Assembly (NCBI GenBank): GCA_030065975.1
Contig: JASJCN010000007.1
Coordinates: forward strand, 1 to 57,443
DNA: 57,443 nucleotides
Source: Myxococcota bacterium
GTDB taxonomy: Bacteria > Myxococcota_A > UBA9160 > UBA6930
Direction: 5' to 3'
In this document: piece after piece, positions 1-57,443 of the stretch
How positions within the stretch are numbered: the first letter of the stretch is position 1
Layout: each line of letters starts with the position of its first letter
Position numbers and translations under genes: made by a program
Notes under the pieces: model-generated
What the model was told of the DNA's origin: nothing
The model's input: only the letters and a program-made list of their open reading frames with translations
Databases searched by the model: none

Positions 1-523
1 TCTCGCCGCGATGGTTCATGCCGATCTCGACGACCAGCGCGCGATGCTCGGCCTCGCGCTCGAGCAGGGTCAGCGGCAGGCCGTACGCGTTGTTCAGGTT
101 GCCGCGGTTCTTCAGGCAGGGTCCGCGCTCGGCGAGGATCGCCGCACACATCTCCTTCGTCGTCGTCTTGCCGTTGCTGCCCGTGATCGCGACGACCGGT
201 CCGTCGAAGCGGCCGCGATGGCCCGCCGCGAGCGCGCCCAGCGCGCGCGTCGTGTCGTCGACGACGATGACCGGCAGCGACGCGTCGCTCGGCACCGCCT
301 CGGCGCGCTCGACGAGCAGGGCCTCCGCGCCCGCGCGACAGGCCGCGTCCAGGTGGTCGTGCGCGTCGTGGCGCGGCCCGCGGATCGCGACGAAGAGGCT
401 GCCCGGCGCGAGCGTGCGCGTGTCGGTCGAGACCGCGCTCAGGCTCTCGGTCCCCGCCTCCGCGGAAGAGAGCCGGCCGCCCGTCCAGGCCGCGGCCTCG
501 TCCAGCGTGAAGGGCTCGGTCAT
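1..523 (-). CDS. murF: UDP-N-acetylmuramoyl-tripeptide--D-alanyl-D-alanine ligase (5' part; runs off window start)
   Basis: Minus-strand translation MTEPFTLDEAAAWTGGRLS...VVAITGSNGKTTTKEMCAAILAERG; Mur ligase P-loop; directly after murE. Confidence 0.93.
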   Translation of the reverse strand, partial: MTEPFTLDEAAAWTGGRLSSAEAGTESLSAVSTDTRTLAPGSLFVAIRGPRHDAHDHLDAACRAGAEALLVERAEAVPSDASLPVIVVDDTTRALGALAAGHRGRFDGPVVAITGSNGKTTTKEMCAAILAERGPCLKNRGNLNNAYGLPLTLLEREAEHRALVVEIGMNHRGE

Positions 524-2058
524 GGCGCCCCCCCTTCCGCGAGCAGACGGCGCGCGACGTCGCGATCGTCGAAGGGCAGCTTCTCGGTGCCGATGATCTG
601 GTAGTCCTCGTGGCCCTTGCCCGCGAGGACCACCGTGTCGTCGCGGCGTGCCATCGCGATCGCGTCGGCGATCGCATCGCGCCGGTCCACGACGATCCGG
701 TAGCCGCGCTCCGTGGTGTCGAGCTCGCCCTCGGCGGCGCGGACCATCGAGCCCAGGCCCGCCTCGACGTCGGCGAGGATGTGCAGGGGATCCTCGGTGC
801 GCGGATTGTCGCTGGTCGCGATCGCGCGGTCGCTGAAGCGCGCGACCGCCTCGGCCATCGGAGCGCGCTTGGTCGGGTCGCGGTCGCCCCCGCAGCCGAA
901 GACGGTGATGAGGCGGCCCTTCGTGAGCGGCGCCATCGTGGCGAGCAGCTTCTCGACCGCGTCGGGCGTGTGGGCGTAGTCGACGAGCACCCGCGGCCCC
1001 GCGCCCGGGCCGTCGACGCGTTCGACCCGCCCGGGAACCTGGGGGCAGCGCTCGAGCCCCTCGGTGATGGCGTCGGGCGCGATACCCATCGCGTGGGCGA
1101 TGCCCACGGCCACCACGGCGTTCTCGACGTTGAAGTCGCCGAGCAGCGGCAGCTCGAAGGTCAGCTCCGCTTCGGGAGTCGCGACGCGCGCGCGGGTTCC
1201 GTCCGTGCTCACCCGGGCTTCGAGCGTGCGCACCTCGGCGGCCACCTCGGATCGCGTCGAGACGCGCACGAGCCGGATGCCCCGGGCCGATGCGGCTTCG
1301 AGGAAGGCCTCGGCGTGGGGATCGTCCACGTTCACCACCGCCGCGCCGTCCGCGCGCAGGTGCGAGACGAAGAGCCGGCGCTTGGCGTCGCGATAGGCGT
1401 CGAGGGAGCGATGGAAGTCGAGGTGGTCCTGGGTCAGGTTGGTGATCGCCGCGACCTCGAAGCCGCAGCCGTCCACGCGGCCGAGCTCGAGGCCGTGGGA
1501 GGAGACCTCCATCGCGACCGCCGAGACGTTCTTGCTGCACATCGAGCGCAGCAGGCGCTGGAGGTCCAGGCTCTCGGGCGTCGTGTTGAGGCTGCGCTCG
1601 AAGGGCTCCTCGGGGTCGATGCGCGAGCCGAGCGTGCCGATCACGCCGCTCGCGATGCCGGCGGCGCGGAGGATCGAGTCCACCAGGAAGCTGGTCGAGG
1701 TCTTGCCGTTGGTGCCCGTGATCCCGACCACCCGCAGCTCCTTCGAGGGGTCGCCGTAGAAGCGCACCGAGAGCGGAGCGAGGGCGCGTCGCGTGTCGCG
1801 CACCACCACGGCCGGCGCGCCCGGCGCGAAGCCCGCGGGCACGCTCTCGACGACGTGGGCGATGGCACCGGCGGCCTCGGCCTCGGCCAGGTGATCGTGG
1901 CCGTCGAAGTTCTCGCCGCGCAGCGCCACGAACACGTCGCCCGGCGACACCTTCCGGGAATCGCACTCGATCCCGCGGATGACCGGATCCTCCGAGGTCT
2001 CCGGTCGGCTCGCCGCCAGCGTGGGGGGCAGCGCTGCGAGGAGCGTCGACAATCGCAT
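520..2058 (-). CDS. murE: UDP-N-acetylmuramoyl-L-alanyl-D-glutamate--2,6-diaminopimelate ligase
   Basis: MRLSTLLAALPPTL...VVGITGTNGKTSTSFLVDSIL...NTTPES...; Mur ligase motifs; overlaps murF start by 4 nt. Confidence 0.95.
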   Translation of the reverse strand: MRLSTLLAALPPTLAASRPETSEDPVIRGIECDSRKVSPGDVFVALRGENFDGHDHLAEAEAAGAIAHVVESVPAGFAPGAPAVVVRDTRRALAPLSVRFYGDPSKELRVVGITGTNGKTSTSFLVDSILRAAGIASGVIGTLGSRIDPEEPFERSLNTTPESLDLQRLLRSMCSKNVSAVAMEVSSHGLELGRVDGCGFEVAAITNLTQDHLDFHRSLDAYRDAKRRLFVSHLRADGAAVVNVDDPHAEAFLEAASARGIRLVRVSTRSEVAAEVRTLEARVSTDGTRARVATPEAELTFELPLLGDFNVENAVVAVGIAHAMGIAPDAITEGLERCPQVPGRVERVDGPGAGPRVLVDYAHTPDAVEKLLATMAPLTKGRLITVFGCGGDRDPTKRAPMAEAVARFSDRAIATSDNPRTEDPLHILADVEAGLGSMVRAAEGELDTTERGYRIVVDRRDAIADAIAMARRDDTVVLAGKGHEDYQIIGTEKLPFDDRDVARRLLAEGGAP

Positions 2059-4103
2059 CAGCCGCCCTCGCCGGGTCCGCTCTCGAAGTGGACGAGGACC
2101 GGGCGACCGGCGACGACGGTACCCGCCGGCGGCTCCTGGCCGACGGCGAAGCCGCGGCCGCGGATCTGCACGGGCAGGTCGAGCTGCCGCGCCCAGCGCC
2201 GCACCTGGACGTCGGTGAGGTCCGTGAGGTCGGGCAGCAGCACACGCTTGCCGAGACGGAAGGCCTCGGGGATCTCCCGCCGCGGCCGGATCGGCGGCGG
2301 CGGCGGTGGCGCCGCCGCCGGGGCGGGCTTGGTCGCCACCACCGCGGGCTGGTATGCGGGCGGCTCCGGAGCGGGAAGGTCGATGCGAGCCAGGGCGGGG
2401 AGCTCTCCGAGCGCCCGGGTGGCGATGCCGCGGCGGGTGAGCGCGCGCGCCGCCACCTGTCCGAAGAGCGGTGCCGCGGTGCTGCCCCCCGACTGGAACT
2501 TGCCCCTGGGCTCGTCGAGCATCACCACCGTCACGATCTCGGGATCCGCGAGCGGCGCCATCCCGACGAACCAGGTGCGGTAGGCGTCGTGGGTGTAGGC
2601 GCCGGTCGCCGGATCGAGCTTCTGGGCCGTCCCCGTCTTGCCGCCGACCTCGATGTCCTCGAGCGCGGCCAGCCGGCCGGTTCCCCGCTCCCCCGACACG
2701 ACGTCGCCGAGCATCGCCCGCAGCTCGCGCGCCACCCGCGCCTTCACCACGCGCTCGGGCCTCGCGGTCGGCACGCTCTTCCATCTGTCCTCGGGCTCGC
2801 GCCGGGCGACGACGAGGCGCGGAGGCTGTCGCAGACCGTCGTTGGCGAGCACGCCGAGCGCGGACGCCAGCTGGACGGGCGTGACGGAGATGCCCTGGCC
2901 GAACGAGATCGTCGCATGGTCGACGGGCTGCCAGCGATCGCTCGAGCGCAGCAGGCCGCGCGATTCGTCGGGGAAGCCCGAGCCGCTGCGCGCGCCGAAG
3001 CCGAAGCGGCGCAGTGCCGCCTCGTGGGCCGAGCGTCCGAGCAGGTAGCCGATCTTGACGGCGCCGATGTTGCTCGAGACGCGCAGGATCCCGCTCGGGT
3101 CGAGCAGGCCGTGGGGCTTGATGTCGGAGAGGGTCTTGCCGGGCACGCGGTAGCGGCCCTGCTCGCAGTCGATGCGGTCGTTCTTCGAGAGCACGCCCTT
3201 CTCGAGGGCCGCGGCGACGACGATGGGCTTGAGCGAAGAGCCCGGCTCGAAGGCGTCGAGGAAGGCCTGGGCGCGCGTCTCCCGGTAGGGCACGCCCCGG
3301 AAGTCGCCCGGATCGAAGGGCGGCCACTCGGCCACGGCGAGGAGGTCGCCGCGCTTCGGATCGAGGACCACCACCACGCCGCCCTTGGCGCCGGTGGCCC
3401 GTACGACCTCGCCCAGCGCCTCCTCGGCGTCGGCCTGCAGCACGCCGTCGATGGAGAGCGCCACGTCGCCGCCGGCCGAGCTTCGCAGGTCGTGCCCCGG
3501 AGCGGCGAGCAGGCGTCCCAGGGCGTCGCGCTCGACGGCGATCTGCTGCGGGGTGCCGCGCAGCCAGTCGTCCCAGCCCTGCTCGACCGAGCGGATCCCC
3601 TCGCCGTCGATGTTCGCGAAGCCGAGCAGGCGGCCGGCGCGCTCTCCCATGGGATAGGCGCGGCGCGGCTCCCGGACGACTCCGACCGCGCCGTGGCCTA
3701 GCTCCTCGATCGCCTGGGCCTGATCCTCGCGGACCCAACGGCGCAGGAACACGAAGGCGCCCTGCCGGGAGAGGCGCTCGCGCAGCTTCGCTTCCGGAAG
3801 CTCGACCAGCGGCGCCAGTGTGGCGGCGAGCCGTGCCGGATCCTCGATGCCGCGCGGGACGGCGTAGATCGACGGGGCCTGGATCGTGACCGCCAGCTCG
3901 TCGCCGTTGCGGTCGGTGATCAGGCCGCGCGCCGGGGCGACGCGGAGCACCGTCACGGTCTGCGCGCGGCCGCGCTCGGCGCCACGCGGATCGAAGACCG
4001 AGAGCTGGGTCGCGCGTGCGGCCAACGCCAGGTAGGCGAGGAGCAGGAGGCCGCCCAGGATGCGCAGGCGGATCACCGAGCGCCGGAGGTCCGATCCCCT
4101 CAT
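2058..4103 (-). CDS. ftsI: Penicillin-binding protein 2/3 type transpeptidase with C-terminal PASTA-like segment
   Basis: MRGSDLRRSVIRLRILGGLLLLAYLALAARATQLSVFDPRG...; SSLKP, SSN and KTGTA motifs; dcw context. Confidence 0.93.
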   Translation of the reverse strand: MRGSDLRRSVIRLRILGGLLLLAYLALAARATQLSVFDPRGAERGRAQTVTVLRVAPARGLITDRNGDELAVTIQAPSIYAVPRGIEDPARLAATLAPLVELPEAKLRERLSRQGAFVFLRRWVREDQAQAIEELGHGAVGVVREPRRAYPMGERAGRLLGFANIDGEGIRSVEQGWDDWLRGTPQQIAVERDALGRLLAAPGHDLRSSAGGDVALSIDGVLQADAEEALGEVVRATGAKGGVVVVLDPKRGDLLAVAEWPPFDPGDFRGVPYRETRAQAFLDAFEPGSSLKPIVVAAALEKGVLSKNDRIDCEQGRYRVPGKTLSDIKPHGLLDPSGILRVSSNIGAVKIGYLLGRSAHEAALRRFGFGARSGSGFPDESRGLLRSSDRWQPVDHATISFGQGISVTPVQLASALGVLANDGLRQPPRLVVARREPEDRWKSVPTARPERVVKARVARELRAMLGDVVSGERGTGRLAALEDIEVGGKTGTAQKLDPATGAYTHDAYRTWFVGMAPLADPEIVTVVMLDEPRGKFQSGGSTAAPLFGQVAARALTRRGIATRALGELPALARIDLPAPEPPAYQPAVVATKPAPAAAPPPPPPIRPRREIPEAFRLGKRVLLPDLTDLTDVQVRRWARQLDLPVQIRGRGFAVGQEPPAGTVVAGRPVLVHFESGPGEGG

Positions 4104-4843
4104 CGTCCGATCTCCACGGCGAGCCGCCGAGCCTCGGGCGCCTCGGCCTCCCACGGGTCTGCTTCCGCGGCCTCGATCGGCGGCAGCGTGATCACGCGCT
4201 CGGCCACACCGAGGCCCATGGCCTCGGCGCGCTCGCGCAGCTCGGCGGGGTCCCGCTGTCCGCGCTCGTCGACCACCCGCTGCCCTTTCGCGTCGCGCAG
4301 CGCGGTCTCGGTGCGCAGGGCCTGACCGAGGGCGTACTGCAGGCGGATCAGGTCGAGGTGCAGGGCGGCCAACAGGAGCAGGCCCGCCAGGGCCCCGCTC
4401 ACCAGCGGCGCGAGCAGCCGCGGCCGCGGACGCCGGCCCTCGTGCCGCGCGGGCTTCGCGAAGTCGCGGCCGACGAGATCGGGCCCGGGTACGCGAGCCC
4501 CGCGGCGCCGGGTGGCGCGTCGGCGCCGCGGCTTGCGGCGGGTCGCGCCGGCCACCGCCTCCTCGGGCTCGGGCTCCTCCCACGGCGGCCTCGTCATCGG
4601 CTCCGCAGGCTCGGGAGCGGGAGCGGCTGCCTTCGCCTGGGGCTCTTCCGGGGCTGCGGGCTCCGGCGCTGCGCGCTCCGGCAGCGCAGGCGCCGGCAAG
4701 TCGTGCTCTGCAGGCTGCGGCACCGCAGGGCGCTCCGCCTCGACGCGCCTCTGCGGCGCGGCGGGGGAGGGCGGGCTCGGGGCCGCGGCCTCGCGCGCCT
4801 CGTCGAAGAGCCGGGCACGCTGACGTCGCCAGGAGCGGCTCAT
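4100..4843 (-). CDS. FtsL-like cell division protein with a long low-complexity Pro/Ala/Glu N-terminal region
   Basis: TM segment LLAPLVSGALAGLLLLAALHLDLIRLQYALG followed by a short coiled-coil-like region; located between rsmH and ftsI. Confidence 0.6.
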   Translation of the reverse strand: MSRSWRRQRARLFDEAREAAAPSPPSPAAPQRRVEAERPAVPQPAEHDLPAPALPERAAPEPAAPEEPQAKAAAPAPEPAEPMTRPPWEEPEPEEAVAGATRRKPRRRRATRRRGARVPGPDLVGRDFAKPARHEGRRPRPRLLAPLVSGALAGLLLLAALHLDLIRLQYALGQALRTETALRDAKGQRVVDERGQRDPAELRERAEAMGLGVAERVITLPPIEAAEADPWEAEAPEARRLAVEIGR

Positions 4844-5892
4844 CGCGGCCTCGCGGGCGTCGCGTGGGCGCGGTCGGCCTCGCCCTCGGCGAGGCGCTCG
4901 GCCACGCGCAGCCGCGCGGAGCGCGCGCGGCGGTTGCGGGCGATCTCCTCCTCGGACGGGCGCACCGGGCGTCGCGTGATGCGCGAGAGCGTCGGGCGGC
5001 GACCGCAGGTGCAGACCGGCTGGCGCGGCGGGCAGTCGCAGCCGCGCTCCTCGTCGCGGAAGAACTGCTTGACCATGCGGTCCTCGAGGGAGTGATAGGA
5101 GAGGACGACCAGGCGCCCGCCCGGTCGCAGGGCATCCCGCGCGGCAGCGAGCCCCTCGGAGAGGGCGCCGAGCTCGTCATTGGTCGCGATGCGCAGAGCC
5201 TGGAACACGAGCGTCGCCGGGTTGTGCTTGCGGCCGCGGCCGACCCGCGACTCCTCGATCACCGCGAGCAGGTCGCCCGCCGTGCGAAGCGGGCGGGTCT
5301 CGCGGGTCTCGACGATGTGGCGGGCCAGGCGCCGCGCGCCGGGGAGCTCCCCGTACTCCTGGAACCAGCGCACGAGCTCGGGCTCGGAGGCGTGGGCGAG
5401 CAGCTCGGCCGCCGTCGCCCCGCGGCTCGCGTCCATGCGCATGTCGAGGGGCACCGCCTCGGCGCTCTCGCCGCTCTGGCCGAACCGGAAGCCGCGCTCG
5501 GGCTCGTCGAGCTGCGGGGACGAGACGCCCAGGTCGAGCAGCACGGCGTCCAGGGGAGGGGAGCCTCGCTCCGCGAGGACGTCGGTCAGGTTCCGGAAGG
5601 ACGCGTGCACCAGCTCCACTCGATCTCCGAAGGGAACCAGCCGCTGGCGCGCCGCCTCGAGGGCGACTTCATCTCTATCGAGACCCACCAGCCGTCCGTC
5701 TGGTGCAGTCCTCTCCAAGATGGCCTCGGCGTGTCCCCCGAAGCCCACCGTCCCGTCCACCACCAGCGTGCCCGCTCCGACTCCCAGGGAGGAGAGCACC
5801 TCCTCCTGGAGAACCGGCTGATGGAGAGTTCGGCGGTTCACATCCGCGCGGGCCTGGCATCCGCTCGAGGCCCGCGATGGTTCGTCTCGCAC
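4840..5892 (-). CDS. rsmH: 16S rRNA (cytosine(1402)-N(4))-methyltransferase
   Basis: TLHQPVLQEEVLSSLGVGAGTLVVDGTVGFGGHAEAIL...; true start may be GTG at 5840. Confidence 0.94.
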   Translation of the reverse strand: MRDEPSRASSGCQARADVNRRTLHQPVLQEEVLSSLGVGAGTLVVDGTVGFGGHAEAILERTAPDGRLVGLDRDEVALEAARQRLVPFGDRVELVHASFRNLTDVLAERGSPPLDAVLLDLGVSSPQLDEPERGFRFGQSGESAEAVPLDMRMDASRGATAAELLAHASEPELVRWFQEYGELPGARRLARHIVETRETRPLRTAGDLLAVIEESRVGRGRKHNPATLVFQALRIATNDELGALSEGLAAARDALRPGGRLVVLSYHSLEDRMVKQFFRDEERGCDCPPRQPVCTCGRRPTLSRITRRPVRPSEEEIARNRRARSARLRVAERLAEGEADRAHATPARPR

Positions 5893-6069
5893 CCTCGGGT
5901 GCGTAAAAAGAAAAAGGAGGCTTGCGGGGAGACCAGGGTGCTCCGGAGCGCTTTTCGGCGGGCTCGGTTCACGCCCCCCAACGATTCCCGTGCGCCGCCC
6001 GATCGGCGCTCCGGAGACACCCTGTTCTCTCGGCCCGGAGCAGAGCTCCGGGTCCCCCCGAAGACCTCC

Positions 6070-6516
6070 CTACAGACCCAGCTCGGCCGCGACGCGGGCC
6101 ACGTCCGGGCCACTCTCCCGGATGTGTGACAGCTCTTCGTCGAAGCCAGCACGGTCCCAGATCTCGATTCGCCGGCCGACGCCGGCAATGGTCACCTCGC
6201 GGCTCAGCGAGGCGTGCTCACGCAGATGCGGCGGAATCAGGACGCGGCCCTGGCCATCGATGGGGCACTCGACGGCCCCGGAGACCAGCATCCGCTGCAC
6301 GGATTGAATCTCCGGCTGCATTTGCGACATGTTTGCGAGACGCTGTTCGATCTCGATCCAGCGATCGTGGGAAAAGACACCGACCGCCTTGCAATCGACC
6401 AGATTGGTGAGGATGGGAGGCAGATCACTCTGACCCTGGAGCTCTCCGCGAAGCGAAGCCGGCAAGCTGACTCGTCCCTTGGCGTCCATGGTGTGGTGAA
6501 ACCGACCTCGTGCCAT
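6070..6516 (-). CDS. mraZ: Transcriptional regulator MraZ
   Basis: MARGRFHHTMDAKGRVSLPASLRGEL...; two AbrB-like MraZ repeats; first gene of the dcw cluster (ORF extends to an alternative GTG at 6528). Confidence 0.95.
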   Translation of the reverse strand: MARGRFHHTMDAKGRVSLPASLRGELQGQSDLPPILTNLVDCKAVGVFSHDRWIEIEQRLANMSQMQPEIQSVQRMLVSGAVECPIDGQGRVLIPPHLREHASLSREVTIAGVGRRIEIWDRAGFDEELSHIRESGPDVARVAAELGL

Positions 6517-6589
6517 CTGGCGGGGCACCTTCCTGCGTGCCGGGGATCCGGCCCCTTCGAGGGATCCGCTCCCTCGTCGTGGGGATGCT

Positions 6590-6614
6590 TACCACTCATC
6601 CCCACCTGACCCCA
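6590..6614 (-). promoter_or_regulatory. MraZ-box array (TGGGG-N5-TGGGG-N5-TGGTA)
   Basis: Minus strand reads TGGGGTCAGGTGGGGATGAGTGGTA; 10-bp periodic TGGGN-type repeats. Confidence 0.75.
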
Positions 6615-6622
6615 CCTGGCTC

Positions 6623-6653
6623 TATATATCCTCCACCTGATGTGCGTGTAAAG
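6623..6653 (-). promoter_or_regulatory. Probable mraZ/dcw promoter
   Basis: Minus strand TTTACA-N18-TATATA, about 100 nt upstream of mraZ and just before the MraZ boxes. Confidence 0.65.
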
Positions 6654-6929
6654 CCCAAACTTCGCGCGCAGCCTCACTTTTTTTCAGGGCCCCAGATGTA
6701 GGGGCCTCTCTCCCCGGGGGCACCCGATCTTGTGGTCAACCCGCTACGGGGCTGGCGGGCCGCAGGCGCGTCGACGGCCCGGGGCGAGGGCACGCACCGC
6801 TGCGACGGCGGGAATGGCGCACCCGACATGGGCGCCCCATCCCACCCGGGGCCTCCTCGAGTGCCTCTCGCCCCACTGGGCCGCGGATCCGGCCTGTCGG
6901 TGGGGCGGCGGCCCATGCCGGAGCGCGGC

Positions 6930-8024
6930 CTAGTCGGCGGCTCCGAGTCCGGGAAAGCGTCCCGCGTGGGCGGCGGCCACCTGGGCGATGGCCTGGCCCA
7001 GCAGCGTGCCCTCCTCGGCGTCGACGGCCGGAGGCAGGGCCGGGGCTTCGGGCGCGAGCGCGGCATCGAGGGTGGCCGAGACCCCCTCGCGCAAGCCGTC
7101 GAGGGAGTATCCGCCCTCGAGGATGAAGGCGAGTCGGCCCCCGGCCTCGTCGTCGGCCAGGGCGCGCACGATGGCGGCCATCTGCCCGAAGCCCTCACCG
7201 CTGACCTGCATCGCCGCGAGCGGATCGTCCGCGTGGGCGTCGTAGCCGGCGGATACGAGGATCACGTCGGGGCGGAAGGCCCGGGTGACGGGCACGAGCA
7301 CGCGCTGGAACAGGCCCACGTACTCGCGATCCCCGCAGCCGGCCGGGAGTGGGAGGTTCACCGTCGCTCCCTCTCCGGCGCCGGTGCCGGTCTCGCCCGC
7401 GTCGCCGGTCCCCGGGTAGTAGGGGAACTGGTGGGTCGAGACGTAGAGCACGTCGCGGTCGTCCTCGAAGCTGTGCTGGGTGCCGTTGCCGTGGTGGACG
7501 TCCCAGTCGAGGATCAGGATGCGCTCGACCCCCTCGGTCGCCCGCAGTGCCTGGGCGGCCAGGGCGACGTTGTTGAGCAGGCAGAAGCCCATGGCGCGTC
7601 CGGCCTCGGCGTGGTGGCCCGGCGGGCGTACCGCCGCGATCCCGGTGTCGAGCTCGCGACGGGCCACGGCCCGGGCGAGGTCGATGGCGGCGCCGGCCGC
7701 CAGGCGCGCCACGCTCTCGCTGCGCGGCGCGAAGTAGGTGTCGGCGTCGAGGCGTACCGGCGCCTGCTCGCGCGCCAGGGACAGGACCGAGAGGTGCTCC
7801 TGGGAGTGGACGCGCAGGATCTCCTCGTCGTCTGCCTCTCGGGCGGCGACCGGGGTGAGCCGGTCGGCGTGGGCGTCGAGCACCTCTCCGACGGCGCGCA
7901 GGCGGTCCGGGCGCTCGGGGTGTCCGTCGGGCCCCTCGTGATCGAGGTAGCGCGGGTCTGCCACGGCGCCCACACTGCGGGGGGCCATCTGCGTCGAGGG
8001 TCGCGAGGGCGGGCTCTGGCTCAT
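6930..8024 (-). CDS. Histone deacetylase / AcuC family protein
   Basis: MSQSPPSRPSTQM...DHEGPDGHPERPDRLRAV...RPPGHHAE...ILDWDVHHGNGTQ...VSAGYDAHADDPLA. Confidence 0.92.
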   Translation of the reverse strand: MSQSPPSRPSTQMAPRSVGAVADPRYLDHEGPDGHPERPDRLRAVGEVLDAHADRLTPVAAREADDEEILRVHSQEHLSVLSLAREQAPVRLDADTYFAPRSESVARLAAGAAIDLARAVARRELDTGIAAVRPPGHHAEAGRAMGFCLLNNVALAAQALRATEGVERILILDWDVHHGNGTQHSFEDDRDVLYVSTHQFPYYPGTGDAGETGTGAGEGATVNLPLPAGCGDREYVGLFQRVLVPVTRAFRPDVILVSAGYDAHADDPLAAMQVSGEGFGQMAAIVRALADDEAGGRLAFILEGGYSLDGLREGVSATLDAALAPEAPALPPAVDAEEGTLLGQAIAQVAAAHAGRFPGLGAAD

Positions 8025-8088
8025 GGGACGAGCGTACCGCGGCCGGCGGCGGCTGACGCACGGGATGCAGGAGCAGGCGAGGAGGGGG

Positions 8089-9054
8089 ATGAGCAGCGCG
8101 ACGACCGTGGCGGTCACCGGTCTCCGGACCGAGCTCGGGAGCCGGCTCGTGGCGCGACTGACCGCGCGCCCGGACGTCGTGGTGGTCGGGATCGACCACC
8201 AGCGGCCGTGGGGTCTCGATGCTGCCGTCCGCTTCCACGGGCTCGACCTGACCCATCCCACCGCCGACGCGGACGTGGCCGAGGTGCTGCGCAAGGAAGA
8301 CGTGACGGTGCTGGTACACCTCGCGTTCCGTCGCGAGCCCACGCCCGACGTCGAATCCGACCACGAGCTCGAGACCCTGGGCAGCCTGCACGTGCTCGAC
8401 GCGTGCACGGCGGCGGGCGTCTCGCGCGTCGTCTTCGCGTCGACGACCATGGCCTACGGGGCGCGCCCCGACAATCCCAACTACCTCACCGAAGACCACC
8501 CGCTGCGCGGCCACCGCGCGGCCCACAACGTGCAGAACCGGGTGGAGGCCGAGGGGCTCGCCAGCGAGTGGGCGCGCCGCAACCCCGACCGCTGCCTGAC
8601 GGTGCTCCGCCACTGCTGGACGCTCGGGCCGGGCAGCCGCCACGCCATGGCGCGCTACTTCGCGCGCCCGGTCGTGCCCATGCTGATGGGCTACGACCCG
8701 CTGATCCAGCTGATCCACGAGGACGACTGCCTGCGCGCCTTCGAGCGGGCCACCCTCGAGTCCATCCCCGGCGTCTACAACCTGGTGGGTCGCGGCGTGC
8801 AGCCGCTCTCCCGGCTGATCCGGCACGCGGGCAAGCGCGTGCTGCCGGTCCCGGCGCCGCTGATGCATCGGCTGCGCTACGCGCCCTCCTTCGCCCAGAC
8901 TGGCGACGAGCCCGACGGCTTCTACGACTTCCTCCGCTACCTGTGGGTGGCCGACGGCAGCCGTGGCTTTGCCGCCTTCGGCGAGCCCGACTACACCACG
9001 AAGGAGGCGTTCACCGCCTTCGTGAGCGAGCGCAAGCTCCGGGAGATGCAATGA
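8089..9054 (+). CDS. NAD-dependent epimerase/dehydratase (extended SDR)
   Basis: MSSATTVAVTGLRTELGSRLVARL...FASTTMAYGARPDNPNYLTEDHPLRG. Confidence 0.85.
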   Translation: MSSATTVAVTGLRTELGSRLVARLTARPDVVVVGIDHQRPWGLDAAVRFHGLDLTHPTADADVAEVLRKEDVTVLVHLAFRREPTPDVESDHELETLGSLHVLDACTAAGVSRVVFASTTMAYGARPDNPNYLTEDHPLRGHRAAHNVQNRVEAEGLASEWARRNPDRCLTVLRHCWTLGPGSRHAMARYFARPVVPMLMGYDPLIQLIHEDDCLRAFERATLESIPGVYNLVGRGVQPLSRLIRHAGKRVLPVPAPLMHRLRYAPSFAQTGDEPDGFYDFLRYLWVADGSRGFAAFGEPDYTTKEAFTAFVSERKLREMQ

Positions 9055-10004
9055 GTGGCCCCCGCTCCCAGGATCTCCTCGACGAGGCCCTGGCGGACCT
9101 CGGCCGCGAGATCCGCGAGCGCTTCGACGGGCGTCCGAGCGGTCCGGGCGAGGGCGAGGAGCCCAAGGCCCCGGACGTCGACGTGTTCGCGATCTTCGGC
9201 GAGCTGCGCGCTCGCACGCGCACCCTCGGCATGCGCGAACGCCGCGGCGAGCTCGACGAGTTCGGGATGGATCCCGAGTGGATCGAGCAGCTGCGCCCCG
9301 CGCTGTCGCTCCTGGCCTCGCGCTGGTTCCGCGTGCGCGCCGAAGGCCTGGCCGAGGTGCCCGACGGTCCCGTGCTCTTCGTGGCCAACCGTTCGGGTCT
9401 GCTCCCCTGGGATGGGCTGCTCGTCGCGCATCAGCTGGCGAGCGTTCGCGGAGAGGCGGCGCGGCCGCGCTTCCTGGTGGCGGACTGGCTGATCACGCTG
9501 CCCTTCGCGCAGCCCACCCTGACGAGGCTCGGCGCCGTGCGCGCCTGTCGTGAGAACGCGGAGCAGCTGCTGCGCAGCGGCCGCTCGGTGGTCGCGTTTC
9601 CCGAGGGCGTGAAGGGGGCGAGCAAGACCTGGGGCGAGCGCTACAAGCTGCAGCGATTCGGCCGGGGCGGCGCCGTCCGCCTGGGGCTCGACCTCGGCGT
9701 GCCGATCGTTCCGGTCTCCGTCGTCGGTGCCGAGGAGACCCAGCCGATCCTCTACAAGGTCGAGTCGCTGGCGCGCGCGTCGGGCCTGCCCTTCCTCCCG
9801 ATCACGCCGACCTTCCCGTGGCTCGGCCCGCTGGGCTTCGTCCCGTTGCCGTCGCGGCTCGACTTCGCCTTCGGCCATCCCCTGGACGTCGAGGACTCCG
9901 ACCCGAGGGACGAGCTGGTCGTCTCACGGCTGAACGAGGAGCTGCGCTCGCGCATCCAGCAGATGGTCGACGCGGGGCTCGCAGCGCGGCGCGAGGCCGG
10001 CTGA
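9051..10004 (+). CDS. Lysophospholipid acyltransferase family protein (PlsC-like)
   Basis: VLFVANRSGLLPWDGLL...VVAFPEGVKGASKTWGERYKLQRFGRGG; overlaps the upstream gene by 4 nt. Confidence 0.82.
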   Translation: MSGPRSQDLLDEALADLGREIRERFDGRPSGPGEGEEPKAPDVDVFAIFGELRARTRTLGMRERRGELDEFGMDPEWIEQLRPALSLLASRWFRVRAEGLAEVPDGPVLFVANRSGLLPWDGLLVAHQLASVRGEAARPRFLVADWLITLPFAQPTLTRLGAVRACRENAEQLLRSGRSVVAFPEGVKGASKTWGERYKLQRFGRGGAVRLGLDLGVPIVPVSVVGAEETQPILYKVESLARASGLPFLPITPTFPWLGPLGFVPLPSRLDFAFGHPLDVEDSDPRDELVVSRLNEELRSRIQQMVDAGLAARREAG

Positions 10005-10011
10005 GCCCGGG

Positions 10012-10542
10012 CTACTCGCTCGGAGTGTCCCCGCCCTCGTCGGGGCTGCGCGACTTCTCGAGGGTCTCGAGCGCGTGGGTCACGCGGTCGAGTCGGTCGT
10101 TCAGGGCCTCGATGTCCGACCGGCGCGGCAGGTCGAGGGCCTTCATCACCCGCTCCATGGTCGACTGCACGATCTGGTCGAGGTCGGGGGGCGTGAACGC
10201 GATCCAGTCGCGATTGCCGTTCGTGTTGCCCATCAGCCGGCGCACGTTGCGCTGGATCTCTTCGATGCCCTCGCGCGGATTGCGGAGGGCTCCGTAGAGG
10301 GCGTCGCCCCGCTGGAGCAGCTCGCTCAGCAGGTTGCCCGGAACGGCGCGGCCGCCGCGCTCGGTGTCGACGAGGATCTGCGAGAGGGTCACGGACGTGA
10401 TGTCCTCGCCGCTCTCGTTGTCGATCACCTGGACTTCCTGGTCGTTCTCCAGCAGCTCGGCGATGCCCTTGAGCGTGATGTACCGGCTGGTGTCCGTGTT
10501 GTAGAGCTTGCGGTTCGCGTACCGCTTGATCAGGACGGGCAT
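10012..10542 (-). CDS. Polyhydroxyalkanoate synthesis regulator (PhaR-type DNA-binding N-terminus)
   Basis: MPVLIKRYANRKLYNTDTSRYITLKGIAELLENDQEVQVIDNESGEDIT is a typical PHA_acc DNA-binding N-terminus. Confidence 0.87.
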   Translation of the reverse strand: MPVLIKRYANRKLYNTDTSRYITLKGIAELLENDQEVQVIDNESGEDITSVTLSQILVDTERGGRAVPGNLLSELLQRGDALYGALRNPREGIEEIQRNVRRLMGNTNGNRDWIAFTPPDLDQIVQSTMERVMKALDLPRRSDIEALNDRLDRVTHALETLEKSRSPDEGGDTPSE

Positions 10543-10695
10543 GGGGCAGCCTCGGGGATGCAGGGCTCGGCTTGGGGCTTCGGCAACGCCCGGAACGCGG
10601 TTCGGCGCTCCGAGGCGGGAGTGGGCGAGGACCCTAGCAGAGCGCACTTGGGTGTCATCCCCGCACCTCCGCCCAGCAGTCCCCGACGGGCCCGC

Positions 10696-11205
10696 TCAGC
10701 CCTGGACGCTCACGCGGCGCAGTCGGGGCTCGCTCTCGGGCGCGCTCGCGTCCTCGGGGTCCGCCCCGCTCGGCCGTGCGCGGCTCGAGTGCTCACCGGT
10801 CGGCTCGCCTGTGTGCCCGGTCTGGGAGCGCGCCGTCGGAGCCAGCTCCCAGAGCAGCTCGCGCACGGCCAGGAACGCCCGCAGCACGTTGCGCGCCTCG
10901 GGCTCGGCGCGGCTGCGTTGCTCCCAGCGCAGGATCTCCGAGTCGAGGGTGTCGAGGAGTGTGTCGAAGAGCGCGCCGTCGGCCTGGGCGCCGCTGCCGA
11001 GCCAGGCCTCGAGCCGTCCCATCCACTGGGCGACCGGAGCCAGGCTGCTGTGGTCGGCGGGCATGCCCGTCGTCGCGAGCGCACCGGCGTCGAGCAGCGC
11101 GTGGACGGCCGCCAGGCTCTCGGCGGCCGCGGCGCGTGCGTGTCGTCGCGCGCGCGCCAGCGCGTCGGCCACGCTCTCGGTCGCTTCCCGGTCGGCGGAG
11201 TCCAT
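10696..11205 (-). CDS. Hypothetical protein downstream of the ArsA-like pair
   Basis: 170-codon ORF starting MDSADREATESVADALARARRHARAAAAESL; same strand and tightly spaced after the ArsA-like ATPase. Confidence 0.6.
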   Translation of the reverse strand: MDSADREATESVADALARARRHARAAAAESLAAVHALLDAGALATTGMPADHSSLAPVAQWMGRLEAWLGSGAQADGALFDTLLDTLDSEILRWEQRSRAEPEARNVLRAFLAVRELLWELAPTARSQTGHTGEPTGEHSSRARPSGADPEDASAPESEPRLRRVSVQG

Positions 11206-11216
11206 GGGGGTCCCCC

Positions 11217-12383
11217 TCAGTCGTTCGGGCGGTCGTTCGGGCAGAGATGACTCGCGACGCGAGCCAGCCCGTCGAGGTCGTGCACGTCCCGCGAGAACTC
11301 GGGAACCACGCACACCTCGCAGCCGGACTGCGCAGCCCGACCGCGAAGCTTCTCCGTCGCCATTGCGTCCTGCTGCACGAGGCCAACGTAGCTGCGCGCC
11401 GCGCGAAGCGCCGCGACCGCCGCCTCGTCGCTCGCATCCCCGAGGGCATCGGCCAGTGCGGCCACGGCGGCGGGCGAGTCGGGATCGGGCAGGGCTTCGG
11501 ACTCGGGCCACACCCGCACGCGGTTGAGCACCAGGGCCCGGACGTCGGCGCCGGACTCCACCAGACGGTCCAGGAAGCCGTCGGCCATGGCGACCGACTC
11601 GACGGTCGGGCCCGCCGCCAGCACGAAGGCCGAGCCGCTGCCGAAGAGGAGCTCGCGGACGGAGAGGGCCCGCTCGCGGAAGCCCTCGGACATGCCCTCG
11701 ATGGACAGCAGGAACTCCGAGAGATCCTCGAGGAAGCCCATTCCCGAGACGCGTTCGATCAGGCGCAGCGCCTGCTGGACGCCGCGCTGGAACAGCCGGA
11801 AGCCGAGGCGCGCACCGGCGAAGGCGGGGTGTACCAGCACCTGGACCACCCGGGATTCGAGGAAGCCGATCAGCCGCTCGGGGGCCTCGAGGAAGTCGAG
11901 CGCGTGCTGCGACGGCGGCGTGTCCAACACGATCAGGTCGAGATCCTCGCGCTCGGAGAGCTCGTAGACCTTCTCCATCGCCGAGTACTCGGCGCTGCCC
12001 GCGAGGGCGTCGGACACGTGCTGGTAGATCGGGTTCGCGAGGATGCGCTCGACCGACGCCTCGTCCGGTGCGAAGCGCTGCACCAGGTCGTCGAAGGTCC
12101 GCTTCATGTCGAGCATCATCGCTTCCATGCGCGCGTCCGGCGCGGCACCGAGTGCGACCAGCCGGTCGGAGGGAAGTGCGTGCGGCTCGTTGCCGAGCTC
12201 GGCGAGCCCGAGGGCGTCGGCCAGGCGTCGCGCCGGGTCGATGGTCACGACGAGGGAGCGTTGCCCCTGGCGTGCGGCCGCCAGCGCGAGGGCGGCGGCG
12301 ACCGTCGTCTTCCCCACGCCGCCGGTTCCGACGCACACGACGATGCGTCGCTCGGCCAGCAATCGGTGGAGGTCGCCGCTCAT
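11217..12383 (-). CDS. ArsA/Get3-family ATPase, subunit without the signature lysine (GTGGVGKTT)
   Basis: RRIVVCVGTGGVGKTTVAAALALAAARQGQRSLVVTIDPARRLADALGL. Confidence 0.88.
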   Translation of the reverse strand: MSGDLHRLLAERRIVVCVGTGGVGKTTVAAALALAAARQGQRSLVVTIDPARRLADALGLAELGNEPHALPSDRLVALGAAPDARMEAMMLDMKRTFDDLVQRFAPDEASVERILANPIYQHVSDALAGSAEYSAMEKVYELSEREDLDLIVLDTPPSQHALDFLEAPERLIGFLESRVVQVLVHPAFAGARLGFRLFQRGVQQALRLIERVSGMGFLEDLSEFLLSIEGMSEGFRERALSVRELLFGSGSAFVLAAGPTVESVAMADGFLDRLVESGADVRALVLNRVRVWPESEALPDPDSPAAVAALADALGDASDEAAVAALRAARSYVGLVQQDAMATEKLRGRAAQSGCEVCVVPEFSRDVHDLDGLARVASHLCPNDRPND

Positions 12384-13420
12384 CGCGTCGGCTCTCCGTC
12401 GACGAGCGCTTCGGCGAGGCGAGCGAGGTCGTCGATCCCGCGGACGCCTCCCGTGAGATAGGGAAGGCACGTGGTGGGGAGGCCGGTCCACTCGCGGACC
12501 CGTCCGAGATACTCCTGTCCCAGCTCGTAGCGCTCGCGCAAGTGTCGCGTGCACTGGGCGAGGGCGCTCGCCGAGGGCAGTCCCGCCACGCCTGTGGGCA
12601 GGTCGAGCGCGGCGAGGCGCGCGTCGAGCGCGCCCAGAGAGGCCGGGAACGGCGCGTCGGGGAGGGCGTTCACGATCACGCGGTCCACCGTGACGCCGAT
12701 CTCGCCGCGCAGCCGCGCCACCAGCTCGGCCGTCTCGCGTGCCGGCAGCTCCTCGGCCAGGGTCACCGGCAGGAGCAGGGTGTCCCGCGGATCCTTGATC
12801 ATCGCCTCGACCCAGCCCGCGTGTCGTTGCAGGGGGCCCGCGCGGACGGCCGAGACGACGACCCGCGGCACGTCGAGGAACACCAGGCCGTGCCCCGTGG
12901 CCGGCGCGTCGACGACGATCAGGTCCCAGGTGGGTCGCCCGTCGTCCTGTGCTTCGCGCAGGTGCCAGACCTTTCCCAGCGTGATCAGCTCGCGCCAGCC
13001 CGGAGCGGCGTCCATCAGCTGGCGGAAGCCGGGATTCGAGAGCACGCGGGTGACGATCCCGGGGATACGCAGCTCGCTGCGCAGGTACTCGGTGAGGGCC
13101 GCGTAGGGCTCGATGCGCCGGGCCCGCAGCCCGGGCAGGAGATCGCGGCCCTCGTAGCCCACGGGCGCCGCGGCGGGCTCGAAGAGCCGGGGGGCGTGCT
13201 CGGCGCGGCCGGTCTCGAGCAGCGCCACCCGCCGCCCGCTGCGGGCCGCCGCCAGGGCCAGCGCCGACGCCACGCTGGTCTTCCCGGTGCCCCCCTTGCC
13301 GGTGACGATCACGAGCCGGCGGGCCAGCAGCGGCCGCAACGCCCCCTCGGACGCCTCGCCCGACATGGGGGGCGCGTCGCTCAAGGGCAGCTCTTGCTCG
13401 GCCGAAACGCTGGGGGGCAC
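12380..13420 (-). CDS. ArsA/Get3-family ATPase, subunit with the signature lysine (GKGGTGKTS)
   Basis: RRLVIVTGKGGTGKTSVASALALAAARSGRRVALLETG; 4-nt overlap with the downstream ATPase. Confidence 0.88.
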   Translation of the reverse strand: MPPSVSAEQELPLSDAPPMSGEASEGALRPLLARRLVIVTGKGGTGKTSVASALALAAARSGRRVALLETGRAEHAPRLFEPAAAPVGYEGRDLLPGLRARRIEPYAALTEYLRSELRIPGIVTRVLSNPGFRQLMDAAPGWRELITLGKVWHLREAQDDGRPTWDLIVVDAPATGHGLVFLDVPRVVVSAVRAGPLQRHAGWVEAMIKDPRDTLLLPVTLAEELPARETAELVARLRGEIGVTVDRVIVNALPDAPFPASLGALDARLAALDLPTGVAGLPSASALAQCTRHLRERYELGQEYLGRVREWTGLPTTCLPYLTGGVRGIDDLARLAEALVDGEPTR

Positions 13421-13476
13421 AGGCGACTCCAGGCCGACACTAGCGGTCCGTTCTCCTGTGCGCGCCGAGCCTCTCC

Positions 13477-14937
13477 GTGATCATCACCTGCGAGCAATGC
13501 GAGACCCGCTTCGAGCTGGATCCGAGCAAGGTTCCGGCCAAGGGGGCGCGCGTCCGCTGCTCGCGCTGCAAGCACGTCTTCCAGGTGCTCCCGCCCACGT
13601 CGGACGTCGCCGACGCGCTCGAGGACGTGGCCCTGAGCACGGCCCAGGAGCCGGTGGCGGCCCCCGAGCCCAGCCTCGACGGGCCGGAGTGGGACACCCC
13701 GGAGCGGACCGGGGGCGACGGTGACGATCCCTTCGCCGACACCATGCTGGGGGGACGGGTCGACCTGAGCTCGCCCGACCAGCCGGCGCCCCCTGGCCAT
13801 CGCACCGACGCGATGGAGCTCTCCTCGCAGGAGCAGGACTGGGAGTTCAACGAGGAGCCCCCGACCGCCGTCGTCGACGCCGCGGCCGAGAACGCGGCAG
13901 AGGCCGGATCCTGGCCGGACGCGCTCGAGTCGAACGCGCCGCCGGAGCCCGCGGCTGCCACGGCGGAGGCGCCGCCCGAGGTCGCCGCTGCTCCCGACAC
14001 CTCGCCCCCGCTCACCGACCGCCGGCGCGAGGCGTCTTCCGGCGCCGAACCCGACGCGTTCGACGCGTCCGACGCCCTCGGAGACGAGCTCGGCTCGCTC
14101 GGCGCACTCGACGATCTGGACGAGCCCGACGACGATCCCGCCGAGGCGGGCGACGACGCCGGGACCACCGACGAGGACCTGTTCGGCAGCTTCGACGATC
14201 TCCTGGAAGACGAGCCGGCTCCGCCTTCCGAGGCTCGCGAGACCCGAAGCGCGTCACACGACGCGGAGGGGTTCGAGGCGTCGGCGCCGGCCGAGGACCT
14301 GGCCGCCAAGGCGTCGACCGAGGATGCCGCGCCCGCTTCGCGCGAGACGCGCTCCCCGCGCTCCGAGAGCGAGCCGCGGGCCTCGCGGCTTCCCTCGCTG
14401 CGCTGGTCGCCCGAGTGGACGCAGGCGATCGGGGGAGTGGTGGTCGCCGCATGCCTCGCTCTCGGGATCGCCGGCGTGGCGGCCGAGGCGCTGCGCGAGC
14501 CCGAAGTCGTTCCCCACCGCCCCGGCCTCGTCGGCCCGGGCCTCGAGATCGGCTCACTCGGCGTGCGGCTGGTCGACAACGCGCACGCCGGCCGGATCCT
14601 GGTCGTGTCGGGCACCCTCGGGCACGCGGTCTCCGATGGCAGGCGGAGCGTGCGGGCCGTCCTGCTCGACGCCGAGGGACGCAGGCTCCAGACGTCCTGG
14701 GCGGGTCCGGACCTCGGCGAGGAGTGGCTACGCGAGGCACGACCGAGCGAGATCGTGAGCGAGCTCGAGGCGCGCTCGGGCCGCTTCGCCTTCTTCGGCG
14801 GCCGGCTGCAGGCCGTGTTCCCCGCGCCGCCCGAGGACGCCACGGACTTCCTCTTCGAGGAGGCCACGCGACCGCCGCAGCCGGCCCCCGCTCTGCCCGC
14901 AGAGCCGACCGCTCAGGCCGCGGACGCCGGGGACTAG
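13477..14937 (+). CDS. Zinc-ribbon (MJ0042-type) and DUF3426 domain protein
   Basis: MIITCEQCETRFELDPSKVPAKGARVRCSRCKHVFQVLPP; acidic linker; TM; C-terminal DUF3426-like region. Confidence 0.85.
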   Translation: MIITCEQCETRFELDPSKVPAKGARVRCSRCKHVFQVLPPTSDVADALEDVALSTAQEPVAAPEPSLDGPEWDTPERTGGDGDDPFADTMLGGRVDLSSPDQPAPPGHRTDAMELSSQEQDWEFNEEPPTAVVDAAAENAAEAGSWPDALESNAPPEPAAATAEAPPEVAAAPDTSPPLTDRRREASSGAEPDAFDASDALGDELGSLGALDDLDEPDDDPAEAGDDAGTTDEDLFGSFDDLLEDEPAPPSEARETRSASHDAEGFEASAPAEDLAAKASTEDAAPASRETRSPRSESEPRASRLPSLRWSPEWTQAIGGVVVAACLALGIAGVAAEALREPEVVPHRPGLVGPGLEIGSLGVRLVDNAHAGRILVVSGTLGHAVSDGRRSVRAVLLDAEGRRLQTSWAGPDLGEEWLREARPSEIVSELEARSGRFAFFGGRLQAVFPAPPEDATDFLFEEATRPPQPAPALPAEPTAQAADAGD

Positions 14938-14982
14938 GCACGCCCCCTCATCCAAGGGCGTCCTCGGACGTCGGGCCCGAAC

Positions 14983-15177
14983 CTAGGACTTGTCGCCCTC
15001 GGCGACCTCTTCCTTCTTCGGGGTGACGTCGATCTCGTCGTCCCCGGAGACTCCGGCGCGGAAGCCCTTGATGGCCTTGCCCAGGCCCGAGCCGATCTCC
15101 GGCAGCCGCCGTGCTCCGAAGAGCAGGACGCAGATCCCGAGGATGATCAGCAGCTCTGTCGCGCCGAGTCCGAACAT
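14983..15177 (-). CDS. tatA: Sec-independent translocase TatA/TatE
   Basis: MFGLGATELLIILGICVLLFGARRLPEIGSGLGKAIKGFRAG. Confidence 0.95.
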   Translation of the reverse strand: MFGLGATELLIILGICVLLFGARRLPEIGSGLGKAIKGFRAGVSGDDEIDVTPKKEEVAEGDKS

Positions 15178-15183
15178 GCTTCA

Positions 15184-15212
15184 AGAGTGACCATCGGCAG
15201 GGACGGGGTCAA
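15184..15212 (-). promoter_or_regulatory. Probable tatA promoter (TTGACC-N17-CACTCT, 6 nt before ATG)
   Basis: Minus strand TTGACCCCGTCCCTGCCGATGGTCACTCTTGAAGCATG. Confidence 0.55.
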
Positions 15213-15380
15213 GGTGAAGCCCTTTGCGGGGCCGGGGAGCCGCAGCGAACGCGCGCCCGCGGGGCCTCCGGGGGCACTCTCCGGCCAACCGGGCCCGCGA
15301 ACCGGCGATGGACCGCGGGGGCGGGCCAGGAGGCCGGGCCGGCTTTTCGGCCGACACGAGCCCGCCTACTCTCCGCTGCC

Positions 15381-16712
15381 ATGCCCATCTTCAAGGCGTA
15401 CGACATCCGGGGTCTCGTCCCCGAAGAGCTGTCCGAGAAGGACGCCCATCGCATCGGGCGCGCGACCGCGCGCCATCTCGGCGGCCGCCGCCTGGTGGTC
15501 GGGAGCGATGCTCGCACCCACTCACCCGGGCTCGTGCGCGAGCTGATCCGTGGCATCACCGACGAGGGGACCGACGTCGTGGACATCGGTTGGGCCGCGA
15601 CCCCGATGCTCTACTACGCGGTGGAGTCGCTCGAGGCGGACGGCGGCATCATGGTCACCGCCTCCCACAACCCGAAGCAGTACAACGGCTTCAAGGTCTG
15701 CGGGCCGCACGCGCGTCCGGTCGGCCAGGACACGGGCCTTCGCGACATCGAGGCGCTGACCCACGCGCTGGGCGACGCGCCGGGCGGCGGCTCGGTGGAG
15801 AGCGTGGACGTTCGCCCGGGCTATGCGCGTCACGTGTTGGCCGTGGGTGTCGGCCGCCCGGAGCTCAAGGTGGCGATCGACTGCGGCAACGGGATGGCCT
15901 CGGTCGGCCTCGAAGGCGTGCTGGCGGAGCTGCCCCTCGAGGTGGAGCGGCTCTATTTCGAGCCCGACGGGACCTTCCCGAACCACCCGGCCGATCCCCT
16001 CGAGGAGGAGAACCTCGCGGACGTGAGCGAAGCGGTGCGGCGCACGGGAGCGGCGTTCGGCGTGGCGTTCGATGGCGACGGGGATCGAGCCGTGTTCGTG
16101 GACGAGAGCGGCCGCCCGGTGGCGTCGGACCTGATGATCGGCGTCCTCGCCCGCTCGCAGCTGCGGCGCTACCCGAAGAGTCGGGTGCTCTACGACCTGC
16201 GTTCGAGCTGGGCCACGCCCGAGGAGATCGAGGCCGCCGGCGGCGAGCCCGGCATCTGTCGGGTGGGTCACTCGTTCATCAAGGCGGCCATGCACGAGAG
16301 CGGGGCGTCCTTCGCCGGCGAGCTCTCGGGCCACTTCTACTTCCGCTTCTCCGAGAACCTCGTGTGCGACGACGGGACCGCCGCCCTGATCGCGCTGCTC
16401 GACGTCCTGGCGGACGACCCGCGCCCGCTCTCGGAGCTGATGGAGCCCCTGCGCCGATACTTCGCGAGCGGCGAGATCAACCGACGCGTCCCCGATCCCC
16501 ACGCCCTGATCGAGGAGGTGGCGAAGGAACACGCGAGCGCGCCGGAGACGTCGCGTCTCGACGGCCTGCTGGTCCGCTACGACGACTGGTGGTTCAACCT
16601 GCGCCCTTCGAACACCGAGCCACTGCTGCGCCTCAACCTCGAGGCGCGCAGCGAGGATCGGATGATCGAGGAGCGCGACCGCCTGGTGGCGCGGATGGAA
16701 GCGGCTTCCTAG
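15381..16712 (+). CDS. Phosphomannomutase/phosphoglucomutase
   Basis: MPIFKAYDIRGLVPEELSEKDAHRIGRA...MVTASHNPKQYNG...FDGDGDRAVFVDE. Confidence 0.94.
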   Translation: MPIFKAYDIRGLVPEELSEKDAHRIGRATARHLGGRRLVVGSDARTHSPGLVRELIRGITDEGTDVVDIGWAATPMLYYAVESLEADGGIMVTASHNPKQYNGFKVCGPHARPVGQDTGLRDIEALTHALGDAPGGGSVESVDVRPGYARHVLAVGVGRPELKVAIDCGNGMASVGLEGVLAELPLEVERLYFEPDGTFPNHPADPLEEENLADVSEAVRRTGAAFGVAFDGDGDRAVFVDESGRPVASDLMIGVLARSQLRRYPKSRVLYDLRSSWATPEEIEAAGGEPGICRVGHSFIKAAMHESGASFAGELSGHFYFRFSENLVCDDGTAALIALLDVLADDPRPLSELMEPLRRYFASGEINRRVPDPHALIEEVAKEHASAPETSRLDGLLVRYDDWWFNLRPSNTEPLLRLNLEARSEDRMIEERDRLVARMEAAS

Positions 16713-17788
16713 GAGTCGGCGAGCTCTTCCTCGATCAGCTGGACGAACTCCTCGAGCGGCCTCGCGCCCGACATCATGATGCCGTTCACGAAGAAGGCCG
16801 GGGTGCCGGTGACGCCGGCCTTCGCCCCGTCCTGGAAGTCGTTCTCCACCAGGTCCTTGTGGCGCCGCTCGGCGACGCACGCCTTGTACTCGGCGAGATC
16901 GAGGCCGGTCTGCTCGGCGTAGCCTTCGAGGCTCTGGGCGTCGAACTTCGCGCCCTCGGCGAAGAGCTGCTTGTGGAAGGCCCAGAACTGCCCCTGATCG
17001 TCGGCGCACGCGGCCGCCTCGGCGGCGCCCCGGGCCTGGGGGTGGATGCGGTCCAGCGGGTAGTGGCGGTACACGAAGCGCACCTGCTCCGGGTAGCGGG
17101 CGAGCAGGGCCTCGATGGTCGGCTCGACCCGTCGGCAGAAGGGGCACTGGTAGTCGCTGAACTCGACGATCGTGACCGGAGCATCGTCGGGGCCGAGCGA
17201 GGGGCCGGTGGCCGCGACCTCGGTCCGCGGCGCGTCGATCAGCACCTCGATCTCCTGCCCCTCGCGCAGGGTGGCCAGGTACGCGTCGCGGACCGTGGCC
17301 AGGTTCTGCTGCTTCAGGTGCTGCTCGATCTGCGGCCGGATCTCTTCGATCGGGCGCCCGATGCGCTCCTGGTTCTCGTCGTAGAAGGCCTGGACGGCCT
17401 CGGGGGTGACCGTGTTGCGCTGCTCGACCTCGCGGCGCAGCAGGTCGTTGGCGGAGAGACCGGCCTCGGCGGCGGCCGCCTCCACCAGCTCCTGGTCGAT
17501 CATGCTCGTGACGGCGTCGCGCCGCGCCGTCCACGTCTTCACCGGGTCGCCGTCGTCGGTCGCGCGCCGGAAGAGCTGGTCCTTGATGAAGTCGTCGACC
17601 TCCTCGACGGAGATGGTGCGATCCCCGTAGCGCGCCGCGGCGGGGCTCTCCGCGGTCGTCGCGGCCGGGGTCGCCGAAGACTCCGGCGCGCTCTCCCCCG
17701 CGCTCTCGCCCGCCGGCTGGGTGCACGCCAGCGCGAGCAGGCTCGCCAGGGCCAGGGCCACACAGCGGAAGGTCGACGGGGCGGGCAT
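16709..17788 (-). CDS. Lipoprotein with SurA_N-like chaperone region fused to a DsbA-type thioredoxin domain
   Basis: Lipobox LLALAC; YGDRTISVEEVDDFIKDQL...; C-terminal VEFSDYQCPFCRRVEP and TGTPAFFVNG. Confidence 0.85.
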   Translation of the reverse strand: MPAPSTFRCVALALASLLALACTQPAGESAGESAPESSATPAATTAESPAAARYGDRTISVEEVDDFIKDQLFRRATDDGDPVKTWTARRDAVTSMIDQELVEAAAAEAGLSANDLLRREVEQRNTVTPEAVQAFYDENQERIGRPIEEIRPQIEQHLKQQNLATVRDAYLATLREGQEIEVLIDAPRTEVAATGPSLGPDDAPVTIVEFSDYQCPFCRRVEPTIEALLARYPEQVRFVYRHYPLDRIHPQARGAAEAAACADDQGQFWAFHKQLFAEGAKFDAQSLEGYAEQTGLDLAEYKACVAERRHKDLVENDFQDGAKAGVTGTPAFFVNGIMMSGARPLEEFVQLIEEELADS

Positions 17789-17876
17789 GCAGGTCCTCCT
17801 TGGGCGGTGGGGTCGTCCACCGAGCCGCGAAGGATAGGGGCCCCGTGGGCTACGCCAAACGCGTTTCCGCGGGCGC

Positions 17877-18410
17877 TCAGCCGGCGGCGCGGAGGCGGAG
17901 TCGCGGCTCGACGCCCACGAGGGCGTCGGCGATGCCGGCTGCGAACCCCCCGCTGGCCACCAGCTCGCCCGAGACGTCCTCGGGCAGCTCGGGGCAGAGG
18001 GTCGGAAGCAGCCGAAGCCCCTGCCGCACGTCGCAGAGCGCCTGCTGTCGGGCAGCCTCGATGAGGCGCTCGCGCTCCTCGGGAAGGAGATCACCGGGCG
18101 GCGGCGTCGCCAGCTGATCGCTCAGCTTGGGCGTTGCGCGCCGGGCGCAGAGTGGCAGGTCGGGGACGAACACGAAGGCGCCGTCCGCGGCCAGCGCGGC
18201 AGCCGAGGCGTGTGAGCCGCCCTCGGAGTCGAGCAGCACCAGCAGCTCCAGCGGGCTCTTCGGGGCGGCCGGTCGGAAGACGGTCGCGGGCACCCGGTCG
18301 CCTCGGCTCGTGTACTCGACCTCGAGGGGAGCGCCCGGCGAAGGCTCCTCGACGAAGAGCGCCGGCGGCTCGGCCGGGTCCGGTGCGGTGGGGTCCAAGG
18401 TCTCGCTCAT
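17877..18410 (-). CDS. Hypothetical protein
   Basis: 177 aa ORF MSETLDPTAPDPAEPPALFVEEPSPG...; TAGGAT box 6 nt before ATG. Confidence 0.6.
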   Translation of the reverse strand: MSETLDPTAPDPAEPPALFVEEPSPGAPLEVEYTSRGDRVPATVFRPAAPKSPLELLVLLDSEGGSHASAAALAADGAFVFVPDLPLCARRATPKLSDQLATPPPGDLLPEERERLIEAARQQALCDVRQGLRLLPTLCPELPEDVSGELVASGGFAAGIADALVGVEPRLRLRAAG

Positions 18411-18539
18411 GGCGGGATCCTACCCGTTCCCGGCGACCGGTGGGCCTGGGCGGGATGTCCGAACCGGACCCGCGCCCGAGGCCGGCTGGGCCCCGGACGC
18501 GAGTCCGATCGGATCGTGGCGTCGCTCGGTGGGCCCGCG

Positions 18540-19115
18540 TCAGCGAGCCAGGAGCAACCGCCGTGCACGGTACAAGTGCGACTTGATCGAGTCCTCGGTC
18601 TTGTGGACCGAGGCGGCGATCTCCTGGATCGTGCGGTTCTCCAGGTGATGGAGCCGGAACAGGTTCCACTGCTCGGCGGTGAGGTCCTTCTCGATGACCT
18701 CGCCCATCTGCCGCATGCGCTCGTTGCACTCGTAGGACTCGAGCGGGTCGTCCTGGTTCGACTGCTTCGCCACCTGCGCGAGGCGCGGATCCTCGTCCTC
18801 GCTGGTGAGCGGCACCATCTCGTGCCGCTTGCGCTTGAAGCGCGCGGCGATGGTGCGCCGGGTGAGTCCGAAGACCCAGGCCGCGAAGGGCGCGTCGCCC
18901 CGGAACCCGTGAACCGAGGAGAAGAGGTTGATGAAGACCTCCTGGACCGTCTCCTCGGTGTCGGCTCGGTTGTTCAAGCGTCGGTCGACGAAGCGATAGA
19001 CGCGCGGAAAGTACCGCTCGTAGAGCTCGTCGAAGGAGGCCCGGTCACCGGCGCGTAGCCGATCGACCAGCTCCTCGTCGCTGACCAAGTCGGTCAGAAC
19101 GGATGCTGTAGCCAT
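18540..19115 (-). CDS. RNA polymerase sigma-70 family (ECF-like) sigma factor
   Basis: DEELVDRLRAGDRASFDELYERYFPRVYRFV...EETVQEVFINLF...HHLENRTIQEIAASVHKTEDSIKSHLYRARRLL. Confidence 0.93.
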   Translation of the reverse strand: MATASVLTDLVSDEELVDRLRAGDRASFDELYERYFPRVYRFVDRRLNNRADTEETVQEVFINLFSSVHGFRGDAPFAAWVFGLTRRTIAARFKRKRHEMVPLTSEDEDPRLAQVAKQSNQDDPLESYECNERMRQMGEVIEKDLTAEQWNLFRLHHLENRTIQEIAASVHKTEDSIKSHLYRARRLLLAR

Positions 19116-19445
19116 TCTGGATGTGTCCCCTTCCCCAGTTTCTGCCGGTTCTTCCCAGTGCTTTCCGGTGAGCCGCTCTTCTCCATGTGGAGCCGTCCTT
19201 CGGTGCCGCCAAACCTGGCAACGAGGCAATGGGGTCGAAACGGTGCTCACCCCCGATGCGGATGTGTCCGCGAGCGCGCGGCAGGTGTCAGAATTCGTCA
19301 CCGGAAACGAAATTTGTCACCGGGGCGGCGCACCCCCGGGGAGTTTTCGACCCAAAACGGCGTTTTGAGCCGAGATCGGGACGCTCCAGGGGGATCGACG
19401 AGGCGTTCGTCCCTCGCGTCCCGGCCCGCGTGTGTGCGGGGCGGC

Positions 19446-19934
19446 TCAGCCCCGGGCGCGAGAAAAAGTTCGCAGCAGCCGGACGCGGGCCCCGCGGGAG
19501 GGGTCGTCCAGGACGGCCGAGGCGCCCTCCAGAGGCGCCGCGAACCGCTCGGCCACGAGCAGCAACCGGGGCGCGTCGGCGGAGAGCCCGGCCCCGCTCG
19601 CCCGGGCCGCCTGGCGGCGGGTCAGCCACTCGAGCTGGGCGAGGCCCAGGGCGAGCAGGTCGACTCGGGTGCCCTCGTCCTCCGCCACGAGCACCAGCAC
19701 CCCCAGGCCCTCGGGGTCGCGCGCGAGCAGCGTACGCGTCGCCTCGGGGCCGAGCTCGGGAGGCAACCCGTCGAGCTCCTCGCCGAGCGAGAGCGGCGGC
19801 TCGAGGCGGGCGAGGGCGGGGCCGAGCCAGGAGCGGTCGCCCGGCGCGGACTTCCGCGGGACGTCGTCCAGGAAGAAGTGGAGGACGTCACCGAGCTCGC
19901 GAGCCACCGGGGGGCGCTCCTTTCGTGGGCGCAC
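19446..19934 (-). CDS. Hypothetical protein
   Basis: 162 aa ORF MRPRKERPPVARELGDVLHFFLDDVPRKSAPG...; same strand just downstream of the ParA-CBM48 gene. Confidence 0.55.
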   Translation of the reverse strand: MRPRKERPPVARELGDVLHFFLDDVPRKSAPGDRSWLGPALARLEPPLSLGEELDGLPPELGPEATRTLLARDPEGLGVLVLVAEDEGTRVDLLALGLAQLEWLTRRQAARASGAGLSADAPRLLLVAERFAAPLEGASAVLDDPSRGARVRLLRTFSRARG

Positions 19935-19946
19935 CGGCCCGGTCGG

Positions 19947-21047
19947 TCAGCTGACGACGAGGACCGAGTTGCGCCCGCCCACCGGGGCCGGAACGGCGTT
20001 GGGATTCTCGGGATCCTCGCACCACTCGCCGTCCACGACGTAGCGGTACTGGTAGGTGCCCGGCGGCAGGTGCATGACCTTGACCCACACCCGGCCCCGC
20101 TCGTCCTGGCGCAGGCTCGACGCGACGCCCTTGTCCGGAATCCAGCCGTTGAAGTCGCCGGCGATGCGGACGTCGCCGACCTCGTCGCCCCGGAACTCGA
20201 CCGTGACCTCGCGCTCCCGGTCGCCGCCGAGGGACACCGTCTCCACCGGCAGCAGGTCGTCGTCGAAGCCCGGGTCGAGGGCGATCACCTCGACGGCCAG
20301 GGCCGAGTAGTCGACCGCCCCGTTGGCTCGCTTGGAGAACGCGACCAGCGGGCTGCCGCGCCGTGCCGCCTCGCGCAGCTTGATGTTCGAACGGATCACC
20401 GTGTCGAAGCAGAGGTCGCCGAAGAGCGAGCGGATCTCCGCCAGGGTCTCGCGCGCGTAGCGTGTGCGGCCGTCGTAGAGCGTCGGCAGCAGTCGCACCG
20501 TCGGGTCGTGGCCGATGCGCTCGGAGAGGAGGGCTACGGTCTCGAGCAGCTTCTGCACGCCGTGGATGGCGAAGTCGCTGGTCTCGAGGGGAACGATCAC
20601 CTCGCCTGCGGCGCGCAGGGCGTTGAAGGTGAGCACGCCCACGTTCGGCGGGCAGTCGACGAGCGCGTAGTCGTAGCTCTCGGAGACCTCCTCGAGGGCG
20701 CGCCCCAGGCGCTCGGTGCGTCCGTCGGTGCGGTCCGCCGTCAGCCGCTGCTCCAGCGCCGACAGCACGATGCACGAGGGCGCGACGTGCAGCCGCTCGT
20801 TCCAGGGCCGCACGACCGAGGAGAGCGGCGTCCCGGCTCCCTGCTCGGGATCGTTGATGAGCACCTCGTAGAGACTGTCGTCGACGTCTTCGGGCGCGAT
20901 GCCCAGGGCGAGGGTGGCGTGCGCCTGGGGATCCATGTCGACGACCAGCACACGCGCGCCCTCCTGCGCGAGTGCGCCGGCGAGATTGACGGTGGTGGTC
21001 GTCTTCCCGCATCCGCCCTTCTGGTTGACGATGGCGATGGTTCTCAC
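19947..21047 (-). CDS. ParA/MinD-family ATPase with C-terminal CBM48/AMPK-type glycogen-binding domain
   Basis: VRTIAIVNQKGGCGKTTTTVNLAGALAQEGARVLVVDMDPQAHATLALG...VDCPPNVGVLTFNAL; C-terminus VRIAGDFNGWIPDKGV...HLPPGTYQYRYVVDGEWCEDPENPNAVP; GTG start with AAGGAGG SD. Confidence 0.9.
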   Translation of the reverse strand: MRTIAIVNQKGGCGKTTTTVNLAGALAQEGARVLVVDMDPQAHATLALGIAPEDVDDSLYEVLINDPEQGAGTPLSSVVRPWNERLHVAPSCIVLSALEQRLTADRTDGRTERLGRALEEVSESYDYALVDCPPNVGVLTFNALRAAGEVIVPLETSDFAIHGVQKLLETVALLSERIGHDPTVRLLPTLYDGRTRYARETLAEIRSLFGDLCFDTVIRSNIKLREAARRGSPLVAFSKRANGAVDYSALAVEVIALDPGFDDDLLPVETVSLGGDREREVTVEFRGDEVGDVRIAGDFNGWIPDKGVASSLRQDERGRVWVKVMHLPPGTYQYRYVVDGEWCEDPENPNAVPAPVGGRNSVLVVS

Positions 21048-21325
21048 GAGGAGCCTCCTTCCGGCCGGTGCGCGTCGTTCGGCTCGGAAGCCTGCGGCGC
21101 GATGCCGGTGGAAGCGACCTCGAGGAGCCGCGGGCGTTCCTCGGGCCGCAGGGGCGTGCGGCGGGGGAAGCGCAGGACCGGCGCGCCCCCGGGTTCCGGC
21201 GGGCGGCGAAGCCTCGCCCCATCTCCCTGGCCGCGGCCTCGGCGATTGCTCGGGAACGGCGCGCCGGCCACGCCGGCGCGGTGGGTCGCGCAGAACGTCT
21301 GCACGTGGACGAGCCCCCCCGTCAT
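21044..21325 (-). CDS. Small (93 aa) protein overlapping the ParA-CBM48 start
   Basis: MTGGLVHVQTFCATHRAGVAGAPFPSNRRG...; 4-nt overlap with ParA start; TTGACC-N17-TAGCCT placed 8 nt before ATG. Confidence 0.45.
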   Translation of the reverse strand: MTGGLVHVQTFCATHRAGVAGAPFPSNRRGRGQGDGARLRRPPEPGGAPVLRFPRRTPLRPEERPRLLEVASTGIAPQASEPNDAHRPEGGSS

Positions 21326-21333
21326 CCGTTCGC

Positions 21334-21362
21334 AGGCTAACGCCGCACGGTGTCGGGGTCAA
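21334..21362 (-). promoter_or_regulatory. Probable promoter of the small ORF/ParA-CBM48 operon
   Basis: Minus strand TTGACC-N17-TAGCCT. Confidence 0.55.
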
Positions 21363-21471
21363 CACGGAAAAACTCCTAGAAATAGGTACTTGTGACTGGT
21401 GTTGCGACTCACCGGGGGCCCTGCGACCGGCGTTCCAGCGGCCCTGCGGGGCGTGGGTTAGCTTGACCTCG

Positions 21472-22638
21472 ATGTCGTCGGAGAAGCCCCTCGACCGTCC
21501 GCCGGGCTCCAAGCGGCCGATGGTGCGCGACGCCTCCGGAGAGCGCCCCTTCATGCGAGGGATCCTGGTCCACTCGCTGATGGCCCGCGGCGCAAGCTTC
21601 GACGAGGCCTACCGCGCCGCGGGAGAGGTGCGCGAGCGGATCCGTGGCCGCGAGGTCGTCGAGCGCGCCGACCTCGCCCGCTACGTGGAGGAGCTCTTCG
21701 CCAAGGGACGGCTCGAGCGGCCGCTGCCCTTGCCCGAGACCATCGTGGTGGTGGCCGAGAGCGGGAGCGAGGCGCCGTTCTCCAAGGGCGTCCTCTCCCA
21801 GTCGTTCCTCGCGGCGGCCGTCGATCCCAACGATGCCTTCGACGTGGCGCGCGCCATCGAGGCCGACCTCGTGAGTCGTGGCGTGAAGCAGGTGGGCCGC
21901 TCCGAGCTGCGCCGCCTGGCTCACGACCAGCTGGCCCAGCGCCTGGGTGAGCGCCCGAGCGAGCGCTACCGGGTGTGGCGCCGCTTCGTCGCCTCGGAGC
22001 GTCCGCTGGTGCTGCTCCTCGGCGGGGCGCCCGGCGTCGGCAAGTCGACCCTGGCGCAGGAGGTCGCCCACCGCCTCGGCATCTCCCGGGCATCGTCCAC
22101 CGATGCGATCCGCCAGGTGATGCGCCTGATGCTCTCGCCCGAGCTGGTTCCCGCGATCCACGCGTCGTCCTACGACGCGCATCAGCACCTGACCCCGCCG
22201 GCCGACGACGAGGAGGCGGTGGTCGCGGGCTTCCGCGCCCAGGCCGGCACCGTCTGCGTCGGGGCACGGGCCATGGTGGAGCGCGCGGTGCAGGAGAACA
22301 CCTCGGTGATCCTGGACGGGGTCTCGGTGGTGCCGGGCCTGCTCGACCTCGAGTCCCTCGGTGGGGATCCCCACGTGATCTTCCTGATGCTCGCCAACCT
22401 GGATGCGGAGACCTTCCGCAACCGCTTCGAGACGCGAGCCCGCAGCGCGAGCCAACGCGAGCCCCATCGCTACGTCTCGAACCTCGACGCCATCCTGCAG
22501 ATCCAGGATCACCTGCTCGAGCTCGCCGAGCACCACGAGGTCCCGATCGTCGAGAACCGGAGCTTCGACTCCTCGGTGGCGTCGATCCTGCGCCACGTGA
22601 GCGAGTCGCTGCGACAGACGGGGGCGCCCACGGCGTGA
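21472..22638 (+). CDS. ATP-cone domain / 2-phosphoglycerate kinase-like protein
   Basis: MVRDASGERPFMRGILVHSLMARGASFDEAYRAAGEVRERI (ATP-cone-like); LLLGGAPGVGKSTLAQEVAHRLGISRASSTDAIRQVMR (kinase P-loop). Confidence 0.82.
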   Translation: MSSEKPLDRPPGSKRPMVRDASGERPFMRGILVHSLMARGASFDEAYRAAGEVRERIRGREVVERADLARYVEELFAKGRLERPLPLPETIVVVAESGSEAPFSKGVLSQSFLAAAVDPNDAFDVARAIEADLVSRGVKQVGRSELRRLAHDQLAQRLGERPSERYRVWRRFVASERPLVLLLGGAPGVGKSTLAQEVAHRLGISRASSTDAIRQVMRLMLSPELVPAIHASSYDAHQHLTPPADDEEAVVAGFRAQAGTVCVGARAMVERAVQENTSVILDGVSVVPGLLDLESLGGDPHVIFLMLANLDAETFRNRFETRARSASQREPHRYVSNLDAILQIQDHLLELAEHHEVPIVENRSFDSSVASILRHVSESLRQTGAPTA

Positions 22639-22655
22639 CCCGAAGGACGTCCTCC

Positions 22656-23498
22656 ATGGCCCCGTGGCTTCGGCAGCTCGTGCTCGCGGCGCTCGTCCTG
22701 CCCTGGCTGGCCTGTGCGTCGAGCATGTCGACCCAGCAGGAGGCCCGGCTCGGCGACCAGATGGCCCGGCAGGTTCAGGCGCAGCTGCCCATGCTGAACG
22801 ACCCCGTGCTCGACGCCTACGTCCAGGAGATCGGCGGCCGGATCCTCGACGCCATCGGCCCCCAGCCCTTCCGGTACCGCTTCTACGTGGTGGCCGACCC
22901 GGAGATCAACGCCTTCGCCATGCCCGGCGGCCACATCTACGTCAACGCCGGCACCATCCTGTGGTCGCGCAACGTGACGGAGCTGGCCGGCGTGATCGCC
23001 CACGAGATCGGCCACGTCTGGCATCGGCACATCGCCGAGAACATCGAGCGCGAGCGCTGGGTCGGGATCGCCGGCGACATGGCGGTCCTGGGCTCGGCGA
23101 TCCTGGGCGGCCCCACCGGCGCCGTCGGGCTCGCTTCGGACCTCGGCAGCATCGGCGTCATGAACACCTTCGGCCGCGACGCCGAACGCGAGGCCGACGA
23201 GTTCGCCATCGTGGCCCTGGTCCGCGCGGGCTACGACCCGAAGGGGCTCTTGAGCTTCTTCCACACCCTGCATCGCAAGGAGGCGATGGAGGGCCCCGGC
23301 CGGGTCGCCTTCCTGTCGAGCCACCCGGCCACCGAGGAGCGGATCCAGGCGGCCCACGACGGGATCTCGCAGCTCCCGGCGATCGAGGGCCTCGCCCTGG
23401 ACGACAACGGCAAGCTCGAGATCATCCAGCGCCGGCTCGAGCTGCTGGTCATGGGCGGTCGGGACGGCGGCACGGCGGCCGGCCCCGGCTCACGCTGA
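22656..23498 (+). CDS. M48-family metalloprotease, lipoprotein
   Basis: Lipobox LPWLAC; AGVIAHEIGHVWHRH (HExxH); MPGGHIYVNAG. Confidence 0.92.
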   Translation: MAPWLRQLVLAALVLPWLACASSMSTQQEARLGDQMARQVQAQLPMLNDPVLDAYVQEIGGRILDAIGPQPFRYRFYVVADPEINAFAMPGGHIYVNAGTILWSRNVTELAGVIAHEIGHVWHRHIAENIERERWVGIAGDMAVLGSAILGGPTGAVGLASDLGSIGVMNTFGRDAEREADEFAIVALVRAGYDPKGLLSFFHTLHRKEAMEGPGRVAFLSSHPATEERIQAAHDGISQLPAIEGLALDDNGKLEIIQRRLELLVMGGRDGGTAAGPGSR

Positions 23499-23558
23499 AG
23501 CGACGGAGAGGACGAGGCGCGCCCGAGCGGGCAGACTGGAAGGGGGAGGAAGCGGAAC

Positions 23559-25034
23559 ATGGCGGAGTCGAGAGCGCGGACCCTGGGCGAGCTGCGGGCA
23601 TCCGGGGTGGGCCCCCGGACCCTGCGCGAGGAGATCCGAGCGAACCTGCTCGCGAAGCTCCGCGCCGGCGAGAATCTCTTCCCCGGCATCCTCGGCTACG
23701 ACGACAGCGTGATTCCGGCCGTCGAGAACGCGCTGCTCTGCGGCCACGACCTGATCTTCCTGGGCGAGCGGGGCCAGGCGAAGTCGCGGATGATCCGCGC
23801 GCTGGTGCAGCTGCTCGACGAGTGGATCCCCGAGGTCGCGGGCAGCGAGATCCATGACGATCCCTTCCACCCCGTCTCCGCCCACGGGCGTGCGGTGGTG
23901 GCCGAGCGCGGCGACGACACGCCGATCGAGTGGGTGCACCGCGACGACCGCTACGTGGAGAAGCTCGCGACGCCCGACGTCTCGATCGCGGATCTGATCG
24001 GCGACATCGATCCCGTGAAGGTGGCCGAGGGCCGCTCCCTCGCCGACGAGGGCACCATCCACTTCGGGCTCCTGCCGCGCACCAACCGCGGCATCTTCTG
24101 CATCAACGAGCTGCCGGACCTGACTGAGAAGGTGCAGGTCGGCCTCTTCAACGTGATGCAGGAGCGCGACGTCCAGGTGAAGGGCTACCGCGTGCGACTG
24201 CCCCTCGACGTGGTCGTCGTGGCGAGCGCGAACCCCGAGGACTACACGAGCCGCGGCCGCATCATCACGCCGCTCAAGGACCGCTACGCGGCCCAGGTGC
24301 GCACGCACTACCCCCTGACGCGGGAGCTCGAGCTGGCCGTCCTGAAGCAGGAGGCGCGCGTCCCCGGGGTGCCCGGAGTCGAGATCGTGGTGCCTCCCTT
24401 CATGGAGGAGATTACGGCCGAGCTCACGCTCCAGGCGCGCAGCAGCCCGGACGTGAACCAGGCCTCCGGCGTCTCGGTGCGGATGACCCTCGCCAACTAC
24501 GAGACCCTGCTGGCCAACGCGGTGCGCCGCGCCCTGCGACGCGGGGAGAAGCTCGCGGTACCGCGGATCAGCGACCTCGAGGCCCTGGTGCAGTCGAGCG
24601 CGGGCAAGCTCGAGCTCGAGTACGCGGGCGAGGACCGCACCGAGGAGGACGTCGTCCGCAACCTCCTGAAGCGCACGACGCGGCTGGTCTTCGACGCCCA
24701 GGCTCCGGTCGAGGCGCTCGGGCCGGTGGTGGAGTCCTTCGATCAGGGATGGAACGTCGAGGTCGGCGCCGACATGGCGTCGTCGGACTACCTGGAAGGG
24801 GTCGACGAGATCCGCGGGCTCCGCGAGGTCGCCGAGCATCTCGGCGGCGGGCCCGAGCCCGAGCGCATGGCCTCCGCCATCGAGTTCGTACTCGAGGGGC
24901 TGCACCTGCAGAACCGTCTGAACAAGAGCCAGCCGAACCAGACCCATCCGGACCAGTCCGGAGGGGAGGGCGCCGTCCGCTACGGGCGCTCCTCGGCCGG
25001 CGGATCCCAGGGCGATCCCACGGGCGGGGCCTGA
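23559..25034 (+). CDS. MoxR/Mg-chelatase-type AAA+ ATPase
   Basis: HDLIFLGERGQAKSRMIRAL...GIFCINELPDLTEKVQVGLFNVMQERDVQVKGYRVRLPLDVVVVASANPEDYTSRGRI. Confidence 0.9.
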   Translation: MAESRARTLGELRASGVGPRTLREEIRANLLAKLRAGENLFPGILGYDDSVIPAVENALLCGHDLIFLGERGQAKSRMIRALVQLLDEWIPEVAGSEIHDDPFHPVSAHGRAVVAERGDDTPIEWVHRDDRYVEKLATPDVSIADLIGDIDPVKVAEGRSLADEGTIHFGLLPRTNRGIFCINELPDLTEKVQVGLFNVMQERDVQVKGYRVRLPLDVVVVASANPEDYTSRGRIITPLKDRYAAQVRTHYPLTRELELAVLKQEARVPGVPGVEIVVPPFMEEITAELTLQARSSPDVNQASGVSVRMTLANYETLLANAVRRALRRGEKLAVPRISDLEALVQSSAGKLELEYAGEDRTEEDVVRNLLKRTTRLVFDAQAPVEALGPVVESFDQGWNVEVGADMASSDYLEGVDEIRGLREVAEHLGGGPEPERMASAIEFVLEGLHLQNRLNKSQPNQTHPDQSGGEGAVRYGRSSAGGSQGDPTGGA

Positions 25035-25038
25035 TCGG

Positions 25039-26694
25039 GTGAGCGCCGCCCGCCGCCATCGCTACAGCCGCTGGGACGGCTCCCTCGAGGAGTTCTCCCT
25101 CGACGCGAAGCGCGCCCTCGACGCCCTCTCCGAGCTCCTGATGGAGGGGCTCGAGGTCGACGAGGCGCTCGACTGGATGCGTCGCTTCGGCTTCCAGATG
25201 GCGGGCATGGACTTCCGGGTGATGGGCGCCGAGGAGCTCGCGAACGAGCTGCGGGAGCAGGTCCGTGCGCTCGAGCAGCAGTACAACCTCGACCACTCCA
25301 CCGAGGAGCTCGCCCGCCGGCTCGACGAGATCCTCGATCGCGAGGAGCAGGCCCTCCGCTCCGCGCACGGCCACGAGTCCCAGCGCATGAACGAGTTCCT
25401 GTCCCGGCGCCACGGCGGGACGGAGCCCAACGAGAGCCTCTCCCAGGCCATCGAGCGCCTGCGCGATCACCGCTTCGAGGACGAGGAGGCGGGCTCGGAC
25501 TTCCAGGAGCTGCTGGCCGAGCTCGACCGTCTGAAGGCCCTCGAGGAGTTCCAGCAGCAGCGCGGCCAGCGCTTCCGCGGGCCCGAGTCGGCCGACTACG
25601 AGCAGGCCCAGCAGATCCGCGAGCAGATCGAGCAGCTGGAGCAGCTGGCCCAGCAGCTCGCGGACGGCGACTTCCAGGGCGCGAACATGACGCCGGAGCA
25701 GCTGCGCGAGCTGCTCTCCGAGGACGGCGTGCGCTCGCTGATCCTGCTGCGCGACATGGAGCGCAACCTCGAGGAGGCCGGCTTCCTGGCGCCCGGCGAG
25801 GAGGGCCCCGAGCTCACCCCCCGCGCGATCCGCCGGATCGGCGCCCAGGCCCTGGCCTCGGTGTACGGCGCGCTCCGCAAGGGCCGGCCCGGCGCCCACG
25901 ACACGGTCCACTACGGCGTCGCCACCCGTAGGCCCGACGAGACCAAGCCCTTCGAGTTCGGCGGCGACCTCGACCTGCACGTCGTGCGGACGCTCATGAA
26001 CGGCGTGCGCCGTGCCGCGGCCGCGCGGCCCGGCGAGCCCCTCGAGCCGCCGATCCGCCTCGACGTCTCCGACCTCGAGGTCTACGAGTGCGACTTCAGC
26101 ACCCAGACCACCACCGTGCTGCTGCTCGACATGAGCTGGAGCATGTCGTGGGCGGGGCGCTTCCCGGCGGCCAAGCGCGTGGCCATGGCCCTCGATCACC
26201 TGATCCGCACGCGCTACCCGCGCGACGACTTCTTCGTGGTCGGCTTCTCGACCCGCGCCCGAGAGCTCCCGATCCGCGACCTTCCCCTCGCGCGCTGGGA
26301 CATGGGCGACCCGTTCACGAATCTCCAGGAGGGGCTGATGGTCGCCGAGCGGCTGATCGATCGGCACCCGAGTCCGAGCCCGCAGATCCTCGTGATCACC
26401 GACGGGCAGCCCACGGCCTACTACGCCGACCGCGAGCTGCACGTGGAGTGGCCCATGGGCTTCGGCGGCGTCTCGCCCCACGCCGTCGCCGAGACGCTGA
26501 AGACCGTGCGGCGGGTGACGCGCCGGGGCATCACCATCAACACGTTCATGCTCGACGACGCGCCCGAGCTGGTGGGCTTCGTCGAGCGCATGACCGAGAT
26601 CAATCGCGGCCGCGCGTTCTTCACGTCGCCGACGCAGCTCGGCTCGTTCCTGATGGTCGACTACCTGAGCCGGCGTCGGACTCAGCATCGATGA
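25039..26694 (+). CDS. VWA domain protein (MoxR partner)
   Basis: TTTVLLLDMSWSMSWAGRFPAAKRVAMALDHLI...ILVITDGQPTAYY (MIDAS-type DxSxS). Confidence 0.9.
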   Translation: MSAARRHRYSRWDGSLEEFSLDAKRALDALSELLMEGLEVDEALDWMRRFGFQMAGMDFRVMGAEELANELREQVRALEQQYNLDHSTEELARRLDEILDREEQALRSAHGHESQRMNEFLSRRHGGTEPNESLSQAIERLRDHRFEDEEAGSDFQELLAELDRLKALEEFQQQRGQRFRGPESADYEQAQQIREQIEQLEQLAQQLADGDFQGANMTPEQLRELLSEDGVRSLILLRDMERNLEEAGFLAPGEEGPELTPRAIRRIGAQALASVYGALRKGRPGAHDTVHYGVATRRPDETKPFEFGGDLDLHVVRTLMNGVRRAAAARPGEPLEPPIRLDVSDLEVYECDFSTQTTTVLLLDMSWSMSWAGRFPAAKRVAMALDHLIRTRYPRDDFFVVGFSTRARELPIRDLPLARWDMGDPFTNLQEGLMVAERLIDRHPSPSPQILVITDGQPTAYYADRELHVEWPMGFGGVSPHAVAETLKTVRRVTRRGITINTFMLDDAPELVGFVERMTEINRGRAFFTSPTQLGSFLMVDYLSRRRTQHR

Positions 26695-26710
26695 AGGTCG
26701 TGCTCGGCTG

Positions 26711-28312
26711 ATGGCCCGCGAGCGCAACCTGCCTCGGCGTCTCGCGACGGGCGCCGGCTGGCTCTGGCGCCGCGGGCGCGGGCGCCTGCGGCTGCCGCGC
26801 GGACGCTTCTGGCTGCGCCTGCGGCTCCCCTCGCCGATCCCCGAGTCGCCCACCCCGGGCTTCTTCGGGCGCCCGGCCGAGCTCTGCTACCTCGACGTGC
26901 TGCGCGCCCTCGACGCCGCGCGTACCGACCCGCGGGTGGCCGGCGTGCTGGTGCGCTTCCACGGCCCGCCGGGAGCCATGGCGCGCAGCAGCGGCCTGCG
27001 CCGGGCCCTCATGCGCGTGCGCGAGGCCGGAAAGCCGGCCGTGGCCTTCAGCGAGCGCTACTCGAGCCTCGACCTGCTCGCGGCGAGCGGAGCCAGCCAC
27101 GTGCTTCTGCCCGAGAGCGGGAGCGTCTTCCTGACGGGGCTGCGGCTGGACGGGCTCTACCTGCGCGATCTCCTGGATCGGCTCGGCGTGCGCGTCGACG
27201 TGGTCCGGGCCGGCGACTTCAAGGCGGCCGGCGAGATGCTGACGCGCAGCGGGCCCTCCCAGGAGAACCGCGAGCAGCTGGCGGCGATCGCCGACGATCT
27301 CTTCGCCGAGCTCGAGGGCGGTCTGGCCGAGGGGCGCGGCCTGCCCGGGGAGGAGGTCGCGCGCCTGGTCGACCGCGCGCTCTTTCCCGCCGCCGCGGCC
27401 GTCGACGCCGGGCTGATCGACGGCGTCCGCTACCCCGACGAGATCGAGAGCCTGCTGCTCGAGCTGGCCCCGGGCGTCGGGCGGCCGGACCACATCCCCG
27501 TCGTCGACGCACCCGCGTATCTGTCCCTGCGCGCCCGCGACGCCGGGATCCCGTGGTCGGGGGCCCAGCGGATCGCCGTGGTGATCGCCGAAGGCGGCAT
27601 CCGCAGCGGCGGGGGCTTCCGCGGCATCGCGTCGGAGCCGTTCCGCGCGCTGCTCGAGGGCCTGCGCCGGGACGAGGGCCTGGCCGGTGTGCTGGTGCGC
27701 ATCGACAGTCCGGGCGGGGACGCGGTCACGTCGGATCTGCTCTGGCGCGGGCTTCGCCGCATCGGTGAGGAGCGGCCGGTGGTCGCTTCGCTGGGCGACG
27801 TGGCGGCCTCGGGTGGCTACTTCATGGCCTCGGGCGCCGCGACCATCGTGGCCGAGGCCGGCACGCTCACGGGCTCCATCGGGGTGATCGGCGGCAAGCT
27901 CGATGCCTCCGGCCTGCTCGAGCGCCTGGGCGTCCACAGCGAGCCCACCGAGCGGGGCGCCCGCGCCGGGCTCCTCTCCCCCGAACGGGGCTTCTCGAAC
28001 GAGGAGCGCAACGCGCTCCGCGACGAGATGGAGATCCTGCACGGGCTCTTCGTCGACCGGGTCGCCACGGGCCGAGGGCTCTCCGCCGAGGCGGTGCGTC
28101 CCCTGGCGGGCGGCCGCGTGTGGAGCGGAAGCCGGGCGGTGGAGCACGCCCTCGCCGATCGACTCGGGGGGCCCCTGCAAGCGCTCTCCATCCTGCGTGA
28201 GCGCCTCGGCCTCGGCGCCGAGGCGCCGCTCTCCCTGGAGCTGCACCCGGGCATGCCGCGCCTCGCCGGGCTGGCGCGCCTCCTGCGCCCGAGCCGGGGC
28301 GTCCTGGTCTAG
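26711..28312 (+). CDS. sppA: Signal peptide peptidase SppA (67K type)
   Basis: GVLVRIDSPGGDAVTSDLLWRGLRRIGEERPVVASLGDVAASGGYFMASGAATIVAEAGTLTGSIGVIGGK. Confidence 0.9.
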   Translation: MARERNLPRRLATGAGWLWRRGRGRLRLPRGRFWLRLRLPSPIPESPTPGFFGRPAELCYLDVLRALDAARTDPRVAGVLVRFHGPPGAMARSSGLRRALMRVREAGKPAVAFSERYSSLDLLAASGASHVLLPESGSVFLTGLRLDGLYLRDLLDRLGVRVDVVRAGDFKAAGEMLTRSGPSQENREQLAAIADDLFAELEGGLAEGRGLPGEEVARLVDRALFPAAAAVDAGLIDGVRYPDEIESLLLELAPGVGRPDHIPVVDAPAYLSLRARDAGIPWSGAQRIAVVIAEGGIRSGGGFRGIASEPFRALLEGLRRDEGLAGVLVRIDSPGGDAVTSDLLWRGLRRIGEERPVVASLGDVAASGGYFMASGAATIVAEAGTLTGSIGVIGGKLDASGLLERLGVHSEPTERGARAGLLSPERGFSNEERNALRDEMEILHGLFVDRVATGRGLSAEAVRPLAGGRVWSGSRAVEHALADRLGGPLQALSILRERLGLGAEAPLSLELHPGMPRLAGLARLLRPSRGVLV

Positions 28313-28444
28313 GCCTCGCTTCCGTTGGGTCGAATTCGGCCCGCGGCCCGAGGTGAGATGAGCCGGGGCTCGTGGTGCCCGTGCATCCATTCGACGGAGG
28401 GCGACGAAAGGCTAGACCGGGAATCAACTCCAGCGGAGGTCCGG

Positions 28445-29518
28445 ATGCCGGGACTGCTCTCTGATCCGATCATGCGCTTCGGCGTCGAGCTCGCCGAGAC
28501 GGGACGCCTGCCCGACAAGGTCCTCGCGGCGGCGATCCGCTCCATCTGCCGGCGCAAGCTGGCCGAGATCGCCGAGGGGGGCAGTGCGGGCTCGACGGCC
28601 CGCAGCAACGCCTTCGTCCTGCAGATGAACGCGAGTCCGATCGCGCTCTCGACCGACGCCGCCAACGACCAGCACTACGAGGTGCCCCCGGCCTTCTTCC
28701 AGGCGGTGCTGGGGCCGCACCTCAAGTACAGCTGCTGCCTCTTCGACGGTCCCGACGACTCGCTGGGCGAGGCCGAGGCGCGCATGCTCGCGCTCACCGC
28801 CGAGCGGGCCGGCATCGCCGACGGGATGCGCATCCTCGACCTCGGCTGCGGCTGGGGCTCGCTGTCGCTGTACCTGGCATTCCACTTCCCGGGCGCACGC
28901 ATCCTCGCCGTCTCCAACTCGAAGGACCAGCGCGAGTTCATCCTCGCCCGGGCGGCCGAGCGGGGGCTCTCGAACCTCGAGGTGCGCACCGCCGACATGA
29001 ACACCTTCGACCCGGCCGAAGCCGGCGCGACCGAGCCCTTCGATCGCGTGGTCTCGATCGAGATGTTCGAGCACATGCGCAACTGGGGTCGGCTGTTCGA
29101 GCGGATCTCGGGCTGGCTCGCGCCGGACGGGCGCTTCTTCCAGCACGTGTTCTGCCACCGGAACGAGGTCTACCCCTTCGAGTCGCGGGGCGAGGCGGAC
29201 TGGATGGCGCGCAACTTCTTCACTGGCGGGATCATGCCGAGCCTCGACCTGCCGAAGCGCTTCGATCGGCACCTCGAGGTGGAGCAGCAGTGGACCGTGG
29301 ACGGCAACCACTACGCCCGCACCTCGGCCGCCTGGCTGCGCAACCTCGACGAGGCCGGGCCCCTGGCTCTCGAGACCCTGGGAGGCCCGGACGATCCGAT
29401 GGCGGCCCGACGCCTCCATCGCTGGCGCATGTTCTTCGTGGCGGTACGGGAGTTCTTCGCGCTCGAGGGCGGGCGCGAGTGGTTCGTGGCCCACACGCTG
29501 ATGCGGAAGCGCTCGTGA
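28445..29518 (+). CDS. CFA-synthase-family SAM-dependent methyltransferase
   Basis: ANDQHYEVPPAFFQAVLGPHLKYSCCLF...MRILDLGCGWGSLSLYLA; GGAGGT SD. Confidence 0.87.
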   Translation: MPGLLSDPIMRFGVELAETGRLPDKVLAAAIRSICRRKLAEIAEGGSAGSTARSNAFVLQMNASPIALSTDAANDQHYEVPPAFFQAVLGPHLKYSCCLFDGPDDSLGEAEARMLALTAERAGIADGMRILDLGCGWGSLSLYLAFHFPGARILAVSNSKDQREFILARAAERGLSNLEVRTADMNTFDPAEAGATEPFDRVVSIEMFEHMRNWGRLFERISGWLAPDGRFFQHVFCHRNEVYPFESRGEADWMARNFFTGGIMPSLDLPKRFDRHLEVEQQWTVDGNHYARTSAAWLRNLDEAGPLALETLGGPDDPMAARRLHRWRMFFVAVREFFALEGGREWFVAHTLMRKRS

Positions 29519-30834
29519 GGATCGGGATCGTCGGAAGCGGCATCTCGGGGCTCGTCTGCGCCCACGTGCTCCACCGCGAGCACGACGTCGAGGTGTTCGA
29601 GGCGGGCGACTGGATCGGCGGCCACACGCACACCGTGGACGTCCCGGATGGCGACCGCACGCTGGCCATCGACACCGGCTTCATCGTGTTCAACGAGCGC
29701 ACCTACCCGGACTTCATCCGGCTGCTCTCCGAGCTCGGCGTGTCCTCGAAGCCGACGGAGATGGGCTTCGGCGTCCGCTGCGAGGAGACCGGGCTCGAGT
29801 ACTCGAGCCGCGGCCTGGGCGGCGTGTTCGCCCAGCGGCGCAACCTGGGCCGCCCGGCCCACCTGGCCATGGTGCGGGACATCCTGCGCTTCCACCGCGA
29901 GGCACGGGAGCTGCTCCGAGCCCCGCTGGCTCCGGGTGAGCCCGGGCCCTCGCTCGGCGACTGGCTCTCCGGCCGGAGCTATGGAAGGACCTTCCAGGAG
30001 CTCTTCCTGCTGCCCATGGCCGGCGCGATCTGGTCGGCAGATCCCGAGCAGATGCGGGCATTTCCGGCCGTTTCGTTCGCGCGCTTCTTTCAGAATCACG
30101 GGCTCCTCCAGCACGGCACCCCGCCGCGCTGGCGGGTCGTCTCCGGGGGCTCACGGAGCTACGTCGAGGCCCTGGTCGCCCCCTTCCGCGAGCGGGTCCA
30201 CGTGGCGAGCCCGGTGCGCCGCCTGCGGCGCCTCGCCGGCGGCGGGGTCGAGCTCTCGGTGGGCTCCGACACCGCGCGCTTGGCCCGCTTCGACGAGGTG
30301 ATCGTGGCCACCCACAGCGACCAGGCCCTGGCCCTGCTCGAGGCACCGAGCGAGGCCGAGCGACGGGTGCTCGGGGCGATCCGCTACCAGCCGAACGAGG
30401 TGGCCCTCCACACCGACCGCCGCTTCCTGCCGCGGGAGCCCCGGGCGCGGGCCGCCTGGAACTTCCACCGCATCCCCGGCCGGATTCGCCGCCAAGGGCT
30501 CGCAGGGACAGGCGAAGAGGGCGCGCGCGTGGCGGTGACCTACTCGATGAACCGTCTCCAGGGGCTGCGCAGCGACCGCGAGTTCTGCGTGACGCTCAAC
30601 CGGACGGACGAGATCGCCCCCGACCAGCGCATCGGCGTCTGGCGCAAGGACCACCCGCTCTACGACGCCGGTACGCTGCGGGCCCAGGCTCTGCGCCACG
30701 AGATCTGCGGCGTGGACCGCGTGCACTACTGCGGCGCCTACTGGGGCCACGGCTTCCACGAGGACGGCGTGAAGAGCGCCCTCGCGGTGACCCGGCGCTT
30801 CGCGGGGGCCGCCCTCGCCGCGCGGGCGGCCTGA
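29515..30834 (+). CDS. FAD-dependent oxidoreductase (amine-oxidase-like, CFA-associated)
   Basis: RIGIVGSGISGLVCAHVLHREHDVEVFEAGDWIGGHTHTVDV; GTG start overlaps upstream stop. Confidence 0.9.
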   Translation: MRIGIVGSGISGLVCAHVLHREHDVEVFEAGDWIGGHTHTVDVPDGDRTLAIDTGFIVFNERTYPDFIRLLSELGVSSKPTEMGFGVRCEETGLEYSSRGLGGVFAQRRNLGRPAHLAMVRDILRFHREARELLRAPLAPGEPGPSLGDWLSGRSYGRTFQELFLLPMAGAIWSADPEQMRAFPAVSFARFFQNHGLLQHGTPPRWRVVSGGSRSYVEALVAPFRERVHVASPVRRLRRLAGGGVELSVGSDTARLARFDEVIVATHSDQALALLEAPSEAERRVLGAIRYQPNEVALHTDRRFLPREPRARAAWNFHRIPGRIRRQGLAGTGEEGARVAVTYSMNRLQGLRSDREFCVTLNRTDEIAPDQRIGVWRKDHPLYDAGTLRAQALRHEICGVDRVHYCGAYWGHGFHEDGVKSALAVTRRFAGAALAARAA

Positions 30835-30837
30835 GTC

Positions 30838-31632
30838 GTGCGGGACGGGGGGAACAGCGCGCTCTACTTCGGGAGCGTCTGGCATCGTCGCCATGTCGAG
30901 GGCCGCCACGCGTTCCGCTACCCGCTCGTGCTCTTCTCCCTGGCGCTCTCCGAGCGCCCGCAGTGGCCGCGCCTCGCCCCACTCTTCGCCGACGAGGGGA
31001 GGGCGCTCTTCTCCTTCCGCCGGGAGGATCATCTCCCGGGCACCGAGGGCCCCCTGGACGAAGCGGTGCGCGACCTCGTCGAGGCGCGCGACGGTCGACG
31101 CCCCACGGGCCCGGTGGATCTCCTCACCCTTCCGCGTGCCTTCGGGCTGAGCTTCAACCCGGTGAGCTTCTACTACTGCTGGGACCCCGAGCGTACGGCC
31201 CTCGAGGCCGTCGTGGCCGAGGTCACGAACACGCCCTGGGACGAGCGCCACTGCTACGTGCTGCCCGCCTCCGAAGGGCAGCGGCGCGGCCGGGTGCTGC
31301 GCTTCATCGAGCCCAAGCGCTTCCACGTCTCGCCCTTCCAGCCGATGGAGCTCGACTACGCCTTCGCGTTCGGCCTGCCTGGGCCGCGCCTGGGCGCGGC
31401 CATCGCCTGCCATCCGTCCGAAGGCGGCCCCCGCGTCTTCGACGCCTCGATCCACCTCGAGCGCCTGCCGCTCACGCGCCGCTCGATGCTGCGCGCGGCT
31501 TCGCGAGGCGCATTCCAGAGCGCGCGGAACCTGGCCGGCATCTACTTCGAAGCCCTGCGCACGAAGCTGCGCGGGGCCCCCTACTACCCCCATCCCGAAC
31601 GATCCCAAGCGCCCCTGGAGTCCCTGCGATGA
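30838..31632 (+). CDS. DUF1365 domain protein
   Basis: SALYFGSVWHRRHVEGRHAFRYPLVLFSLAL...FNPVSFYYCWD...EVTNTPWDERHCYVL. Confidence 0.92.
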   Translation: MRDGGNSALYFGSVWHRRHVEGRHAFRYPLVLFSLALSERPQWPRLAPLFADEGRALFSFRREDHLPGTEGPLDEAVRDLVEARDGRRPTGPVDLLTLPRAFGLSFNPVSFYYCWDPERTALEAVVAEVTNTPWDERHCYVLPASEGQRRGRVLRFIEPKRFHVSPFQPMELDYAFAFGLPGPRLGAAIACHPSEGGPRVFDASIHLERLPLTRRSMLRAASRGAFQSARNLAGIYFEALRTKLRGAPYYPHPERSQAPLESLR

Positions 31633-32936
31633 GCGAGTCGATCCAACCTGGTCCCGACGTTCCCGGCTTCGACCCTCTGGGCCTCGCGGTCGAGACCGAA
31701 GCCGTCTTCGCGGGGCGTCGCGGCCCGCTGCAGGGCCTCGCCCGCAAGCTCGTGCTGCGTCGTCTCGAGCAGATGTCCGCCGATCGCCTGTGCATCCACG
31801 AGGGGGGAGACCGCCTCCTGGTGGGCGGCGGCTCGGGGTCCGCCGCGGAGATCTTCGTCCGGGATCCGGAGCTCTGGACGAGCCTCCTGCTGGGCGGCTC
31901 GATCGGCGCCGCCGAGAGCTACATGCGCGGCTCGTGGACGACCCCGGACCTCGCCGGACTGATCCGCCTGCTGCAGCGCAACCGGGCCACCTTCGAGCAG
32001 CTCGAGAGCGGCCTCGCTCGGCTGGGCGCCGCGCCTCGCCGGGTGCTGCACCGGCTCCGCCGCAACCACCGCGGCGGCAGCCGCCGGAACATCCACGCCC
32101 ACTACGATCTGGGCAACGACTTCTTCGAGCGCTTCCTCGACTCGACGCTCACCTACTCCTCGGGCGTGTTCGAGTCGGCCGATGCGAGCATGGAGGAGGC
32201 CTCGCACGCCAAGTACGAGCGGCTGTGCCGGAAGCTCGACATCGGCCCCGACGATCACGTCCTCGAGATCGGGACGGGCTGGGGCGGCTTCGCCATCCAC
32301 GCCGCTAGCACGACCGGCTGTCGCGTGACCACCACGACCCTCTCGAGCGCCCAGCTCGAGGTGGCGCGCAGGCGCGTCGAGGCCGCCGGCCTCACCGATC
32401 GCATCACGCTGCTCCAGAAGGACTACCGCGACCTCGAGGGCCACTTCGACAAGCTCGTCTCGATCGAGATGATCGAGGCCGTGGGCCACGAGTACATGGA
32501 GACCTTCTTTCGCGTATGCGCCGACCGCCTGGTGCCCGAGGGGCGCATGGCGCTCCAGGCCATCGTGATCGCCGACCAGGCCTTCGAGCGCTCGAAGCGC
32601 TCGGTGGATTTCATCCGTCACTACGTGTTCCCGGGAGGGTCGCTGCCGTCGATCACGTCGATGACGAAGGCGGCGACCGCGGCCAGCGATCTGCGTCTGC
32701 ACGGTCTCGAGGACCTCTCGCCGCACTACGGAGAGACGCTGCGCCGCTGGCGCCGAAGCTTCCACGAGGCGCTTCCGTCGATCCGCGAGCTCGGCTACGG
32801 CGACCCGTTCCTGCGCATGTGGGACCTGTACCTCGCCTCGTGCGAGGCGGGCTTCGAGGAGCACGCCACGGGGCTGGTGCAGCTCGTGATGGCCCGCCCG
32901 GGCTACCGCCAGGAGTCCCTGCAGGCCCCCGCGTAG
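31629..32936 (+). CDS. Cyclopropane-fatty-acyl-phospholipid synthase family protein
   Basis: IHAHYDLGNDFFERFLDSTLTYSSGVFE...DDHVLEIGTGWGGFAIHAA. Confidence 0.93.
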   Translation: MSESIQPGPDVPGFDPLGLAVETEAVFAGRRGPLQGLARKLVLRRLEQMSADRLCIHEGGDRLLVGGGSGSAAEIFVRDPELWTSLLLGGSIGAAESYMRGSWTTPDLAGLIRLLQRNRATFEQLESGLARLGAAPRRVLHRLRRNHRGGSRRNIHAHYDLGNDFFERFLDSTLTYSSGVFESADASMEEASHAKYERLCRKLDIGPDDHVLEIGTGWGGFAIHAASTTGCRVTTTTLSSAQLEVARRRVEAAGLTDRITLLQKDYRDLEGHFDKLVSIEMIEAVGHEYMETFFRVCADRLVPEGRMALQAIVIADQAFERSKRSVDFIRHYVFPGGSLPSITSMTKAATAASDLRLHGLEDLSPHYGETLRRWRRSFHEALPSIRELGYGDPFLRMWDLYLASCEAGFEEHATGLVQLVMARPGYRQESLQAPA

Positions 32937-32978
32937 ACCGCCGGGGGGCGAGCGCCTCGTCGGCTAATCTCCGCGGCC

Positions 32979-33629
32979 TTGAGTCGCTCGCTGAAATACG
33001 ACATCCCGGGGGAGGACCGCCGGGTGACCCTGGAGGAGATCCGGGAGAAGGGGCTTCCCGCGCTCTTCGGCCCGGAGCTCTCGGGGGCCCACCCCCTCGT
33101 GGTGGAGCTCGGCTTCGGGCGCGGCGAGTTCCTGCGGCACCTGGCGGCCGAGGCTCCGGGGACGGCGCACCTCGGCGTCGAGCTCTCGTTCAAGCGCGTG
33201 CTCAAGATGTCGCGCCGGATCGCCCGCGAGGGCGACCCGAACATCCGCCTCATCGAGGCCCGCGCCGAGGAGGTGGTGCCGGAGCTGCCCGACGCCGGCG
33301 TCGCGGCCTTCTGGATCAACTTCTCGGACCCGTGGCCCAAGAAGCGCCACCACCGCCGCCGGCTGGTCCAGCCCGCGCTCGTCGAGACGCTCTCCCGCAA
33401 GCTCGAGCCGGGCGGGCACCTCGACATCGCGACCGATCACGTCGACTACGCCGAGCACATCGACGCGGTGCTGAAGGCGGCCCCGGGCCTGCGCAACCGG
33501 CTCCACCCCGTTCCCTTCGCGCGCGAGATGCCGGGCCGCCGCCACACCGCCTACGAGGACGAGTGGCGCGCCGAGGGCCGGCCCCTGCACTTCTTCTGCT
33601 ACGCGCGCCGGCGCAGCTCGGCGCGATGA
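32979..33629 (+). CDS. trmB: tRNA (guanine-N(7)-)-methyltransferase
   Basis: LVVELGFGRGEFL...FWINFSDPWPKKRHHRRRLVQP...YEDEW; TTG start. Confidence 0.93.
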   Translation: MSRSLKYDIPGEDRRVTLEEIREKGLPALFGPELSGAHPLVVELGFGRGEFLRHLAAEAPGTAHLGVELSFKRVLKMSRRIAREGDPNIRLIEARAEEVVPELPDAGVAAFWINFSDPWPKKRHHRRRLVQPALVETLSRKLEPGGHLDIATDHVDYAEHIDAVLKAAPGLRNRLHPVPFAREMPGRRHTAYEDEWRAEGRPLHFFCYARRRSSAR

Positions 33630-34753
33630 GCGGGATGCAGCTGAAGGACCTGTCGCCGGACGCCCTGCGCGCGCACTTCGCGGCCGAGGGCCTCCCCGCC
33701 TATCGCGCCGATCAGCTCGCGACCTGGCTCTACGCGAAGGGCGTCGAAGAGGCGTCGGGGATGACCAACCTCCCGAAGGAGCTGCGCGCCCGCCTCGGTG
33801 ACGAGTGGCAGACGCGGGCGCTCTCGACGGACCAGGTCGCGCACTCCGAAGACGGGACGGTGAAGGCGACGCTCCGCACCGGGGACGGAGCGGTGATCGA
33901 GGCCGTGCTGATCCCGGAGGAGTCCCGGACCACGCTGTGCGTCTCGACCCAGGTCGGGTGCCCGCTGGCGTGCTCGTTCTGCGCGACCGGCACTCTCGGC
34001 CTCGGGCGCAACCTGACCACGGCCGAGATCGTCGACCAGGTGTGCCGCATGCGCGAGCTCCTGCCGGGCGAGCGGCGCATCACGAACGTCGTCTTCATGG
34101 GCATGGGCGAGCCGCTCCTGAACCTCGGAAACGTCGTCGAGGCGATCCGGACCCTGCTCCACCCGCGCGGCTTCGCGATGGCGCCGCGTCGGGTCACGGT
34201 CTCGACCGCCGGGGTGGTGCCGCGCATCCCCGACCTGATCTCCGAGGTGCCCGTCAACCTGGCGGTCTCGCTGCACAGCGCCCGCGACGAGGTGCGCGAC
34301 GTCCTCGTCCCGATCAACAAGCGCTTCCCCCTCGACGTGTTGCTCGGGACGCTGCGCGAGCTCCCCCACCTCGATCGCCGCCACCCCGTCTTCTTCGAGT
34401 ACACGCTGATGGCCGGCGTGAACGACTCCGTGGAGGACGCCCGGGTGCTGGTCGAGCGGCTGGCCGGCATCCCCTCCAAGGTGAACCTGATTCCGATGAA
34501 CCCCCACGCGGATGCTCCCTACCGACCGCCCGGCCCCGAGGTGGTCGACCGCTTCATGGGCGAGCTCGTGCGATCGGGGATGCGTCCGACCCTGCGCCGG
34601 AGCCGCGGCTCGGACATCGACGCCGCCTGCGGCCAGCTCGCCCTGCGCGAGCCGCCCCCGCGCGAGCCGGCCCTGCGCGAGCTCGACCCCCCACAGGCTC
34701 GCCCCCCACAGACTCGCCGGCAGGGCGCGGCTTCCGGGCCGAGCCGCGGCTAG
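33626..34753 (+). CDS. rlmN: 23S rRNA (adenine(2503)-C(2))-methyltransferase
   Basis: CVSTQVGCPLACSFCATGTLGLGRNLTTAEIVDQV...FMGMGEPLLN; radical SAM CxxxCxxC. Confidence 0.95.
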   Translation: MSGMQLKDLSPDALRAHFAAEGLPAYRADQLATWLYAKGVEEASGMTNLPKELRARLGDEWQTRALSTDQVAHSEDGTVKATLRTGDGAVIEAVLIPEESRTTLCVSTQVGCPLACSFCATGTLGLGRNLTTAEIVDQVCRMRELLPGERRITNVVFMGMGEPLLNLGNVVEAIRTLLHPRGFAMAPRRVTVSTAGVVPRIPDLISEVPVNLAVSLHSARDEVRDVLVPINKRFPLDVLLGTLRELPHLDRRHPVFFEYTLMAGVNDSVEDARVLVERLAGIPSKVNLIPMNPHADAPYRPPGPEVVDRFMGELVRSGMRPTLRRSRGSDIDAACGQLALREPPPREPALRELDPPQARPPQTRRQGAASGPSRG

Positions 34754-34848
34754 CCCGCGCTAAGCCCGCCAGGCCGTCCGGCCGAAGCGTCCTGAACGGC
34801 GGTCCGCGGGCGCGGGCCGCCCGGCACCCAGCGGTTCGGACGAGGTCG

Positions 34849-35529
34849 ATGCTCTACGCGGTCGGGGACATCCACGGCGAGCTCCAGAAGCTCGAGGCGC
34901 TGCTCGACTCGCTCCCCCTGGAGGACAACGACCGCCTGGTCTTCCTCGGCGACTACGTGGACCGGGGCCCCGAGCCCAAGGGGGTCGTGGACCGGCTGGT
35001 CGAGCTCTCGCGGCACTGGCCCTGTGTGTTCCTGATGGGGAACCACGAGTCCATGTTCCTGGACTTCCTGGGCTGGAAGGACCCCGCCTACTTCGGGGGC
35101 GACGCGTTCCTCGGCAACGGCGGCGACCGCACCCTGGCGAGCTACGGCTACTTCGACTCGCCGGCCCCGGATCCGCGCACCTTCGAGCTGCCCAAGGACC
35201 ACCACCGCTTCTACGAAGGCCTGAAGCTCTACTACGTAGATGGCGACTATGCCTTCGTCCACGCAGGGCTTTCTCGGAAGGCCCTGTCCCAGGGCGACCT
35301 CGGATTCGCGCTCCGCCGCTCGAAGCCCGAGGACCTGCTCTGGAACCGCTCCACCGGCGATCTGCCCCACAACCTGGGCGCCACCATCGTCTACGGGCAC
35401 ACCCCGAGTCAGGACCTGGGAGTGCGCTGGAACGAGCCCTTCAGCATCGGGGTCGACACCGGCGCCGTGTACGGCGGGCCGCTCACCGCGATCCGCCTCC
35501 CCGACGAGTCGCTCTTCCAGAGCTTCTAG
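34849..35529 (+). CDS. Metallophosphoesterase (serine/threonine phosphatase-like)
   Basis: MLYAVGDIHGELQKLEALLDSL...LVFLGDYVDRGPEPKGV...MGNHESMF. Confidence 0.9.
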   Translation: MLYAVGDIHGELQKLEALLDSLPLEDNDRLVFLGDYVDRGPEPKGVVDRLVELSRHWPCVFLMGNHESMFLDFLGWKDPAYFGGDAFLGNGGDRTLASYGYFDSPAPDPRTFELPKDHHRFYEGLKLYYVDGDYAFVHAGLSRKALSQGDLGFALRRSKPEDLLWNRSTGDLPHNLGATIVYGHTPSQDLGVRWNEPFSIGVDTGAVYGGPLTAIRLPDESLFQSF

Positions 35530-35616
35530 GTCGGCTCTGCACGGGCTTCTCTACACGTCGCGTTCGAGCCCGCTGGGGGTCCTACCGTCGCGTGTCGTTC
35601 ACACCTGCAGAGCGCG

Positions 35617-37428
35617 CTAGGGCCGGGCCGTGCCCGGCAGGTAGAGGCGCTGGCCCACCTGGATGCGGTTGCGGTTCCGCAGGCCGTTGTGCTCCGCGAG
35701 CGCGGCGGCGGTGGTGTTGAAGCGGGCGGCGATGGATTGGAGGTTGTCGCCGCGCTTCACCACGTAGACGCCGGCACTCGCCGCTCCGGCGCGCGCCGTG
35801 CGGGAGCCTCCGGGCAGCTGCAGCACCTGTCCCACGGCGATCCGGTTGGCCCGCCGGATGCCGTTGGCGTCCGCCAGGTCCTGGACCGAGAGGCCGAAGC
35901 GGCGGGCGATCCCCGACAGGGTGTCGCCGCGCCGCACGCGGTAGAGGCCGTCGGCCGGGATCGGAGCCGGAACGCTGCGCTCGGCGACCGAGGCGGGCGG
36001 CCCCGCGATGTCGCGCACGGGGAGCTTCAGCTTCTGCCCGGCGCGGATGCGATGGCGGCTGCGCAGCCCGTTCAGGGCGACCAGCTCCGACTGGCTCACG
36101 TTGAAGCGGCTCGCGATGCCCGAGAGGCTGTCGCCGCGGCGTACCGTATAGGTGCGGTCGGGACGCTGCTCGCGGAAGCGGTCTCCGCTCGGGATGCTCG
36201 CGAGCAGGGTGCGCGCCGGCGGGGCATCCAGGCGCCGGGGCACGCGCAGCCCGTAGCCCTTGGGCACGTGCTTCGAGCCCTCCCAGACCGGCGAGAGCAG
36301 GGCCGGGTTCGCCTTGCGCAGGGTGGCCAGCGGGAGGTTCAGGGCGTCGGCGACCTTGGGTGCGCGGTAGTAGTGCTCGAGCGCCACGATCTCCGGGCTT
36401 TGCGGGGCGTCCTTCTGGATCGGCCCGAAGTAGCGCTCGGGGTCGGCGTCGATCTCCTGGGCCGCGAGGAAGCTCACGTAGAAGTTGCGCGAGGCGAAGC
36501 CGAAGGTGCGGCTCTTGTAGCGCCGGATGATCTCGTCCATGTCCCGCGTCCCGAGCTTGCGGACGGCCCGGGCCATGCCGGCGGCCCCGTGGTTGTAGGC
36601 GGTGATGGCGAGCGACCAGCGATCCAGCCGCTCGTGGTTCGCCTTCAGCAGGCGGCTGGCCGCCACGCTCGAGAGGAAGGGGTCGCGACGCTCGTCGACC
36701 ACGTGGTCGACGCGCATGTAGAGGCGGCCGGTCGAGCGGGTGAACTGCCAGAGCCCGGAGGCCCCCACGTGGGAGCGCGCCTCGGGATTGAAGGAGGACT
36801 CGACGTGGGGCAGGGCGACCAGCTCCACGGGGACGCGGTGCTCCCGCAGGGTCTGGCGGATGTACTCCTCCCAGCGTCCCATCCGCACCAGGCCCGCCTT
36901 GAACTTGTTGGCCTGGCCGCGCTGGAAGCGGATGCGCTTGCGCGCGTCGCGCAGGGTGGCGTTGGAGACGCCCGTCGGAAACAGGGCGAGCACGCGCCGC
37001 TCCTCGTTCGAGAGGCCGCTGCGCTTGCCCGTCGAGAGCTTCTTCAGGATCGCCTTGTAGTGGGCGCGTCGCTTGTCGAGGATGCGATCGTAGGCGCGGC
37101 GGGAGAGGCCCTCGGGCGCACGCGTCGTCTCGTAGACGATGGTGAGGTCCTTCGAGTCGTGGAGCAGGCCGGCGTTGGTGCCGACCTCGGAGTACACGCG
37201 CTTCCAGAAGGCGACCCGGTGGTCGAGGCCCGCCGGACGGTCGAAGGCCGCGGGCCGGGCGGCCGGTGGGGTCGAAGCCTGGGCCGCACCCTGGGCGGAG
37301 GCAGCGGTCGTGAGCCCCGCGGCGATTGCGAGGGCCAGGCCCCACGCCACGGCCGTCCTCCGGCCGAGATTGGAGGTGCCCCACGTGAGCCCGGGGAGGG
37401 CTCGAGTCATCGATTCCCGCAGTTGCAT
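35617..37428 (-). CDS. Membrane-bound lytic murein transglycosylase with three LysM repeats (MltD-like)
   Basis: VPVELVALPHVESSFNPEARSHVGASGLWQFTRSTGRLY; LysM modules YTVRRGDSLSGIASRF, YRVRRGDTLSGIARRF, YVVKRGDNLQSIAARF. Confidence 0.92.
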   Translation of the reverse strand: MQLRESMTRALPGLTWGTSNLGRRTAVAWGLALAIAAGLTTAASAQGAAQASTPPAARPAAFDRPAGLDHRVAFWKRVYSEVGTNAGLLHDSKDLTIVYETTRAPEGLSRRAYDRILDKRRAHYKAILKKLSTGKRSGLSNEERRVLALFPTGVSNATLRDARKRIRFQRGQANKFKAGLVRMGRWEEYIRQTLREHRVPVELVALPHVESSFNPEARSHVGASGLWQFTRSTGRLYMRVDHVVDERRDPFLSSVAASRLLKANHERLDRWSLAITAYNHGAAGMARAVRKLGTRDMDEIIRRYKSRTFGFASRNFYVSFLAAQEIDADPERYFGPIQKDAPQSPEIVALEHYYRAPKVADALNLPLATLRKANPALLSPVWEGSKHVPKGYGLRVPRRLDAPPARTLLASIPSGDRFREQRPDRTYTVRRGDSLSGIASRFNVSQSELVALNGLRSRHRIRAGQKLKLPVRDIAGPPASVAERSVPAPIPADGLYRVRRGDTLSGIARRFGLSVQDLADANGIRRANRIAVGQVLQLPGGSRTARAGAASAGVYVVKRGDNLQSIAARFNTTAAALAEHNGLRNRNRIQVGQRLYLPGTARP

Positions 37429-37655
37429 CGGACCCGCGCTTGAGTCGAGAGGTGGATCCACACAGCGATCGGCAGAACCCGCTCCAAGCTAGACCCCAAG
37501 CTGCACGGCCAGGTGAAGGTGAACAGCCAGGGGCCTTCGAGACGACGCGAGACGATCCGAGCTCACTGCAAACTCGCGGGTGTTGGGGGATTGCACCCGC
37601 CCGGAAGAGACTAGCGACCCGATCGCCGTCCGGGAGGAGAAGCGCGGGGAGGCGG

Positions 37656-39167
37656 CTACTTCTTTCGGCCCTTCCGGCGCGCGTTCTTGGCCGACTTCCG
37701 CTTCTTCTTGGCCTGGCTCCGAGCCCGGGCGGCGTTGGCCCGCCGCGCCTTGCGATCGCCCCCGCCGCCGAGCATCTCGCTCGGGTCGAAGCCCGCGGGC
37801 ATGCCGGCGCCGGCGAGGCGGTTCATGCCCGGGATGCGGGACATCAGGCCGCCCCCGCCTCCGCCGCCGAGCGAGGCCATCATCTCGCGCATCTGCCGGA
37901 ATCGGCCCACGAGGTCGGTCACGTCCTTCGCGTTCCGCCCGCTCCCCTTCGCGATGCGCGTCGCGCGGCTCTTGTCGATCACCTCGGGCTGCTTGCGCTC
38001 GCCCGGCGTCATCGACTGGATCATCGCCTCGACCTTCTTGATCTCGCCCTCGTCGACCTGATCGGCCACCGAGTCCATGCCCGGGAGCTTGCCCAGGATG
38101 TCCTTGAGCGGGCCCATCTTCTGGATCGTGCGCAGCTGGGTGAGCAGGTCGTCCATGCCGAACTGCCCCTGCAGCAGGCGCTCGGCGTCCTCCTCCGCCT
38201 TCTTCTCGTCGACGACCTGCTCGAAGTCGCGCACCAGCCCGACCACGTCGCCCATCCCGAGGATGCGCGAGGCCAGGCCTTCCGGGCGGAAGGGCTCGAG
38301 ACGGTCGACGGTCTCGCCGGTGCCCAGGAACTTGATCGGGACGCCGGTCACGGCCTTCACCGCCAGGGCCGCGCCGCCGCGGGAGTCGCCGTCGAGCTTG
38401 GTCATCACCAGCCCGTCGAGCGAAAGCCGCTCGGCGAAGGCGCCCGCCACGTTCACGGCGTCGCGGCCCATCAGGGCGTCGCACACGAGCAGGGTGTTCG
38501 CCGGCTCGGTGCGCGCGGCGATCTCGGCGAGCTCCTCCATCAGGGTCTCGTCCACGGCCAGGCGGCCGGCGGTGTCGTAGACGACCGCGTCGAAGCCCTC
38601 GTTCTGCACGCGCTCGCGTGCCGCGGCGCAGATCGCCGGGGGCTCGTCGCCGGGGCCGCCCACGTGGACGGGGACGTCGATGCTCTCGCCGAGCTGCTGC
38701 AGCTGCAGCACCGCCGCCGGCCGCTGGGTGTCGGCCGCGACCAGCAGCACCTTCCGGCTCTCGCGCTTCAGGTGGTTGGCGAGCTTGGCGGCGACCGTCG
38801 TCTTTCCGACGCCCTGGAGGCCGACCAGCATGACCGAGGTGGCGCCCTGCTTGCGCGAGAGCGACGGGTCGACGGGCCCCATGAGCTCGACGAGCTCTTC
38901 CTCGCACACCTTCACGAACGCCTGGCCCGGGGTGATGCGGACGGTCTGTCCCTGGGCGTTCTTGACCCGGGTCTCGACCTTGCCGCCGAGGGCCCGGCCC
39001 TTGACCCGGGCGATGAAGTCCTTGACCACGCCGAAGTCGACGTCGGCCTCGAGCAGCGAGGCGCGCACGTCCTTCAGGGCGTCGGCGACGTTGTCCTCGG
39101 TCAGCTCGCGGACGCCCTGGAGGCGCTCACGGGCGTTCTTGAAGCCGCTACTCAGGGTCTCGAGCAT
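37656..39167 (-). CDS. ffh: Signal recognition particle protein Ffh
   Basis: MLETLSSGFKNARERLQGVRELTEDNVADAL...VMLVGLQGVGKTTVAAKLANHL...; C-terminal M domain. Confidence 0.96.
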   Translation of the reverse strand: MLETLSSGFKNARERLQGVRELTEDNVADALKDVRASLLEADVDFGVVKDFIARVKGRALGGKVETRVKNAQGQTVRITPGQAFVKVCEEELVELMGPVDPSLSRKQGATSVMLVGLQGVGKTTVAAKLANHLKRESRKVLLVAADTQRPAAVLQLQQLGESIDVPVHVGGPGDEPPAICAAARERVQNEGFDAVVYDTAGRLAVDETLMEELAEIAARTEPANTLLVCDALMGRDAVNVAGAFAERLSLDGLVMTKLDGDSRGGAALAVKAVTGVPIKFLGTGETVDRLEPFRPEGLASRILGMGDVVGLVRDFEQVVDEKKAEEDAERLLQGQFGMDDLLTQLRTIQKMGPLKDILGKLPGMDSVADQVDEGEIKKVEAMIQSMTPGERKQPEVIDKSRATRIAKGSGRNAKDVTDLVGRFRQMREMMASLGGGGGGGLMSRIPGMNRLAGAGMPAGFDPSEMLGGGGDRKARRANAARARSQAKKKRKSAKNARRKGRKK

Positions 39168-39272
39168 GGGGGGCAACCTACCGAAAGGGCGCGCGGCCGG
39201 CCCGGCCCGGGACCCCGGGACGCTCCTGTGGTATCTCCGGCCCCGAGGGGTCGAGGCCCGCGCGGAGGACCG

Positions 39273-39488
39273 ATGGCGACCGAAGTCGAATCCCAGATCT
39301 CGGGCAACGTCTGGAAGATCGAGAAGCAGGCCGGCGACGCCGTCGAGGAAGAGGACGAGATCCTGATCCTCGAGTCCATGAAGATGGAGATCCCCGTCGA
39401 GGCCCCCTGCGCCGGTCGGCTCGCCGAGATCCGCGTGGCCGAGGGCGACCACGTGGAAGAGGGCACGGTTCTCGCCGTGATCGAGTGA
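39273..39488 (+). CDS. Biotin/lipoyl attachment protein (BCCP-like, 71 aa)
   Basis: MATEVESQISGNVWKIEKQAGDAVEEEDEILILESMKMEIPVEAPCAGRLAEI (ESMKMEIP biotinylation motif). Confidence 0.92.
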   Translation: MATEVESQISGNVWKIEKQAGDAVEEEDEILILESMKMEIPVEAPCAGRLAEIRVAEGDHVEEGTVLAVIE

Positions 39489-40354
39489 TGGCGGTGGCGG
39501 TGGAGACGACCCGGGTCCGGCCGATCGTGGCCGAGGACGGAGCGATGGTGCTGCGCCATCTCGAACGGGAGCCGCGTCTCAACCTGCCGCTGATCGACAT
39601 GGCTCTGCGCCTGGCGGAGCCGCCCACCGGCATCGACCTGCGCACTGCGCTGGTCGGCGCCTTCCAGGGCGACGAGCTGCTCGCCGTGGCGTCGACCCAG
39701 CCCAGCGTCGTGCTGGATGCGACGGCGAGCCCCGGCGCGCTCGAAGCCCTGTTCCCCCACCTCTCCGGGGTCGGCACCGGGCTGGTCAAGAGCACCGAGG
39801 AGGTGGTGGATCCGCTCTGGACCTGGCTCGAGAAGCGCGGTCGTCGCGCGCTGCTCGATCGCATCGAGATCGGCTTCGCCCTCGACGCGCAGACTCCGGA
39901 GATCGGCCTCGAGCCCGAGCCCGACTCGGGGCTGCGCGTGCGGTCGGCCGCTGCCTCCGACCTCGACGACCTGGTCCAGGCGGCCCGGGCGAGCCTGCGG
40001 GAGGAGAACCGGCCCGATGCCTTCCGCGGGGATCCGGTGGGATTCCGTCGCTGGGTACGGGGTCGCCTGCCGCGTGCCACCGTGGTGGAGGAGGGCGGCC
40101 GCGTGGTCTTCGTCGGCTACGCCGACGTGCAGTGCGCACGGGGCTGGCTGCTCCAGGGCGTCTACACCTGGCCGGCGCGACGCCGAAAGGGGCTGGCCCG
40201 GGTCGGCGTGGCCGAGATCTGCCGGCGCGCCTTCGCCTCGGGCGCCGACCACGTGCAGCTCGCGGTGGTCGAGGGCAACCTCGCGGCCGAACGCCTCTAC
40301 CGCGGCCTGGGCTTCGAGTCGTTCGCCCGGCTCCGGACGCTGCTCTTCTCGTAG
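39485..40354 (+). CDS. GNAT-family N-acetyltransferase
   Basis: VYTWPARRRKGLARVGVAEICRRAFASGADHVQLAVVEGNLAAERLYRGLGFE. Confidence 0.85.
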   Translation: MMAVAVETTRVRPIVAEDGAMVLRHLEREPRLNLPLIDMALRLAEPPTGIDLRTALVGAFQGDELLAVASTQPSVVLDATASPGALEALFPHLSGVGTGLVKSTEEVVDPLWTWLEKRGRRALLDRIEIGFALDAQTPEIGLEPEPDSGLRVRSAAASDLDDLVQAARASLREENRPDAFRGDPVGFRRWVRGRLPRATVVEEGGRVVFVGYADVQCARGWLLQGVYTWPARRRKGLARVGVAEICRRAFASGADHVQLAVVEGNLAAERLYRGLGFESFARLRTLLFS

Positions 40355-40391
40355 GGCGGCTCGCGTCCCAAGGCCCGCTCCGAAGGCTGGC

Positions 40392-40421
40392 TTGATTCGC
40401 GAGTCAACGCGCTGCTAGCCT
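40392..40421 (+). promoter_or_regulatory. Probable promoter of the SDR gene (TTGATT-N18-TAGCCT) with overlapping imperfect palindrome
   Basis: TTGATTCGCGAGTCAACGCGCTGCTAGCCT about 95 nt upstream of the SDR ATG. Confidence 0.5.
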
Positions 40422-40515
40422 CGGCCGCCCGGCCTCGAAAGGCCGGCCCCGCACCGACCCCCGCGCAAGCCCCGGTCGCGTGCCCAACGGAATCCCCCAC
40501 GCGAAGGAGCATCCC

Positions 40516-41376
40516 ATGGGTCTCTTGGATGGAAAGGTCGCCCTCGTCACCGGCTCGGGCGGCGGAATCGGTCGCGAGCACGCGCTGGCCCTGGCCAAGG
40601 AGGGCGCCAAGCTCGTCATCAACGACCTCGGTGGAGCCCGGGACGGCTCCGGCGACGGCGGCACCGCCATGGCCGACCAGGTCTGCGACGAGATCAAGGC
40701 CATGGGCGGCGAGGCCGTCCCGAACTACGACACCGTCGCCACCCTCGAGGGGGGCGAGGGCATCGTGAAGACCGCCCTCGACGCATTCGGGCAGCTCGAC
40801 ATCTGCGTGAACAACGCCGGCATCCTGCGGGACAAGACGGTCTCCAAGCTCACCGAGGACCTCTGGGATCCCGTCATCGCGGTCCACCTGAAGGGCACCT
40901 ACTGCGTCTCGCGTCCGGCCTTCAACCACATGAAGGAGCGCGGCCAGGGCGGCGTGATCATCAACACCAGCTCGACGTCGGGCCTGAACGGCAACTTCGG
41001 TCAGGCGAACTACGGAGCCGCCAAGGCCGGCATCGCCGGCTTCACCCGCTGCATGGCCCTCGAGGGCCAGAAGTACGGGATCCGCTGCCACATCCTGGCG
41101 CCGGTGGCGCTCACCCGGCTCACCGACGACCTGCCCGGCTTCCAGGCCGACGAGCTGAAGGAGCGCATGAAGCCCGGCCTGGTGTCGCCGCTGATCGTGT
41201 ACCTCTCGAGCGAGCTCTCGAAGGAGCTCACCAACAAGACCTTCTTCGTCGGCGGCGGGCGCATCGCCGAGATGAAGGTGGTGACGGCCAAGGGCGTGAC
41301 CAAGAAGGAGGACGGCGGGCTCTGGACGCCCGCCGAGATCGCCGACCAGATCGGCGACATCATGCTCCCCGAGTAG
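40516..41376 (+). CDS. SDR family oxidoreductase (3-hydroxyacyl-CoA dehydrogenase-like)
   Basis: MGLLDGKVALVTGSGGGIGREHALALAKEGAKLVINDLGG...YGAAKAGIAGF. Confidence 0.9.
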   Translation: MGLLDGKVALVTGSGGGIGREHALALAKEGAKLVINDLGGARDGSGDGGTAMADQVCDEIKAMGGEAVPNYDTVATLEGGEGIVKTALDAFGQLDICVNNAGILRDKTVSKLTEDLWDPVIAVHLKGTYCVSRPAFNHMKERGQGGVIINTSSTSGLNGNFGQANYGAAKAGIAGFTRCMALEGQKYGIRCHILAPVALTRLTDDLPGFQADELKERMKPGLVSPLIVYLSSELSKELTNKTFFVGGGRIAEMKVVTAKGVTKKEDGGLWTPAEIADQIGDIMLPE

Positions 41377-41429
41377 GCCGCCGGGCCCCGGAATCGATCG
41401 AGCGATCGATCGAGGGGCGATCGACTGGC

Positions 41430-41463
41430 AAGGGCCCTCGCTCCGTCGGGAGCGGGGGCCCTT
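41430..41463 (+). terminator. Strong hairpin, probable terminator after the SDR gene
   Basis: AAGGGCCCTCGCTCC-GTC-GGGAGCGGGGGCCCTT; long GC stem, no clean U-tract. Confidence 0.55.
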
Positions 41464-41525
41464 CTGCGTCCAGAGGGGCCGAGGAAGCGGGGCCCTTCGC
41501 CCGCCAACGGCTACGATTGCCCCCC

Positions 41526-44183
41526 ATGGCCGGCGATCCCACGCAGACGCCGGAGGCCGGGGCTCCCCCGGAGACCCCCTCCGCAGAGATTCCCCCCTTC
41601 CGGCTTCCCGCCGCCGAGGTCGCCGATCCGCGCTCGGCCATGGCCACGGAGTTCAACCGCATCGTGGCGCGCTTCGCGCGCCGCTACTTCCGCTGGTTCG
41701 ATCTCGACCCGGAGACGGTGGCCAAGCTCCGCGCCCTCGAGGAGCAGGGCTCGGTCGTGTACGTCATGCGCTACGCGAGCCGGCTCGACTACTTCCTCTT
41801 CAACTGGCTGTTCATCCGCGAAGGCCTGCGGCTGTGTGCCTTCGCGAACGGCCTGTCCTTCTACTACTACCGCCCGATCAAGGTGGGCATCCGGGGCTGG
41901 TGGCAGCGCCGACGCATGGGGCGCGAGGCGCGCCTCGCCGCCGACCGGGAGCGCGCGGCCCAGAAGACCCGCGAAGTGGTGGACAGCGGCGAGTCCATGT
42001 TCCTGTTCCTGCGCACCGCGCGCCTGCGCGGCTGGTGGATGGGACGCCAGGCGGCGCTCGAGCAGAGCCGGCAGGAGCGCGACCTCCTCGCCGAGGTCGT
42101 CCGCAGCGCCTGGGACGGCGAGCGACAGGTGGCCGTCGTGCCCCTGGCGCTGTTCTGGCGCAAGGGTCCGCGCGCCGAGCGGCGCTTCCTCAACCTCGGC
42201 TATGGCGCCCAGAACCGTCCCTCGGACGTGACCAAGGTCGCCTCCTTCCTGGCGAGCTATCGCGGCCTCGCCGTTCGCGCCGGCGACCCGATCGACCTCA
42301 CCCGATTCATCGCCGGCCGGCGCGAGGAAGGCGAGGCGACGATCGTGCGCAAGGTGCGCCGTTCGCTGCTGCTCTTCCTCTACCGCGAGGAACGGGCCGT
42401 CGAGGGGCCGGTCCTGCGGCCCCTGCACCGGGTCCAGGAGAGCGTGCTCGAGCACCCGAGCGTGCGTGCCGCGATCCAACGCCGCGCCCACGACAAGAAG
42501 GGCAGCATCGAGGCCGCGCGCGCCGAGGCCGAGCGCATGTTCCGCGAGATCGCGGCCAACATGAACTCGACCCTGCTGGCGTTCCTGCGCGGGATCGTGA
42601 CCGCCCTCTTCGGGCGTCTCTTCGCGGGCATCGAGACCCGCGGGCTCGGGAAGGTCGCCGAGTACGCCAAGCGCCACCCCGTGGTGCTGCTCCCGAGCCA
42701 CCGCTCCTACTTCGACTTCCTGATCCTCTCCTGGCTCTTCTACCAGAACCACCTGGTGCCGCCCCACATCGCGGCACGCGAGAACATGGGCTTCGGACCC
42801 TTCGGGTTCATCTTCCGCCGGGCCGGCGCCTACTTCCTGCGCAAGAGCTTCGACGACCCGCTCTACAAGGAGGTGTTCCGCCGCTACGTGGGATACCTGG
42901 TCGCCGAGGGGTTCACCCAGGAGTTCTTCATCGAGGGCGGCCGCTCGCGCACGGGCAAGATGCTGCCGCCGCGGCTCGGCATGGTCTCCTGGGTCGTGGA
43001 CGCCTTCGTGGCCAGCGGCCGCCGCGACCTCTTCTTCGTGCCCGTCGCCATCACCTACGAGCGCCTGGTGGAAGAGGGCTCGATGGTCGAGGAGCTCGAG
43101 GGCGGGGCCAAGAAGGACGAGAGCATGCTCGGGCTGGTGCGCTCGCGGAGCGTGCTGACCCGGCGCTTCGGCAGCGTGTTCCTGAATTTCGGCGAGCCGA
43201 TCTCCCTGGCCGACGCGCTCGAGGGCAATCGCGACGCCTTCCGCACCGACACCGAGGCCACCGAGCCCGTCCGCCGGGAGTTCACCGAGCGCCTCGGCAA
43301 CTCGGTGGTGGAGCGCATCAACTGGGCGATGGCGGCCAGCGCCACCAGCGTCGCGGCGGCGGCGCTGCTGGGCGAGGACCGCCGCGGCATGTTCCGCAGC
43401 GAGCTCGTCGAGCGCATGGGCGAGGTCACCGAGCTCCTGAAGCTCCAGGACGTCCACCTCACCCCGGCGCTCGAGGCCGACGAGGGCGAGTTCACCGAGT
43501 CGATCCCCTTCCTGCTGCGCTCGGGCCTGATCCAGACGCGTGAGGACGCCCGGGGCGAGATCGTGTTCTTCGAGGAGTCGCGGCGCCGCGCCCTCGAGGT
43601 CTACCGCAACGGCATCTTCCACTTCCTGGCCGCACCGAGCATCATCGCCCGCCGCCTGGCTCGCGGCACGAGCGAGCGTGAGCTGCGCGAGGACCTGGCC
43701 TTCTGGCTCGACCTCCTCTACGCCGAGTTCTTCGTGCCCCGCGCCATGGTCATGGCCGTGCATCTCGACGCCTTCATCGACTACTTCGAGCGCATCGGCG
43801 CGCTCGAACGCGCCGACGGCGACCTGCGCGCCACGGAGAAGGGCCAGCGCTACTTCCGCTTCCTGGCCGCGCAGACGCGCAGCCTGCTCGAGGCCTACTA
43901 CGCCGCGACCCAGGCCCTGCAGGAGCTGCCCGAGCCCACCTCGGCAAGGGCGCTCGAGAAGGCCGCCGAGGCCCAGTTCGAGAGCGCCAACCTGATCGGC
44001 GAGATCCAGCGCCGCGAGGGCTGGAACACCACCACCTTCAGGAACGCCCTCGAGTTGCTGCTTCGCCGCGGGATCCTCACCATCGAGGACGAGACGGCGC
44101 GAGAGAAGCTCTACACCCGCGGCGAGGCCTTCGGCGAGCTTTCGGGCCTGCGCGAGCGCCTCGGGGCCGCGCTCGCCGAGTAG
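41526..44183 (+). CDS. plsB: Glycerol-3-phosphate 1-O-acyltransferase (PlsB-like)
   Basis: VVLLPSHRSYFDFLILSWLFYQN...FGPFGFIFRRAGAYFLRKSF...FIEGGRSRTGKML. Confidence 0.92.
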   Translation: MAGDPTQTPEAGAPPETPSAEIPPFRLPAAEVADPRSAMATEFNRIVARFARRYFRWFDLDPETVAKLRALEEQGSVVYVMRYASRLDYFLFNWLFIREGLRLCAFANGLSFYYYRPIKVGIRGWWQRRRMGREARLAADRERAAQKTREVVDSGESMFLFLRTARLRGWWMGRQAALEQSRQERDLLAEVVRSAWDGERQVAVVPLALFWRKGPRAERRFLNLGYGAQNRPSDVTKVASFLASYRGLAVRAGDPIDLTRFIAGRREEGEATIVRKVRRSLLLFLYREERAVEGPVLRPLHRVQESVLEHPSVRAAIQRRAHDKKGSIEAARAEAERMFREIAANMNSTLLAFLRGIVTALFGRLFAGIETRGLGKVAEYAKRHPVVLLPSHRSYFDFLILSWLFYQNHLVPPHIAARENMGFGPFGFIFRRAGAYFLRKSFDDPLYKEVFRRYVGYLVAEGFTQEFFIEGGRSRTGKMLPPRLGMVSWVVDAFVASGRRDLFFVPVAITYERLVEEGSMVEELEGGAKKDESMLGLVRSRSVLTRRFGSVFLNFGEPISLADALEGNRDAFRTDTEATEPVRREFTERLGNSVVERINWAMAASATSVAAAALLGEDRRGMFRSELVERMGEVTELLKLQDVHLTPALEADEGEFTESIPFLLRSGLIQTREDARGEIVFFEESRRRALEVYRNGIFHFLAAPSIIARRLARGTSERELREDLAFWLDLLYAEFFVPRAMVMAVHLDAFIDYFERIGALERADGDLRATEKGQRYFRFLAAQTRSLLEAYYAATQALQELPEPTSARALEKAAEAQFESANLIGEIQRREGWNTTTFRNALELLLRRGILTIEDETAREKLYTRGEAFGELSGLRERLGAALAE

Positions 44184-44227
44184 CGCGGCCGGCCGGCCCC
44201 GGGCGGCCCTGCTAGAGTCCGCGCCCC

Positions 44228-44614
44228 ATGGGCGCAAAGGACACGCCGGACTTCGACAAGCGGGGCGGGCTCATCACCGCCATCGCCCAGGATCACGAGA
44301 CCCGTGAGATCCTGATGGTGGCGTACATGAACGCCGAGTCCTTCCAGAAGACCCTCGAGCTCGGCGAGGTGGTCTACTGGAGCACTTCGCGCAACGAGCT
44401 CTGGCACAAGGGCGAGTCGAGCGGCAACACCCAGGTGCTGAAGGAGCTCCGCGTCGACTGCGACGGGGACGCCGTGCTGCTGATCGTCGAGCAGAAGGGC
44501 CGCGCGGCCTGCCATACGGGTCAGCGCAGCTGCTTCTTCCGCGTTCGCGACGGCGAGGGCTGGCGCGAGGATGGGGAGCAGGTCTTCGACCCCGCCGAGG
44601 TGTACGGCAAGTGA
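44228..44614 (+). CDS. hisI: Phosphoribosyl-AMP cyclohydrolase
   Basis: [56 protein letters not shown]...DCDGDAVLL. Confidence 0.95.
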
Positions 44615-45498
44615 GCGCGCGCAAGCGGAAGATCCTGAAGCTGGGCCTGCCGAAGGGGAGCCTCCAGGACACGACGGTCAGCCTCTTCGAGAAGGCTGGC
44701 TACAACATCCGCATCGCCTCGCGCTCCTACTATCCGGAGATCGACGATCCGGAGATCGAGTGCATCCTGATCCGCGCCCAGGAGATGGCGCGCTACGTCG
44801 AGCAGGGGGCCCTGGATGCGGGCATCACCGGCGTCGACTGGGTGATGGAGAACGGCGCCAAGGTCAAGGAGCTCGCCGACCTGGAAGCGCCCTGGCCGAA
44901 CTACCGGACCGTTCGCTGGCTCCTCGCCTGCAAGGAGGAGTCGAAGTTCCGGCGGGTCGAGGACCTCGAGGGCAAGCGGATCGCGACCGAGGCGGTGGGT
45001 CTCACGCGCCGCTACCTGAAGCGACACGGTGTCAAGGCAGAGCTCGAGTTCTCCTACGGCGCAACCGAGGTCAAGCCGCCGCTCCTCGCCGACGCCATCG
45101 TCGACGTCTCGGAGACCGGGTCGAGCATCCGCGCCAACCGACTGCGCGTGATCGATACCGTGGTCGAGAGCACGCCCCGCTTCATCGCCAACCGCGAGTC
45201 GATCAAGGACGAGTGGAAGAAGGGCAAGCTCGACCGCATGACGCTCATGCTGCGCGGGGCGATCGCCGCGGCGGGCCGCGTGGGGCTGATGATGAACGTG
45301 CCGAAGAAGGATCTCGCTCGCGTGCTCGAGCGCCTGCCCGCACTCGGGACGCCCACCATCTCGACCCTGTCCGACGAGAAGTGGGCGGCCGTGAACACCA
45401 TCATCGAGGAGTCGGTGGTGCGTCACCTGGTGCCGGAGCTCGTGGAGATCGGCGCCAAGGCGATCGTCGAGTACCCCCTCAACAAGATCGTGGAGTGA
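44611..45498 (+). CDS. hisG: ATP phosphoribosyltransferase (long form)
   Basis: [25 protein letters not shown]...[15 protein letters not shown]-terminal regulatory region. Confidence 0.94.
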
Positions 45499-45542
45499 CG
45501 CCTCCGCGGTCTTCGCGCGCTCCGGACGGCCTGCGCGGCGGC

Positions 45543-46079
45543 ATGCTGGGCGGCATGCTCGGGGGCTACTTCGGCACCGCCTGGAAGGGTCTCTTCGCGA
45601 ACCACCTCGCGAGCACGCCGCCGACCGTCGTGCAGGCGGTGATCCTCGGGCCCGAAGGGCTGCTGCTCGCCGTGCGCAGCGACCTGCGCGGGTGGGAGCT
45701 CCCCGGCGGACGCCCCGAGCCCGGGGAGAGCGACGAGGAAGCCGTGGTGCGCGAGGTGTTCGAGGAGACCGGCGTGCAGGTCGCCGTCGAGGCCAGGGTG
45801 GGCGACTACCATCGCAGCGGGTTCCTGCCCCACGTGGCCCGGGTGTTCCGCTGCGGGGTGCTCTCGGGCACCCCTCGCGGCAGCACCGAGAGCGTGGAGG
45901 TGCGCTACTGGCCCCCGGAGGCGCCGCCCGCGGGCCTCTTCCCGTGGTATCGCCAGCCCTTGGCCGATGCCCTGGCCGACCTCCCGGAGCCGGTCGTGCG
46001 ACGCGAGCGCCAGGGCCTGGCGGCGATCTGGGCGGGCCTGCGCATCGACCTCGCCGGTCGCCTCGGAAGGCGGGACTGA
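45543..46079 (+). CDS. NUDIX hydrolase
   Basis: GWELPGGRPEPGESDEEAVVREVFEETGVQV (Nudix box). Confidence 0.92.
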   Translation: MLGGMLGGYFGTAWKGLFANHLASTPPTVVQAVILGPEGLLLAVRSDLRGWELPGGRPEPGESDEEAVVREVFEETGVQVAVEARVGDYHRSGFLPHVARVFRCGVLSGTPRGSTESVEVRYWPPEAPPAGLFPWYRQPLADALADLPEPVVRRERQGLAAIWAGLRIDLAGRLGRRD

Positions 46080-46148
46080 GAGACCCGAGGCGGCTCTTGC
46101 CGAGGCGGGTCGGGCCGGCTGCTAGGATGGCGGCTCGGAGGATTCCCG

Positions 46149-47198
46149 ATGCCCGACGCCGCACTTCCCGAATCGCCGCGAGCGAGCCTCGTCCGCCCCA
46201 ACTTCGCCATGTGGCGCCAGGCGCTCACGGTGATGCCGCGCATCGAGAAGTCCGACTGGGACGCGCTCGATCTCGTCTCGCGTTGGCTGATCGCGACGCG
46301 CGCGGCCGTGATCATCATGACCTTCACCTCCGCTGCCTTCGCCGGCGCGCTGGCGGTGAAGGCCGGTGCCTTCGACTTCGGCCTCTTTGCGCTGGCCACC
46401 GCGGGCCTGTGCCTCGCCCACGCGACCAACAACCTGCTGAACGACCTGACCGATCACTGGAAGGGCGTCGACAAGGACAACTACTTCCGCACCCAGTACG
46501 GCCCGCAGACCGTCGAGGCCGGCTTCCTCTCCGTGGGCCAGCTGATGACCTACGCGGCGATCACCGGCGGCGCGGCCCTGGCCATCGGCGCCTACCTGGT
46601 GGTCCAGGGCGGCATGCCGGTCCTGTGGCTGCTCGCCGCGGGTGCGTTCTTCGTGCTCTTCTACACCTGGCCGCTCAAGTACATCGGCATGGGCGAGCCG
46701 GCCGTGCTCGCCGTCTGGGGCCCGCTCATGGTCGGGGGCACCTATCTGGTGATCACCGGCGTGTGGAGCCAGGACGTCGCCATCGCGAGCCTCGCCTACG
46801 CCCTCGGGCCCACCGCGGTCCTGTTCGGCAAGCACATCGACAAGCTCGACGCCGACCGCGAGAAGAAGATCCGGACCCTCCCGGTGATCCTCGGCGAGTC
46901 GCTCTCGCGCCATACCGTGATCGCCATGCTGCTCGCCCAGCTCGGCGTGATCGTCTACCTGGTCGCGACCGGCTACTTCACGCCGGCCATGCTGGTGACG
47001 CTGCTCGCCGTCCCGTCCCTGAAGCGCGTCTTCCAGGTGTACGGCTCGCCCCGTCCGAGCGAGCCGCCGGACGATCTCCCCGACGGAGTATGGCCGCTCT
47101 ACCTGGTGGCGGCGGCGTTCTGGTACACCCGCCGCTTCGGCGCCTTCTTCCTGCTCGGGCTGATCGCCGACGTCGCGATCACCCGGCTCTGGCTCTAG
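46149..47198 (+). CDS. UbiA-family prenyltransferase (MenA-like)
   Basis: AHATNNLLNDLTDHWKGVDKDNYFRTQYGPQ...GKHIDKLDADREKKIRTLPVILGE; multiple TM segments. Confidence 0.9.
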   Translation: MPDAALPESPRASLVRPNFAMWRQALTVMPRIEKSDWDALDLVSRWLIATRAAVIIMTFTSAAFAGALAVKAGAFDFGLFALATAGLCLAHATNNLLNDLTDHWKGVDKDNYFRTQYGPQTVEAGFLSVGQLMTYAAITGGAALAIGAYLVVQGGMPVLWLLAAGAFFVLFYTWPLKYIGMGEPAVLAVWGPLMVGGTYLVITGVWSQDVAIASLAYALGPTAVLFGKHIDKLDADREKKIRTLPVILGESLSRHTVIAMLLAQLGVIVYLVATGYFTPAMLVTLLAVPSLKRVFQVYGSPRPSEPPDDLPDGVWPLYLVAAAFWYTRRFGAFFLLGLIADVAITRLWL

Positions 47199-47234
47199 GG
47201 GCCCCCCGGCTCTGGCTCCAGGGGCCCGCCGCGA

Positions 47235-47963
47235 TCAGCCGTTGCTGGAGACGTCGGCGGCCGCGGCCCGCACGCCGTCTGCGGGCCGGGTCATGACGAA
47301 GCCCTTGCACTGATCGGCGGGCCGGTCGTAGAGCACGTCGAAGCAGTCCTTCAGCGGCCACTCGTCGAACGCCTTCGCCTCGCCCATCTCCTCGGAGTCG
47401 TCGCCGAAGGCGTACCAGTCGTCGAACATCAGCACCGTGCCCGGCTGGAGCAGCTCTTCGCAGAAGTCGAGCACCACCTTCGTCGAGGTGTAGAGGTCGC
47501 AGTCCACGTGGATCACGGCCGCGCGCTCGAGCCCGTGCTTCTGCTTCGTCTGCGGGTTGCAGGTGTCGTCGTAGAGGCCTCGTACGACGTGGACGCGCTC
47601 GGAGGGCACGCCCGCCTTGTCGACGATGCGGCGGAAGAGATCCTCGTCCGAGACGAAGTCGCCCTCGTTGAACACGCCCTCGCTGTTCGGCAGGCCGCCG
47701 AAGGAGTCGAAGGCGAACATCCGCAGGTGTCCCAGGCCGTGGCGCTTGGACGCGCCGTGGGCCGCCACGAACGAGGTTCCGCGGTACACGCCGAACTCGA
47801 GGTAGTCGCCCGTGGTCCCGTCCTTCGCACAGCGCCCGAACACGGTGTCGAAGATCTCGAGGCGGGCGTCGCGCAGCACGGTGGCCCGGGCCAGCGCATA
47901 CGCCCCGCGTGCGAGGGGGCGCGGCAGGGCCAGGAACAGGTTCATCAGGCTGCGGTTCTTCAT
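47235..47963 (-). CDS. TylF/MycF-type O-methyltransferase (macrocin OMT family)
   Basis: GDYLEFGVYRGTSFVAAHGA...FAFDSFGGLPN...VIHVDCDLYTSTKVVLDF. Confidence 0.88.
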   Translation of the reverse strand: MKNRSLMNLFLALPRPLARGAYALARATVLRDARLEIFDTVFGRCAKDGTTGDYLEFGVYRGTSFVAAHGASKRHGLGHLRMFAFDSFGGLPNSEGVFNEGDFVSDEDLFRRIVDKAGVPSERVHVVRGLYDDTCNPQTKQKHGLERAAVIHVDCDLYTSTKVVLDFCEELLQPGTVLMFDDWYAFGDDSEEMGEAKAFDEWPLKDCFDVLYDRPADQCKGFVMTRPADGVRAAAADVSSNG

Positions 47964-48159
47964 CGTCGGAATCCGGACTCCGTTGGGGCGTGGCCGCCGC
48001 GCCGGGGCTCGACCCTCGTCGGCATCCCGAGCCTCTCCATGTAGGCCAGGGGGACCCACCATACCAGCCGCGGCCCTTCGCGCCCGACTTCGCCCGGGGC
48101 TACCGCTGGATTGCGTACGAGTTGCCGTCGAGCCCGTCGGGCGCGCACCTCGGTGATCG

Positions 48160-48424
48160 AATCCCTCACCGGGGTGATCGAGCGGGGCTCGAGGTCGGTC
48201 ATCCGCGCAGCACCACCGACACATGGCGAAACAGGGGAGGCGAAGCTGGGCCAGGCAGAAGGCCTGGAGCGTGAGCTCGTCGAGCGGGCTCGATGCACGC
48301 GGTCACGACGTGCAGGCAGTCGTGGATCCGGAAGCCGCGCGAACGGCTTGGCGTAGGGGCTCGTGGTGGACGCCGCACTCCTGCGGGTCGTCGAAGGCGC
48401 GCCGGAGCGACTCGGCGAACGACC
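48160..48424 (-). pseudogene. Possible frameshifted Coq4-like remnant
   Basis: Three minus-strand frames give SFAESLRRAFDDPQECGVHHEPLRQAV / RGFRIHDCLHVVTACIEP / SPLDELTLQAFCLAQLRLPC in order; resembles the Coq4-type HDxxHVxT...ELxLQAFxLAQ pattern. Confidence 0.3.
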
Positions 48425-48501
48425 CGCCAGCAGGGAGAGGAACAGGGAGAAGAGCAGGGAGTGGTATGGGCCTTGCTCGGCGCGGGGGCTGCGGAGTACC
48501 C

Positions 48502-48517
48502 TCAACCATATGGTTGA
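48502..48517. promoter_or_regulatory. Perfect 16-bp palindrome over the arsR start codon (candidate operator)
   Basis: TCAACCATATGGTTGA; contains the ATG at 48510. Confidence 0.6.
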
Positions 48518-48872
48518 TCATTCGGCGGCTGGAAGCGACCGCAAGCCGGACGCCGCGCTCGACCGGACGCTGGGCGCCCTGGCGGACCCGACGCGCCGGG
48601 CCATCGTGGCGGGGCTGCGGCGGGGCCCGGCCACCGTGAGCGAGGTCGCGCGCCCCTTCCCGATCTCCCTCTACGGGGTCTCGAAGCACGTCCGGGTGCT
48701 CGAGCGGGCGGGCCTGGTCCATCGCGAGGTCCGCGGGCGCGAGCACCACCTCTCGCTGCGCGCCGAGCCCCTGCGGGCGCTGTCGGACTGGCTGGACGGC
48801 TACGCGGCCTTCTGGGAGGAACGTCTCGACGCCCTGGAGCGGGAGCTGGCCGAGGATCGCCGTGGCGATTGA
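48510..48872 (+). CDS. ArsR-family transcriptional regulator
   Basis: LDRTLGALADPTRRAIVAGLRRGPATVSEVARPFPISLYGVSKHVRVLERAGLVHREVRGREHHLSL. Confidence 0.93.
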   Translation: MVDHSAAGSDRKPDAALDRTLGALADPTRRAIVAGLRRGPATVSEVARPFPISLYGVSKHVRVLERAGLVHREVRGREHHLSLRAEPLRALSDWLDGYAAFWEERLDALERELAEDRRGD

Positions 48873-49320
48873 GTCCGGCTCCATCGTCCAGGAGCGGGAG
48901 CTCTCCGCCTCGGCGGAGCGCGTCTTCGAGGCGCTCCACGACCCCGAGCGCATGGCCCGTTGGCTGGTTCCGGGCGAGCTGGAAAGCGCGACCGTGGATG
49001 TCGATTTCCGGGTCGGTGGAACGTTCAAGGTGGTGATGCACGGGAGCGAGCGCGACTTCGGGCAGAGCGGCGAGTACCTGGTGATCGAGCCCCCGCGGCG
49101 GCTCGTGTTCACCTGGGTCTCCGACTTCGTGCCCGAGGCCGTGGCCCGGACCCGCGTGTCCGTGAGCCTCGATCCGCTCGGCCCCGAGCGGACGCGGCTG
49201 CGCCTGGTGCACGACGAGCTCCCGCGCGAGGGAGACGACTACGACGGGCACCAGGGCGGCTGGAGCTCGATCCTCGACAAGCTCGAAGCCCTGCTTCGCA
49301 GCGAAGGAGAACCCAGATGA
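48862..49320 (+). CDS. SRPBCC/AHSA1 domain protein
   Basis: ERELSASAERVFEALHDPERMARWLVPGE...FTWVSDF; overlaps arsR. Confidence 0.92.
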   Translation: MAIESGSIVQERELSASAERVFEALHDPERMARWLVPGELESATVDVDFRVGGTFKVVMHGSERDFGQSGEYLVIEPPRRLVFTWVSDFVPEAVARTRVSVSLDPLGPERTRLRLVHDELPREGDDYDGHQGGWSSILDKLEALLRSEGEPR

Positions 49321-49982
49321 CGACGACGGTAGGCAGGCTCGCCGGCGAGTCCCCCGAGTATGCGAAGGTCCGCGACGAGATCCAGGAGGCGGAGATCGCC
49401 CTGCGCGACCAGCGCGAACGCGTGGCCGAGCTGCGGCGCGGCCTTCCTCACGACCAGGTGGTGGCGGACGAAACCTTCCAGGAGATCCGCGACGGTCAGC
49501 TCGCGCCCGTGAAGCTCTCCGAGCTCTTCGACGAGAGCGACAAGCCCGTGGTGCTGATGCACTTCATGTACGGCGGCAGCATGAGCTCGCCGTGCCCCAT
49601 GTGCACGTGCTGGGCGGACGGCTACGACGGCGTGCTGCCCCACCTCGAGCAGAAGGTCCACTTTGCCGTGTTCATCGCCGGAGACCCCGGTCTCTTCGGT
49701 GCCTACGCGCGCGCCCGTGGCTGGAAGAACCTGCGGGTCGTGGCGGCGGGCGAGTCGGATCTCAAGAGACGGCTCGGCTTCGAGAACGAGGAGGGCGGGC
49801 AGCAGCCCGGAGTCTCCGTCTTCACCCGCAACGAGGCGGGCGAGATCGTGCACTTCTACTCGCAGTCCGCGTTCTACGGGGAGCCCGGCTTCCGCGGCAT
49901 GGACCTGCTGAATCCGCTCTGGCACTTCCTCGACGTGACGCCCGAGGGCCGCGGGGACTTCTTCCCCGCGAAGCAGTACTAG
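49317..49982 (+). CDS. DUF899-family thioredoxin-like protein
   Basis: LFDESDKPVVLMHFMYGGSMSSPCPMCTCWADGYDGVLPHLEQ...DVTPEGRGDFFP. Confidence 0.87.
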   Translation: MTTTVGRLAGESPEYAKVRDEIQEAEIALRDQRERVAELRRGLPHDQVVADETFQEIRDGQLAPVKLSELFDESDKPVVLMHFMYGGSMSSPCPMCTCWADGYDGVLPHLEQKVHFAVFIAGDPGLFGAYARARGWKNLRVVAAGESDLKRRLGFENEEGGQQPGVSVFTRNEAGEIVHFYSQSAFYGEPGFRGMDLLNPLWHFLDVTPEGRGDFFPAKQY

Positions 49983-50053
49983 CCCAATCGGGAGTCCCCC
50001 CGGCTCTGCCGGGGTGGCAGGAACAGTTTGACAGTGCCGGGAGTCCCGAACGC

Positions 50054-50098
50054 AAACTCCCTCTCGTGAGCCGCCAAAGCTTCATCGAGAGGGAGTTT
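50054..50098 (+). repeat. Perfect 13-bp inverted repeat in the tnpA leader (SD-sequestering stem)
   Basis: AAACTCCCTCTCG (50054-50066) / CGAGAGGGAGTTT (50086-50098). Confidence 0.85.
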
Positions 50099-50102
50099 CT
50101 AC

Positions 50103-50531
50103 GTGTCAGACACCAGGACGTTGAACCACACCGAGTGGGAGTGCAAGTACCACGTGGTGTTCATCCCGAAGTACCGCCGAAAGGTGCTGTACGGGCAGAT
50201 CCGAGAGGATCTTCGAGGGGTGTTTCGCCGGTTGGCCCAGCAGAAGGAGAGCGAGATTGAGGCGGGCCACCTGGCCTCGGACCACGTTCACATGATGATC
50301 GCGATTCCGCCGAAGTTCTCGGTTTCGCAGGTGATCGGGTTCATCAAGGGGAAGAGCGCGATCCATATCGCGCGGACCTACGGGGAGCGGAAACGGAACT
50401 TCGTGGGGCAGCACTTCTGGGCGAGAGGCTTCTTCGTGTCGACTGTGGGTCGGGACGAGGAGCGGGTCCGGAACTACATCGCGAGTCACGAGGCCGAGGA
50501 CGTTCGCCTCGAGCAACAGAGCCTGATCTAG
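50103..50531 (+). CDS. tnpA: IS200/IS605-family Y1 transposase
   Basis: YHVVFIPKYRRKVLYGQIREDLRGVFRRLAQQKESEIEAGHLASDHVHMMIAIPPKFSVSQVIGFIKGKSA (HVH HUH motif); GTG start. Confidence 0.96.
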   Translation: MSDTRTLNHTEWECKYHVVFIPKYRRKVLYGQIREDLRGVFRRLAQQKESEIEAGHLASDHVHMMIAIPPKFSVSQVIGFIKGKSAIHIARTYGERKRNFVGQHFWARGFFVSTVGRDEERVRNYIASHEAEDVRLEQQSLI

Positions 50532-50634
50532 GCTTCACCCGGCCCCCTTTAGGGGGCGCCAGGCCGCGCAGCGGCCGTCCTGCCGCTTTGAGCGGCTCAC
50601 AATCCTCAATTCCCCCGGCTCTGCCGGGGGATCG

Positions 50635-51330
50635 TTAACGGCGGGTCGCGGCGACGAAGGCCTCGAACAGGGGCCTGCGCTCCTCGGGCCGGAGCTTCTC
50701 GGGGTGCCACTGCACGCCGACCACGAACCCGTCGCGGTCCGGGTCCTCCACGGCCTCGATGCAGTCGTCTTCCGCCCAGGCCACCGCGGAGAGGCGGCCT
50801 GCGTCGGCCACGGCCTGGTGGTGGAGGCTGTTCACCGGGCTCGGCTCCGGGCCGAGGACGTCCGCGAGTCGCGAGCCCGCTGCCACGCGGATCGGGTGGG
50901 TCTCGGACTCGGGGAGCCGATGCTCCCGGGCCGAGGGGGCCTGGGTCGCCAGGTCGTGGATCAGCGTTCCGCCGTAGTGCAGGGCCAGCAGCTGCATGCC
51001 GTAGCACACGCCGAGCACGGGAATGCCGCGTTCGAGCGCCGCCGAGAGCAGGGCGGTGTCGTAGCGGATCTGCTCCGGGGCGGCGGGGTCGAGGCGCGCC
51101 TCGGGGGGCAGTGGCGTCGGCGACGGGAAGTCGTCGCCTCCCGGGAGCAAGAGGCCGTCGAGTGCCTCGATCGCGGCCGCAGGCGCGGCCGGTGCCGGCA
51201 GGTAGAAGGGCAGGGCGCCCGCCTCGGCCAGGCACTCGGCATAGCGGACGTCCAGGTAGTGCGTGCGACGCCCCGCACGGATGCGCTCGGACGCGTCCAG
51301 GCACGGAGGGATTCCGATCTTCGGCACCAT
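50635..51330 (-). CDS. Class I glutamine amidotransferase / gamma-glutamyl-GABA hydrolase-like (PuuD family)
   Basis: LLLPGGDDFPSP...GIPVLGVCYGMQLLALHYGGTL...VVGVQWHPEKL. Confidence 0.9.
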   Translation of the reverse strand: MVPKIGIPPCLDASERIRAGRRTHYLDVRYAECLAEAGALPFYLPAPAAPAAAIEALDGLLLPGGDDFPSPTPLPPEARLDPAAPEQIRYDTALLSAALERGIPVLGVCYGMQLLALHYGGTLIHDLATQAPSAREHRLPESETHPIRVAAGSRLADVLGPEPSPVNSLHHQAVADAGRLSAVAWAEDDCIEAVEDPDRDGFVVGVQWHPEKLRPEERRPLFEAFVAATRR

Positions 51331-52528
51331 GGCCCGAACATGGCGCACCCGGCCGTGGCGCAACACCGGGGGATGCGAGACCATCCCCGCCCCATTCCTC
51401 CGATCCCTCCCACCGCTGCACGCGCGCGCGAGGTCGCGGCCGCGAAGGAGAGCTCCGATCGCCACGCGCGTCGCCGTCTCGTTGCTCGCACTGTGCAGCC
51501 TGTCCATGGCCTGCGGCTTCGCCGAGCCCTACACCGCCTGCGAGGCGGGGGAGGGCTTCGAGCCGACCTGCGGCTTCGAGAATCCCGAGGATCTCGTGCT
51601 GCTCGCCGGAGGCGAGTGGCTGCTGATGGCAGAGATGGCGCCCATGGGTCGCAGCGAGGGCGACCCGGGACGCCTGCTCGCCTGGCGCCCCGGCGACGAC
51701 ACGCGCCGGGTGCTCCATCCGCTCGATGGAGCCGATGCCCCGGACGCCGAGGTCGGCGACGCCGAGTGCCCGGGCCCGCCGCTCGCCGATCGCTTCGCGC
51801 CCCATGGCATCGACCTGAGCCCCGACGGCTCGCGGCTCGCCGTGGTGAATCACGGGGGACGCGAGGCCGTCGAGCTGTTCGCTCTCGGAGCCGACGGCGA
51901 AGGGCCCACGCTCTCCTGGCTCGGCTGCCTGCTGCTCCCCGGTGAGAGCTTCGGCAACGACCTCGTGTTCCTTCCCGACGGATCGCTGGTCGTGGCCAAC
52001 ATGCTCCCGCGCGATCCGGGCTTCACGGACAACGTCCGCCTCCTGATGGGCGGGGACACGGGCGAGCTGATCCGCTGGACCGACGGGGCCGGCTGGAGCG
52101 AGGTCGCCGGCAGTCGCGCGCCCACGCCGAACGGCGTCGAGGTGTCGGCGGACGGGAGCACGCTCTACTTCACGGCGTGGGCCGCGCGGCGCCTGGTCGC
52201 CGTCCCCGTCGACGGGGGAGAGCCCCGCTCGGTCGACCTCGGCATTCGCGGCGACAACCTGAGCTGGGACTCGTCGGGCCAGCTCCTGATCACCGGGCAG
52301 GACACGGGCATGTCCGAGCTCGTGGGCTGCACCTCGCGCAAGGAGGGGACCTGCCCCATCGCCTTCGAGGTGCTGCGCATGGACCCCGAGACCCTCGAGG
52401 TCACGCGGCTCTTCTCCCACGACGGCCGCTCCGTGTTCGGAGCGGCCTCGGTCGCCCTCGAAGCGCCGGGCGGATGGTGGCTCGGAAGCTTCGGGTCCGA
52501 CCGCATCGCATGGAGGCCCGCACCATGA
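51329..52528 (+). CDS. SMP-30/gluconolactonase-like beta-propeller, probable lipoprotein (start uncertain)
   Basis: SLLALCSLSMACGFAEP lipobox; HGIDLSPDGSRLAVVNHGG, PNGVEVSADGSTLYFTAW; no good ATG next to the signal peptide. Confidence 0.7.
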   Translation: MARTWRTRPWRNTGGCETIPAPFLRSLPPLHARARSRPRRRAPIATRVAVSLLALCSLSMACGFAEPYTACEAGEGFEPTCGFENPEDLVLLAGGEWLLMAEMAPMGRSEGDPGRLLAWRPGDDTRRVLHPLDGADAPDAEVGDAECPGPPLADRFAPHGIDLSPDGSRLAVVNHGGREAVELFALGADGEGPTLSWLGCLLLPGESFGNDLVFLPDGSLVVANMLPRDPGFTDNVRLLMGGDTGELIRWTDGAGWSEVAGSRAPTPNGVEVSADGSTLYFTAWAARRLVAVPVDGGEPRSVDLGIRGDNLSWDSSGQLLITGQDTGMSELVGCTSRKEGTCPIAFEVLRMDPETLEVTRLFSHDGRSVFGAASVALEAPGGWWLGSFGSDRIAWRPAP

Positions 52529-52941
52529 GCGACGACCGCGCCGCGTTCGAGGCCCTGGGACACGAGGACTACGTGAGCCTCGCCACCTTCCGCAAGAGCG
52601 GAAAGGAGGTGCGTACGGCGGTCTGGATCGCACCCGACGGCGACCGGCTGGTGGTCTACACCAACCGCACCTCCGGCAAGGCCAAGCGGATCCGCGCCGG
52701 CAGCCGGGCGCGCCTGTGTGCCTGCGACGTACGCGGCCGGCTCACGAGCCCCGAGCGCTGGCTCGAGGTGCAGGCGCGCATGGTCGAGGACCCGGCCGAT
52801 CAGCAGGACGGGCTCGCGGCGGTGGTCGCCAAGTACGGCTGGCAGATGCGCCTCGCGCTGCTCGCGTCGCGTGTGTCCGGCCGCTACGCCGACCGCGCGA
52901 TCATCGAGATCCGTCCGCTCGAGGCCGCGAGCGACGGCTAG
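52525..52941 (+). CDS. Pyridoxamine 5'-phosphate oxidase (PPOX)-like protein
   Basis: YVSLATFRKSGKEVRTAVWIAPDGDRLVVYTNRTSGKAKRIRAGSRARLCACDVRG; overlaps upstream stop. Confidence 0.87.
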   Translation: MSDDRAAFEALGHEDYVSLATFRKSGKEVRTAVWIAPDGDRLVVYTNRTSGKAKRIRAGSRARLCACDVRGRLTSPERWLEVQARMVEDPADQQDGLAAVVAKYGWQMRLALLASRVSGRYADRAIIEIRPLEAASDG

Positions 52942-52970
52942 CGCCCGCCAATCGACCGGCCAACGACCGA

Positions 52971-54545
52971 CTAGCGCCCGCCGATCAGGCCGCCCACCAG
53001 CGAGGGACGCCGCACCAGGCCGAGCAGGGCCGCGACGCGGATCGCCGGCTCGATCTCCCACGGCACCGAGTAGAGCCCGCCGTGGATCTGCTGGTGCTGC
53101 AGGGCGGCGGCGCGCTCGGCCGGGCTGGCCTCGTGGTCGATCGAGCCGGGTGCGTCGGGGTTCTGCAGGTCGTGGATCCAGAGCAGGCCGTTCAGGGCGC
53201 GAGTGGTCGCGGGCTCGAAGGCCTCGACGCCGAAGGCGCCAGCCCCGAGGAACGCCGCCTCGAAGACGGGATGCCGCAGCGAGCGCGTCATGGTGATCGC
53301 GGCGAGGTTGGCCGAGACGCTGACCGGCCCCGCGTCGCCGGGACCCGTCGTGGCCCAGCGCTCGGCAGCGAGGATCTTGCCGATGTACTGCGCCGCCTGA
53401 TACGTCGGCCCCTGTACCGAGACGAGCGACTTGAGCAGGCGCGCGGCGCCCGCCTCGACGTAGCCCGGCGCCACGACGCGCAGGCTCTCGAGGGCGCGCT
53501 GCCAGAACGGACGTCCCGCGTTGCGCGACTCGGCGGCTTCGACCTCGTCGGGAGTGAGGACCACCGGTGCGGTGGGCGACACGAGGAGACCGACGGAGCG
53601 CACCAGCCCCGGGAGGGAATCCACGATCGCGTTCATCGCGCCGGTGAGGCGCCACTCCTGCCCCTGGCCCGGTGCGTAGGCGTAGAGGCCGAGGTCGACG
53701 GGCTCTCCCTCGGCGAAGGCCCGGATGGCGGCAGCGGTCTCGGCCGGCCGCGCCAGGAGGTCGCTCCCGCCCTCGGGAACGAACAGGCGTCCCGAGAAGC
53801 CCGACTCGAGCAACTCCGCCGGTGGCTCGTTGACGTCGATCCACAGCACGTCGGCCCCGGCGGCGAGCAAGAGCGGCGTCGGAGCGATCTCGGCTCCGGC
53901 CCCGAGGATGGCGATCCGACGTCCGCCGAGATCGATGCGACCGGCTTCGTCGAGGCCGTTGCGCATCACCCAGACGAGGGCGTCGGCCGCCGCCTGCGAC
54001 AGCCGCGCGTCGGCGAGCAGCTCGCCCGCCAACGTCTCGATCTCGAGGCCCCGGTACTCGCGGTCGCCGTAGGGAACGCGCGGCGACAGCCGGGTGCGCT
54101 CGCTCGCGGAGTTGCTCGTGGCGTGGACGCGCAGCTCCGGTCCCGGCGTGGCCGTGTCGAGCACCTCGCCCAGCGGAAGCGGCTCGCTTCGCGGATCGTC
54201 CGCCGAGCCGAACACGAGGCCGGCCTGGGCGCGCTCGACGAGGAAGCGGCCGATCTCGAGGCGCTCGGGCGCGGCCACGCGGGCCGCCTCGAAGCGCACC
54301 ACGGCATCGGTATAGCGGCGCTTGAAGCGGCTCGCGTCGGGGTCGAGCTGCGCCACCGAGAGCGACTCGGGCCAGCGCTCGGCGGCCTGGCGCAGCAGCG
54401 AGTGGAGCAGCGAGGAGCCGGTCTCTCCGGCCGGCAATCGCACCGCGGGCTCGTCCTGCGGTGAACGCGTGGTTCGCTCGTCGTGCGCGGAACGCGTGGT
54501 TCGCTCGTCGTGCGCGGAACGCGTGGTTCGCTCGGTCTGCATCAT
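52971..54545 (-). CDS. Uncharacterised ~525 aa protein, Rossmann-like segment, N-terminal tandem repeat
   Basis: MMQTERTTRSAHDERTTRSAHDERTTRSPQDEP...GRRIAILGAGAEIAPTPLLLAAGADVLWIDVNEPP. Confidence 0.65.
   Translation of the reverse strand: MMQTERTTRSAHDERTTRSAHDERTTRSPQDEPAVRLPAGETGSSLLHSLLRQAAERWPESLSVAQLDPDASRFKRRYTDAVVRFEAARVAAPERLEIGRFLVERAQAGLVFGSADDPRSEPLPLGEVLDTATPGPELRVHATSNSASERTRLSPRVPYGDREYRGLEIETLAGELLADARLSQAAADALVWVMRNGLDEAGRIDLGGRRIAILGAGAEIAPTPLLLAAGADVLWIDVNEPPAELLESGFSGRLFVPEGGSDLLARPAETAAAIRAFAEGEPVDLGLYAYAPGQGQEWRLTGAMNAIVDSLPGLVRSVGLLVSPTAPVVLTPDEVEAAESRNAGRPFWQRALESLRVVAPGYVEAGAARLLKSLVSVQGPTYQAAQYIGKILAAERWATTGPGDAGPVSVSANLAAITMTRSLRHPVFEAAFLGAGAFGVEAFEPATTRALNGLLWIHDLQNPDAPGSIDHEASPAERAAALQHQQIHGGLYSVPWEIEPAIRVAALLGLVRRPSLVGGLIGGR
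54463..54536 (-). repeat. 27-bp in-frame tandem repeat, about 2.7 copies
   Basis: gaacgcgtggttcgctcgtcgtgcgcg at 54463 and 54490, partial third copy from 54517. Confidence 0.9.
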
Positions 54546-54614
54546 CGTCCCCCCATCCTGGGCGAAGAGCATTCGATCGAGGGCGGAGCGGGATTCGCGC
54601 CGCCGATGTCCGGC

Positions 54615-55175
54615 CTAGGGCTGCGTGCGCGCGGCTTCCTCGGCGGCCTTGGCTGCGTCTTCCAGCGACTGGGCCAGCGCGTCGAGCTCGACGCTTCCCG
54701 CCGACGCGACGGCGAGCAGCGCGCGGGTGAGCTCGTCGAGGGCCGGGCCCGCGGCATCCGCGAGGGCGCCGACGTGATCGGCGGCGTCGCGCAGGTGCGG
54801 GGCGGCCGCCTCGGCGCCGCGGGCCACACCGAGGATCAGCTCGTCGATCTCGTCCGCGGCCTGGCGGATCGCGTCGCCCGGACCGGTCGTCGGAGGGGTC
54901 GCGCCGGCGCTGCTGCCGGGTGCCGGGGCCGCGGGCGTCGCGGGGTCGGCGGCCGGAGCCGGTGCGGGCTGCGGCGGGGCGCTCGCGCTGCCACCCCGAT
55001 CCACCGTCGGGTCGGCACCCGGATCCAGCTTCGGGTCGGCCTCGGCGAGGATGCCGGCATCGCGCCCGTGGTCGCAGCCACTGGGCCCGGCGAGGGCCAG
55101 GCTCGGCAGCCCGAGCAGTGGAGCCGCGAGCAGCAAGGCGAGGAGCTTCGGCAGTCTCGAACGCGGGGGGTTCAT
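54615..55175 (-). CDS. Secreted hypothetical protein
   Basis: MNPPRSRLPKLLALLLAAPLLGLPSLALAGPSG signal peptide; Pro/Ala-rich linker; helical C-terminus. Confidence 0.6.
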   Translation of the reverse strand: MNPPRSRLPKLLALLLAAPLLGLPSLALAGPSGCDHGRDAGILAEADPKLDPGADPTVDRGGSASAPPQPAPAPAADPATPAAPAPGSSAGATPPTTGPGDAIRQAADEIDELILGVARGAEAAAPHLRDAADHVGALADAAGPALDELTRALLAVASAGSVELDALAQSLEDAAKAAEEAARTQP

Positions 55176-55308
55176 GCGACCTCCAGGCTCGCGCCCGAGG
55201 GTGGGCGCCGTCGCTGCAAGGCTAGCGCTCCTCGGCCCCCATCCCCCGTCTCCCGCCAGAGCCCCGAAACGAACGCTGTGTCGGCGGAGAGACGTGTAGT
55301 CTCCGGCC

Positions 55309-57443
55309 ATGTCCCGCCGTCGATCCTCGGAGACCCCGTCCGGGGAGCAGCTCGGGCTCTTCGCGTCTCCGTCGGAAGAGCCCGAGGAGAGCCCGCGGGA
55401 AGAGCCCGGCGAGGAGCGCGCCGGCACCGTGCGGATCTCGGCCGGGGCGCGGGCGACGCGGCGCGCGTTGCTCGATCGAGTGGACGCGTACCGACGCTCT
55501 GTCCTCGAGGATCCGCAGCGCCTCGCGGCCGGCGCACGCATCCTGGTTCCCTCGCGCACGCTGCGCGATCAGATCGGCGTCGCGTGTGCGCGCCGCTTCG
55601 GTGGCCTCGCCGGCCTCCGCATCCAGACGAGCTTCGAGCTGGCGTTCGAGCTCGCCTCCAGCCCGACCGCCGGAGCGACCGCCGGAGCGACCGCCGGAGC
55701 GGACGCGGGAGGCGTCGCCGAGCGGGTGGCCGTCGGTCGCCGGCTGCTCCCGGTGCTGGTGCGGCGCCACGCGCGCCGGCACGACGAGCTGCGGCGCCGC
55801 CTCGACCCGTTGAACGACGGGTTCGGCGTCGCCGTGGCCTCGGTCGACGACCTGCTCGACGCGGGCTTCGAGCCCGCCCTCGCGGAGGGAGCGATCGAGG
55901 CGGCGGCCGAGCTCGGCCCCGGCGCCGCGCGCGCCCAGGCGCTGCTGCGCGTCGCGGCCGACGTCGTCACCGAGCTTGGAAGCCTGGGCGCCGAGGCTCG
56001 GGCCGGCCTGTTCCGCTTCGCCGCCGATCGACTGCGCAGCGGCACCCCGCTCCCGGATCGGGAGATCTGGATCCACGGCTTCGCCGACGCCACCGGGGCC
56101 CAGTCGGAGCTGCTCGCGGCCCTGGTACACGCCGCCGGCGCCGAGCTCTGGATCGACCATCCAGTCGACCCGGCGGAGGCCGCGGACCCGGACGAGCCCT
56201 CGGCCGGGCCGGGTCCGCGCTTCACCGCGCGCCTGCGCGAGCACGTGGCGGCACCGGAGCGCCACGAGGCGCCGGTCGCGATCGACGAGGCGGAGATCGC
56301 GCTGGTGCGCGCGCCGGGAGCCCAGGCCGAGGCGCGCTTCGTCGCGGAGGCCCTGCGTCGTCATCTGGACTCCGGCGAGTCGCCCACGGACATGGCCGTC
56401 GTGGCGCGGGATCCCGAGGCCTACCGCATCGCGCTCGCCACCCAGCTCGAACGCCTGTCGATCCCGTACTCGGGGGCGCTCTCCTCGCCCGGCCCGGCCG
56501 CACGGCGGTGCCGGGCCTGGCTCGAGCTGCTCGAGCGCGGCGAGGGCTGTCCCGTCGACCGCTGGCTCGAGCTGCTGCCCGATGCCGACGCCGTCCGCGC
56601 CGGGGAGCTTCGGCTGGCCCTGCACGGCATCGGGGCCGGCCGGCTGCGCGATGTGCGAGACCTCGCCCTCGAAGCCCTCCTCGGCGACCGGGGCGCCTAC
56701 CCGCTTCGTTCGCTGCGCGCGTTGGAGCACGCCGACGGTGCCGAGGACGAGAGCGAGAAGGGCGCTTCGCCGTCCGTCGACGTGCGGCGTCACGTCTCGA
56801 AGCGGCGCCTCGAACGCGCGCGTGACCGGGCCCGTGCGACCCTCGACGCGCTCGACGCCGCCCACGCTGCGGACCGCCTCGACGCGGCCGTGGAGGCGCT
56901 CCGGCGGCTCACCGCCGGGGCGCTCGGCGTCCGGCCCGATCTTCCCGGTGGCAAGGAGATCCTCTCGGCCCTCTCGGCGCTCGAGCGCGACCTTCCCGGA
57001 GCCACGCGGCTCGCACCGGGCGAGCTCGGCCTGCTCCTGCGCCGCGAGCTCGATGGCGCGGGCGCCGTGCGACTCGGCGGCCAGGGGGGCGGCGTGCAGC
57101 TCCTCTCCGTCACCGAGGCACGCGGGCTGTGCTTTCACCGCCTCTTCGTCGTGGGGATGAACCGCGACGTGTTCCCGAGGATCGCCAACGAGGATCCGCT
57201 GCTCGGCGACGACGTGCGGCGGCCGCTCCTGGCCGTGCTTCCCGATCTGCCCATCAAGTCCCGCTCGGCCGACGAGGAGCGCTACCTCTTCGCGCAGCTC
57301 TGCAGTGCGGCGCCCAATGTGACGCTGTCCTGGCAGGGCCAGGGCGACGACGGCCGGGAGCGCGTGATCTCGCCGCTAGTCGAGCGGCTTCGCCTGGGGC
57401 GCGCGCTCGAGGTCGAGACGGCTCCCGAGGTGCTCGACTCGGA
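55309..57443 (+). CDS. AddB/RecC-like PD-(D/E)XK-type nuclease subunit (5' part; runs off window end)
   Basis: ARILVPSRTLRDQIGVACARRFGG...LLSVTEARGLCFHRLFVVGMNRDVFPRIANEDPLLGDDVRRPL. Confidence 0.72.
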   Translation, partial: MSRRRSSETPSGEQLGLFASPSEEPEESPREEPGEERAGTVRISAGARATRRALLDRVDAYRRSVLEDPQRLAAGARILVPSRTLRDQIGVACARRFGGLAGLRIQTSFELAFELASSPTAGATAGATAGADAGGVAERVAVGRRLLPVLVRRHARRHDELRRRLDPLNDGFGVAVASVDDLLDAGFEPALAEGAIEAAAELGPGAARAQALLRVAADVVTELGSLGAEARAGLFRFAADRLRSGTPLPDREIWIHGFADATGAQSELLAALVHAAGAELWIDHPVDPAEAADPDEPSAGPGPRFTARLREHVAAPERHEAPVAIDEAEIALVRAPGAQAEARFVAEALRRHLDSGESPTDMAVVARDPEAYRIALATQLERLSIPYSGALSSPGPAARRCRAWLELLERGEGCPVDRWLELLPDADAVRAGELRLALHGIGAGRLRDVRDLALEALLGDRGAYPLRSLRALEHADGAEDESEKGASPSVDVRRHVSKRRLERARDRARATLDALDAAHAADRLDAAVEALRRLTAGALGVRPDLPGGKEILSALSALERDLPGATRLAPGELGLLLRRELDGAGAVRLGGQGGGVQLLSVTEARGLCFHRLFVVGMNRDVFPRIANEDPLLGDDVRRPLLAVLPDLPIKSRSADEERYLFAQLCSAAPNVTLSWQGQGDDGRERVISPLVERLRLGRALEVETAPEVLDS

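Follow-up and report, generated by a model that had tools for sequence, protein, structure and literature searches.

ATPases of the ParA/MinD family position DNA, microcompartments, flagella, chemotaxis arrays and the divisome, and in typical ParA systems the cargo is bound by a partner protein rather than by ParA. ParA systems with unusual partners are already known. The ParB protein of Myxococcus xanthus has a motif of hydrophobic or aliphatic residues with one central positive charge that suffices to stimulate ParA; it binds at the interface of the ParA dimer and, in concert with DNA, stimulates hydrolysis of ATP (PMC12462528). Partners in systems with cargo other than DNA have a charged, disordered N-terminus that is thought to activate ParA in a similar way, and in McdAB, PpfA/ParC and other such ParA/MinD systems a dedicated partner with a short, basic N-terminus is encoded next to the ATPase (PMC10241942). 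In the glycogen-binding domain of AMPK, mutation of W100, K126, W133, L146 or T148 markedly lowers glycogen binding (PMC2642990).

The locus described here lies in a window of 57,443 nucleotides, the whole stretch of DNA that was analysed, from a Myxococcota bacterium. It encodes a ParA-type ATPase fused to an AMPK-type carbohydrate-binding module (ParA-CBM). With ParA/Soj of the ParABS systems, which provide the closest PDB matches, it shares the Walker B and deviant Walker A motifs and basic residues on the presumed DNA face, and its partner carries a peptide resembling the N-terminus of ParB. It differs in belonging to a separate clade, in its C-terminal CBM and in having no adjoining ParB with an HTH, the genome's own parAB being located elsewhere. 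The adjacent partner with a short, basic N-terminus recalls McdAB and PpfA/ParC, but here the partner is predicted to have a P-loop-less FlhG/MinD fold accompanied by a PD-(D/E)XK-like protein, and the CBM is on the ATPase. The conserved small operon seemingly has not been described before. No paper joining ParA with CBM48, AMPK1_CBM or glycogen positioning was found, with preprints and most subscription papers outside the scope of the search, and the literature searched held no polysaccharide-linked member of the ParA/MinD family. Nor did these papers describe a system in which a ParA bearing an AMPK-type CBM is joined by a P-loop-less FlhG-like partner and a third, nuclease-like protein.

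The ParA-CBM protein

ParA-CBM is encoded on the minus strand (19947..21047, GTG start at 21047) as 366 amino acids that begin MRTIAIVNQKGGCGKTTT and end GGRNSVLVVS*. The first-pass annotation had described one continuous reading frame joining ParA to a C-terminal module of the CBM48/AMPK-beta type. Both points hold, as the single frame is uninterrupted by any frameshift and AMPK1_CBM (PF16561) matches residues 290-352 with E=1.5e-10 and 41.5 bits against a curated Pfam cut-off of 26.8. The ATPase domain (residues 1-256; 20280..21047, minus strand) is defined by invariant motifs and by Pfam AAA_31, which matches residues 1-178 (E=1.1e-48, 165.9 bits, cut-off 27). It is followed by a variable linker (residues 257-283; 20199..20279, minus strand), recognised by its identity to relatives, and by the AMPK1_CBM domain (residues 284-366; 19950..20198, minus strand). 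In phmmer searches of the PDB the ParA part matched the ParA/Soj structures 8ray (5e-46) and 1wcv (1.3e-39), and the CBM part matched AMPK beta glycogen-binding domains (4y0g), with 1.1e-7 for the CBM alone. ParA-CBM is the only PF16561 protein in the window's assembly.

A full deviant Walker A and later ParA motifs had also been noticed in the first reading, and motifs of the active type are indeed kept across the family. The Walker A sequence KGGCGKTTT (residues 10-18; 20994..21020, minus strand) with its signature lysine, Walker B and the AAA_31 profile are all present in ParA-CBM. Among 67 family members, K10-T17 of Walker A, D37, D39 and D131 are invariant, and many other ParA residues are invariant or nearly so. 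R194 is kept in 65/67, and positions 223 (K/R) and 225 (R/K) are basic in nearly all; these three presumably correspond to the DNA-binding face of Soj.

For the CBM, 64 sequences were aligned to rat AMPK beta1, which places W302, R333, W342 and N360 of ParA-CBM at the positions of W100, K126, W133 and N150. The equivalents of the glucan-stacking residues W100 and W133 are tryptophan in 64/64, position 126 holds a basic residue (K or R) in all 64, and the N150 equivalent is asparagine in 60; tryptophan and asparagine also belong to the signature of the CBM family. Of the carbohydrate-contacting residues, whose lack would have spoken against the first reading of the module, W100, the basic residue at 126, W133 and N150 are kept, and the positions of L146 and T148 vary among the 64 CBMs. 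The likeness to the AMPK beta domain consists in the profile match and these four residues, and the differences are the variable L146 and T148 positions, the fusion to ParA and the lack of a kinase. Identity to relatives within the order is 12-46% in the linker and 61-76% in the flanking domains. The CBM is about as conserved as ParA in genomes with and without GlgB alike, with drift in the linker only.

Distribution and phylogeny

Comparison of 61 genomes from the window's order or closer showed full-length ParA-CBM in about 52 (55-72% identity). It is clearly absent from six; in three others, contig ends or incomplete matches leave its presence ambiguous. Carriers within the phylum all belong to one class. 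A scan of named genomes recovered the protein in Myxococcota MAGs and also, with identities of 37-48%, in MAGs labelled Nitrospirae/Nitrospirota, Acidobacteria, Omnitrophota, Latescibacterota, Gammaproteobacteria and other Deltaproteobacteria, altogether in at least six lineages besides the window's own. The linker is longer in Phycisphaerae and is a long acidic stretch in Nitrospirota (L080/L081), and one relative (G047) has two full-length copies, G047:C39 and G047:C75.

A frameshift or two-gene artefact is ruled out by the full-length fusion in more than 50 relatives. The survey of the architecture that was proposed with the first reading shows, by the full-length relatives and the similar proteins in other phyla, that the fusion is neither due to chance nor to assembly. 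ParA-CBM is confirmed as a genuine protein in which a variable linker joins a complete ParA ATPase to an AMPK1_CBM.

In a maximum-likelihood tree based on the ParA domain, all ParA-CBMs are found outside a supported clade (99/98) of ordinary ParA/Soj, and the Soj of the window's own genome is inside that clade. Three label changes are required on this tree, including a nested loss of the CBM in a Phycisphaerae locus (L094, 10001-12119) that has a ParA of the ParA-CBM clade and has kept a neighbour like gene 2. A single origin of ParA-CBM is not proven because several deep branches are long or unresolved. The clade and its co-inherited partner with a ParB-like N-terminal peptide support the earlier placement in the ParA positioning family. 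The possibility that ParA-CBM is the chromosomal ParA was rejected, as the genome has its own Soj and ParB on contig C262. That ordinary parA-parB locus (L106, G000:C262) is adjoined by a bactofilin-like ORF, and the N-terminus of its ParB is MSARRSALGRGLDALLPG.

Partner genes and neighbourhood

The gene order conserved through the window's order is SppA, VWA, MoxR, M48, 2-phosphoglycerate kinase, divergent ParA-CBM, gene 2 and gene 3, with an ECF sigma factor, a hydrolase-like ORF, a DsbA-like protein and a phosphohexomutase 3' of gene 3. Gene 2 (about 250-300 amino acids) and then gene 3 (about 190 amino acids) also follow ParA-CBM in deltaproteobacterial loci (L064-L066, L068-L070, L074, L083 and L109-L115, gene 3 not being called in L112), in a gammaproteobacterium (L067) and in Nitrospirota (L081). 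The neighbour in Phycisphaerae is longer and has an N-terminus like that of gene 2, and three gammaproteobacterial loci (L071, L072 and L087) have ParA-CBM without an adjacent gene 2. Nearly all carriers have a strong match to gene 2 directly downstream, and none of the six non-carriers has a strong match. Beyond the operon itself no neighbour is common to all lineages, and no glucan partner gene common to all carriers was found.

The divergent neighbour in the window (21472-22638, plus strand) is similar to archaeal 2-phosphoglycerate kinase (its match to NF003259, E 8.9e-94, scores 314 bits, with the cut-off at 343) and is kept beside ParA-CBM through the window's order. The archaeal type of this kinase is unusual in bacteria. 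At 23559-26694 (plus strand) a MoxR-like AAA protein with an unusual P-loop (GERGQAKS) is followed by a VWA protein, and these are conserved with the locus.

The first-pass annotation had seen no adjacent ParB. This is correct for a ParB with an HTH, and no neighbour ORF matched ParB in Pfam or NCBIfam, but an adjacent partner gene had been overlooked. The partner ORFs gave nothing above cut-off in Pfam/NCBIfam, after which profile searches of the PDB and fold searches were applied. Searches with single gene 2 sequences gave no convincing match. The gene 2 profile matched FlhG (4rz2, 4.6e-21) and also FleN, and an AF2 model (mean pLDDT 85) matched FlhG at 8e-14 in Foldseek. No GK[ST] motif occurs in 22 gene 2 sequences. 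Gene 2 is accordingly predicted to have an FlhG/MinD fold without the P-loop, which has been lost; the fold is shared with FlhG/FleN, and the missing P-loop and another N-terminus set it apart.

The N-terminus of gene 2 is conserved across lineages (MARELGDVLHYFLD, MPRDLGDVLHYFLP, MEEKSRLGRGLKDVSRFYLSD, PKLGRGLNDVSRFFLT, ASRERLEKISHHFLT), and only two columns of the alignment are invariant, R3 being one of them. The peptide is short, basic and hydrophobic, with an LGRGL-like or R-x-L-x-D-V pattern, and is disordered in the AF2 model (pLDDT < 50), where its placement has low confidence. Its resemblance to the ParA-activating motif of ParB, for which the ParB of the window's own genome with its start MSARRSALGRGLDALLPG serves as a comparison, suggests that it may be the activator of ParA-CBM.

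In the window's genus the body of gene 2 is lost and its N-terminal peptide is retained on gene 3. The joined partner ORF (19446..19907, minus strand) has 153 amino acids from GTG 19907, which lies 39 bp beyond the stop of ParA-CBM, or 162 if the earlier start GTG 19934, 12 bp beyond that stop, is used. Its conserved peptide MARELGDVLHFFLDD (19863..19907, minus strand), placed by the gene 2 alignment and proposed to activate ParA, stands before a shortened gene 3 body (19446..19850, minus strand). A relative in the genus (L022) has the same joined form, with the peptide MARDLGDVLHYFLDD running into the gene 3 body, and the rest of the window's assembly (85.5% complete) yielded no full gene 2. 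Retention of the peptide while the P-loop-less domain was lost is read here as a sign that it is through the peptide that the partner works on ParA-CBM.

Gene 3 sequences gave no convincing match in the PDB. The AF2 model (pLDDT 89) matched the endonuclease NucS/EndoMS at 5.8e-5 in Foldseek, a distant match considering the low TM-scores (0.36-0.42), and points to a PD-(D/E)XK-like fold in the relatives. Unlike NucS/EndoMS, gene 3 has no ExK motif wherever the conserved Asp could be located, which was in about three quarters of 32 sequences. To judge from these motifs, gene 3 is probably not an active nuclease.

Glucan metabolism and possible roles

It was proposed in the first reading that the protein might partition glycogen. 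ParA-CBM would then coat or tether glycogen granules and distribute them over the nucleoid, with the result that each daughter cell receives some. The conserved glucan-contact residues agree with this, and so does the window's own genome, where profiles located GlgB and phosphorylase in a cluster on contig C12 that also has GlgX-like, MalQ-like and glycosyltransferase genes as read from translations. In the deltaproteobacterial locus L074 the region immediately upstream of the operon (855-9599) encodes, according to translations, a debranching-type enzyme, a glycosyltransferase and a GT3 synthase/phosphorylase fusion, the phosphorylase part of which is supported by tblastn to the GlgP of the window's genome. 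However, this is the only one of about 70 neighbourhoods examined with glycogen genes beside the operon. GT5 accompanies ParA-CBM in 26/29 carrier genomes outside the window's order, but this co-occurrence is uninformative because GT5 is present in 39/42 genomes of one class tested.

Profiles for glucan enzymes (GT5, GlgB, phosphorylase and GH57, and also any GH13) were run over the 61 relatives, and the outcome does not support glycogen partitioning. Within the order ParA-CBM occurs independently of glycogen genes: GlgB was found in 21/52 carriers and 2/6 non-carriers (Fisher P=1.0), leaving 31/52 carriers without it, and phosphorylase, GT5 and any GH13 gave P of 0.66 or more. Seventeen carriers, including G032 and G024 (both 97% complete), G037 (95%), G016 and G030 (94%), have kept ParA-CBM with no match to GH13, GH57, GT5 or phosphorylase, and their CBM is as conserved as elsewhere. 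Two non-carriers (G021 and G028) have GlgB. Few non-carriers and incomplete MAGs make the test weak for small effects, yet a strict dependence of ParA-CBM on these known glycogen enzymes is ruled out. Glycogen might be the cargo in genomes that make it, but it cannot be the general answer for all carriers, and glycogen partitioning is an unlikely role for the module.

The CBM might instead read alpha-glucan or maltodextrin and gate a ParA/FleN-like switch that acts on transcription or an enzyme complex, with no cargo being moved. In AMPK, too, the glycogen-binding domain acts as an allosteric sensor (PMC2642990). Gene 2 belongs to the FlhG/FleN type, FleN being a transcriptional antiactivator, and an ECF sigma gene is nearby through most of the order, as is a MerR-like gene upstream in Nitrospirota. 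These neighbouring regulators vary among lineages, however, the mismatch with glycogen genes applies as well, and ParA-CBM has, in the manner of spatial systems, retained basic residues at the presumed DNA face and a partner that resembles an activator. Such a sensor is considered rather unlikely. Retention of the CBM in genomes without detectable alpha-glucan enzymes would be accounted for if the domain had lost its sugar binding and become a structural or protein-binding part of a module that positions a protein complex, and the unconserved L146 and T148 positions and the loss of the CBM in L094, where the gene 2-like neighbour is kept, are in line with this. On the other hand, the stacking tryptophans, the basic residue at 126 and N150 hardly vary from lineage to lineage. 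Such constancy is difficult to account for unless a ligand is bound, even though tryptophan and asparagine are signature residues of the family, and a purely structural CBM is considered quite improbable.

The best explanation, to which we give about an even chance, is that ParA-CBM is the ATPase of a switch or positioning module of the non-DNA ParA type (ParA/MinD family) whose CBM binds a glucan-like ligand. Dimers of ATP-bound ParA-CBM would sit on the nucleoid, and the peptide of gene 2, carried by gene 3 in the window's genus, would insert at the dimer interface and cause hydrolysis. The CBM would tether or sense an alpha-glucan-like ligand and thereby couple ligand occupancy to the ATPase cycle. 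A CBM on ParA itself is unusual, since the partner binds the cargo in typical systems, and this counts against the explanation. A more specific proposal, tentative and somewhat doubtful, is that at least seven bacterial lineages have an undescribed ParA system. Its ATPase would bind alpha-glucan through the fused AMPK-type CBM and be driven by the P-loop-less MinD-like partner through a ParB-like peptide, and the ParA cycle would serve to position, segregate or sense a storage or signalling glucan.

An ancient ParA clade that combines a binding module of the glucan type with a partner inherited alongside it is a directly testable case. If the CBM binds glucan, spatial organisation by ParA would be linked to carbohydrate reserves. 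The partner displays a ParB-like peptide on, and swapped between, unrelated bodies, namely a P-loop-less ATPase fold and, in the window's genus, a nuclease-like fold.

Elsewhere in the window, translations indicate an ORF like the PHA regulator PhaR together with two tandem ArsA/GET3-like ATPases (10012-13366, minus strand) and an ORF like the IS200/IS605 transposase TnpA (50121-50531, plus strand).
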